DNA of 37,230 nucleotides from the NCBI GenBank assembly GCA_009773615.1, contig WSYA01000017.1, positions 1-37,230 on the forward strand. Reading direction: 5' to 3'. This document shows, in pieces, positions 1 through 37,230 of this stretch. Position numbers and translations under genes: made by a program. Under the pieces are notes generated by a model. That model saw only the letters and a program-made list of their open reading frames with translations, was not told where the DNA came from and ran no database searches. This stretch comes from Gallionellaceae bacterium. Lineage in GTDB: Bacteria > Pseudomonadota > Gammaproteobacteria > Burkholderiales > Gallionellaceae. Numbering within the stretch: the first letter of the stretch is position 1; each line of letters starts with the position of its first letter.

Positions 1-66
1 GCACAGTCAGCACAGCCAGCGGTGTTACCGGCACCAATGCCAGTGGCATCTCCGGCATCGCCGCTG

Positions 67-164
67 CCCCCAGCACCACCGGCATATCCGGCATATCCGG
101 CACCACCGGCATATCCGGCATATCCGGTATATCCGGTATATCCGGCATATCCGGCACCACCGGC
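67..164. repeat. Host flank with 9-base tandem repeats (Pro-rich or collagen-like coding)
   Basis: The flank is built from degenerate 9-base units such as CCGGCATAT and CCGGCACCA. It is open in two meaningful frames. On the plus strand it reads as a proline-rich (AYP)n/(APP)n stretch open from base 1, which runs into the phage and stops at 202-204. On the minus strand it reads as thirteen perfect Gly-X-Y collagen-like triplets (GYA, GGA, GYT and similar). Either could be a host gene interrupted by the phage. I cannot decide which strand is coding. Confidence 0.5.
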
Positions 165-206
165 TGATGCGGCGCGCGATAAATTAAGCAAATTTGCGAG
201 ATAAAT
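165..206 (+). repeat. Left prophage end with two transposase-binding-like sites
   Basis: It begins TGATGCGGCG. GATAAAT occurs at 178 and 200, 22 bases apart, the second within GCGAGATAAATG. This matches the R1/R2 spacing I recall for the Mu right end, whose R2 site also contains CGATAAATGCG. GCGAGATAAATG recurs inverted at the right end of the element. A possible weaker third site (GAATAAAAT, 249-257) lies about 50 bases further in. In Mu this end lies beyond mom; here it lies beyond the methylase, which agrees. Confidence 0.8.
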
Positions 207-247
207 GCGCCGTCTTTTCGATTTTACCCGCTGCAATAAAATTACAC

Positions 248-286
248 AGAATAAAATAAGGACGGGGAATAATCCCCGTCCTAACA
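248..286 (-). terminator. Terminator of the left arm
   Basis: A 9-base perfect stem (259-267 with 274-282) and 6-base loop is followed on the minus strand by a TATTTTATT tract. It lies directly after the methylase stop codon (289) and should stop late transcription before the phage end. The stretch 205-247 holds no other visible feature. Confidence 0.85.
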
Positions 287-288
287 TT

Positions 289-1083
289 TCACCAGTTCCG
301 AATCACCAGCTCAGCCGTCTTGCCTGATCGCCCCGCACCACCCACAGAGTAGGTGATCCCCACGCTTTCCATGTGCAACCCGGCGAAGGCCTTTCGCATC
401 TCCGGTATATCGTTTACCGAGATCACCATCTTGCCTTTGATTGATCTGGCCAGCTCGGCCATGTGGGTGTACTGCTCGATTCCGAAGTCCACGCCGTATC
501 CCGCTGTCCCCCAGTACGGCGGGTCGCAATAGAACAAGGTGTGGTCGCGGTCGTATTTCTTGATGCAGGCCACCCAATCCAGGTGCTCTATATAGGTTTG
601 AGAGAGGCGCAGGTGAGCTTGGCTCAAATCCTCTTCGAGGCGTAGCAGGTTGAGCCGTGGCGGGCTGGTTGTGGCCGTGCCTAAGCTCTGGCCGCTGACC
701 TTGCCGCCGAAGCAATTCTTTTGCAAATAAAAAAACCGCGCTGCACGCTGGATATCAGTCAGCGGTTCGATAGGCATATCTTGCAGCCACTTGAACATCT
801 GCCGACTGGTGAGCGCCCATTTGAACTGCCGGGTGAATTCTTCCAGATGGTGCTTCACCACCCTGTACAGATTCACCAGATCGCCGTTCACATCGTTCAA
901 AACCTCACACTTGGCCTGTTCCTTCAGAAAGTACAGTGCCGCCGCACCAGCGAACGGCTCAACGTAGCATTCATGATCCGGGAACATCGGCAAGATGTGC
1001 TTGGCCAGCCTGCGCTTACCGCCGATCCACGGGATGATCGGGGCATGGTTTGAATTGTTAAGGATCGATTGTTTCTTGCTCAT
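289..1083 (-). CDS. DNA N6-adenine methyltransferase (D12/Dam class)
   Basis: A 264-residue protein of the D12 class, which transfers methyl from S-adenosylmethionine to adenine, probably in GATC. Visible motifs are the N-terminal WIGGKRRLAKHIL (motif I/X region), EPFAGAA, and the catalytic DPPYW about two thirds along. It occupies the place of mom in Mu, at the end of the late left arm next to com, so it probably modifies phage DNA against host restriction. I choose ATG 1083 because it has AGGAAG seven bases upstream; GTG or ATG starts further up lack this. It overlaps com by 26 bases, which suggests translational coupling. The specificity is inferred from the family and not shown by the sequence. 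Confidence 0.88.
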   Translation of the reverse strand: MSKKQSILNNSNHAPIIPWIGGKRRLAKHILPMFPDHECYVEPFAGAAALYFLKEQAKCEVLNDVNGDLVNLYRVVKHHLEEFTRQFKWALTSRQMFKWLQDMPIEPLTDIQRAARFFYLQKNCFGGKVSGQSLGTATTSPPRLNLLRLEEDLSQAHLRLSQTYIEHLDWVACIKKYDRDHTLFYCDPPYWGTAGYGVDFGIEQYTHMAELARSIKGKMVISVNDIPEMRKAFAGLHMESVGITYSVGGAGRSGKTAELVIRNW

Positions 1084-1240
1084 GGAGTGCTTCCTTTCGG
1101 ATAGACGCTCCAAGGCGTTCAGGTTCGAGGCTCTTGGCCTTCAAATTCAGCGTGCCGCAGCGCGGACACTTTATTTCAATCTGTTTGTAGTCGGCCTTGG
1201 CCAATAACCTGTTGCAATTGCCACATCTAATACTTTCCAT
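1058..1240 (-). CDS. com: Com-like zinc-finger translational activator
   Basis: A 60-residue protein with two CXXC pairs (C6/C9 and C25/C28) and a basic, charged tail, the size and pattern of Mu Com. In Mu, Com binds the com-mom mRNA and opens a structure that hides the mom start. Here its 3' end overlaps the start of the adenine methylase, and a small hairpin (1105-1118) lies just before the methylase ribosome site, so the same job is likely. I place the start at ATG 1240, with GGAG eight bases upstream; the longer reading from 1282 runs into the palindrome at 1272-1285 and lacks family similarity. Confidence 0.8.
   Translation of the reverse strand: MESIRCGNCNRLLAKADYKQIEIKCPRCGTLNLKAKSLEPERLGASIRKEALHEQETIDP
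1105..1118 (-). promoter_or_regulatory. Hairpin before the methylase start, candidate Com target
   Basis: ACGC-CTTGGA-GCGT on the minus strand forms a perfect 4-base stem inside the com reading frame, about 22 bases upstream of the methylase ATG. Its position resembles the translation-control region between com and mom of Mu. Its function is inferred from position only. Confidence 0.35.
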
Positions 1241-1271
1241 CAACCCCACTCCGGCGTGATAGCCTCGAACC

Positions 1272-1285
1272 GCTGTGATCACAGC
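1272..1285. promoter_or_regulatory. Palindrome GCTGTGATCACAGC centred on GATC upstream of com
   Basis: A perfect 14-base palindrome lies 32 bases upstream of the com start, centred on a GATC. Mu mom is controlled by methylation of GATC sites upstream of its promoter. A GATC-centred dyad before a methylase operon may therefore be a methylation-sensitive operator; the outer TGTGA/TCACA also resembles a short CRP-type core. The rest of the gap (1286-1370) holds a small GGTG/CACC hairpin near 1340 but no clear promoter. Confidence 0.45.
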
Positions 1286-1370
1286 ACGGTGCTTTGGCTA
1301 AACGCAGGGTACATCTGCGGGAGGTGGCCGTTATCGGTGCTCGAACACCGGCAGCGGTCGCACCGTCTTT

Positions 1371-1949
1371 TTAAGGCAATTTGATTCTTGGTCGCACGTC
1401 GACGTACAGGTTGCGCGTCGTTTCCGGCATCGGTGAATATCCCACCGCTAGATTCCAGCCGAAGCGCACCATGTAGCCGTAATCCTTACTCGGCCTGCCC
1501 AGCCAGTCGCGGTTGCCGACCAGCTTCCAGTCGAAATAACGTTTGCCGTTGATCGTAGCTTTGCGAAAACACTTACCGAATCTTGCACCGAAATCACCGA
1601 TGTCGATAAACGGATCGCCGTACACCAGCTCGACCTCAATGCGGTCAGCGCGTATGCCACGCGCGGCCAGCCAGCCGTAGGCCGGATTGCGGCAACCCCA
1701 CATCACACTGCGCACATACCGGGCAAGCCAAACGGGATATGAAGCCGTAAAGGCGGCTTCCTTGGCACCATACATAGCGTCGCCGATAGCGGGCGTATCG
1801 TCCGGCTGAAACCAGCCCAGAACAGCGGGATAAGTATCCCGGCGCATAACCACCAACCAAGGGGAAAGAAACAGCCAGCCGAGCAAGAATTGGATCAATG
1901 CCAAAATGATCCAGAAAGCCGCCGAAAGCAGATAACGGACGTACATCAT
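1371..1949 (-). CDS. Membrane-anchored phage protein of unknown function (DUF7338-like)
   Basis: A 192-residue protein with a long N-terminal hydrophobic segment (about residues 8-35, probably one or two membrane passes) followed by a soluble domain rich in Trp, Tyr and Gly. It resembles a family of phage proteins found after tail-fibre genes, often labelled DUF7338, but I recognise it only loosely. Its ATG overlaps the stop of the fibre chaperone (ATGA at 1949-1946), so it belongs to the tail-fibre operon. A role in changing the host envelope or excluding other phages is possible but unsupported. Confidence 0.55.
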   Translation of the reverse strand: MMYVRYLLSAAFWIILALIQFLLGWLFLSPWLVVMRRDTYPAVLGWFQPDDTPAIGDAMYGAKEAAFTASYPVWLARYVRSVMWGCRNPAYGWLAARGIRADRIEVELVYGDPFIDIGDFGARFGKCFRKATINGKRYFDWKLVGNRDWLGRPSKDYGYMVRFGWNLAVGYSPMPETTRNLYVDVRPRIKLP

Positions 1950-2293
1950 GGCCTAGCCGGTAAGGTTAATAAGTCTGGGAAGCCCGTGGACTCTGGCCAG
2001 TTACGAAGCGCCTCACGCCACATCCTCAAGCTGGCGGAATTCTGTCCGGTATCTTCAGCCTTGTTGATCGCCTTGTCCGCTTCATCAATTTTCAAGTTCC
2101 GGGCATAGCGCGCTGCCTGTTCCAGCTCACCAGCCGTAGGCAACGGAGCGGGGGCGGCAATGAATGATCCGCCGACAAATTCGTTTCCAATTCCGCAGCT
2201 ATCGCTATGCACGTAATTGATACCGTCCATCAGATCAGCATCGCCTTCGATCACATTAATCACAACACCATTTTCAATAACTGCGATTCTCAT
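1946..2293 (-). CDS. Tail-fibre assembly / tail chaperone-like protein
   Basis: A 115-residue protein. The N-terminus (MRIAVIENGVVINVIEGD) is typical of small phage proteins downstream of tail-fibre genes. The C-terminal half is helical (AARYARNLKIDEADKAINKAED) and ends in WREALRNWPES..FPD, a signature of tail-assembly chaperones of this position. It follows the fibre gene by nine bases and overlaps the next gene. It probably assists folding or attachment of the fibre. Confidence 0.6.
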   Translation of the reverse strand: MRIAVIENGVVINVIEGDADLMDGINYVHSDSCGIGNEFVGGSFIAAPAPLPTAGELEQAARYARNLKIDEADKAINKAEDTGQNSASLRMWREALRNWPESTGFPDLLTLPARP

Positions 2294-2302
2294 AATTTCT
2301 CC

Positions 2303-3700
2303 TTAAGCAATCCATTCAACAATGGCCAATCCGGGTCGCCCTGCAATGCCAGCAAGCCCCGCACATCCTCCGCATCCCCCGGCCCCATATCCAGATGCCG
2401 GCAATGCACTGCCGTCATATGTATCCCCGCCCTGTCCAAATGGAGTGCCGCCGCCGAGGCTAACCACATAAATGGTCGCGCCGGAATAAAATCCTTCCTT
2501 ATTTTGGCCCTGATAAATCATCACGGCAGAATTCAATGCGGTAATTGACGCGGAGACTGATCCCTGAGGTTGTGTCGGGATGAATCCGGAGCCTGAAGCT
2601 TGCCGACCAAAAAGTCCGCCTGAACACGAATAAATAACCCCATTGATCGTGATCTGAGTTGTGCCACCGGTTGTGCCATTATTCGCAGCACCTGCGGCAC
2701 CCGCCGCGCCTCCGGCTCCAATAACTACTGAATAGTTGGTATTTGGCTGTAGCCCGCTCATTAGGAATGTTGCAACGGCTCCAGCACCGCCGCCGCCAGC
2801 AACCGATACTCCAACAGTCCCACCACCGCCACCACCTCCGCCAAGCAGCGTGATCTTGAAAACGGTGTCGGTAGTGATGTTGGCCGGGGTGGTGAAGTTT
2901 CCAGAAGTGGTGATTGTTTGGGTGTTGAACTTCGGCAGAGTTGATTGCTTTGTGCCATCGCTAAAAACAATCTTTCCAGCCGGAATATCCAGCGTGAATG
3001 CTTTCGCCCATACCGGAACGCTTCCCGCCGCAGCTGTTGGCGCGAACCAATACTCTTTCTGCCCGCCAGTGTCAGACCACTTTTCCAACCAACAGAGGTC
3101 AGCTACATCGCGTCCTGCCCATATTCCGGTCGCGGGATCAACGGCGCAGTTGTAAACCGTTCCATCCTCAATTGCGCCCACGGTTGCAGCATTGGCAACG
3201 TCCGCATACTTTCGCACAAACGCCCCGCCAGCAGGTGTACCTTGCCAGTACAGACCGCTAAATTTCTGTGTGATTGGGCCGGTTAAATCGCCGCCGATCA
3301 ATTTCAAATACAGAGCATCAGTCTGTGCTTGCGTTAGCTTTGTACCCAGCGCTGCCGTGATTGTTGCTGCAAAGTTTGGATCATTACCCAACGCAAGGGC
3401 AATTTCATTCAGCGTATCCAGCGTTGTAGGACTTGAGTTCACCAACGCGGCTATAGCCGCAGCAATAACTGTATTGCTCTCTGCGGCAGTCATGTACTGC
3501 GAGTGCGGATCAACAGCCGCTTCATGAATACTCAGTCCTGTTTGAACCGACTCGATAAACTGCTTTAGCCACAAAGTGCGGTTGGCCAGATCGGAAATCG
3601 GTAGATTCTCCGCACTGTCCGCTCCACCTGTCAGCACAGCATTGGTGTCGAACAGGCGGACGAAGGCCGACCAAATTGCGTTTTCTACTATGTTGGACAT
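2303..3700 (-). CDS. Tail fibre with glycine-rich tip
   Basis: A 465-residue protein. Residues 1-120 hold a phage fibre N-terminal region (SQYMTAAESN, a motif common in fibre proteins) that should attach to the baseplate. The middle (about 130-260) is a shaft-like beta region. The last 180 residues are extremely Gly-rich, with blocks such as LLGGGGGGGG and GAGGCGGCAGLAGIAGRPG, resembling the glycine-rich receptor-binding tips of several tailed phages. The tip should set host range. GAGGAG stands before ATG 3700. I see no invertase gene or alternative fibre segment, so there is no sign of Mu-type host-range switching. Confidence 0.8.
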   Translation of the reverse strand: MSNIVENAIWSAFVRLFDTNAVLTGGADSAENLPISDLANRTLWLKQFIESVQTGLSIHEAAVDPHSQYMTAAESNTVIAAAIAALVNSSPTTLDTLNEIALALGNDPNFAATITAALGTKLTQAQTDALYLKLIGGDLTGPITQKFSGLYWQGTPAGGAFVRKYADVANAATVGAIEDGTVYNCAVDPATGIWAGRDVADLCWLEKWSDTGGQKEYWFAPTAAAGSVPVWAKAFTLDIPAGKIVFSDGTKQSTLPKFNTQTITTSGNFTTPANITTDTVFKITLLGGGGGGGGTVGVSVAGGGGAGAVATFLMSGLQPNTNYSVVIGAGGAAGAAGAANNGTTGGTTQITINGVIYSCSGGLFGRQASGSGFIPTQPQGSVSASITALNSAVMIYQGQNKEGFYSGATIYVVSLGGGTPFGQGGDTYDGSALPASGYGAGGCGGCAGLAGIAGRPGLAIVEWIA

Positions 3701-3716
3701 CTAACTCTCCTCGTTA

Positions 3717-4301
3717 TCAAACAGAACCGCGCGTATAGGCTCCGTCGCGGCGGGCTGCGCCGTTACGGATTAACGCGGCAGATGAAAAATCAATCTCAAC
3801 CAGACAGCAGCGCGCCGGGGCGACGTTGGCTAAAAACTTTCTGGCCATCGCCGCCTGCTGGATGCTCAACAGACGGCTGCAACGCACTCGGTATTCGGCC
3901 CAGTGCGCAGAGCGCTCTCCGCGCACCACAAAACCATCTCGTTTCCATGTACCGTCGCGGCTCTTCCCTGAGCGGCCTTCGTCAATCTCGACAACGCCCA
4001 AGCCCAGCATCTCAAAGACCTGCTTAACGGCGTAGGGAGTGCCCTTGTGCTGGTGAATATCAATGGCGGACTTAATCATCTTGCGCTGCGCGTCTTCGGT
4101 GACGGCCAGCGCCCAAATGTCTTCAGTCAGGCTGTACTGCTCGGCCAAATAGGGAAGCACCGACACATCAACGATGTCGATTAGATAGACCAGCAACGGC
4201 GTCAGATCAATTTGAAATGCCTCAATGGCGATTTGCGCCAGAATACGATAGCGATCATCGGCGGCCAGCGCTGGAGGGATTGGCATCATCGCGTTAACCA
4301 C
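3717..4301 (-). CDS. Tail protein I (baseplate, P2 gpI family)
   Basis: A 194-residue protein with PPALAADDRYRILAQIA near the start and DVSVLPYLAEQYSL in the middle, both characteristic of the P2 gpI family that links the baseplate wedge to the fibre. It follows gpJ as in P2 and BcepMu. The listed GTG at 4301 overlaps the gpJ stop; ATG 4289 or 4286 is also possible and ribosome sites do not settle it. Confidence 0.85.
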   Translation of the reverse strand: MVNAMMPIPPALAADDRYRILAQIAIEAFQIDLTPLLVYLIDIVDVSVLPYLAEQYSLTEDIWALAVTEDAQRKMIKSAIDIHQHKGTPYAVKQVFEMLGLGVVEIDEGRSGKSRDGTWKRDGFVVRGERSAHWAEYRVRCSRLLSIQQAAMARKFLANVAPARCCLVEIDFSSAALIRNGAARRDGAYTRGSV

Positions 4302-5472
4302 GAACTACTCCAGTCACATTTACATTGATACCTAGACAGCGGGCGTACTGGTGATCGCCCAGCACCAGATTGGCTGGCAGAGACGGAATTGAAAGGTCAT
4401 AGACACCGGGGACTTTTAACAGCGCCTCAAAGGCTTTAACGACTACATCGCGACCGACACCCGCTTGCAAATAATCGGCATGCTTCTGAGCTGCCTTTCG
4501 GGCAGCCTTAACAGGCTCAGAGGCATCGAGCGCCACCGAAGTATCGGTCGACGTATCGAACAACACCAGGCCCGCATCAATCGTGTAATCGACCGGCTCA
4601 ATTGGCAGCACCTGCGGATAATCGCAAAGCGGCCGCACTGTCTCCAAACTCAGCCGCGCATCAACAAGTGAAAGGATGTTTGCATCAGGCACGCCAGAAG
4701 CAACCAGCGGATAGATACGAACCTCTCCCGGCGGCACGCTATTGGTCGAAACAAACACCCCGTTTACCTTCGCCATTTCCGGGCCGATGATGCCGACGTC
4801 GATGATTTCGGGATGCGCTGACATCGCATGCCAGCGATAAGCGCCACGCGGGCCAGCTACAGAAAACGCCTCCGGCCCCTCCATAATACGTAGGCGGTAG
4901 CGGTCATCACTCTCGTCTTCAGTACCACCCGCCGACCTCGTGATATTGGCGACAGAAATAGTCACATTACCGATGTCGCTGGTCAGCGTATTGATCTGCC
5001 CCGGCAGCCAGTCGTTACCGACGATACCCGCCTCAACACAGGTCGCGGCGCAATCAACGGTTAAAGACCCGACAGGCAACGTGACCGCCGCATCCGTCGC
5101 AAATGTCACCTTGCCATCACTGCTATCCACCAACGAACCCGCCACAATCGGCAAATCGACTAGCCTACTGGCGGGTAGCGTAAAGCGCAGCATCGTTTTT
5201 GCGTTTGCAGCGCTCAGCTTGGGCACATTAATCTGTTCGCCCAGATAACCCAGAATCGGAGTACTGGAAAACCGCACCAGATTCTGTTTTCCAGCCTCAT
5301 TGATACCGATGTGCGTCATCGTCTTTGCATAGGCGATCAGATCAATCAGCAAACGCTCAACCTGAGCCGGGTACAACGTCTTGCCGGACAAAAATTCGTA
5401 CCGCGCCACCAGATCAGCAGTGATCTTCTCCGGGTCGCGGTCGATGAAATTGGGTTCGGGAAAATTAATCAT
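4294..5472 (-). CDS. Baseplate protein J (P2 gpJ / Mu gp47 family)
   Basis: A 392-residue protein of the baseplate J family that forms the wedge around the hub. The N-terminus has the family-type NFIDRDPEKITADLVARYE, and the middle contains GTEDESDDRYRLRIM, the conserved E(S)DD-x-R-x-R-I stretch of this family, followed by FSVAGPRGAYRWHAMSAHP. The start overlaps the gpW stop (ATGA), and the end overlaps gpI, so W-J-I are translated as one block. Confidence 0.92.
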   Translation of the reverse strand: MINFPEPNFIDRDPEKITADLVARYEFLSGKTLYPAQVERLLIDLIAYAKTMTHIGINEAGKQNLVRFSSTPILGYLGEQINVPKLSAANAKTMLRFTLPASRLVDLPIVAGSLVDSSDGKVTFATDAAVTLPVGSLTVDCAATCVEAGIVGNDWLPGQINTLTSDIGNVTISVANITRSAGGTEDESDDRYRLRIMEGPEAFSVAGPRGAYRWHAMSAHPEIIDVGIIGPEMAKVNGVFVSTNSVPPGEVRIYPLVASGVPDANILSLVDARLSLETVRPLCDYPQVLPIEPVDYTIDAGLVLFDTSTDTSVALDASEPVKAARKAAQKHADYLQAGVGRDVVVKAFEALLKVPGVYDLSIPSLPANLVLGDHQYARCLGINVNVTGVVRG

Positions 5473-5831
5473 GCCGACTTCGTCACCCGAACAAGTGATG
5501 TCTGCCAGCCGCCACCCGCTTTAGGTAGCCACTCAGTCGTCAGCTCGATAGCCCCTGCCAAATGCTTAACCGTAAACTTCACATCTGCGATGCGCGGCTC
5601 GTATTTCAGAATCGCCGCCCTGGCATCGCGCACGATAAAAGCTACCGCCTGCCCCTGCGGCCAGTCGATGTACTGCTCCAAGTTAACGGGAAAATCGGGA
5701 TGGTGCGGCACGCTGCCGTAGCCGCCGCCCAAGATGATCTGCACACACTGGTCAATATCATCCAGACCGCCGACGATACCGTCAGCGCCGAGCGCGGGTT
5801 GCCAATCGAGATGTGTGTCGGATGAACTCAT
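5469..5831 (-). CDS. Baseplate wedge protein W (gp25-like)
   Basis: A 120-residue protein of the GPW/gp25 family, which makes the inner wedge contacting the sheath. It shows the family features VPHHPDFPVNLEQYIDWP (the GSR..P.FG-like region) and a C-terminal beta-hairpin domain. ATG 5831 has no ribosome-binding site. The predicted transcription start of its activator-type promoter falls at or within one base of this AUG, so a leaderless message is likely. It is the first gene of the W-J-I-fibre-com operon. Confidence 0.85.
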   Translation of the reverse strand: MSSSDTHLDWQPALGADGIVGGLDDIDQCVQIILGGGYGSVPHHPDFPVNLEQYIDWPQGQAVAFIVRDARAAILKYEPRIADVKFTVKHLAGAIELTTEWLPKAGGGWQTSLVRVTKSA

Positions 5832-5881
5832 GCGGGCATCATGTCAAATGCCCATCCGGCGAGATATTAAAGAGGTTTAAA
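5831..5881 (-). promoter_or_regulatory. Late promoter of the baseplate/fibre operon (activator box plus -10)
   Basis: On the minus strand the box TTTAAA-CCTC-TTTAAT (5881-5866) is followed by 22 bases and the -10 CATGAT (5843-5838). The expected start is near 5831, the A of the gpW AUG. The -10 sits inside a dyad GGGCAT/ATGCCC (5834-5839 with 5848-5853). The box begins three bases after the gpV stop. Three other late operons have the same layout. Confidence 0.75.
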
Positions 5882-5883
5882 AC

Positions 5884-6627
5884 TCACGGCACAGGCGTGC
5901 CAGTTTGCGAACCATTGAACAACACATTGTGCTTATGCTTGGTCAAGCTGACACCATTGGCAACCACATCATCGGTGACCTGCATTCCGCCCTGAATTAT
6001 CGCACTAGCGCCGCCACTTCCACCGCTGCCAGACATGCCGCCCTGGTATGCCAGCGCTTTCATCACCAGCATATTGCCCTCGCAGGTAAAATCCCCCGTG
6101 CAGCTTGATTTAGGCGCATCTATCACCACCTGCACCGCCGACTTCAACGTCACATCGCCGCCAGCCGCCACATCTGCCTTGCCCGTGGCCACAGCAGACA
6201 GATTGCCGCCAGTCTTCACATCGACATCGCCGACGGCATGGGCGATCAACTTGCCACCGGCGCTCACCTCGGCATCGCCGATAGTTACGATGTGCAGCTT
6301 GCCGGTCACACGGTCATACTCAAAGCTGCCGCCATCGAAAAACGCAAAATGATATTTGTCCGCACTGGTAACCGGCGGCACATCCGCGTCGGAATAAACC
6401 GCACCGAGAATGCATCCAGACTCAAAATGTTCATCCAGCACGCAAGCCACCTGTTCGCCTACATCCAGCGTCAGGCACTCTTTGTCCTTGAGTGATTTTT
6501 TAACAATCAGGCGCAGCCAGCTCGAAACCATCCCGTCCAGATCGGGGAACTGCACCCGCGCAAAACCGGGGCGTGACTCGTACACCAAACCCTCTTTGTA
6601 GGATGCTCCGCCAGTGCTCTTATCCAT
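5884..6627 (-). CDS. Baseplate spike protein V (P2 gpV / Mu gp45 family)
   Basis: A 247-residue protein that should form the trimeric membrane-piercing tip of the contractile tail. Residues 10-100 form the OB-fold domain (GFARVQFPDLDGMVSSWLR). From about 105 there are repeated beta-helix turns (AEVSAGGKL, VDVKTGGNL, ADVAAGGDV), each about 16 residues, which fits an elongated spike shaft. Near the C-terminus, LTKHKHNVLFNGSQTGTP contains the HXH pattern known to hold iron in such tips. It overlaps gpD by eight bases. Confidence 0.88.
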   Translation of the reverse strand: MDKSTGGASYKEGLVYESRPGFARVQFPDLDGMVSSWLRLIVKKSLKDKECLTLDVGEQVACVLDEHFESGCILGAVYSDADVPPVTSADKYHFAFFDGGSFEYDRVTGKLHIVTIGDAEVSAGGKLIAHAVGDVDVKTGGNLSAVATGKADVAAGGDVTLKSAVQVVIDAPKSSCTGDFTCEGNMLVMKALAYQGGMSGSGGSGGASAIIQGGMQVTDDVVANGVSLTKHKHNVLFNGSQTGTPVP

Positions 6628-7627
6628 TTATCAATACCCGTTTGGCCTCGACATCAGTTTTATAAGCACCGCTGCGATCAATATCGTGGGTACTTTTTAT
6701 AACATGAAAAGTACCGCCAAACTTACCAAGACCTGTAAGATCAAAATTGATTCCGGCCACGAGCATCGGATTACCATCTGTCGGCGTTAACTCAAGCTGA
6801 GTGGCATCCTCATTCGCTTTTTCCAGAGCGGCATTAGCCTTAGCTTTCGCTTGAGCATCAGACTCCGCCCGGACATTCAGCTTGATAACATCGCCACTGG
6901 TTGCCCGCCTGGTATCCTGCACCCTGTAATGCTTCAGCAGCTTGGTCTTTGGATCGTGGTAAGAAACCTGCGCGGACGTGGCCACACCCATAATCTTGTC
7001 GCGGACGTGATAGTTTGCCAGATCGGTACGGTCAATCGACAAGATAGGCTTGCTATTGCGCAGATCAGTTCGTTTCACAAATACCATCATTGCCCCTTTG
7101 ACAGAAAATGCGTAACCGTACTCACCGGACAAGCGCCGCAAAAAGGTTAAATCGGTTTCGTTTATTTGTGTCACACGGGCAATCTGGATCGGCTCGACCT
7201 TGCCAACCAGTTTCAGCTTCAGGCGTCTTGCCACCTGTTGCGCAATCGCCGCAAGAGTAGTGTTGTCATAAGCCTTTCCTTGGCGAGTGCGGAATTGATG
7301 CTTAACCCCCGCTGCAATACCGCGTATAACCACTACATCCGGCGGCCCTTGACCAACAATATCGTCAATCTCGAACAGCCCGGTTTTATGTAATTGCTGA
7401 CCATCGTAGCCGAACTCCATTTCCAGCGTCTGCCCCTTCACCGGATACCACGGCCCTCTAAACTTACCATCTGTATCTTCAACCGTGATGTCCAGCGTAT
7501 CTGCTTCACCCTCTTCAAAATCCGTGTATTTAACCGACAACAGATAAGGCGACAGCACCGCCGTCACATCCTTGCCATTCATCACCACCTTGAATACCGG
7601 ATGCGGCACCGGCTCTTTGTTCTTCAT
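6620..7627 (-). CDS. Baseplate hub / late control protein D (P2 gpD family)
   Basis: A 335-residue protein of the gpD/gp27-like family forming the central hub under the spike. It has PVFKVVMNGKDVTAVLSPYL at the N-terminus, WYPVKGQTLEMEFGY, and the family-typical NETDLTFLRRLSGEYGYAF in the middle. I choose ATG 7627 because it overlaps the gpX stop (ATGA); the GTG at 7636 would add three residues. In P2, gpD names a late control function, but here late control is expected from the Mor-like activator. Confidence 0.88.
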   Translation of the reverse strand: MKNKEPVPHPVFKVVMNGKDVTAVLSPYLLSVKYTDFEEGEADTLDITVEDTDGKFRGPWYPVKGQTLEMEFGYDGQQLHKTGLFEIDDIVGQGPPDVVVIRGIAAGVKHQFRTRQGKAYDNTTLAAIAQQVARRLKLKLVGKVEPIQIARVTQINETDLTFLRRLSGEYGYAFSVKGAMMVFVKRTDLRNSKPILSIDRTDLANYHVRDKIMGVATSAQVSYHDPKTKLLKHYRVQDTRRATSGDVIKLNVRAESDAQAKAKANAALEKANEDATQLELTPTDGNPMLVAGINFDLTGLGKFGGTFHVIKSTHDIDRSGAYKTDVEAKRVLING

Positions 7628-7845
7628 ACTTTCCACGGCGGCAACTCCCCGGTAGCAATCACATCACTCTCCTCAATCACCGGGATCGCCAGCTCCAGCC
7701 CGCCCGGTAACACCAGCATCAGCGGAATATCCGGGTTAGCCACTACAATGCGCTCATACGCAAACGCATCGCCGTAATAGCGGTAGGCAAGCTGATCCCA
7801 GCGCTCGCCCTCGGTAGTGATATGGCGCAGGTTAATCTCGCTCAT
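7624..7845 (-). CDS. Tail protein X (LysM-like, P2 gpX family)
   Basis: A 73-residue protein with the LysM-like pattern TEGERWDQLAYRYYGDAFAYERIVVANPDI, typical of P2 gpX, a small baseplate protein acting near the hub. It sits between U and D, overlapping both by four bases (ATGA), exactly the U-X-D order of P2 and BcepMu-type tails. Confidence 0.92.
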   Translation of the reverse strand: MSEINLRHITTEGERWDQLAYRYYGDAFAYERIVVANPDIPLMLVLPGGLELAIPVIEESDVIATGELPPWKV

Positions 7846-8741
7846 ACCGACTCACGCACGGCAGTTTTAGCGGCCATCTTAGCCAGCACAGGCGAGGTCG
7901 CATCCGCCTCATTACCGATCACCGACAGATTGGTATCTACCGCATTCATGCGGCCATTCATGTTTTGCTCATTCACATCGCCCAGCAGCGTCATGGCCGA
8001 CTTTGCCTCTCTGGCCACACTACCGGACATCGCCAACATCGAGGCAGAGCCATCGACCGAACCCTGCAACGGCGCAAGATTCACCCCGAAGCGGTCGGCA
8101 GCCGTCACAATTTTGCTAAATCCCGGCACTCCGTGGCGCAACTGCTCCACTGCCTTCAGCGGATTTTTTTGCAAAGCTTTTGCAAGCTTCATCATGTTGC
8201 GCGCCGCCTGCACTGCGGCCAGCATCTCGCGACCGGCAATCACCGCAGCCTTCAATTTCGCAGCCATCAAGTTCGGCTTGGCCTTACCCTTCAGCCCATT
8301 CTTTGCGCCCGGTGGCCGAGGCTTACCAAATTTCGCCACACCCGGCGCGGCAGGCTTAGCCCCCGCAGCCCCGATGCTTTCACGCAAACTCACCTTCACC
8401 GTCGCAGACAATCGCCCTCCTTGGGCATCAGTGAACTCTTCGGACAGCGCAATATCGGCAATCACAAACTCGCCCTTGTACTCACCGTTGGCCAGCACAA
8501 AGGGCAGCGCAATATGGGCGCTCATTGCCGCATAGAGCTTGGAAATTTCGGCATCCGGGTCGCAGAACATGAAATGAAATTTCAGCGATAGCGAATGCTC
8601 ATCCAGCTTGTCGCCAATCCACTGCAAGCGCGGCTTACCCTCAATGCGGGCATGCTCTGCATAGTCCGTGGCGAACTTACTCTCTATCCCGCCAAAGACG
8701 ATTACCTCAAACTGAATGTCACCCAGGAGTGCGTATTTCAT
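7842..8741 (-). CDS. Tail protein U with C-terminal extension (P2 gpU family)
   Basis: The N-terminal 135 residues fit gpU (MKYALLGDIQFEV, and GKPRLQWIGDKLDEHSLSL near residue 35). The protein has 299 residues, about twice the size of P2 gpU. The extra C-terminal part starts with a Pro/Ala/Gly/Lys linker (about 135-165) and continues with helices containing AAKLKAAVIAGREML. The extension may reach into the baseplate or hold the tape measure, but this is inference. GGAGGG stands eight bases before the ATG. Confidence 0.82.
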   Translation of the reverse strand: MKYALLGDIQFEVIVFGGIESKFATDYAEHARIEGKPRLQWIGDKLDEHSLSLKFHFMFCDPDAEISKLYAAMSAHIALPFVLANGEYKGEFVIADIALSEEFTDAQGGRLSATVKVSLRESIGAAGAKPAAPGVAKFGKPRPPGAKNGLKGKAKPNLMAAKLKAAVIAGREMLAAVQAARNMMKLAKALQKNPLKAVEQLRHGVPGFSKIVTAADRFGVNLAPLQGSVDGSASMLAMSGSVAREAKSAMTLLGDVNEQNMNGRMNAVDTNLSVIGNEADATSPVLAKMAAKTAVRESV

Positions 8742-11396
8742 TTAAAAAGCCCTCCGCTGTTGGTCGGCCAACGTGCGTCGCATCATCTCTTCCAATGTGG
8801 ACTGGTGCGCCCGCAGCATGTCGCCAAACTTCTGCATGGTCTGCGGGGTAGGGTCGCCGTGGATAACGATCTGCGGCTTGTACTCCAGCTTCAGCTCGAT
8901 AGGCGCGGACTTTTTATCAGCGGCAAGCGCTGCCGCAGTCGGCAAGTTTTTCGGCAGTTGCGCAACCGCAGTCTTGGCCTTGTCTGTCCCGGCCAAAGCC
9001 TTACCCGCCTTGCCCCCCAAGTAGTCGCCAAAAATTGACCCGGCAACCCCGCCCAATGCACCGCCGATCAGCGTCCCCACACCGGGGAAAACAGCCGTCC
9101 CGACCAACGCTCCGAGCTTCGCACCGGCCAGCCCGCCAGCCAGCGAACCCGCCGCACCACCTACCGCACCAAACTTATCGCTGGCCCCCATCTTGTCATT
9201 CGCTAGCGCGCTCCCGGCCTGAAACAACGAAGCCCCCACCGCCAATGGCATGGCCAGCTTGCTCGCACCGCCCAGTAGCTTGCCGCCCACACCAGCCAGC
9301 ATGCCCTTAGCGCCAGAAAACAAACCGCCCCCGGCTGCCGCCACGCTGCCTTTGGCCGCTGCTACAGCACCACTAACCGTACCGGGGCTGCCAAATATGC
9401 GCCCCGCAAACGGCACGCTACGGCCAGCCGCCACACCCAGCCGCGCCAGCGAAGCCGCTGCCCCCAAAGCCAGCAACACAGAAGTAAACGCAGCTACTCC
9501 GCCCACCGCAACCACAAGAGCACTGGTCACATTCGGCCATTCAGTCGCAAAAGAATTGAATTTATCCGCCAAGTCGGCCACACCTCCCAACAGGTGGCCG
9601 ACGGCGGGCGAAAGCACATTGCCGATGGTAATGCCGAGATCCATCAGCGAGACTTTCATCCGCTCCCACTGCGCCGTGGTCAGGCGGTTCTGCTCCTCCA
9701 AGTCCCGATCAATCGTCCCCTTGACCCCCTCGGTATCCAGCGTATCGCGTGTCTCCCTATATTTCCCCTTGCCCGTCATCCACGCCAGATAAGCCTGTGT
9801 CGCCTGCATATCCTGCATCACACTGGAAAGGCCTACACGCTGTACTGCGCTTTGCACATACTGAGTGAGCGCATCGCCCTGAAGGTTATTTTTCTTCGCC
9901 TCCGCCATCGCTGCCGCCAGCTCGGCCTTCATGTCCGTGCTACTCTTGAGCCGCCCCTTCTTATCGTAAGTTTTGACCTTGCCCGACTCGACCACCTTGT
10001 TGATGTAATCGTCGAAAACCATAAAGCTGGCTTCCACGTTGGAAGTCTTTCCCTTGCTGGCAATCACCTTGGCAAGCTTCGCTTTTTCAAACTCAATACC
10101 CACGCTCTTGAAGTTGTCCTGGGTAGAATTCGAGCTCATGTGGCTGAACCAGTTGCGCATATAGGTTTCCGCCTCACTCGCACTGCCTGATCCGGCGCGC
10201 ATGGTCTGCATCAACGCACCCATTTCCTTCACGCCCTGCATGCCTGTCGAACCAAACGAAGCTGCCGCCCCGCCCAGCTCCGGGAAAGCCTTCGCCATCG
10301 CCTTGATCTCGTACTGACCCAGCTTGCCCGCCTTGGCCAGCACATTGATCGCATCAAAGATTTCGCCTTCAGTCTTGAGTTTGAATTTTGTTTGCAGCGT
10401 ATAGACCAGCTCGGCCAAATCGCCCATGTCCGCCCGTGTCGCCTTCGCCACCTTGGCCAGCATCCCCGAGTAGCTGGCGGCCACTTTGGCATCCATGCCC
10501 TGCGCAACGAGGCGCTCGACACCAGCCGCCACGTTGTCATGGCTCACGCCGTTTTTGGTCGCCGCCTCGCGCACCTTGGCTGCCAACGCCGCCTCCGCCC
10601 CTTTTTCTTTGTACAGCTCGCCGGTAATGCTGATCTGCCTGATCTTATCTTCAAACTGCGCGCTCACCGCCACAGGTGCCGCCAAAGATGCGCCAACGCC
10701 GACCGCCGCCACCGCATTCATCTTGCGGTCGTTAAATTCGGCCTTGTACTTGGTCACATCCTTTTGCACAGCAATCAAGCGTTGATAGCGCGCCGTCAGC
10801 TTGTCTAGCGTGCGCTGTTCCTGCTCCATTTGGCGGCGCAAGCGGCCACGCTCTTCACCCAGCTTAGCGGTATTGATACCCGCCTTATTCATCTCCTCCC
10901 GCAGCGCCTGCACCTTGCGGGTCTGCTCGATCAGCTCCGCCGAAAGTTCTTTACCTTTTTCGCGCTGCTTATCAAATTCCTTGGTGAGCGTCTTAACGTC
11001 CTTTTCGGCACCGCTCGCCTGATCGCGCAAGAGTTGCAGCTTCAACCGTTGCTCATCGGTAGTCTTGGTGTCCTGCTGAGCCAACTCTGCCCGATAATCC
11101 TTGAGCGCCTGCGTGCTCTCATTCTGAAAACCCTTCGCCTCGGCCAGCGACTTGCCCATGCGCGTAGTTTCCGCCCGGTGCGTTTCCACGGCCTTGGTCG
11201 CGGCAACAACAGCAGCCTTTTCTTTGACGAAAGAATCCACTACCGACAGCCCCATCGCATTCATCCGCTCGGTAGTCTGTACGCTAGCCTTCGTTAGCTG
11301 CTCCATGCGGCTGGTCATGCTGCCGATAGACGCAGCTACGCCGCCAGCACCACCGGCAGAGAAAATAAGCTTGAGTTCAATCGCGCCTGTTGCCAT
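8742..11396 (-). CDS. Tail tape measure protein
   Basis: An 884-residue protein. Residues 40-215 are a long charged coiled coil. Residues 230-480 match the TP901-type tape measure core (FEDKIRQISITGELYKEKG, GMQGVKEMGALMQTMR). Two hydrophobic Gly/Ala-rich stretches follow (about 635-675 and 770-835), as expected for the part that enters the host membrane. At about 1.5 angstrom per residue the length predicts a tail of roughly 130 nm. Its start codon overlaps the -10 box of a divergent promoter for the small gene at 11407. Confidence 0.92.
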   Translation of the reverse strand: MATGAIELKLIFSAGGAGGVAASIGSMTSRMEQLTKASVQTTERMNAMGLSVVDSFVKEKAAVVAATKAVETHRAETTRMGKSLAEAKGFQNESTQALKDYRAELAQQDTKTTDEQRLKLQLLRDQASGAEKDVKTLTKEFDKQREKGKELSAELIEQTRKVQALREEMNKAGINTAKLGEERGRLRRQMEQEQRTLDKLTARYQRLIAVQKDVTKYKAEFNDRKMNAVAAVGVGASLAAPVAVSAQFEDKIRQISITGELYKEKGAEAALAAKVREAATKNGVSHDNVAAGVERLVAQGMDAKVAASYSGMLAKVAKATRADMGDLAELVYTLQTKFKLKTEGEIFDAINVLAKAGKLGQYEIKAMAKAFPELGGAAASFGSTGMQGVKEMGALMQTMRAGSGSASEAETYMRNWFSHMSSNSTQDNFKSVGIEFEKAKLAKVIASKGKTSNVEASFMVFDDYINKVVESGKVKTYDKKGRLKSSTDMKAELAAAMAEAKKNNLQGDALTQYVQSAVQRVGLSSVMQDMQATQAYLAWMTGKGKYRETRDTLDTEGVKGTIDRDLEEQNRLTTAQWERMKVSLMDLGITIGNVLSPAVGHLLGGVADLADKFNSFATEWPNVTSALVVAVGGVAAFTSVLLALGAAASLARLGVAAGRSVPFAGRIFGSPGTVSGAVAAAKGSVAAAGGGLFSGAKGMLAGVGGKLLGGASKLAMPLAVGASLFQAGSALANDKMGASDKFGAVGGAAGSLAGGLAGAKLGALVGTAVFPGVGTLIGGALGGVAGSIFGDYLGGKAGKALAGTDKAKTAVAQLPKNLPTAAALAADKKSAPIELKLEYKPQIVIHGDPTPQTMQKFGDMLRAHQSTLEEMMRRTLADQQRRAF

Positions 11397-11399
11397 AAT
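11371..11399 (+). promoter_or_regulatory. Sigma70-type promoter of the opposite-strand gene
   Basis: TTGAGT (11371-11376), a 17-base spacer and CATAAT (11394-11399) form a good housekeeping promoter pointing away from the tape measure gene. The expected start at about 11406 is next to the ATG at 11407, so a leaderless or one-base-leader transcript is predicted. The -10 overlaps the tape measure start codon. Confidence 0.65.
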
Positions 11400-11406
11400 T
11401 CAACCC

Positions 11407-11670
11407 ATGAAAAATTATTTTCAAACTTTGCAAATCGCAGAAACCTTGCCCGGCATCGTGCATTGGCTGATCGGCACGCTCATGTGCTTTATTGCCATCA
11501 CACTCGAAAACGCAAGTTACATCGAGCGTGGCGAGGTGTTGGGGCCGCTGCTTTTCTGTTCCTTGGGCGGCATCGTGCTCATCATCGCCAGCCGCCTGCT
11601 CATGTTGATGCTTCCCCGGCCTTATGCTTGGCTTGCCCAAAAGATCACTGGCGCGGTGTCTGCAAACTAA
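11407..11670 (+). CDS. Small membrane protein on the opposite strand (candidate moron)
   Basis: An 87-residue protein with two clear membrane segments (about 17-34 and 48-68) joined by a short charged loop (ENASYIERGE), ending in an amphipathic tail. I recognise no family. It is the only plus-strand gene in the 18 kb left arm, inserted between the tail chaperone E' and the tape measure. Its 3' end overlaps that of E' by 26 bases. It has its own sigma70-like promoter and no ribosome-binding site, so it may be expressed in the lysogen from a leaderless message. Such lone genes (morons) often change the host surface or block related phages; that role is inference. Confidence 0.7.
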   Translation: MKNYFQTLQIAETLPGIVHWLIGTLMCFIAITLENASYIERGEVLGPLLFCSLGGIVLIIASRLLMLMLPRPYAWLAQKITGAVSAN

Positions 11671-11875
11671 TCTGCTCCAACGCCTGCTTTACCCAACGCA
11701 CAAACTCATCAGCCTCCATCGCATCCATTTCTGACGGCTGCATCCGAAACCATCTGGCCAGCAAGCCTTGAGCATCCCAAAACGCTTTTTCGTCTTCTGC
11801 TAAATCAGGTAAGCCCCCGAAGACAGGCCTGAACATCGCCCCAATCGGACAAGTCCAAGCACTCAACATCTTCAA
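11645..11875 (-). CDS. E' : frameshift extension of the tail assembly chaperone
   Basis: The frame contains RPVFGGLPDLAEDEKAFWDAQ, the P2 GpE' pattern (WRPVFG.LPDLAE). It overlaps the end of E in another frame and has no ribosome-binding site of its own, so it is most likely made only as an extension of E by ribosomal frameshifting. The listed start (11875) is the first ATG of the open frame and is not thought to be used. A -2 shift at the G5 run gives a fusion of about 178 residues. The product should wrap the tape measure during tail assembly. Confidence 0.8.
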   Translation of the reverse strand: MKMLSAWTCPIGAMFRPVFGGLPDLAEDEKAFWDAQGLLARWFRMQPSEMDAMEADEFVRWVKQALEQISLQTPRQ

Positions 11876-12179
11876 ACACCAACTCTTCTTTAGCGAGAAT
11901 CACTACCAGCCAGCCATCCACATCCTCCGAGACACCTTCGGAGTTACGCTGAGCCATCTTCAAGTCCTTCAACTTGCCCCGGCGCAAAGTGATGGTCGTC
12001 ACTTTTTCGCCCTTGCCGTTGGTGAGGGGATATTTCAATACCGTTTGATGGGGAATCTTTACGGCGGCTTCTGATTTTGCGTTGGCTTCTGATGCTACTT
12101 GTGAAGCAGCGAGTGCCGCCGCTGCGGCTGCGATCTGTTCTGCTTCGAGGGCTGCGATTGCTGCGGACTTTTCACTCAT
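11805..12179 (-). CDS. Tail assembly chaperone E
   Basis: A 124-residue protein in the place of P2 gpE between tube and tape measure. The first 40 residues are Ala-rich and helical; the rest has the family feature YPLTNGKGEKVTTITLRRGKLKDLK, typical of tail assembly chaperones of this type. I choose ATG 12179, since GGAG lies six bases upstream; ATG 12191 would put the ribosome site inside the gene. It ends in the frameshift window for E'. The first gene of its operon, it has an activator-type promoter 36 bases upstream. Confidence 0.85.
   Translation of the reverse strand: MSEKSAAIAALEAEQIAAAAAALAASQVASEANAKSEAAVKIPHQTVLKYPLTNGKGEKVTTITLRRGKLKDLKMAQRNSEGVSEDVDGWLVVILAKEELVFEDVECLDLSDWGDVQACLRGLT
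11811..11821 (-). promoter_or_regulatory. Candidate -2 frameshift site (CTT CGG GGG CTT)
   Basis: A run of five G (11818-11814 on the minus strand) lies two codons before the E stop region. After decoding GGG (11816-11814), a slip of two bases back lets tRNA-Gly pair again with GGG (11818-11816), and the next codon becomes GGC TTA CCT, the E' frame. Mu, as I recall, uses a -2 shift in the same pair of genes. Confidence 0.65.
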
Positions 12180-12214
12180 TTCAATCTCCATCGGTTATCG
12201 GTTAAAGATGGAGC

Positions 12215-12258
12215 ATTCTCGTGTGCAAGCCGCCCGGCATCTATTAAACAGATTTAAA
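12215..12258 (-). promoter_or_regulatory. Late promoter of the tail chaperone/tape measure operon
   Basis: On the minus strand TTTAAA-TCTG-TTTAAT (12258-12243) is followed by 22 bases and the -10 GAGAAT (12220-12215). The start is expected near 12208, giving a leader of about 29 bases that includes GGAG before ATG 12179. Confidence 0.75.
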
Positions 12259-12270
12259 ACCGACAGGCGT

Positions 12271-12302
12271 AAAAAACCCGCCGGATTAGGGCGGGCTTTT
12301 CA
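12271..12302. terminator. Terminator between tube gene and chaperone operon
   Basis: CCCGCC and GGCGGG pair around a 7-base loop, with A6 on one side and TTTT on the other, so it works in both directions. On the minus strand it ends the protease-to-tube operon 20 bases after the tube stop and just before the next late promoter. Confidence 0.88.
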
Positions 12303-12320
12303 TTTCTGCCAACTGCGTCA

Positions 12321-12836
12321 TCACTCAACATTGGCGCGGTAATTGGCCAGCATATCCTCGCCGTTCACCTTGTAGATGTTGCTCATTGCATCGAACTCCA
12401 GAATGTCCTGACCATCCAGCACCTGTTTGATGTAGTAGACGGAAAAGCTGGTAGGAAACTCCGCGTTGTCGTGCTGCTTGAAAGTACCGCCGGGGTTCTT
12501 TTTAAAAGCTACTGTCAAAAAGGTGACTAGCGGCTTTTCCTCTGTGCGCCCCTGTGTACTGTATGTTTCCACATTGCAGCGCACTTGAATCGAGACGAAC
12601 TTGAAGGGGTTCGCTGCCTTCGCCATCACGTCGGCGTAATAGGAAGACCACTTGACCTCACCCTCCATCTTGTCGAATCCGCTGGGCAGCTCGATAGTGC
12701 CAGCCAAGCCCAGCGCCTTGTGCTCGACCATCTTGGCAGTGATGTCGGGCAGTTTGATTTCTTCTGCCTTGCCCAGCAGCGACGCCCCATCCAGATAGAC
12801 GTTGGCGTTGGTGATACGGTTGATTTCGATAGCCAT
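12321..12836 (-). CDS. Major tail tube protein (P2 FII family)
   Basis: A 171-residue protein that polymerises as the inner tube of the contractile tail. ANVYLDGASLLGKAEEIKLP at the N-terminus and the later SVYYIKQVLDGQDILEFDAM.NIYKVNGEDML match the P2 FII family. AAGGAAC lies six bases before the ATG. It follows the sheath gene directly, as in P2 (FI-FII) and Mu (L-M). Confidence 0.92.
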   Translation of the reverse strand: MAIEINRITNANVYLDGASLLGKAEEIKLPDITAKMVEHKALGLAGTIELPSGFDKMEGEVKWSSYYADVMAKAANPFKFVSIQVRCNVETYSTQGRTEEKPLVTFLTVAFKKNPGGTFKQHDNAEFPTSFSVYYIKQVLDGQDILEFDAMSNIYKVNGEDMLANYRANVE

Positions 12837-12845
12837 GTCCGTTCC

Positions 12846-14285
12846 TTATCGTTTCAAAAGGTTGTTCAGGTAGTCGATGTTCACCCGCGTTTTGTGGGTG
12901 ATACGCTCGGCTGGGGTTGGCGGCATGTAGTCGCGGCTGAAGACGTAATGCCCTGCGGCCATTTCTTCCACCGTGTTATCCGCCGGGTCAAACCAGCAGC
13001 GCCCGTCGACAATTGCACCGTCTTTTCTCAGCTTGCGCAGGAAGCCGTTCACGCTTTCGGTGATCGAATCCGCCCACGCTTTTGAACCCGGATTATCGGT
13101 GTACTGAAGGCTGAAATACTCGATGGATTCATCAATGATGTCACCCACGGCCAGCACACACTCGAAGGTCTCCGGGTCTGTGTTTGCAGGCCAGCTTGCC
13201 ATGCGGTTACCCCACAAGCGCAGGCCTGTGCCGAAGTTGTTGAACACCGTAGTGATGCCCACTTCATTCAGCAGGTTGGCATCGCAGTTCGGGTCGTTGA
13301 TCATGGCACTGATCGTACGCTCCATGCCTGTGATGCCCGCGATTTCATTGTTCGATTGCGACCACCAGTAACCCTTTTCGATGTCGATGGCGTTGCCGAT
13401 ACCGGCAGCGCGCTGCGAGAGCGGCTCCATGCGTTCGCTATTGGTCGCTGCGTCGTACACCTTCACGTGCGGGTAAAATAGCTTGGCGCGGCCTGCCGAG
13501 GTATTGAAGTTAATCGTACCCATCGGCCCGCGCCCGGCGATTGCTTGGGCGCGCGTAATACCGATAGGTGCATCGATGTAAGCCCGCGCACGCAGCCGGT
13601 TGGCCATCGCGATCATTTCTGTCGCCACACTGTTCAGCGTGCAGAAAACTGGCGCGATCAACCGCTTGGGGAAAAAGCCCATCAAGCTGTACGTGTCCAG
13701 GAATGCCTGCATGCCGGTGCGGTTACCCGCTGCATTGATGCCGCCGATGATGTCCGCTGGCGTGACCTTGGTGGGGTCGGCATAGTTGTAACTTGCCGCT
13801 TTCACTGTTGCTCCAAGTGCAATCGTACCACCGGCTTTACGCGTCAGCTTACCGGTCAACGGAGCCAGCGTGTAATCGACATCCTTCGTGTAGGTAACGA
13901 GGCCGTCGCCGCTCTTCAACACCAGATCAGCCACCGCCGGATGCGCCAGCGCGGCCAGATCGTTGGATGCGTTAAAGATCACGTCTTCGTTGGCCACCGC
14001 TGTTTTGTGAATAGCCGGGTCGAGCACGTTAATTACCACCACTACGCCCGACGTAGGCCGCCCTTGGTCGAAGTTCGCATCCAGCGCAGAGATGATGGTG
14101 AAGCCCGGCAGATCAACGCCGAACTGCGCCATATCCTTATCGGCGGCTACCAGTATCGGCACATTCACCGCGCCGATAGGCGCAATACCCACCAAGCCGG
14201 TCACCGCCGACTTAACCAGCTTCACCGGGCGGTTGCCCGCGTTCGATTTAATGGTTTCGACACCATGCAAAAAGTTTGCGGCCAT
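12846..14285 (-). CDS. Contractile tail sheath protein
   Basis: A 479-residue sheath protein, the size usual for P2 FI/Mu L type proteins. The N-terminal FLHGVETIKSNAGNRPVKLV, the central YSLMGFFPKRLIAPVF and the C-terminal LRLWGNRMASWP and EYFSLQYTDNPGSKAWADS mark the family; the C-terminal domain carries the arm that links sheath rings. AAGGAG stands seven bases before the ATG. It touches the previous gene end to end. Confidence 0.93.
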   Translation of the reverse strand: MAANFLHGVETIKSNAGNRPVKLVKSAVTGLVGIAPIGAVNVPILVAADKDMAQFGVDLPGFTIISALDANFDQGRPTSGVVVVINVLDPAIHKTAVANEDVIFNASNDLAALAHPAVADLVLKSGDGLVTYTKDVDYTLAPLTGKLTRKAGGTIALGATVKAASYNYADPTKVTPADIIGGINAAGNRTGMQAFLDTYSLMGFFPKRLIAPVFCTLNSVATEMIAMANRLRARAYIDAPIGITRAQAIAGRGPMGTINFNTSAGRAKLFYPHVKVYDAATNSERMEPLSQRAAGIGNAIDIEKGYWWSQSNNEIAGITGMERTISAMINDPNCDANLLNEVGITTVFNNFGTGLRLWGNRMASWPANTDPETFECVLAVGDIIDESIEYFSLQYTDNPGSKAWADSITESVNGFLRKLRKDGAIVDGRCWFDPADNTVEEMAAGHYVFSRDYMPPTPAERITHKTRVNIDYLNNLLKR

Positions 14286-14518
14286 TACTCGACTCCTTTT
14301 CCAGTTGATAGGGCGGCGGCAGCTTTTGCAGCTTTGGCTGGCGGCTGCGCCGGATCAGGCACCAGATGCTTCAATTCACGCAGCATCTTCACATGCTCGT
14401 GATCTTCCGGCAGGTCGATGCTTTGGCCGATAAACAGCAGCACCTCACGATCTTCCTTGCCGTCTTCCTTCAGCGTAAAGCCCGAATTGATCAGCCCTTG
14501 ATAAATGAATTTAGTCAT
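14285..14518 (-). CDS. Small Mu gp38-like protein (DUF2635-like)
   Basis: A 77-residue protein between the gp37-like gene and the sheath, where Mu has gp38. IDLPEDHEHVKMLRELKHLVP in the middle fits short proteins of this position, often listed as DUF2635; the C-terminus is Pro/Ala/Lys-rich and likely disordered. I choose ATG 14518, with GAGGTGAG about seven bases upstream; the GTG at 14530 lies inside that ribosome site. Confidence 0.65.
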   Translation of the reverse strand: MTKFIYQGLINSGFTLKEDGKEDREVLLFIGQSIDLPEDHEHVKMLRELKHLVPDPAQPPAKAAKAAAALSTGKGVE

Positions 14519-14531
14519 AACTTTTCTCACC

Positions 14532-15008
14532 TCACATTAATGAAACTTTGCCGACTGCCGCCCCCAACACAGGTTCCGGCTCGACCTCCTCAACCACCGT
14601 AGTGCCCGTGACAAAGTCGATTGCATACCGCCACTCGCCGCCGCCCTGCGAGATGAATTCCTCGCCGATGGGCTTGAGCTTGTCAAAAGCCGGTGGCTTG
14701 AATCCGGCCAGCGCCAACCGCACCGCCTCAAGGTAAGCCTTAACGCCTTCCTTACCGTTGAGGCTGCGAAACACCAGCGTTATCTCCACCGCCAGCGAAC
14801 GCTCCTGCACCATCAAGTGCGCAGACTTCGGCGGACTGTATTTGCCGCCGTGGTAGCGCACCAGCAACGCGCCGGTCGGGTGGTTGAGCCGGTACTCTTC
14901 CGGGTCATCGGGAAAAGCCTCCGTCTCTACCTCCGGCATCCGGGCTTGCAGCCGGGCGATCACCGCCGCTTCCAGCGCCTCGCTGGTATTGGGTGCCACC
15001 GTGCTCAT
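14532..15008 (-). CDS. Mu gp37-like head-tail joining protein
   Basis: A 158-residue protein. SEALEAAVIARLQARMPEVETEAFPDDPEEY at the start (a helix then an acidic loop), HPTGALLVRYHGGKY and a final EFISQGGGEWRYAIDFV match the Gp37 family of Mu-like phages, probably a tail terminator or connector component. It overlaps the DUF1320 gene by four bases (ATGA). Confidence 0.85.
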   Translation of the reverse strand: MSTVAPNTSEALEAAVIARLQARMPEVETEAFPDDPEEYRLNHPTGALLVRYHGGKYSPPKSAHLMVQERSLAVEITLVFRSLNGKEGVKAYLEAVRLALAGFKPPAFDKLKPIGEEFISQGGGEWRYAIDFVTGTTVVEEVEPEPVLGAAVGKVSLM

Positions 15009-15448
15009 GCAAATTTATCCAGCACGCCGTCACCGAATACACGCTTGCGCGCCCTCATCCGCATCTTGCCCGGCTCAGGCTGCGCCGCTTGCGTGGCGGC
15101 AATGCCGATGGTCATCTTGCCGCTCTTGATGGCCTCCAGCATCGCCATTGCATCCTTGTAACCGCGCACCACAGCCGGTGGCAGATCGTCTTTACCTTCC
15201 GGCCTCCGCGTGTAGATTTCGTGGCGAGCGATTTTTACTGTGATGTCACGCACCACCGTCGGCACAAGCTTGAACGGTATGTCGTAACGGCTGCGCAAGC
15301 CGCCGTCGATCACCTCTTCGACACCTTCCACGATGCGCTCGATAACCCGCAGATTCGGCTCGGTGGCTGGCGCAGTGTCATTCGTCAACTGCGCCAGCGT
15401 CTTGGCCGGGATCAACAACAGCAGGTCATCGAGCGTGCAGTAGCGCAT
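15005..15448 (-). CDS. Head-tail connector, DUF1320 (Mu gp36-like)
   Basis: A 147-residue protein of the DUF1320 family. MRYCTLDDLLLLIPAKTLAQLTND, then IDGGLRSRYDIPF and VRDITVKIARHEIYTRRP are typical of this adaptor, which has a fold like other phage connector proteins (gp6/gp15 type). It lies between the capsid gene and the gp37-like gene, as in Mu. Confidence 0.9.
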   Translation of the reverse strand: MRYCTLDDLLLLIPAKTLAQLTNDTAPATEPNLRVIERIVEGVEEVIDGGLRSRYDIPFKLVPTVVRDITVKIARHEIYTRRPEGKDDLPPAVVRGYKDAMAMLEAIKSGKMTIGIAATQAAQPEPGKMRMRARKRVFGDGVLDKFA

Positions 15449-15450
15449 GC

Positions 15451-16434
15451 TTAAACCGCCTTCAGTTCAACCAATGCTTCGGGGAATAGGCACATGCCCA
15501 GCGGATTGGCTTGTACTTCCAACTTCCAACCCTTGCCCATATCGCGCTCCTGCGCCTTGGCGTAATACGGCATGCCGATGGTGTTGACGGTTTCGTTGTA
15601 GTTCGCTGGCGAGTTGTACATCTGAAACACGCCGCGCCCGATCGGAAACACCCGTGCAGTGCCTGCTGCAATGAACGGCTGACCGGATACCGAGATTTCA
15701 TATTCCACAAACTCGATGCCGCCGTAGGTGAAGCCGCTGCGCATATCGCCACCCAAACGGTCTTGCGCTTCCTGATAGTGCGCGTAGGCCGCTTTAACGC
15801 TTTCGTGGCTGGTAAGTGCATCGAAAAATTCGGCATCGCAGAAAGAGCGGAAGCCGGTGACCATCACGCCAGCGAGCTTCTTCTCGGCGTGGCGCTTGGC
15901 ATCCAGACAATCTTTGCGCACATCGTGCGTAGCGGTTGAAAACGCAACATTGATCGACTTCTTTGCAACGGCGAATTCATCGTACAAGTCATAGAGCACC
16001 TTGCCGTCCGCGTCCAAAATCTTTCCGGTGATCGCACCGATACGCTGCCATTCGCGTGTCGCTTCGATGCTGTTTTTCATATCCTGCAACTTGTTGTTGA
16101 TGACCGTTGCCTGACTAGCGAGCACACCATCTTGCGCACCGAATGCCGCCAAGTTTTGCAGCTCGCTCGGCAGCAACGTACCGGACAATGGCAGGTGTGC
16201 GGTTTCCAGCACAATACGTTTACGCTTGCCGCCCTTGATATGCTGCCCTTCATCATTGCGCGAAGCATTCGGCACCAGCACCAGACGGCCTTCCTTCTCG
16301 TCGATAACGACAGTGGTTGTGGCGATGCCCTTTTCTTCAAAAATCCCCATCGCGCCTGCCTTGGTTGGCATGGCGGGCAGCTTGTTCACCGCAGCGGTGA
16401 GGGTTGATACTTCAAACAGATTAGCCAGATTCAT
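15451..16434 (-). CDS. Major capsid protein, lambda gpE-like family
   Basis: A 327-residue protein with FEVSTLTAAVNKLPAMPT at the start, and YGGIEFVEYEISVSGQPFI and ARVFPIGRGVFQMYNSPANY in the C-terminal half, all features of the capsid E family (lambda type), and not of Mu T. It sits directly after a decoration protein, the D-E arrangement of lambda, while the protease upstream is of the Mu I type. The head module therefore combines two lineages, a pattern also known in other Mu-like phages. AGAAGGAA lies about nine bases before the ATG. Confidence 0.88.
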   Translation of the reverse strand: MNLANLFEVSTLTAAVNKLPAMPTKAGAMGIFEEKGIATTTVVIDEKEGRLVLVPNASRNDEGQHIKGGKRKRIVLETAHLPLSGTLLPSELQNLAAFGAQDGVLASQATVINNKLQDMKNSIEATREWQRIGAITGKILDADGKVLYDLYDEFAVAKKSINVAFSTATHDVRKDCLDAKRHAEKKLAGVMVTGFRSFCDAEFFDALTSHESVKAAYAHYQEAQDRLGGDMRSGFTYGGIEFVEYEISVSGQPFIAAGTARVFPIGRGVFQMYNSPANYNETVNTIGMPYYAKAQERDMGKGWKLEVQANPLGMCLFPEALVELKAV

Positions 16435-16456
16435 GACTTGATTTCCTTCTCGTTAT

Positions 16457-17125
16457 TTAGAGGGCGACACGGGTGGCGATACCCCGCGCCTCCAGCACAT
16501 TGAGTGCGGCGGCCTGCTGGGCAGGTGTGATGCCTGCGGGCCAGATCAGCCCCGCCTCATCCACCACCGCACCGCGCACCAGCACCACGCCTTGAGCTTC
16601 TGCCAGCGTGGCATCCACCTCTTCGTAGCCGATGGCCGCCGCCACTTCGGCACCGCCGACGCCTGCCGGGTCGAGCTGCTGATACTTGCCCGACCCCTCG
16701 GCCACGGTGATCTCGAAGGTATCGCCCACCACGAAGTCGATAACGCCATCGGCAATGGTGAAATGCACCTGGTTGGCAAAGGCCGCACCGCCCACCGTGA
16801 CATCGCCTAGTACCGTACCGTTAGGCGCATACACACGGAACGTGCCCGCATTGGCTAATGCCGCAATGCACACCAACGTGTAGATGCCCGGCACCACGTG
16901 GTGCAAGATCGGGCTGGCCGCATCCAGCGTCAGCACACCGTTTCCGGTATTGCCCACCTTGGCCACCGCTGCCGCCGCACCGGCGATGATCTTTGCCAGC
17001 ACCATGCCGGGCAATACCTTGATACCGGCCAGCACCTTCACCAGCTTGCGGCTGATGGCCGGGTTAATTTCCGCCAATACCAGATCACTGATCGGCATGG
17101 CCAGCGTTGTGTTTCCTGAGCGCAT
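16457..17125 (-). CDS. Head decoration protein (lambda gpD-like) with an inserted beta domain
   Basis: A 222-residue protein. The outer parts (residues 1-70, and about 155-222 with GVVLVRGAVVDEAGLIWPAG) fit the head decoration family that binds the capsid surface. Between them a repeat-like beta domain (YTLVCIAALANAGTFRVYAPNGT to FVVGDTFEITVAEG) is inserted; it resembles small Ig-like modules often placed on phage capsids, which bind cell surfaces or carbohydrates. AGGAG stands seven bases before the ATG. Confidence 0.82.
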   Translation of the reverse strand: MRSGNTTLAMPISDLVLAEINPAISRKLVKVLAGIKVLPGMVLAKIIAGAAAAVAKVGNTGNGVLTLDAASPILHHVVPGIYTLVCIAALANAGTFRVYAPNGTVLGDVTVGGAAFANQVHFTIADGVIDFVVGDTFEITVAEGSGKYQQLDPAGVGGAEVAAAIGYEEVDATLAEAQGVVLVRGAVVDEAGLIWPAGITPAQQAAALNVLEARGIATRVAL

Positions 17126-17153
17126 AATTTCTCCTATCGTTCGTTACGGTTGA

Positions 17154-17558
17154 TTACTTGCCTGTGCGTGCTTCTGCGTCGGCCAGCAATGGGTTAACAC
17201 TCGGAACGCCACTAGCGGCACGGCTTTTAGTGGCGAACTCTCCGAACTCCACCACCTTGGGCTGGTCGGCAAGAAAACCTTTCACCACCTCAGCCAGCGG
17301 TTGCGCAGCGTCGCCTTCGCCGAATTCCACCTCTTTGCCGTTTGCACCGAGTGCGGAAACAGTATCGAGCAACGCGATCACCGCATCCTTGTGCTTGGGC
17401 TTCAAGATTTGCTTGCCGATCAGGCTTTCGGCGAATTCGACATTGCCGTTGTGGCGCGCCTCTTCGCGCTCATGTTTTTCGCGGGCGCTGCGCTCGGATA
17501 ACTGGCGTTTCAGCGAGGCGTTTTCCGCCTCAATACGGGCTTTTTCTTCAGGTGACAC
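17154..17558 (-). CDS. Scaffold protein from internal start (Mu Z-like)
   Basis: Inside the protease gene, in the same frame, AAAGGAG lies seven bases before GTG 17558, a much better ribosome site than the main start has. Initiation here gives a 134-residue protein that begins with the coiled coil MSPEEKARIEAENASLK and ends at the common C-terminus. Mu makes its scaffold Z from gene I in this way. The upstream part of the protein would supply the protease, while the abundant short form builds the prohead. Confidence 0.75.
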   Translation of the reverse strand: MSPEEKARIEAENASLKRQLSERSAREKHEREEARHNGNVEFAESLIGKQILKPKHKDAVIALLDTVSALGANGKEVEFGEGDAAQPLAEVVKGFLADQPKVVEFGEFATKSRAASGVPSVNPLLADAEARTGK

Positions 17559-18257
17559 GGTGCTCTCCTTTGTGGGTTGTTCTTTACGGGGTTGATTGCT
17601 AACTTGTTCGGAAAATGCCGTAGAGGTGGCAGCATCGTCCGCCTCGGGTTGCGCGGCTGACTCTTGCAGGTTGTTAACATCCCAGCTCGGCAAAGCGCGG
17701 TCGGCCTCTTCCTGCCCGAACTTGGCGATGAGAAAATCGCGCAGACTGCGAAACATGCCCGCAATGGTGCGGCCATCCCAATCGCCGAATTCGATAGATT
17801 CTTGAAAGCACACGCAGCCGTCGTCGGCACCTTCGGAAAAGGCGGGATCATCCAGCCCTTTAATTGCGGGCGGCATCGCACCCAAAAAGCCGACATGACG
17901 CAGATACCAAACACCCGGTACCGGATTATTTGGTGCATCGGGGCGATAAAACTTTGCCGACACTTTGCCCAGCTCGCGGCGGCCAACCTGTTCGGAGAAC
18001 TCCACCGCAACATCGCGCGGCACGGCAAACAAGCCGCGCGCATTGGCAACGAGCGCAGCGACCCAGCCCTTGGCCGGATCATCGGATTTGGGATGCCCAA
18101 CTACCAGCGGCGCTTCGTGCAGCTTGGGGTTATAGGCCGCCGCAGTTGCATCGACATCAGCCTGGCTAAACTCGATAGTCTCGCCCGCTGCCGTGACGTG
18201 ACTACCCGCCTTAAAGCAGTGGATTGGTTTTTTCGGGGTTTGTGTTTTCGTTTTCAT
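17154..18257 (-). CDS. Mu I-type prohead protease with internal scaffold
   Basis: A 367-residue protein. Residues 1-190 are the protease domain, with EAPLVVGHPKSDDPAKGW, FYRPDAPNNPVPGVWYLRHVGFLGAMPPAIKGL, typical of Mu I. Residues 215-300 are a charged coiled coil (EEKARIEAENASLKRQLSERS), the scaffold part. An in-frame start inside (GTG 17558) would make the scaffold alone, as I/Z in Mu. The open frame extends to 18284, but the promoter -10 lies at 18270-18265, so I choose ATG 18257; no ribosome site is present and the predicted start of transcription is at 18258, suggesting a leaderless message. It is the first gene of the left-arm head operon. Confidence 0.88.
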   Translation of the reverse strand: MKTKTQTPKKPIHCFKAGSHVTAAGETIEFSQADVDATAAAYNPKLHEAPLVVGHPKSDDPAKGWVAALVANARGLFAVPRDVAVEFSEQVGRRELGKVSAKFYRPDAPNNPVPGVWYLRHVGFLGAMPPAIKGLDDPAFSEGADDGCVCFQESIEFGDWDGRTIAGMFRSLRDFLIAKFGQEEADRALPSWDVNNLQESAAQPEADDAATSTAFSEQVSNQPRKEQPTKESTVSPEEKARIEAENASLKRQLSERSAREKHEREEARHNGNVEFAESLIGKQILKPKHKDAVIALLDTVSALGANGKEVEFGEGDAAQPLAEVVKGFLADQPKVVEFGEFATKSRAASGVPSVNPLLADAEARTGK

Positions 18258-18308
18258 GGAGGGCATGATGCCCCGCACGATCACGATGGTCTTTTAATCG
18301 GATTTAAA
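18258..18308 (-). promoter_or_regulatory. Late promoter of the protease/capsid operon
   Basis: On the minus strand TTTAAA-TCCG-ATTAAA (18308-18293), then 22 bases, then -10 CATCAT (18270-18265), followed by GCCCTCC and the ATG at 18257. The -10 lies in the dyad GGGCA-TCA-TGCCC, like the baseplate promoter. Transcription should start beside the AUG. Confidence 0.75.
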
Positions 18309-18381
18309 GAAGCACAAGGGATGCAAAAAACCAAAAATTGAACGTCCGGCGGAATCGCGGGCGGGAAGTGAAACCAGAAAG

Positions 18382-18521
18382 CCCCGGCAACGGGGTTAAA
18401 CAGATTTATAAACGCGCCAACACCTCAAAGGTGAGGGAATGGGCGCACCGGATGGACTCAGGCGGCCAAAACGCCGCGTTTCGCCTCAGTCACATTTTGC
18501 ACCATCTGGACGCTTCCAGAT
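18382..18521. other. Structured non-coding segment with four hairpins
   Basis: Four inverted repeats follow one another: 18382-18395 (CCCCG-GCAA-CGGGG), 18421-18433 (CACCT-CAA-AGGTG), 18455-18491 (10-base arms GACTCAGGCG/CGCCTCAGTC with one mismatch) and 18504-18521 (ATCTGGA/TCCAGAT with a 4-base loop). No credible gene lies here. On the minus strand the last hairpin is followed by CTTTCTGGTTT, a weak terminator-like tail. It could be a small RNA or a regulatory leader between the repressor and the protease operon; the strand is unknown. Confidence 0.4.
18395..18410 (-). promoter_or_regulatory. Orphan activator-like box
   Basis: TATAAA-TCTG-TTTAAC on the minus strand differs from the tail chaperone operon box at two positions. 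It lies about 100 bases upstream of the protease promoter box. At the expected distance there is only TTCACT, a poor -10, so it may be a decayed promoter or an extra binding site. Confidence 0.4.
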
Positions 18522-18543
18522 AGGAACGGAGCAAGGATCAATT

Positions 18544-18615
18544 TCACCGATGGTCTTTCGCTTTCGCATCGGTTGTCGAGTCATCCGCAAAAGTTGAACC
18601 GAGTGCTGAATTCAT
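18544..18615 (-). CDS. Candidate 23-residue microprotein downstream of the repressor
   Basis: ATG 18615 is preceded by AAGGAG with a 5-base spacer, a near-ideal ribosome site, and opens a 23-codon frame rich in Ser, Thr, Asp and Lys, with no hydrophobic segment. It follows the repressor by 67 bases on the same strand and lies just before the structured segment. The strong ribosome site is the main argument. No family is recognisable; it could also be a leader peptide. Confidence 0.35.
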   Translation of the reverse strand: MNSALGSTFADDSTTDAKAKDHR

Positions 18616-18682
18616 CTCTTTTCTCCTTCCTTGAGAATTGAAAAAATGCCCACATCGCCTTAAGCCTGTTTTTTTTGGGCTC

Positions 18683-19477
18683 TCACTTTTTGGTACTTCT
18701 GCGACCAGCTACATAGCGATAAACTTTATCAAGCTGGTCATTACTCAATTCAGTTAGGCTGGTTGCCTTAAAGTTTTTAATCATATATTGGCTCACTACT
18801 GCCGCATCTTCTGGCGATTTTGAATTGATTTTGATATAGGCATAGTGCCGCTTTCGCCACGTATCACCATCTTTAACCGGTGCTGTTGCCATCGAGTGCA
18901 GTCGCCCCATCCACTGGTTAAGGTATTTCTGTGCCTTCTCAAAATCCGCACTTGCAATCAACGCATATTGACTGACCTTGCAGTGCGCATTCAGCGCGCC
19001 CCACACCGCCTGATACGACTTGGGTTTTTGTTTGAGCTTTTGCTCGGCATCTACCACATCTTTGACCAGACCTTGCAGCGCCACTTTCTGTTCATCGCTG
19101 ATATGCGTTTCACCCGGCACGGTTTTAACGGTTGTGCGCGTCACATGCCTTTGCGTATTTACCACGCTGATATTGGCCCCGCTGTGAGCAATACCAACGC
19201 CTGATACCCCGCCGTTAATCACCTGTAGCGGCGCGGCCCCGACAGCCTGCTCAACCTTTGCCAAATTGGTCGAGCGCATACCGCACAAGATGTATTGCAC
19301 ATCAACCCCCAGCGTCACGGCGCGCGCTAAAAATTCCGCACCGATTTCACGTTGTCCCGTTTCATAAAGGCGCAATCCTTCACGAGAAATGTCGAGCTTG
19401 CGCGCGAAATCCGCTTGGCTAAATCCGATTTTGGCGCGCTCCTCAGTTAGACGTAATGCAATTTTTTCTCTATCCAT
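18683..19477 (-). CDS. Lysogenic repressor: XRE helix-turn-helix with ORF6C-like C-terminus
   Basis: A 264-residue protein. Residues 1-65 form an XRE/Cro-C1 helix-turn-helix (IGFSQADFARKLDISREGLRLYETGQR). After a linker, residues 130-255 (ISDEQKVALQGLVKD, KSYQAVWGALNAHCKVSQYALI) resemble the ORF6C domain usually found in Bro-type antirepressors. No LexA-type Ser/Lys peptidase is seen, so direct RecA-driven cleavage is unlikely. I choose ATG 19477, with AAGGGG seven bases upstream; the longer start at 19513 would lie inside the operator palindrome. It is divergent from the early operon and should repress it through the palindrome at 19494-19513. Confidence 0.85.
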   Translation of the reverse strand: MDREKIALRLTEERAKIGFSQADFARKLDISREGLRLYETGQREIGAEFLARAVTLGVDVQYILCGMRSTNLAKVEQAVGAAPLQVINGGVSGVGIAHSGANISVVNTQRHVTRTTVKTVPGETHISDEQKVALQGLVKDVVDAEQKLKQKPKSYQAVWGALNAHCKVSQYALIASADFEKAQKYLNQWMGRLHSMATAPVKDGDTWRKRHYAYIKINSKSPEDAAVVSQYMIKNFKATSLTELSNDQLDKVYRYVAGRRSTKK

Positions 19478-19488
19478 AAAAAAACCCC

Positions 19489-19518
19489 TTGACATGCCAA
19501 CAATTGTTGGCATACATT
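19489..19518 (+). promoter_or_regulatory. Early promoter
   Basis: TTGACA (19489-19494), an 18-base spacer and TACATT (19513-19518; ATACAT at 17 is also possible) point toward the ner-like gene. The spacer is almost filled by the operator palindrome, so bound repressor would block RNA polymerase directly. Confidence 0.7.
19494..19513. promoter_or_regulatory. Perfect 20-base operator palindrome
   Basis: ATGCCAACAA followed by its exact reverse complement. It lies between the -35 and -10 of the early promoter and 17 bases upstream of the repressor start codon. Its place suggests the main repressor (and possibly Ner) operator, with autoregulation of the repressor. Confidence 0.8.
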
Positions 19519-19570
19519 AGCAACATAAACCCACTTTTGAAGAATATAACCCAACACAAGGCCGGACACC

Positions 19571-19786
19571 ATGAAACAACCCGATTGCAACCTAAAGAAG
19601 ATTCAGGCCGCCATGCTTGCCGAGGGGGTCAACCTTCGCGCTTGGTGTCGCGAACGCAACCTCAACTACTGGATCGTGCGCGATGTGTTGCGCGGCAGAC
19701 TAAAGGGTCGGCGTGGGCAGGCACATAAAGCCGCCGTCCTGCTCGGCATAAAGCAACCCGCTACTACAACCACCTTCATTTCATAA
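19571..19786 (+). CDS. Ner-like DNA-binding protein (BcepMu gp16 family)
   Basis: A 71-residue protein with the pattern GVNLRAWCRERNLNYWIVRDVL followed by GRLKGRRGQAHKAAVLLGIK, which matches small phage proteins of the BcepMu gp16 family (a helix-turn-helix followed by a G(R)GQ.H..A..LG.K motif). It is the first gene of the early operon, at the place of ner in Mu, where it would turn down the repressor and early promoters. The only ribosome site is a weak AAGG ten bases upstream. Confidence 0.8.
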   Translation: MKQPDCNLKKIQAAMLAEGVNLRAWCRERNLNYWIVRDVLRGRLKGRRGQAHKAAVLLGIKQPATTTTFIS

Positions 19787-19798
19787 CCGGAGCTATCC

Positions 19799-20464
19799 AT
19801 GCTAACTACCAAATTTCACGACACACCCGTCAACATCATCAGCCACAACGGAAAGATGTGGCTCACCGCCGAAGAGGTTGGACATTGCCTCGGCTATAAC
19901 GAAGCCAATGCCCGGCAAGGCATCAACAATCTCTACAACCGCCACGCCGATGAATTTACCGAGGCGGATACCTGCGTCATCAATTTGATGACGCAGGGTC
20001 AGATGCGCGAAATGCGTGTCTTCTCAGCCACCGGCTGCAACCTGCTGGCTTTCTTCAGCAATACCACCCGTGCCAAAGAGTTCCGCGCTTGGGCAAAGCA
20101 GGTGTTGGCCTCCGCACCTACTCCCTTACCCGCTCACCTACCGCAAGGCCGCAATGGCCGCGTCGCCATTACCCGCACCGTCGAGTTTCATGTGCTCACC
20201 CTGTTTGTTCAGGGGCTGTCGCAAAAAGAGATTGCCCGGAAGCTCGGCATCAGTCCCAGCACATCATGCCAGTTGCTGCACGCCCGCTATCGGTTCACGC
20301 CTGATGCTGGAAAAGACCTCACCACACCTGCGCTGCTTCAGGCTGTAGTTGCTCGCCACATCAGCGAGGATCGGGCACGCCTGACCAAGAAGTATTGTGC
20401 CAGTGCCGCCAATCAACAGCTTGAACATTACTTGGACGGCGCCGGGCAAGGGCTGCTTCGCTAA
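19799..20464 (+). CDS. Bro-N domain protein with C-terminal helix-turn-helix (candidate antirepressor)
   Basis: A 221-residue protein. Residues 5-105 form a Bro-N domain (VNIISHNGKMWLTAEEVGHCLGYNEA, FSATGCNLLAFFSNTTRAKEFRAWAKQVL), common in phage antirepressors. Residues 128-160 hold a resolvase/LuxR-like helix-turn-helix (FVQGLSQKEIARKLGISPST). GGAG lies seven bases before the ATG. It follows the ner-like gene in the early operon. Its partner may be the repressor, whose C-terminus resembles ORF6C, a domain that normally accompanies Bro-N. Confidence 0.8.
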   Translation: MLTTKFHDTPVNIISHNGKMWLTAEEVGHCLGYNEANARQGINNLYNRHADEFTEADTCVINLMTQGQMREMRVFSATGCNLLAFFSNTTRAKEFRAWAKQVLASAPTPLPAHLPQGRNGRVAITRTVEFHVLTLFVQGLSQKEIARKLGISPSTSCQLLHARYRFTPDAGKDLTTPALLQAVVARHISEDRARLTKKYCASAANQQLEHYLDGAGQGLLR

Positions 20465-20484
20465 TCACACAAACGGAACCATTC

Positions 20485-20682
20485 ATGAACATGAGCGATG
20501 ACATCAACCGCATCAGCTACGCGCTGAGCAAACAAGTGCCAGATATGGCACATGGATTCACGATTCATACCAGCTATGGCGACATTCAGATCGCGGCTAC
20601 CGATGCGCTGGAGCTTGCCGCGCTCGCCGACAAGCTGCTGACAAAACAGTATCTCGCTGCTTTGCAGGGAGCTAAAAAATGA
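20485..20682 (+). CDS. Small early protein of unknown function
   Basis: A 65-residue protein, mostly helical, with FTIHTSYGDIQIAATDALELAALADKLL, which looks like a small alpha/beta domain followed by a helix. No family recognised. Its stop overlaps the next start (ATGA), so it is translated together with the winged-helix protein. Confidence 0.6.
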   Translation: MNMSDDINRISYALSKQVPDMAHGFTIHTSYGDIQIAATDALELAALADKLLTKQYLAALQGAKK

Positions 20683-20990
20683 CCCGCAAAACCGACTACA
20701 CCAATAGCAGCCAGCAACGCATTCTCAAGGTGGTGCTCTCCATGTTTGGCCATGAGATCGACGGCCTCGCTCCCGGCCAGCTCGCCAAGCTGGCAGGCAT
20801 TAAGCCCGGAGAGGCTACACGCGATTTGGACAACCTAATGCAAGCCGGGTGGGTAGAGCCTGTGACACAAGGCAATGCTTACCGTCTAACACCGATGATC
20901 GGGCAAAAGGCCATGTCCATCTTGCATACGATTGATCGCGCTGCCAAGCGCGTGGAAGAAACCCGCAACCGATATACCCGCAGCAATTAA
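20679..20990 (+). CDS. Winged-helix regulator of the early region
   Basis: A 103-residue protein with a winged helix-turn-helix: SSQQRILKVVLSMFGHEIDGLAPGQLAKLAGIKPGEATRDLDNLMQAGWVEPVTQGNAYRLTP, like the N-terminal domains of IclR/MarR-type proteins, then a short basic C-terminal helix. It has no effector domain. It may tune early transcription or act with the transposase. The target is unknown. Confidence 0.7.
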   Translation: MTRKTDYTNSSQQRILKVVLSMFGHEIDGLAPGQLAKLAGIKPGEATRDLDNLMQAGWVEPVTQGNAYRLTPMIGQKAMSILHTIDRAAKRVEETRNRYTRSN

Positions 20991-21002
20991 TCAGGAGGAA
21001 AT

Positions 21003-21899
21003 ATGGCACGTAAGGCAGAAAAACCCGTAGTTGTAGAAGAGCCAGCGATTAACCACGATGCAATCCAAGAGGATATGAAAAAGGTAAACGAGTTGGCCGT
21101 GATGAATGCCGAGACTTTGGAAAAGGCCGGTGACTTGGCTACCAGCATCGGATATGAAGGTGCGCTAACTGTCGGTGCGCTGGAAGATGAGATTCGCTTT
21201 TACCAGCGTCAAACTGCCGAAGCCTGCTTTGAGCTGGGTAAGCGGTTGCTGGTACTCAAGGAGCTTACGCCACACGGGGAGTTTAAAACGAGGCTTGAGC
21301 TTCTAGGGATTGAGTACCGATCTGCTGCTCGTTTTATGGCGGTATCAAAGAAATTCGCAAATGTGACAACGTCGCCACTTTTGAAAGTGGTGGAAACTCA
21401 ATCGAAACTGCTTGAGCTTCTGGTGCTGGACGATGAAGAGGTCGAGGCGCTGGGTGGAGGGGAGACCGTGCGCGGCATCGGTCTGGACGACATTGAGACC
21501 ATGTCGGTGCGCGAACTCAAGGCCAAGCTACGCGAAGCCAAGGCCGATGCCGAAGCCACCGACCGCGTCTTGTCCGACAACCAGAAAACCATCACCAAGC
21601 TGCAAAAGGCAGTCAGCAAGAAGATCGATCCCAACGATATGTGGTCGGAGGCCATGCGCCTGCTATCAGCGCAGACGGTGGCGCACAAGACCAGCATCGT
21701 GGAATACACCACCGCGCTGGATGTGATACGCGAGCGAGTGATGGAACAAGAGGCAGAGCCGGGCCACGAAGCCGCGCTGGAGGCTGCACGCTCTGCCATC
21801 GGAAAAGAACTATGGGATGCCATCACGCGCTCGGAAGAGCAGATCGTGGCGGTGCGCCTGAAGTTCGAGAAGACGCTCGGTGCGCTGATCGGGGCTTGA
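21003..21899 (+). CDS. DUF3102-like coiled-coil protein
   Basis: A 298-residue protein. Residues 60-125 (EIRFYQRQTAEACFELGKRL.VLKEL..HGEFKTRLE..GIEYRSAARFMAVSKKF) fit DUF3102, found in plasmid and phage proteins. Residues 165-215 form a coiled coil (ELKAKLREAKADAEATDRVL). The C-terminus is helical. An optimal AGGAGG lies eight bases before the ATG. It ends ten bases before the transposase start, so it is closely coupled to A and B and may act in replication; its function is unknown. Confidence 0.75.
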   Translation: MARKAEKPVVVEEPAINHDAIQEDMKKVNELAVMNAETLEKAGDLATSIGYEGALTVGALEDEIRFYQRQTAEACFELGKRLLVLKELTPHGEFKTRLELLGIEYRSAARFMAVSKKFANVTTSPLLKVVETQSKLLELLVLDDEEVEALGGGETVRGIGLDDIETMSVRELKAKLREAKADAEATDRVLSDNQKTITKLQKAVSKKIDPNDMWSEAMRLLSAQTVAHKTSIVEYTTALDVIRERVMEQEAEPGHEAALEAARSAIGKELWDAITRSEEQIVAVRLKFEKTLGALIGA

Positions 21900-21909
21900 G
21901 GTGAACGAC

Positions 21910-23715
21910 ATGGCCGCACAACTTTCCCCCGATATGCTCCAGCAGCTTTTTACCCTGCGCGATGCGCTCAATGCCGCGCAGCATGGCGAACAGACCGCAC
22001 AGGTAGAGGCTTTCGCCAACCGTATAGGCAAGAGCGTCAACACCGTATGGGTATGGCTCAAATCCCATGCCGGGTATCAGTCCGGGCGCAAGCGGCGGGC
22101 GGATGCTGGAAAGACCGGCATCTCCGTCGATGCCATCGAAACCATCGCGGCAATGAAGCGTGAGGGCGTGCGCGGCAATGGCAAAAAGACCATGCCGACT
22201 TGCGTAGCCATGAACATCGCCCACGTCAACGGCATCGAGGTCAACCTCAGCAAGAGCCGTATCAACACCATCATGCGCGAACAGCGGCTCGATGTCGCCA
22301 GTGTGGTAGGTGCGCGCAACACCATCCAGTTGCGTACCGAACACCCGAACCACATGCACCAGATCGACCCGTCGCTGTGCCTGATCTATTACATGGGTGG
22401 TAAACAACACGCCATGCGCGCCGAAGAGTTCTACAAGAATAAGCTGGAGAACTTTGCCAAGGTAGTACTCAAGGTGTGGCGCTACGTGCGCTATGACCAT
22501 GCTTCCGGCTCGGTAGATGTGCGCTACTTCGAGGCTGCTGGTGAAAACCAGCACAGCCTGTTTGAGTTTCTTTTGTGGACATGGTGCAAACAAGCAAACC
22601 GCCTTTCGCACGGCGTGCCAAAGATGCTGTTGTGGGATAAGGGCAGCGCCAACACCAGCAACGCCATCAAGAGCCTGCTCGATGCGCTGGGGGTGGATCA
22701 TCAAACTCACCAAGCCGGTCACGCATGGGCAAAGGGCGGTGTCGAGCAAGCCAACAATCTGGTTGAAACCCACTTTGAAAGCCGTCTAAAAATTGAGCCG
22801 GTTGATAGCGTAGCGCAACTCAACGCTTCGGCTGAAAAATGGGTGCGCGACCATAATGCAAACGCCATCCCGCACGTGGAATGCAGGGTCAAGCGTGCGA
22901 GCGGCGAGCTGCTGGTGCGCGATGATCTGTGGCAACTCATTATGCGTACACCCGGCGCGCTGGTTGAAATGCCAGAGCGCAAGGTATGCGCGTGGTTCCT
23001 TCACGGCGCAGAACAAAGCCGCCAAGTGCGCAATCTGCGCATCAGCTTCGTGCATCCGGAGCTGGGCAAGTCACACCAATACGACCTCAGACCGTGGGCT
23101 GAGTTCTTGGGCAACGGCGTGGCGATCAAGGTGTGGCCGCTGCTGCTCAAAGACGGCGCGGTGCGCATCGAGATCGCCCGGATCGGCGGCGAGCCGATCA
23201 TTGCGGAAGTGGGAGCCGAGCGCGAGTTTGATGAATTTGGCCGCTCCATCAATGCCCAGATGGTTGGCGAATACAGCCGCTCCTCCACCACTTCAGATGA
23301 GGCAGCAGAAAAGCGCCTTGCCCAAGCTGCCTACGGTGCAGATGCCAACCGCGACACCGCAGAAAAAAGCCGTGCTACTCAAGCCCGCCCCTTTGCTCAC
23401 CTCAACGATGGCAAGGGCTTGGTCGCGCATTCTCACCTGGGCAAAGAAGAGTTGCCGCAACGCATGCTGCCCAAAGCGCAGCCGCTGGATACCGAACAGG
23501 TGCGCGCCGCCCGTGATGCCCGCACCGAGTTCCCGCCGCTCTCGCTAGTCGAGTTTGCCAAGAGCATGGGCCAGCAATGGCAGGCCAGCTTTGCCGCCGT
23601 TGTGTCGCAGCGTTACCCCGAAGGAAAGATACCCGCAGCAGATGTTGAGTCGCTCAAAGAGCGGCTGCTACGTGGTGAGCAAAAACCGTTGGCTGTCGTA
23701 GGAGGAATGAAGTGA
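21910..23715 (+). CDS. A: Transposase A (MuA-like DDE recombinase)
   Basis: A 601-residue DDE transposase. D153 (HQIDPSLCL), D243 (LLWDKGSAN) and E279 (GGVEQANN) form the catalytic triad with exactly 35 residues between the last two. An N-terminal helix-turn-helix (FANRIGKSVNTVWVWLKSH) should bind the ends or the operator region; the C-terminal beta-barrel (GVAIKVWPLLLKDGAVRIEI) is of the Mu type. It joins the GATAAAT-bearing ends and carries out replicative transposition. I choose ATG 21910, with GAGGTGA five bases upstream; GTG 21901 is part of that ribosome site. Its stop touches B. Confidence 0.93.
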   Translation: MAAQLSPDMLQQLFTLRDALNAAQHGEQTAQVEAFANRIGKSVNTVWVWLKSHAGYQSGRKRRADAGKTGISVDAIETIAAMKREGVRGNGKKTMPTCVAMNIAHVNGIEVNLSKSRINTIMREQRLDVASVVGARNTIQLRTEHPNHMHQIDPSLCLIYYMGGKQHAMRAEEFYKNKLENFAKVVLKVWRYVRYDHASGSVDVRYFEAAGENQHSLFEFLLWTWCKQANRLSHGVPKMLLWDKGSANTSNAIKSLLDALGVDHQTHQAGHAWAKGGVEQANNLVETHFESRLKIEPVDSVAQLNASAEKWVRDHNANAIPHVECRVKRASGELLVRDDLWQLIMRTPGALVEMPERKVCAWFLHGAEQSRQVRNLRISFVHPELGKSHQYDLRPWAEFLGNGVAIKVWPLLLKDGAVRIEIARIGGEPIIAEVGAEREFDEFGRSINAQMVGEYSRSSTTSDEAAEKRLAQAAYGADANRDTAEKSRATQARPFAHLNDGKGLVAHSHLGKEELPQRMLPKAQPLDTEQVRAARDARTEFPPLSLVEFAKSMGQQWQASFAAVVSQRYPEGKIPAADVESLKERLLRGEQKPLAVVGGMK

Positions 23716-24872
23716 TGTTGAAGCTGAAAGCAGTATTGGAGGAAATCGGTAAGACCCAGCGCGAGCTGGCGGACTACCTGCATGTCTCGGCGGCAACAGT
23801 GTCGCAGATATGCAACCACGGGCTATTCCCGAAGAAACCGGACAGCAAGGCCGTCCGGTTGGGAATCCTGAAGTTTTTAGAGTTGCACGGCGCATCCCGC
23901 CAAGTATGTAGCCGTGCTTTTGATGCAGTTGAAGAGCAACAATCCCAGCAACCTCAGGAGGAAACCATGTTACTACGCAAGCAGACCTTAACACCAGCAG
24001 CAAAGAAAACTTTCGGCTTATTCCGCGATCCATTCGCCGATGACCTACAAACACATGAAGATGTGTTTCTAACCGACGACATTCGCTACGTGCGCGAAAC
24101 CTTGTGGCACACCGCCAAGCATGGCGGATTCGTGGCTGCGATAGGCGAATCCGGCGCGGGCAAGAGCACGCTGCGCCGCGATCTGATCGACCGCATCCAG
24201 CGCGAGAACCAACAGATTGTGGTGATCGAACCCTACGTGCTGGGAATGGAGGAGAACGATGTAAAGGGCAAGACGCTCAAGGCTGCGCACATTGCTGAGG
24301 CCATCATCGCCGCAGCAGCCCCTTCGGAAACCATCAAACGCAGCAGTCAGGTGCGCTTTAGCCAAGTGCATCGCGCCCTCAAAGAAGGCTCGCGCAGCGG
24401 CATGAAATACCTGCTCATCATCGAAGAGGCGCACGGCCTGCCTACAGCTACCCTCAAGCATCTCAAGCGCTTTTTTGAGCTGGAAGACGGCTTCAAAAAG
24501 TTGCTCGGCATCGTCCTGATCGGACAGCCAGAACTACGCCACAAGCTCAGCGAACAAACCAGCGAAGTGCGCGAAGTAGTACAGCGCTGCGAGGTAGTCG
24601 AGCTGATGCCGCTGGATGGGCATCTGGAGGAATACCTCAAGTTCAAGTTCCAACGCGCAGGCAAGGCGCTCTCCGATGTGGTGGATGCATCAGCCATCGA
24701 AGGCATCCGCGCCAAGCTCACCTTCATCAGCAGCGACAAACGCGGCAGGCCCGGCGATTGCGTCAGCCTGCTCTATCCGCTGGCCGTGGCGAACCTGCTC
24801 ACTGCCAGCATGAATCTGACTGCTCGCCTTGGTTTTCAAAAGGTCAACGGCGATGTGGTTAAGGAGGCATAG
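23715..24872 (+). CDS. B: Transposition ATPase B (MuB-like AAA+)
   Basis: A 385-residue protein. Residues 1-65 hold an XRE-type helix-turn-helix (KTQRELADYLHVSAATVSQICN), as in MuB. Then comes an ExeA-type AAA+ domain: Walker A GESGAGKST, Walker B LLIIEEAH, sensor-like LIGQPEL. It should bind target DNA, activate transposase A and give target immunity. GGAGGA lies eight bases before ATG 23715 (five before the GTG at 23712). Its ATG overlaps the A stop (TGATG). Confidence 0.93.
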   Translation: MLKLKAVLEEIGKTQRELADYLHVSAATVSQICNHGLFPKKPDSKAVRLGILKFLELHGASRQVCSRAFDAVEEQQSQQPQEETMLLRKQTLTPAAKKTFGLFRDPFADDLQTHEDVFLTDDIRYVRETLWHTAKHGGFVAAIGESGAGKSTLRRDLIDRIQRENQQIVVIEPYVLGMEENDVKGKTLKAAHIAEAIIAAAAPSETIKRSSQVRFSQVHRALKEGSRSGMKYLLIIEEAHGLPTATLKHLKRFFELEDGFKKLLGIVLIGQPELRHKLSEQTSEVREVVQRCEVVELMPLDGHLEEYLKFKFQRAGKALSDVVDASAIEGIRAKLTFISSDKRGRPGDCVSLLYPLAVANLLTASMNLTARLGFQKVNGDVVKEA

Positions 24873-24874
24873 CC

Positions 24875-25096
24875 ATGCACCACGACAAACTTGATGAATT
24901 TAGCGAGCTGGGCAAGCGCAGGCTGATTATTCGGCAGCATAAGAAGATCAATCATCTGCGCATCGTGGTTGGGGTATTGGTGCTGTTGGCGGTGTACGGG
25001 GTTATGGGGCGCATGGATCGTGCCGCGCAAGCGGAACGCATGAGCATCGAAAAGCCCGGCGCGATGCAGCAGCAAGTATGGAGGGTATGGATATGA
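24875..25096 (+). CDS. Small single-pass membrane protein
   Basis: A 73-residue protein with a basic N-terminus (GKRRLIIRQHKKINHLR), one membrane helix (about 30-46, IVVGVLVLLAVYGVMG) and a short outside tail. It directly follows B and overlaps the next gene by four bases (ATGA). No family recognised; role unknown. Confidence 0.65.
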   Translation: MHHDKLDEFSELGKRRLIIRQHKKINHLRIVVGVLVLLAVYGVMGRMDRAAQAERMSIEKPGAMQQQVWRVWI

Positions 25097-25347
25097 GAGA
25101 CACCAATATCAGCCAGCGTACTTGGCCTTGGCCAGCTTCGGCAGAAGCCAATCCAATCCCTCATATCCAAATGGCCAGCAACCTCGGCCAACTGGCAATC
25201 GATCTGGACGATTACAAAAACAAGCTGCCGTTGCCGCTCCAGTCGTCTGCTGAGAAGTGCGTGAACGCCATGCATGCATTTGCCCAGGAACTGCTGGGCG
25301 AGCACGTCGGCGAGGTTTATGACCGGGAAGAGGAGACACACCTATGA
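25093..25347 (+). CDS. Small early protein of unknown function
   Basis: An 84-residue soluble protein with a helical C-terminal half (LQSSAEKCVNAMHAFAQELLGEHV) and acidic end. I choose ATG 25093 because GGAGGGT lies six bases upstream and it overlaps the previous stop (ATGA); 25078 and 25087 are poorer. No family recognised. Confidence 0.6.
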   Translation: MRDTNISQRTWPWPASAEANPIPHIQMASNLGQLAIDLDDYKNKLPLPLQSSAEKCVNAMHAFAQELLGEHVGEVYDREEETHL

Positions 25348-25559
25348 GCGAAACATTTGCACTTCAGGTGTCTGGCTCAGGCAAGTGGCGCAACGTAGTC
25401 ATGACGGGCAAGGAACAGATGCAGGAAATTGAACATCACGCGGAAATGATAGCCCGTATCGCGGGTAGCCAATACAAGTGGCGAATCATCCTCGTGCCAT
25501 TCAATGACGTGATCGGATATTGCAATGCGCCAGATTTCACATGGACTCCAGCAAAATGA
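25344..25559 (+). CDS. Small early protein of unknown function
   Basis: A 71-residue protein with a beta-alpha-beta pattern: FALQVSGSGKWRNVVMTGKEQMQEIEHHAEMIARIAG then YKWRIILVPF. Its start overlaps the previous stop (ATGA), with GAGGAG eight bases upstream. It resembles no family I know. Confidence 0.6.
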   Translation: MSETFALQVSGSGKWRNVVMTGKEQMQEIEHHAEMIARIAGSQYKWRIILVPFNDVIGYCNAPDFTWTPAK

Positions 25560-25574
25560 AAGTGAAGTCAATGA

Positions 25575-25766
25575 ATGGACGAAGCGGACAAAGAAGCATT
25601 CGAGGAGCGGGCGGCAATTATGGAGTACTGCGGAAAGTTGTCACGCTCAGCTGCCGAAGCGGCGGCGCGCAAAGCTTTGACCGTGGCCGTGCCGCTGCCA
25701 CCTGAAAAGCAAGGAAAGCACTTCACTGAGTTTCAGCAATTTTGGAAAAACAGAAAAATATTTTAA
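25575..25766 (+). CDS. Small charged early protein of unknown function
   Basis: A 63-residue protein, helical and acidic at the N-terminus (MDEADKEAFEERAAIMEYCGKLS), basic at the end (FWKNRKIF). The ribosome site is weak. It fits the spacing of the operon and no other frame competes, so it is probably real. Confidence 0.5.
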   Translation: MDEADKEAFEERAAIMEYCGKLSRSAAEAAARKALTVAVPLPPEKQGKHFTEFQQFWKNRKIF

Positions 25767-25795
25767 GGCGTAACACTAACCACAGGAGCAAAACC

Positions 25796-26419
25796 ATGAA
25801 CCAACAAATCCAATCCATTCCAGACGGCTACCGCAAAGATGCAGCGGGTCGTCTGATACCTGAAATCATGATTAAACCCGTCGATCTCAAGCGCGACCAG
25901 CTCGTGTGCATTATCGCTGAAGAGGCCAAGAAAATGCAGGATGCACTGCGTATTTTCAAGCTGAATGTATTTCACAATATCAACGCATTCGTCGACTACT
26001 CCGCATCCAACTACGACGTAAAGTTGGGCGGCAAAAAAGGCAACCTCACGCTGTACAGCTTCGACGGCGCATACAAGGTGCAGGTCGCCATCGCCGAGCA
26101 CATGGTATTCGATGAACGCCTGCAAGCCGCCAAGCACCTGATCGACGAATGCATAACCGGATGGTCACAGGGTAGCCGCCCGGAAATACAAGTCTTGGTG
26201 CAGGACGCTTTCCAGACCGACAAGGAAGGCAAGATCAACACCGGTCGCGTGCTGGGCCTGCGTCGTCTCGACATCCGCGACGAAAAGTGGGCAACAGCCA
26301 TGAAGGCCATCGGTGAAAGCCTGCAAGTGGTCGGCAGCAAGGAATACGTGCGCTTCTATGAGCGTATCGAGGGAACGGACGAATACCGCCCGATCTCGCT
26401 TGATGTTGCGGCGGTGTGA
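25796..26419 (+). CDS. DUF3164 family protein
   Basis: A 207-residue protein that matches DUF3164 of Mu-like phages throughout: DGYRKDAAGRLIPE at the start, VKLGGKKGNLTLYSFDGAYKVQ in the middle, FDERLQAAKHLIDECI, and VVGSKEYVRFYERI near the end. This family is sometimes mislabelled sulfate transporter; nothing here is a membrane segment. It is a conserved early gene of unknown biochemical role. AGGAGC stands seven bases before ATG 25796; the longer frame from 25742 overlaps the previous gene without a ribosome site. Confidence 0.88.
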   Translation: MNQQIQSIPDGYRKDAAGRLIPEIMIKPVDLKRDQLVCIIAEEAKKMQDALRIFKLNVFHNINAFVDYSASNYDVKLGGKKGNLTLYSFDGAYKVQVAIAEHMVFDERLQAAKHLIDECITGWSQGSRPEIQVLVQDAFQTDKEGKINTGRVLGLRRLDIRDEKWATAMKAIGESLQVVGSKEYVRFYERIEGTDEYRPISLDVAAV

Positions 26420-26420
26420 C

Positions 26421-27002
26421 ATGGAAAAAACATATCACGCCGATCCCAACAACCATGATGCAGTAGCCAGTGCGTTGTTGAATAAGTACCGCGATCAACA
26501 AGCGGGCGAGATGAAATTCCAAGTCCAAGAACTCCGCCCCGAGGTGATGGCATTCGCGTTGCTGATGGAACAGCGGCTGCGCGACAAGGATGCGGACAAG
26601 GGGCAGTCATGGAAGGACGCGGACATCGGTAATTTGCAGGTATGCGTCACCGCCAAAAACATGAGTCTAGATACAGCGCTCATGTACGGAACTAACAGTG
26701 AAGCCGCTTGCCATGCCGTAGATTTAGCCAACTACGCAATGATGATTGCGGATGTGGCTGGTGCGCTAAAGTTACCCACAGAGCCAGTCGAAGCATGGAA
26801 TCGGAATGAGGATATGACGTTCCATATCCTTCTCATGATCAGCGGTCACAACGTCACTAAGGACGCAATTGAAAGTTGGTCTGATGAGCAATGCAAACAG
26901 GCCGAAGAGTGGGCGATATGCATTCACCTCAAGGCCAGCGACAACGATGATGTTGAAGTACCAAAGGTTCCTGAGTGCATCATTCCGTTTTTGGTGAAAT
27001 GA
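26421..27002 (+). CDS. Phage protein with MazG-like helical segment
   Basis: A 193-residue protein. Residues 34-115 (EVMAFALLMEQRLRDKDADKGQSW, then AACHAVDLANYAMMIADVAGAL) resemble phage proteins with a helical MazG-like or nucleotide-pyrophosphohydrolase-related fold, but the metal-binding EExxE motifs are not evident, so I do not assign an activity. The second half has no family I know. The start follows the DUF3164 stop by one base. Confidence 0.6.
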   Translation: MEKTYHADPNNHDAVASALLNKYRDQQAGEMKFQVQELRPEVMAFALLMEQRLRDKDADKGQSWKDADIGNLQVCVTAKNMSLDTALMYGTNSEAACHAVDLANYAMMIADVAGALKLPTEPVEAWNRNEDMTFHILLMISGHNVTKDAIESWSDEQCKQAEEWAICIHLKASDNDDVEVPKVPECIIPFLVK

Positions 27003-27003
27003 C

Positions 27004-27276
27004 ATGAGCGCGCTGTTTATCTTCACCGCCACCTTCGCCGTTGTTCTGTTCCTCGGCCTGCAAAGCCTCAACGTGAACGGCGGGCACAAGCTGCTGGCCG
27101 TGCTCACCAGCTTCGGTATCAGTGTCGCCAATCTTTACATCCTCAAGATCATGCCGGGGCCTACCGACTGGCTGGACAGCATGGCCTACATGACAGGCGG
27201 GCCGCTGGGGATTTATACAAGCATGTGCATCCACCCTTGGGTGGTGCGCCGGTTTGGAAAAAAGAGCCACGGCTAA
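27004..27276 (+). CDS. Small membrane protein
   Basis: A 90-residue protein with two or three membrane helices (about 3-19, 28-50 and a possible third near 62-78) and a basic C-terminus (VVRRFGKKSHG), placing the end inside the cell. It begins one base after the previous stop. It is too early in the operon to be the main holin; function unknown. Confidence 0.6.
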   Translation: MSALFIFTATFAVVLFLGLQSLNVNGGHKLLAVLTSFGISVANLYILKIMPGPTDWLDSMAYMTGGPLGIYTSMCIHPWVVRRFGKKSHG

Positions 27277-27346
27277 AGGGCGCGCTGTGGTTCGCATTAC
27301 CCGCCCATGTTTCACCTTAACCATTCAACCACCAAAGGAACAAGAC

Positions 27347-27628
27347 ATGAACCAAGCTGAATTAATCGACGCAATCCAGAAACAAAACAGCAACAGCGGA
27401 ACCGGCAAGGCCGCCATCAAGGAAGTACTGGACGCGCAAGCCGCCGTTGCTCATCAGGTGCTGGCGAAAGGCGGCGAAGTCACTCTTCCCGGCCTCGGCA
27501 AGTTGAGCATCAGCAAGCGCGCAGCGCGCACCGGTCGCAATCCGAAAACCGGCGAGGAAATCAAGATCAAGGCTAAGAAAGTGCCGAAGTTCTCAGCGCT
27601 CAAGGCACTGAAAGACGCAGTGGCTTAA
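27347..27628 (+). CDS. HU-family DNA-bending protein
   Basis: A 93-residue HU homologue with NQAELIDAIQKQ at the start and GGEVTLPGLGKLSISKRAARTGRNPKTGEEIKIKA, including the NP tip that intercalates in DNA. The host HU helps Mu transposition complexes; this phage carries its own copy in the early operon, probably for transposase assembly or DNA packing. AAAGGA lies seven bases before ATG 27347; the longer frame from 27254 has no support. Confidence 0.92.
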   Translation: MNQAELIDAIQKQNSNSGTGKAAIKEVLDAQAAVAHQVLAKGGEVTLPGLGKLSISKRAARTGRNPKTGEEIKIKAKKVPKFSALKALKDAVA

Positions 27629-27691
27629 ACCATCGCTTCCAGCCCGTTCATAGAGCGGGCTGCGAGAGGCAGTTTAACTAGGAGCGATGTA

Positions 27692-28390
27692 ATGAATGAA
27701 CGCGACAAGATATTAGCGAAGATCAAGAAATGCCTAGCCTTATCCGCTAGCAGCAATGAACACGAAGCCGAGGCCGCACTTCGACAGGCGAAAGCGCTGA
27801 TGGAAAAGCACGGAATCGACGACGATGACATGCTCGCCTATGAGGCCAGCGAACAGCGCGCAAAGTCCGGAGCGAAGCAAAAGCCGGTGAGCTATGAGAA
27901 CGCCTTAGCTTGCAAGGTGGGCGATGCATTCGGTTGCCGCGTGATTTTCATTACGCCATCATTTTGGAATGGCCACGGACATTGGAGCTTCATCGGTTGT
28001 GGTGTTGCTCCTGAGATTGCGGCCTATGCGTTCCAAGTTCTGTACCGCCAATGCAAGCGTGCGCGTCAGGAACATATCAGCACTAAGCTTAAACGCTGCA
28101 AAACAGCTACCAAGACACGCCGCGCAGATCTGTTTTGCGAAGGCTGGATTTTCGCCGTATCTAGCAAGATTGCGGCACTCGCAGGAAATGAGCGCCAGTC
28201 CGCTGCGATTGAAGCCTATGTTGCAAAGCACTTTCCAGCGCTAAAAAGCTTGAACTCGCGTGACCGTAACGATGGCCGCAAGCTGCGCGACCATGAATAC
28301 GACGATTATGCGATGGGTGGCCACGCTGGAAAGAATGCCGAGCTAAACCGTGGCGTGGATGGTTCTGCCGCACCGCTGGTGCTGAGATAG
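27692..28390 (+). CDS. DUF2786 family protein
   Basis: A 232-residue protein. Residues 3-45 are the DUF2786 motif (ILAKIKKCLALSASSNEHEAEAALRQAKALMEKHGI); the rest is the matching C-terminal domain with YRQCKRARQEH and a His-rich end (HEYDDYAMGGHAGKNAEL). It is common in early regions of Mu-like phages, and its role is not known. AGGAGC lies eight bases before the ATG. A small GC hairpin (27642-27662) lies in the gap upstream without a T run. Confidence 0.85.
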   Translation: MNERDKILAKIKKCLALSASSNEHEAEAALRQAKALMEKHGIDDDDMLAYEASEQRAKSGAKQKPVSYENALACKVGDAFGCRVIFITPSFWNGHGHWSFIGCGVAPEIAAYAFQVLYRQCKRARQEHISTKLKRCKTATKTRRADLFCEGWIFAVSSKIAALAGNERQSAAIEAYVAKHFPALKSLNSRDRNDGRKLRDHEYDDYAMGGHAGKNAELNRGVDGSAAPLVLR

Positions 28391-28392
28391 CC

Positions 28393-29037
28393 ATGCCTAA
28401 ACCAACCACCAACAACCGTCAGCACCTTATCCGCCTCATTCACGTCGCAAAACGTGATCTGTCGATGGACGATGATAGCTACCGCGAAGTCCTGCACAAA
28501 GTAGCTAAGAAAGAATCGTCCGCTGATCTGACGATTCCCGAACTGGAGCAAGTCATATCCCACATGAAGCGCTGCGGCTTCAAGGTGCGTGCCAAGGCCA
28601 AGCTAAAAGGCGCTACAAAGCCCGCCAAGGCGCAATCATCTCGCCCACTAGCCCAAGATGCAGAGAGCAAAAAAATACGCGCCCTGTGGCTGCTGCTGCA
28701 CGATCTGGGCGTAGTTAAGAACCCGTCCGAAGAGGCGCTGGCCGTATATGTGAAGCGTGTCGCCAAGGTGGATGCGCTGCAATGGGTCAACGGCGAGCAG
28801 GCGGCCATCCTAATTGAGAGCTTGAAGAAGTGGGCGATGCGGTTCTTGCCTGAGCAGGTGCAGGCACTTTCTGTGAAAGTGTTAGATGCAATTTACTCCG
28901 GCACGTTGCAACTGCCGCCTGAAGATGTTGATGCTTTGCGATTCTTGATAGGAGTCGCCCAGACGCGTCAAACATTCGACCCAATGCAATCCGCTTGGAT
29001 CGAGTTGAGCAAGGCATTAAAAGGAGACGCGCAGTGA
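28393..29037 (+). CDS. gemA: Regulatory protein GemA (Mu gp16 family)
   Basis: A 214-residue protein with the GemA family N-terminus (RQHLIRLIHVAKRDLSMDDDSYREVLHKVAKKESSADLTIPELEQVISHMKRCGF). In Mu, GemA affects host gene expression and DNA topology and is made with Mor from the middle of the early transcript. The Lys/Ala-rich linker (about 65-95) is followed by a helical domain. It overlaps mor by four bases (GTGA), so the two are coupled. Confidence 0.9.
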   Translation: MPKPTTNNRQHLIRLIHVAKRDLSMDDDSYREVLHKVAKKESSADLTIPELEQVISHMKRCGFKVRAKAKLKGATKPAKAQSSRPLAQDAESKKIRALWLLLHDLGVVKNPSEEALAVYVKRVAKVDALQWVNGEQAAILIESLKKWAMRFLPEQVQALSVKVLDAIYSGTLQLPPEDVDALRFLIGVAQTRQTFDPMQSAWIELSKALKGDAQ

Positions 29038-29399
29038 GTGAAAATCAGCATAATCGCCGTAGTCAAGGGCCGGAGTTGCTTGTTGATCTGGCGCATACTA
29101 TTTCTGTCGCCTTGTCAGAGCTGATCGAACTGGATAAAGAGCGCGGAGATCACGTCGGGCAAGAGGTGGCCAACCGCATGGCGGGTAACTGGGGCGGTCA
29201 GTTGATCTATTTCCCCATCGGCACATCCATTAAGCTATGCGCCCGTGACCTCGCAATCTGGAACGATTTTAACGGCAATAACCATAGCGACCTTGCGCGA
29301 AAATATGGGGTATCGCTGCAATGGATTTACAAGATCGTGAAAGCCATGCGCGCCGCCGATCTGGCCAGCCGACAAGGTGATATGTTCCCCAAGAGCTGA
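29034..29399 (+). CDS. mor: Mor/C-type activator of late transcription
   Basis: A 121-residue protein of the Mor/C family. VANRMAGNWGGQLIYFP..TSIKLCARDLAIWNDFNGNNHSDLARKYGVSLQWIYKIV shows the dimerisation region, the conserved N-G-N-N loop and a helix-turn-helix. It is the last gene of the early operon. I choose GTG 29034, which overlaps the gemA stop with AAGGAG about seven bases upstream. It is the only such gene here, so Mu's two steps (Mor then C) appear to be one. The shared box TTTAAA-N4-WTTAAW at four late promoters is its most likely site; the -42.5 centre fits Mor-type activation. Confidence 0.9.
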   Translation: MSENQHNRRSQGPELLVDLAHTISVALSELIELDKERGDHVGQEVANRMAGNWGGQLIYFPIGTSIKLCARDLAIWNDFNGNNHSDLARKYGVSLQWIYKIVKAMRAADLASRQGDMFPKS

Positions 29400-29404
29400 T
29401 CTTA

Positions 29405-29448
29405 TTTAAAGCGGTTTAAAAGACCCTCCCGATGTGTCCGCCTAGTAT
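29405..29448 (+). promoter_or_regulatory. Late promoter of the lysis/packaging/head operon
   Basis: TTTAAA-GCGG-TTTAAA (29405-29420), 22 bases, then -10 TAGTAT (29443-29448). Start expected near 29455, giving a leader of about 20 bases with GGAGGG before ATG 29476. The box begins five bases after the mor stop. Confidence 0.8.
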
Positions 29449-29475
29449 GGCCGGACACTTTCTGGAGGGTTTTTT
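29418..29475 (+). terminator. Terminator of the early operon that contains the late promoter
   Basis: CCCTCC (29424-29429) pairs with GGAGGG (29464-29469), extended by A/G-rich bases 29418-29423 with T6 (29470-29475). An inner stem GTGTCCG/CGGACAC (29434-29440 with 29452-29458) lies between. The late -10 and start lie inside the hairpin, so only the early transcript can form it. It also hides the ribosome site of the holin gene. Confidence 0.75.
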
Positions 29476-29868
29476 ATGTTTGTGAAGCACATATCTTTTA
29501 CTGCGGTACTCGCCGCATTGCGCCATTGCTGGAGTCGCTCCCCTCGTTTCACTGGCCTAGTGCTGTTTACGCTTGCGCTGCTTGGTTTCATCGCTTATCT
29601 GAAGCCTGAACTGATCGGCGATGACATTCACAAGCTATCGCTTGCCACGCTGGGTGCATTGCTTGGTTTCTGGCTCGATCTGCGCGCTTTACCTTACGCT
29701 CGCCCCGATGGTTACTTAGTCGCTGCCGACTGGCGCACGTGCGGTAAGCGTAAGGATGCGGCTGATTTTGCTATCGCGCCTGGCTATGAGTTGGTGTTTG
29801 CAATAGCGTGTTTCCGGCGCATTTTCATCATGGGTTTAATCGCCGTTGTCATCGGAATGGCGATGTAA
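29476..29868 (+). CDS. Putative holin
   Basis: A 130-residue membrane protein with membrane helices at about 26-43, 52-66 and 108-127. The block LATLGALLGFWLDLRALPYARPDGYL fits a holin family of Mu-like phages (Phage_holin_8 type, with the DRxLFPYARP-like motif). It is the first late gene of the right arm and lies directly before the endolysin, which supports the call. GGAGGG lies six bases before the ATG and its stop overlaps the next start (TAATG). Confidence 0.75.
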   Translation: MFVKHISFTAVLAALRHCWSRSPRFTGLVLFTLALLGFIAYLKPELIGDDIHKLSLATLGALLGFWLDLRALPYARPDGYLVAADWRTCGKRKDAADFAIAPGYELVFAIACFRRIFIMGLIAVVIGMAM

Positions 29869-30503
29869 TGCGTACCTCTCGCAAATCCGCACGCTGGGCG
29901 CTGGTGGTCGCACTCTTTGCTCCATTTCTGGTGCTGCTCACCGTGGGCATCGCGTTGGCCGATGTACCCCGCGAAGCTCTGCACTACAAGCGTGATCTGA
30001 TCCGCCACTCCCGCCATGTGTGGGGGCTGGATGCGCCCGTTGCCGTGCTGGCCGCGCAGATTCATCAGGAGAGCCGCTGGGACAAGGATGCGAAATCTGC
30101 GTTTGCCAGCGGCTTGACTCAGTTCACTCCGTCCACGGCCACGTGGATTTCCGGTGCGTATCCCAAAGACCTCGGCGCTAATCAGCCGCTCAATCCGCAA
30201 TGGGCGCTGCGGGCGCAATCTATCTACGTGAAACAGCTCTACGACGATACCGATGCAGCGACACCCTGCGACCAGATGTGGAAGACGCTGTGGAAGTACA
30301 ACGGCGGAGCTGGCTGGGTGAGACGCGATGAAAAGCTTGCGGCTAAGAGCGGTGCAAACATTCGTATCGCAAAAGAAGTTGAGCCATTCAACGCTGGCCG
30401 CGCCCCGGCCATGTTCCGTGAAAACCGCGACTACCCTCATGCCATCTTGCTCAAGTGGCAACCGCTATATTCAAGCTGGGGAGGCGAGATCACATGTTCG
30501 TAA
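29868..30503 (+). CDS. Endolysin: lytic transglycosylase with N-terminal signal anchor
   Basis: A 211-residue protein with a basic start and hydrophobic helix (residues 10-31, ending ALA), which is a signal or signal-anchor, so export may not depend on the holin alone. The SLT domain follows: AQIHQESRWDKDAKSAFASGLTQFTP, with the catalytic Glu in QESRW and the GLTQF motif. It cleaves peptidoglycan. It is coupled to the holin by TAATG. Confidence 0.88.
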   Translation: MRTSRKSARWALVVALFAPFLVLLTVGIALADVPREALHYKRDLIRHSRHVWGLDAPVAVLAAQIHQESRWDKDAKSAFASGLTQFTPSTATWISGAYPKDLGANQPLNPQWALRAQSIYVKQLYDDTDAATPCDQMWKTLWKYNGGAGWVRRDEKLAAKSGANIRIAKEVEPFNAGRAPAMFRENRDYPHAILLKWQPLYSSWGGEITCS

Positions 30504-31048
30504 ACCCTATCCCGTGGCAAGGCCGTGTGCTGGCTGTACTGCTGCTGACACTGGCGGGCATTGCGTTTGGGTTGGTGGCGGGTCTGCACTACGAATCAAA
30601 CAGCCGCGATGCGCAAGAGCTAAAAACAGCGCGCAGCGGCGAAGAGCGTTTTATGAAGGCGCTGGCGAATGGCCGAACGCACGCGACCAATGAAATCGAG
30701 TGGCGCAATAAGGCGCGCATCTATTACCGCAACTGGCAAGAAAGGCTCAAACATGCACCAGATAATCAACTCGCAGAATGCTCGCAACCGCTCAAGTCTG
30801 CACCTGCTACTGCCACTACAGTGCTGCTTAGCGGTGTTTGGCTCAGCCTGTACAACGCAGCATGGATACCCGACTTCGACCAACAAGGCGATAGCGGCGG
30901 AGCTGCGGGTGAAGTCGTCGAAGCCGGTGCCGTTACGCCCCGCGAAGCCCTCGACAACATCCGCCTCAACGCTGAACTCTGCGGAGCAGACCGCAAGCGA
31001 CTCGACGAATTGATCGACCATTTGAATGAAGTGGAGGCAATGCCATGA
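30494..31048 (+). CDS. Rz: Inner-membrane spanin (Rz-like)
   Basis: A 184-residue protein with an N-terminal membrane helix (about 13-34, VLAVLLLTLAGIAFGLVAGL) and a helical periplasmic part, ending with TPREALDNIRLNAELCGADRKRLDELIDHLN. Size, topology and position after the endolysin fit Rz. Residues 85-125 are an odd low-complexity stretch, because this part also encodes the nested Rz1 in another frame. I choose ATG 30494, which overlaps the endolysin end by ten bases. Confidence 0.75.
   Translation: MFVNPIPWQGRVLAVLLLTLAGIAFGLVAGLHYESNSRDAQELKTARSGEERFMKALANGRTHATNEIEWRNKARIYYRNWQERLKHAPDNQLAECSQPLKSAPATATTVLLSGVWLSLYNAAWIPDFDQQGDSGGAAGEVVEAGAVTPREALDNIRLNAELCGADRKRLDELIDHLNEVEAMP
30753..31013 (+). 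CDS. Rz1: Outer-membrane spanin lipoprotein (Rz1-like), nested in Rz
   Basis: An 86-residue frame wholly inside Rz, in a different frame. It has a basic start, a hydrophobic stretch (SLHLLLPLQCCLAVFGSAC) and a lipobox-like FGSAC at about residue 32, then a short Pro/Ser/Thr-rich tail, the usual Rz1 make-up. AAAGG lies eight bases before ATG. With Rz it would fuse the inner and outer membranes at lysis. The lipobox is less typical than LAGC, so I keep moderate confidence. Confidence 0.65.
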   Translation: MHQIINSQNARNRSSLHLLLPLQCCLAVFGSACTTQHGYPTSTNKAIAAELRVKSSKPVPLRPAKPSTTSASTLNSAEQTASDSTN

Positions 31049-31134
31049 GCGGAGGATATGTCCAGTGTGCAGCTTGCAACGTGTGGCAAAAATCACATCG
31101 GCGATGCACATATTGCGGAGTGAGGATGGAATGA
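31045..31134 (+). CDS. 29-residue double-CXXC zinc-ribbon microprotein
   Basis: A 29-codon frame that overlaps the Rz stop (ATGA) at its start and the next gene (ATGA) at its end, so it fits the chain of coupled genes exactly. The product has C8-A-A-C11 and C21-T-Y-C24, a minimal zinc ribbon, with aromatic and basic residues between. Below the usual length limit, it would be missed by most annotation. It may bind RNA or DNA or a partner protein; its function is unknown. Confidence 0.65.
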   Translation: MSGGYVQCAACNVWQKSHRRCTYCGVRME

Positions 31135-31355
31135 CCGATATCGTTGATCGCGCCGCAGAGCGCGAAGAAGAGATGCTGTCCGATGCACTGGCAGAGCAAG
31201 CGCGCCGCGCAGGCCTGAGCGGCAAGACGCTTGAGGATTCTGCACTTAACTGCGGCGAATGCGAAGCGCCTATCCCGCTGGCAAGACGCAAAGCGGTGCC
31301 CGGCGTGCAAACCTGTGTGGCATGCCAGGAACAAATTGAAAGGGCTATGCGATGA
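31131..31355 (+). CDS. TraR/DksA-type C4 zinc-finger protein
   Basis: A 74-residue protein. An N-terminal helix with acidic residues (DIVDRAAEREEEMLSDALAEQARR) is followed by CGECEAPIPLARRKAVPGVQTCVACQEQIE, the C4 zinc finger of TraR/DksA proteins. Such short forms bind RNA polymerase in the secondary channel and mimic DksA with ppGpp. It sits in the late operon, where it could bias host transcription. It overlaps both neighbours by four bases. Confidence 0.88.
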   Translation: MTDIVDRAAEREEEMLSDALAEQARRAGLSGKTLEDSALNCGECEAPIPLARRKAVPGVQTCVACQEQIERAMR

Positions 31356-31720
31356 CAGTGCAATTGGAACTATGGCACCTGATTACTTTGCTGATTGCTT
31401 TCTTCACCTGTGTCGGCGTGTTCGGAAAGGTGCTGTTAAGCCAGTTCGAGAAGCGGCTGGATGAGCGATTCGAATTGCAGGAAGAAGCGCGTAAAGAGGT
31501 ACAGAAGCGCTGGGATGATGAGTTTAAAAAGATCGAAGAGCTTGCACGTAAAAACGAACGTGACTTGCTGGAACTCAAGGTTCATTTGGCTGAAAACTTT
31601 GTATCTAGACCAGACAGCATTATCAATCAGTCTAGGTTGGAATCAAAGATCGACGGTCTCGCCAAAACGTTTGAAAACGTGTTGCTCCGCCTTGGAACTC
31701 AGAAAGGGAATCATGATTGA
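31352..31720 (+). CDS. Membrane-anchored coiled-coil protein (DUF2730-like, Mu gp25 position)
   Basis: A 122-residue protein with one N-terminal membrane helix (about 8-29) and a long charged coiled coil (LSQFEKRLDERFELQEEARKEVQKRWDDEFKKIEELARKNERDLLELK). It holds the place of Mu gp25 and resembles DUF2730. Its role is unknown. It overlaps its downstream neighbour by eight bases. Confidence 0.7.
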   Translation: MTVQLELWHLITLLIAFFTCVGVFGKVLLSQFEKRLDERFELQEEARKEVQKRWDDEFKKIEELARKNERDLLELKVHLAENFVSRPDSIINQSRLESKIDGLAKTFENVLLRLGTQKGNHD

Positions 31721-32018
31721 CCATGACAAAATCCGCCGCGAAACGATTCGCTGGCAAATACTGCTGACACTGCATAACGCCTCCCCGACCGGGGCGTATG
31801 AAGAGCTAGTCCTGTCCGTCATTGTGGCGACCTATACCGATGCCACGGCGCTTGAGTTGCGCAAGGCGCTGGACTACTTGTTCGACCGAAATTTGGTCAC
31901 GCTGACCAAAGAACCCGGTGGCCGCTGGTTTGCCGATCTGAACCGGTATGGCACCGACGTTGTCGAGTACACCGTCGACTGCGATCCGGGCATTGCCCGC
32001 CCGAAAAAATACTGGTAA
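31713..32018 (+). CDS. Mu gp26-position winged-helix protein (VpaChn25_0724-like)
   Basis: A 101-residue protein very like a conserved family before terminase genes of Mu-like phages: RRETIRWQILLTLHNA..TGAYEELVLSVI, TALELRKALDYLFDRNLV, and the end YGTDVVEYTVDCDPGIARPKKYW. It looks like a winged helix, perhaps DNA-binding during packaging. I choose ATG 31713, overlapping the previous gene; the frame upstream is only a shadow. Confidence 0.82.
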   Translation: MIDHDKIRRETIRWQILLTLHNASPTGAYEELVLSVIVATYTDATALELRKALDYLFDRNLVTLTKEPGGRWFADLNRYGTDVVEYTVDCDPGIARPKKYW

Positions 32019-32024
32019 GCCAAA

Positions 32025-32552
32025 GTGGGCAAACGTTCAAAAGTAGAGCAGCTTCCGAAGCCATTCAAAGAGTGGCTCGATAAAGCGCTGGTCGAAGGTA
32101 ACTTCAGCGATTACAAGCTGCTCGAAGCCGAATTAAAAGCGCATGGTTGCGACATTTCCCGTAGCAGCCTGCATCGCTACGGCCAGCGGTTTGAAGAGCG
32201 CATCAAGACTCTCAAGCTGGTTACTGAGCAGGCTCGCGCAGTGGTGGCTGCTGCACCGGATGAAGATGGTGCAGTGAACGATGCGCTGGTCAGGCTGACA
32301 CAGGAAAAGCTGTTCGACGTGCTAATGAAAATTGAGGTAGACCCGGAAAACGTCGATTTAGCCAAGCTGGCGAAAGCCGTTGCGGAACTGGGTAAAGCCT
32401 CTGTGATGCAGAAACGCTGGCAGCAAGAAGCACGTCAAAAAGCCTTGTCAGAGGCCGCCAATGCGGTGGGTGAAGCTGCCCAAGCTCAAGGCATGGATGC
32501 CACTCAGGTTGATTTTTGGCGCGGCAAGGTGCTGGGTCTGGCCAATGGCTAG
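32025..32552 (+). CDS. Terminase small subunit (DUF3486, Mu gp27-like)
   Basis: A 175-residue protein of the DUF3486 family. GKRSKVEQLPKPFKEWLDKAL..G.FSDYKLLEAELKAHGCDISRSSLHRYGQ is the N-terminal helix-turn-helix that recognises phage DNA at the packaging start; the rest is helical and should form the ring. It starts at GTG with a poor ribosome site, so translation may be coupled to the gene before. Its end overlaps the large subunit start. Confidence 0.88.
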   Translation: MGKRSKVEQLPKPFKEWLDKALVEGNFSDYKLLEAELKAHGCDISRSSLHRYGQRFEERIKTLKLVTEQARAVVAAAPDEDGAVNDALVRLTQEKLFDVLMKIEVDPENVDLAKLAKAVAELGKASVMQKRWQQEARQKALSEAANAVGEAAQAQGMDATQVDFWRGKVLGLANG

Positions 32553-34161
32553 CATCAAGCCGTCGTCGAGCACTATTCGCGTCGTCGAGTGGGACGAGTT
32601 GCCGGAGTCCGTTCGCGAGATTCCGTCAAATCTAAACCCTATCGCAGCCGGTATCCTAATGGCGCATCAGGTTGAATGGCTGAGCATCAGTGCGCAGATC
32701 AAATTGTGCGAAAAAGGGCGACGCACCGGCATCACGTTTTCCGAAGCTCTCGACTCGGTTATCACCGCAGCCTCGCGCAAAAGCGCGGGCGGCATGGATG
32801 TGTTCTACATCGGCGACACCAAAGAAAAGGGGCTGGAGTTCATCGGCTACTGCGCGAAGTTTTCCCGCGTCATTGCCGAGGCACAGTCTTCCGGTGTCAG
32901 CGACATCGAGGAGTTCCTGTTCGACGACCAGGACGAACATGGCAATACCCGGCAGATCAACGCCTACCGCATCCGCTTCGCCAGCGGCTTCAAGATCGTG
33001 GCGCTATCGAGCAATCCGGCCAACCTGCGCGGCTTGCAGGGCAAGGTCATCATCGACGAGGCAGCTTTCCACCGCGATGTTTCGGCTGTGCTGGATGCAG
33101 CGACCGCGCTGCTGATCTGGGGCGGGCGCATCGTCATCATCAGCACGCACAACGGCAAGGGCAACGCCTTCAACCAGATGGTGACGGACATCCGCGACGG
33201 TCGCTATGGCGACGATGCCAAGGTCTACCGTGCCACCTTTGATGATGCTGTGGCCAATGGCCTGTACGAGCGTGTTTGCCTGATGAGAGGGGAAACGCCG
33301 ACCCCAGAGGGCAAGGAAGCCTGGTATAAAAAAATCCGCAACGGTTACGGCCCACGCAAGGCGCAAATGCGTGAAGAGTTGGATGCCATTCCGCGCGATG
33401 GCAACGGCGTATGCGTTCCCGGCGTGTGGATTGATGAGGCAATGCAGCCGGGGAGGCTGGTTTTGCGCTTGGCCTTGCAAGACGACTTCACCAATCAGCC
33501 AGTGCATCGCCGCGATGCCTATGTCGAAGACTGGATCATGCGCTATCTCGATCCTGTGTTGCTGGAGCTTAACCCTGAAATCCGCCACTTCTTTGGCATG
33601 GACTACGCCCGACACAGGGACTTTTCCATTATCTGCCCGATGTCGGTAGACCAATCGCGGCACCGCGATGTGCCCTTCGTGGTCGAAATGCACCGCGTGC
33701 CTTCTCGCCAGCAAAAACTAGTGCTGTTCCATACGGTACGCTGCCTGCCTAAATTTAGCGGCGGTGCAATGGATGCAGGCGGTAACGGCGAAACGCTGGC
33801 CGAAGATACGGCGGACGAGTTTGGCCGCAGCCGTATCAATCAGGTGAAGATTACCCGCCAATGGTATGGCGCGTGGATGCCGAAGTTTGTTGGGCTATTC
33901 GAGGATGGCACGATCACCATGCCGAAGGATGACTCTTTGCAGCAGGACGTGCGCTCCATCGAGACGGTTGACGGAATTCCGATGATCGTGAAAGCCAGAT
34001 CGCAAGATTTGAAAGACCCGGATTTGTACCGACACGGCGACTTTGCCGGTGCGGCTTCGCTGGCGAACTTCGCCACTCTTGAGGTTGCAGCCGGGCCAGT
34101 CAGAGTTAAATCAAAAGGCCGCCGCAAGGCCAGCAGTATGACTAAAGGGTATCCCGCATGA
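32545..34161 (+). CDS. Terminase large subunit (Mu gp28-like)
   Basis: A 538-residue packaging ATPase and nuclease. AHQVEWLSISAQIKLCEKGRRTGITFSEAL contains the unusual Walker A region of this family, and LQGKVIIDEAAFH the Walker B. The nuclease half begins at HFFGMDYARHRDFSIICP, with the first Asp of the active site, and includes acidic residues downstream. I choose ATG 32545, which overlaps the small subunit; the longer open frame from 32461 overlaps it in full and is not credible. Confidence 0.92.
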   Translation: MASIKPSSSTIRVVEWDELPESVREIPSNLNPIAAGILMAHQVEWLSISAQIKLCEKGRRTGITFSEALDSVITAASRKSAGGMDVFYIGDTKEKGLEFIGYCAKFSRVIAEAQSSGVSDIEEFLFDDQDEHGNTRQINAYRIRFASGFKIVALSSNPANLRGLQGKVIIDEAAFHRDVSAVLDAATALLIWGGRIVIISTHNGKGNAFNQMVTDIRDGRYGDDAKVYRATFDDAVANGLYERVCLMRGETPTPEGKEAWYKKIRNGYGPRKAQMREELDAIPRDGNGVCVPGVWIDEAMQPGRLVLRLALQDDFTNQPVHRRDAYVEDWIMRYLDPVLLELNPEIRHFFGMDYARHRDFSIICPMSVDQSRHRDVPFVVEMHRVPSRQQKLVLFHTVRCLPKFSGGAMDAGGNGETLAEDTADEFGRSRINQVKITRQWYGAWMPKFVGLFEDGTITMPKDDSLQQDVRSIETVDGIPMIVKARSQDLKDPDLYRHGDFAGAASLANFATLEVAAGPVRVKSKGRRKASSMTKGYPA

Positions 34162-35603
34162 AGCAAACTAAAATGGATTCATTAGTGACTCAGATCGCCA
34201 CGCGCTCGCGTTCGGCGAATTTCTATTTCTCCGATTTGGGCTTGATGCTGCCAAATCCAGACACCGTGCTCAAGGCCATCGGCAAGGACATCACGGTTTA
34301 TCGTGATATGCGCTCAGACGCTCTGATCGGCGGCAATGTACGCCGCCGCAAAGGGGCAGTTAAGGCGCTCAAGTGGGGTGTGAACGACGCTAAAGCAAAG
34401 AAGGGCAGTGCAGCTTTTATCCAGGACGTGTTTGCCGATCTGGACATGGATCGCATTATTTCGGAAATGCTCGATGCCACCTTGTACGGTTACCAGCCGA
34501 TGGAGATTGTGCCCAAGCAAGTCGGCTCATTCATCGTACCGGGAGACATTGTCGGCAAGCCGCCCGAGTGGTTTTTCTTTGACGCCTCCAATCAGCTACG
34601 CTTCCGCAGCAAAGACTCTCCGGTATATGGCGAGCTGATACCGGAAGGAAGATTCCTCCTGCCTCGGCAGGAGGCCACCTATGCCAACCCATACGGGCAA
34701 GCCGACATGTCGTTGTGCTTTTGGGATAACGCGTTTATGAAAGGCGGCCTGAAATTCTGGGTAACGTTCGCGGAAAAGTACGGAAGCCCGTGGGTTATCG
34801 GCAAGCATCCTCGCAATACTGATGTCTTAGAAACCGACGAGCTGCTGGAGCAGCTTGCGGATATGGTGCAGGATGCCGTCGCGGTGATACCGGACGATTC
34901 CAGCGTTCAAATTATCGAATCGGCAGGCAAAGGGGCAAGCGCGGATGTGTACGAGCGGCTGCTGATGTACTGCCGTTCTAATATTAACTACGCGCTGCTG
35001 GGGCAAAATCAAAGCTCCGAAGCAACATCTACCCACGCATCGGCGTCGGCTGGTCTCGAAGTTACCGGCGATATCCGCGATTCCGACGCGAAGATCGTGA
35101 TATCGACGGTCAATAGCCTGATCCGCTGGATTTGGGAGATGAACGTCAACGACAAGGCGCGCCCTGAATTCAAAATGTGGGAGCAGGAGTCGGTCGATAA
35201 AGTTCTGGCCGAGCGGGACAAGACGTTGGTCGATGCCGGAGCGAAATTCACCCCGGCCTATTTCAAGCGCACTTATGGCTTGCAGGATGGCGATCTGGTG
35301 GAAGAGACAGCGCCTTCGTCAAGTTTGCCAGTGGCATTTGCCGAAGGCGATAGCGCAACATTCCCCGATCAGGAGGCGCTGGATGCGGCGCTGGCCAGTT
35401 TGGCCGATGGCAAGATGCACGACCAGGCTGTGGCCATGCTCAAACCGTTGGTGCAGCTAATCAGTGATTCCTCCGATTACACCGAGGCTATGGATAAATT
35501 GGCTACGCTCTTTCCCAAGCTGGATACGGCGGGCTTGGAAGAGGCACTGGCTCGCGCCATGTTTGTGGCCGAACTGTGGGGGCAGATAAATGGCGATGAT
35601 TGA
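34158..35603 (+). CDS. Portal protein (DUF935, Mu gp29-like)
   Basis: A 481-residue portal of the DUF935 family: DITVYRDMRSDALIGGNVRRRKGAVKALKWGV near the start, LDATLYGYQPMEIVP, and TFAEKYGSPWVIGKHP in the middle. It forms the ring at the head vertex through which the terminase pumps DNA. It overlaps terminase by four bases (ATGA) and F by 14. Confidence 0.93.
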   Translation: MKQTKMDSLVTQIATRSRSANFYFSDLGLMLPNPDTVLKAIGKDITVYRDMRSDALIGGNVRRRKGAVKALKWGVNDAKAKKGSAAFIQDVFADLDMDRIISEMLDATLYGYQPMEIVPKQVGSFIVPGDIVGKPPEWFFFDASNQLRFRSKDSPVYGELIPEGRFLLPRQEATYANPYGQADMSLCFWDNAFMKGGLKFWVTFAEKYGSPWVIGKHPRNTDVLETDELLEQLADMVQDAVAVIPDDSSVQIIESAGKGASADVYERLLMYCRSNINYALLGQNQSSEATSTHASASAGLEVTGDIRDSDAKIVISTVNSLIRWIWEMNVNDKARPEFKMWEQESVDKVLAERDKTLVDAGAKFTPAYFKRTYGLQDGDLVEETAPSSSLPVAFAEGDSATFPDQEALDAALASLADGKMHDQAVAMLKPLVQLISDSSDYTEAMDKLATLFPKLDTAGLEEALARAMFVAELWGQINGDD

Positions 35604-36477
35604 TTCAACCTTCGACCTGTTCTATGCCATGACTTTGCCGCCCGTCGAGGCGGTTGCCTACTTTAAACAGAAGGGGCTACAGGTCAGCGAGAACTGGTAC
35701 GACCTGCTGGGCGAGGTTCACAGCAAGGTATTTACCGTAGCCAATTGCGCCAAGCTCGATGTGTTGCAGTCCATCCGCGATGAGGTGAAAAAAGCGATGG
35801 ATGGCAATGTCAGCTTTTCCGAGTTCAAAAAGAACCTGACACCAACTCTGCAAGCAAAGGGCTGGTGGGGCAAGGCCATCGACCAAAGCACTGGCGAGAT
35901 AACTAAGATGTATCCGGGCACCAGTCGGCCAGTTCAATACGGCAGTCCGTGGCGGCTGAAGCTAATCTACGACCAGAATTTGCAAACCGCCTACATGGCT
36001 GGCCGCCGCGCCCGTCAATTGGAGAGGGTGGATAGTTTCCCATACTGGCAGCGCATTGAAATAATGGATGCGCGTACTAGGCCAAGCCACCGCGTCTTGA
36101 GTGGACTGACGTTCAGGTATGACGACCCGTACTGGACGCATTTTTACCCGCCCGATGCATTCAAGTGCCGTGGACGCGTGCGTGCGCTGTCTGGAGATCA
36201 AGTCAGTAGCGAGAAGGTTTCCGTTTCCAATAGCGCAGGCCGTTTGGATTTTGTAGATGTCCCGGTTTCAAAGACAAATCCAAATGCCGGAACAGTGAAG
36301 GTTGCGCGGTATATGCTGTCGTCACCGAGCACCCCGAAGCATCTCCGTCAATATGCGCAAACTGATCCCGGTTGGACGCACGCCCCGGGCGAAGGCTGGC
36401 AGCCGAATTTGAAAAGTTACGATACCGATCTGGTCGAGCAGTACCGCAAGGCGTTTAAGGAAGGTGGAAAAAAATGA
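35590..36477 (+). CDS. Minor head protein F (Mu gp30-like)
   Basis: A 295-residue protein of the Mu F/SPP1 gp7 family. LIYDQNLQTAYMAGRRARQLE and YWQRIEIMDARTRPSHRVLSGLTF lead to DPYWTHFYPPDAFKCRGRVRAL, the family core. It is shorter than Mu F as I recall it (over 400 residues), lacking much of the C-terminal part. It should act inside or at the portal early in head assembly. GGGGGCA lies before the ATG. It overlaps G by four bases. Confidence 0.9.
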   Translation: MAMIDSTFDLFYAMTLPPVEAVAYFKQKGLQVSENWYDLLGEVHSKVFTVANCAKLDVLQSIRDEVKKAMDGNVSFSEFKKNLTPTLQAKGWWGKAIDQSTGEITKMYPGTSRPVQYGSPWRLKLIYDQNLQTAYMAGRRARQLERVDSFPYWQRIEIMDARTRPSHRVLSGLTFRYDDPYWTHFYPPDAFKCRGRVRALSGDQVSSEKVSVSNSAGRLDFVDVPVSKTNPNAGTVKVARYMLSSPSTPKHLRQYAQTDPGWTHAPGEGWQPNLKSYDTDLVEQYRKAFKEGGKK

Positions 36478-37004
36478 GCGAGGCTTTCAAAACCATCATC
36501 ACGGGCGATGAACAGTTCAATCGCACCATGCTTAGCATCGGCCAATTCTCCAAGCGTCCACGGCTGGCCATGCGCGACATGGCCGCAGTGCTGGAAGATC
36601 AAACCGAGCAAAACTTCGCCGCCCAAGGCCGTCCAAAATGGAAAGAGCTGGCTGAGTCCACCAAACACAAGCGGATCGGCGGCAGCAAAGGCTATAAGAA
36701 AAATGGCTCGCTGACTAAACGCTCACAGCGGGTGCTGGCTCAAATGAAGATACTTCAAGACTCCGGCCTGATGGCCGCGTCAGTTCATTCGCAATATGGG
36801 GATGACTACTCAATGATCGGTGCGTCCCGGCCACAGGCGCGTATTCAACAACTAGGAGGTGAAACTGGTAAAGACCACAACACTGTTATCGAAGCCCGTC
36901 CATACTTACCATTTACGCCCGACCTCAAATTGCAACCGGAAGCCGAGAAGGAATTGCTGAAAACTGGAATGGATCACTTGCGGCGTGTAGCCAGTCCAAA
37001 ATAG
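36474..37004 (+). CDS. Virion morphogenesis protein G (Mu gp31-like)
   Basis: A 176-residue protein of the tail completion/virion morphogenesis family (Mu G, P2 S): MRDMAAVLEDQTEQNFAAQGRPKWKELAEST and DSGLMAASVHSQYGDDYSMIGAS, then IEARPYLPFTPD at the C-terminus. In Mu this gene is followed at once by protease I; here it is the last gene of the right arm, 127 bases from the phage end, and protease I is 18.7 kb away on the other strand. Confidence 0.9.
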   Translation: MSEAFKTIITGDEQFNRTMLSIGQFSKRPRLAMRDMAAVLEDQTEQNFAAQGRPKWKELAESTKHKRIGGSKGYKKNGSLTKRSQRVLAQMKILQDSGLMAASVHSQYGDDYSMIGASRPQARIQQLGGETGKDHNTVIEARPYLPFTPDLKLQPEAEKELLKTGMDHLRRVASPK

Positions 37005-37025
37005 GGCTGGTTCTTTGTATTTTGA
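36991..37025 (+). terminator. Terminator of the right arm
   Basis: CCAGTCC (36991-36997) pairs with GGGCTGG (37004-37010; one G-U pair), followed by TTCTTTGTATTTT. It overlaps the G stop and should end late transcription before the phage end. Confidence 0.75.
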
Positions 37026-37088
37026 TGGGCTAAAAACTATTTATAATGATTCCATCCCATATCAACCCATCGAATCCCACCCAGTCCC

Positions 37089-37131
37089 ATTTATCTCGCC
37101 CCTCGCCCTAGATTTATCTCGTTCCCCATCA
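37089..37131 (-). repeat. Right prophage end with two transposase-binding-like sites
   Basis: Read inward (minus strand) it begins TGATGGGGAACGA and has GATAAAT at 37118 and 37095, 23 bases apart. GCGAGATAAATG is identical to the left end. A third related site (TATAAAT at 37045) lies 50 bases further in, close to the R2-R3 distance I recall for Mu. Between G and this end (37026-37088) there are only degenerate CCCAT repeats. Confidence 0.78.
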
Positions 37132-37230
37132 CGCTAATTCAACGGGGCATCATACGCGGGTCAAAAGTCGCCCACAATAAACAATATGGGGGGCGTTTTG
37201 GGTTACGAGAGAACACGAAAACACACTTCA
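37132..37230. other. Right host flank
   Basis: A 99-base flank without a recognisable gene. A weak GCCC/GGGC hairpin with TTTT (about 37166-37199) looks like a host terminator on the plus strand. It does not continue the Pro-rich repeat of the left flank, and no 5-base target duplication matches the left side. Confidence 0.5.

What the first reader, a model, noticed from the sequence alone, without database searches (positions are those of the whole stretch)
11371..11670. Two-helix membrane gene on the opposite strand within the tail operon, with its own leaderless promoter
It is the sole plus-strand gene in 18 kb. TTGAGT-17-CATAAT points at its ATG, with start about one base upstream and no ribosome site. 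That fits expression from the repressed prophage, so it may be a lysogenic conversion or exclusion gene. Its promoter overlaps the tape measure start, so late tail transcription would run against it.
Basis: partly seen in the sequence, partly recalled or inferred. Interest (0 to 1): 0.65.

Follow-up and report, generated by a model that had tools for sequence, protein, structure and literature searches.

The report
Antisense membrane gene beside tape-measure gene
A small, real membrane-protein gene lies backwards inside this dormant virus's tail genes, with a promoter so tight that its messenger should begin almost on the start codon; the same arrangement recurs in dozens of related viruses that carry several different membrane proteins at this one spot, probably to stop rival viruses from infecting the cell.

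Summary
Window 11407-11670 (+) encodes an 87-aa, two-helix membrane protein between the tail chaperone/GpE genes and the tape-measure gene (TMP, 8742-11396, -) of a BcepMu-type transposable phage. Homologues sit antisense in the same slot in three viral contigs and in Pseudomonas phage Bise. A survey of 77 related TMP loci found an antisense two-helix gene in this slot in 50. They belong to several sequence families, show purifying selection where testable, and one is absent from a phage whose TMP is 93% identical: moron behaviour. The promoter claim is also confirmed: among 1,296 ATGs in the window this one has the best leaderless-type promoter, and 20 of 36 non-redundant slot genes share that geometry, against 0.4% of control antisense ATGs. 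Genes without it mostly carry a ribosome-binding site. Best explanation: a prophage-expressed inner-membrane protein that excludes superinfecting phages at TMP-dependent DNA entry, like HK97 gp15 (same slot) and Tab (antisense moron that targets TMP), but unrelated to either in sequence. Expression is inferred and exclusion untested. New variant of a known kind.

The parts
11407..11670 (+). Antisense moron: 87-aa two-helix inner-membrane protein, ATG start, stop TAA
   Evidence: homologues; helical hairpin model, pLDDT 78; 0/4000 shuffles
11371..11376 (+). -35 box TTGAGT, inside the first codons of the tape-measure gene
11391..11399 (+). Extended -10: TG at 11391-11392, then CATAAT at 11394-11399; includes the complement of the tape-measure start codon
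   Evidence: only ATG of 1,296 in the window with leaderless-promoter score of 9 or more
11405..11407 (+). Predicted transcription start, giving a leaderless mRNA
   Evidence: Inferred from the 7-nt distance between -10 and ATG; anti-SD duplex +1.9 kcal/mol; not mapped experimentally
8742..11396 (-). Tape-measure protein gene (884 aa), divergent neighbour whose start lies in the promoter
   Evidence: PF10145, phrog_794
11645..11875 (-). GpE-like frame (E' of the tail chaperone pair); its end overlaps the moron's end by 26 nt, convergent
   Evidence: PF06528, E=1.6e-5
11805..12191 (-). Tail assembly chaperone gene
   Evidence: PF10109, E=4e-12
12265..12300 (.). Hairpin flanked by A and T runs, strong terminator on the minus strand and a weaker one on the plus strand; possible end of the antisense transcript

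Best explanation
The gene is a prophage-expressed moron inserted backwards between the tail chaperone and tape-measure genes. Host sigma-70 RNA polymerase transcribes it from a promoter embedded in the tape-measure start region, giving a leaderless mRNA (supported by comparative sequence, not measured). The product is a small inner-membrane helical hairpin with both ends probably in the cytoplasm (predicted). In the lysogen, where the late operon is silent, it most likely blocks superinfecting related phages at the step where the tape-measure protein reaches or crosses the inner membrane to admit DNA (inferred). On induction, late tail transcription on the opposite strand runs head-on through the gene and should shut it down (inferred).
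For: Homologues antisense in the same slot in three viral contigs and phage Bise. Antisense two-helix gene in this slot in 50 of 77 further TMP loci, in several sequence families. Purifying selection on the antisense frame in sister families. Presence/absence between phages with 93% identical TMPs. Leaderless sigma-70 geometry in 20 of 36 distinct genes against 0.37% of 2,159 control ATGs; the -10 is absent from all 27 empty loci. HK97's exclusion moron gp15 occupies the same chaperone-TMP slot, and HK97 hybrids with HK022 tail tube and TMP escape it (PMC10883804). In the Mu-like phage JBD26 the moron Tab is antisense in the late operon, has its own promoter, is expressed from the prophage, and acts on TMP (PMC10884400). 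TMP takes part in DNA passage through the inner membrane (PMC13190303).
Against: No expression or phenotype data. No sequence similarity to gp15, Tab or any PADLOC family. gp15 has one helix and lies on the sense strand; Tab is not a membrane hairpin and blocks assembly, not entry. Within the window's own family only the window has the leaderless promoter: L002 and L003 look leadered, L004 and Bise have no clear promoter. The TMP-entry precedents are long non-contractile tails, whereas this phage has a contractile tail.
Confidence: 0.5

Rival explanations
1. Lysogenic-conversion gene: the hairpin alters the host envelope or physiology without acting on phage entry at the tape-measure step.
For: Same expression logic, membrane location and moron behaviour; many morons act this way (PMC2920897).
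Against: Does not explain why so many different families choose the slot beside TMP, the same slot as HK97 gp15.
Confidence: 0.2
2. Exclusion or defence of another kind: the protein guards against incoming phages but works through a receptor, abortive infection or tail assembly (like Tab), not at TMP-dependent entry.
For: Tab shows that an antisense prophage-expressed moron of similar size in a transposable phage can act on TMP during assembly (PMC10884400).
Against: Tab needs an adjacent sense-strand anti-Tab; the slot here holds no second gene. A membrane hairpin suits the entry step better than cytoplasmic assembly.
Confidence: 0.15
3. The antisense RNA or antisense transcription matters, not the protein: it restrains leaky expression of TMP and chaperone genes in the lysogen.
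For: The promoter sits on the TMP start and the transcript would be complementary to the chaperone mRNA, perhaps up to the hairpin at 12265-12300.
Against: Protein sequence and the two-helix form are under selection; when the gene is absent the -10 box is absent too.
Confidence: 0.08
4. Late lytic membrane protein such as a holin, antiholin or virion-associated entry factor.
For: Two-helix hairpins resemble class II holins in form.
Against: It is antisense to the late operon, and a holin lies elsewhere (29476-29868, phrog_1528); the slot is often empty in related phages.
Confidence: 0.04
5. Spurious ORF with a chance promoter-like sequence.
For: No match to window-family members in Pfam, PHROGs, NCBIfam or PADLOC.
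Against: Homologues with the same start, slot and orientation; 0 of 4,000 shuffles; purifying selection in sister families; promoter conservation. Bise's copy is annotated as a CDS.
Confidence: 0.02

Closest known systems
Pseudomonas phage Bise hypothetical protein WWQ71680.1 (OR683401)
   Same: Probable family member (shared C-terminal P-x-[PY/F]-AWLAxRLG motif), same slot, antisense, same phage layout
   Different: About 28% identical to the window protein; its ATG overlaps the original TMP start in CATG; no clear leaderless promoter; function not studied
HK97 gp15 moron (superinfection exclusion, Cumby et al. 2012)
   Same: Small membrane protein encoded exactly between tail chaperone and TMP genes, moron with its own signals; escaped by HK97 hybrids with HK022 tail tube and TMP
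   Different: 62 aa, one N-terminal helix, sense strand; no sequence relation (hhalign probability 0.25%)
Tab of Pseudomonas phage JBD26 (PMC10884400)
   Same: Small antisense moron in the late operon of a Mu-like transposable phage, own promoter, expressed from the prophage, target is TMP
   Different: Lies between terminase genes, is paired with anti-Tab, acts on tail assembly; not a two-helix membrane protein, no leaderless promoter, no sequence relation
PHROG 20219 ('moron, membrane protein') and PHROGs 18301, 25743, 28317 (unknown function)
   Same: These families contain occupants of the same slot, antisense, two-helix, several with the same leaderless promoter
   Different: Window protein matches none of them; no demonstrable homology by profile comparison

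Membership tests
Phage moron | Extra gene inserted between conserved phage genes, present in some and absent from close relatives | tested here: met
   Slot filled in 50 and empty in 27 of 77 TMP loci; L064 filled and L065 empty with 93% identical TMPs. Shown for sister families; no close relative of the window with an empty slot was found
Phage moron | Own promoter, independent of the surrounding operon | tested here: met
   TTGAGT-17-TGcCATAAT pointing against the late operon; by sequence only
Phage moron | Expressed from the repressed prophage | not testable with these tools
   Needs RNA from an uninduced lysogen
Leaderless gene | -10 box ends about 6-8 nt before the ATG and no Shine-Dalgarno sequence | tested here: met
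   7 nt; anti-SD duplex +1.9 kcal/mol; best of 1,296 ATGs in the window
Leaderless gene | Mapped 5' end at the start codon | not testable with these tools
   No RNA data
HK97 gp15 family | Sequence homology to gp15 | tested here: not met
   hhalign probability 0.25%
HK97 gp15 family | Gene between tail chaperone and TMP, encoding a membrane protein | tested here: met
   orientation is opposite
Superinfection exclusion protein | Cells that make it block infection by related phages | not testable with these tools
   Needs a plating and DNA-entry assay
Tab/anti-Tab system | Homology to Tab and an adjacent sense-strand anti-Tab gene | tested here: not met
   hhalign probability 0.14%; no second gene in the slot
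PHROG 20219 membrane morons | Significant match to the PHROG profile | tested here: not met
   No match for the window protein; family-to-family hhalign 0.7%

The most novel reading that the evidence does not exclude
BcepMu-type transposable phages keep a dedicated, reusable slot on the tape-measure start codon. It is filled by mutually unrelated membrane-hairpin exclusion proteins, and its leaderless promoter is partly built from the complement of the tape-measure start codon, so that lysogenic exclusion and lytic tail synthesis are mutually exclusive by design.
Probability: 0.35. Interest if true: 0.78.

Novelty: new variant of a known kind. Interest (0 to 1): 0.6.

Why it matters
It joins several scattered 'unknown function' phage families, and unannotated ORFs such as the one in Pasteurella phage AFS-2018a, into one recurring genetic device. 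It predicts where to look for exclusion genes that no homology search would find. It offers a natural set of leaderless phage genes with matched leadered counterparts. An induced, sequenced member (phage Bise) makes the idea directly testable.

Tried and rejected
Direct searches with the 87-aa protein found nothing in phage records, viral contigs or 100 relative genomes; the profile A1 found only the window itself in 399 genomes of the order. Anchoring on the TMP is what found the family. Two scans of genome contigs with TMP alignments found nothing. Pfam, PHROGs, NCBIfam and PADLOC gave no usable hit for the window protein (PKD_channel at E=0.09 dismissed as hydrophobic noise). Foldseek against viral models found nothing below E=1. 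I suspected a wrongly joined contig, because the late genes are split between two strands, and rejected this because phage Bise has the same divergent layout. An upstream in-frame TTG start (11152 or 11371) was rejected because homology begins at the ATG. Holin was rejected because a holin lies elsewhere. Deep homology between the window's family and the other slot families was not supported (reversed-alignment controls reached 18%). BcepMu and phiE255 records were not in the collection.

Full report
What is there. The window is one whole contig of its assembly (G000:C86). It carries a transposable phage with a MuA-like transposase (21901-23715), a MuB-like protein, a holin (29476-29868), terminase and portal on the plus strand, and head protease, capsid and a P2-like contractile tail on the minus strand. 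The same divergent layout is seen in Pseudomonas phage Bise, so the arrangement is genuine. The only plus-strand gene among the minus-strand late genes (289-18284) is the ORF 11407-11670.

The gene is real. Searches with the protein alone found nothing. Fetching relatives of the adjacent tape-measure protein (TMP) brought three viral contigs. Each carries a homologous antisense two-helix ORF between the GpE-like gene and the TMP gene, 33-40% identical to the window protein, with conserved HW..G and PYAW-type motifs. Pseudomonas phage Bise carries a probable fifth member, annotated as a hypothetical protein. In Bise, L002, L003 and L004 the start codons of the antisense gene and of TMP overlap in the palindrome CATG; in the window the TMP start lies about 10 nt further on. 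In all six family pairs second codon positions change least, and third positions change most in five of six (for example 31/28/50 for L003-L004 and 45/31/63 for window-L003; the window-L002 pair is near even between positions 1 and 3). Better-sampled sister families give dN/dS of about 0 to 0.35 (MNIQ group) and 0.1 to 0.6 (MFEK and MENAL groups). Among 4,000 dinucleotide shuffles of the gap none gave such an ORF.

It belongs to a recurrent slot. A profile of more distant TMPs returned 80 viral-contig loci; 77 had enough upstream sequence. In 50 of them a two-helix ORF lies antisense in the gap between chaperone/GpE and TMP, with its ATG usually 20-46 nt before the TMP start. That set is redundant: 36 distinct genes remain after near-identical contexts are removed and the window, its four family members and other prophage cases are added. 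The occupants fall into several sequence families. Profile comparison links B1 with B2, B4 and L041 (80-95%), B2 with B4 at 67%, B3 only weakly, and does not link the window's family to any of them (31% at best, with a single sequence). PHROGs knows parts of the set as separate families, one called 'moron, membrane protein' and others of unknown function. In Pasteurella phage AFS-2018a the ORF is not annotated at all. In the 27 empty loci sense ORFs run up to, or near, the TMP start, and phage P2 itself has no gap. L064 (filled) and L065 (empty) have TMPs 93% identical, so the gene comes and goes like a moron.

The leaderless promoter. In the window TTGAGT-17-CATAAT with an extended TG ends 7 nt before the ATG, so the mRNA should begin about one base before it. 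I scored promoters whose -10 ends 5-9 nt before each ATG. Twenty of the 36 distinct slot genes reach a score of 8 or more; 0.37% of 2,159 other antisense ATGs in the same loci do, and none reaches 9. The window's ATG scores 10 and is the only one of its 1,296 ATGs at 9 or above. By position, the signal appears at 6-9 nt and almost nowhere else. Genes without this promoter mostly carry a Shine-Dalgarno sequence (mean duplex -3.9 against -0.6 kcal/mol). In the sister families the -35 box usually coincides with the complement of the TMP start (ATGGCAA read as TTGCCAT), so that element is partly forced by TMP. The -10 is not: it lies in the short gap between the two starts and is missing from all 27 empty loci, although several share the same TMP start. 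In the window it is the -10 that covers the TMP start codon. Cautions: where a locus had alternative ATGs I kept one start per gene after seeing the sequences and the first scores, which favours the hypothesis somewhat; the loci are related by descent, so they are not 36 independent events; and within the window's own family L002 and L003 look leadered while L004 and Bise have no clear promoter.

What it probably does. The model is a helical hairpin (mean pLDDT 78 from four sequences). Acidic residues in the loop and basic ones near the C terminus suggest that both ends are inside (inference). A sigma-70 promoter pointing against the late operon fits expression in the lysogen, when late genes are off, and shutdown when they come on. 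The slot is the one in which HK97 carries gp15, an exclusion protein that HK97 hybrids with HK022 tail tube and TMP genes escape (PMC10883804). The Mu-like phage JBD26 carries Tab, an antisense moron in the late operon with its own promoter, which acts on TMP (PMC10884400). TMPs take part in DNA passage through the inner membrane (PMC13190303). A membrane hairpin encoded on top of the TMP start is therefore most simply read as an entry-stage exclusion protein whose target gene travels with it. This last step is inference; I put it at about one half. I put the gene's reality above 0.95 and its leaderless expression in the lysogen at about 0.8.

Comparison with known kinds. It works like a moron and, by sequence, like a leaderless gene. 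It is not a member of the gp15 family or of Tab by sequence. It shares the slot with gp15 and the antisense logic with Tab. What is new is the recurrence of one antisense membrane-protein slot across several unrelated sequence families, and the leaderless promoter laid over the TMP start.

Limits. No RNA or protein data were available. BcepMu itself was not in the collection, so the type phage could not be checked. Literature searches found no description of this slot, but only open-licence papers were searched.

Noticed in passing
window 11805-11875: The chaperone frame (11805-12191, -) and the GpE frame (11645-11875, -) overlap in a register that a +1 or -2 shift would join; a GGGGGC run lies at 11813-11818 (minus strand), which recalls the -2 frameshift of phage Mu (own knowledge).
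   Followed up: no
window 12265-12300: Hairpin with A and T runs between tail-tube and chaperone genes: strong terminator on the minus strand (-20.7 kcal/mol, z -3.4), weaker on the plus strand. L004 has a similar hairpin in the same gap by eye.
   Followed up: partly
window 37171-37230 and 1-120: The right contig end reads TGAAGTG... on the minus strand, like Bise's TGAACAG..., so it is probably the phage terminus. The left end breaks off in a short CCGGCATAT-type repeat with no host DNA.
   Followed up: partly
L030 3909-4040 (Pseudomonas phage Bise): The annotated tape-measure gene starts at 4037, but a frame starting at the CATG at 3908-3911 matches the N terminus of relatives and is broken by a frame change, so the Bise record has a truncated annotation, a mutation or a sequence error there.
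   Followed up: partly
L054 7456-7689 (Pasteurella phage AFS-2018a): Unannotated 77-aa antisense two-helix ORF in the same slot, with TTGCTA-17-TATATT 24 nt upstream and a strong ribosome-binding site; it is PHROG 28317.
   Followed up: yes
L051 34881-36637 (phage Bise): A four-helix-bundle protein and a reverse transcriptase near the tail-fibre end suggest a diversity-generating retroelement in Bise.
   Followed up: no
window 289-1113: DNA methyltransferase gene (phrog_56) at the far end of the late arm, as in Bise, which has a DNA adenine methylase there.
   Followed up: no
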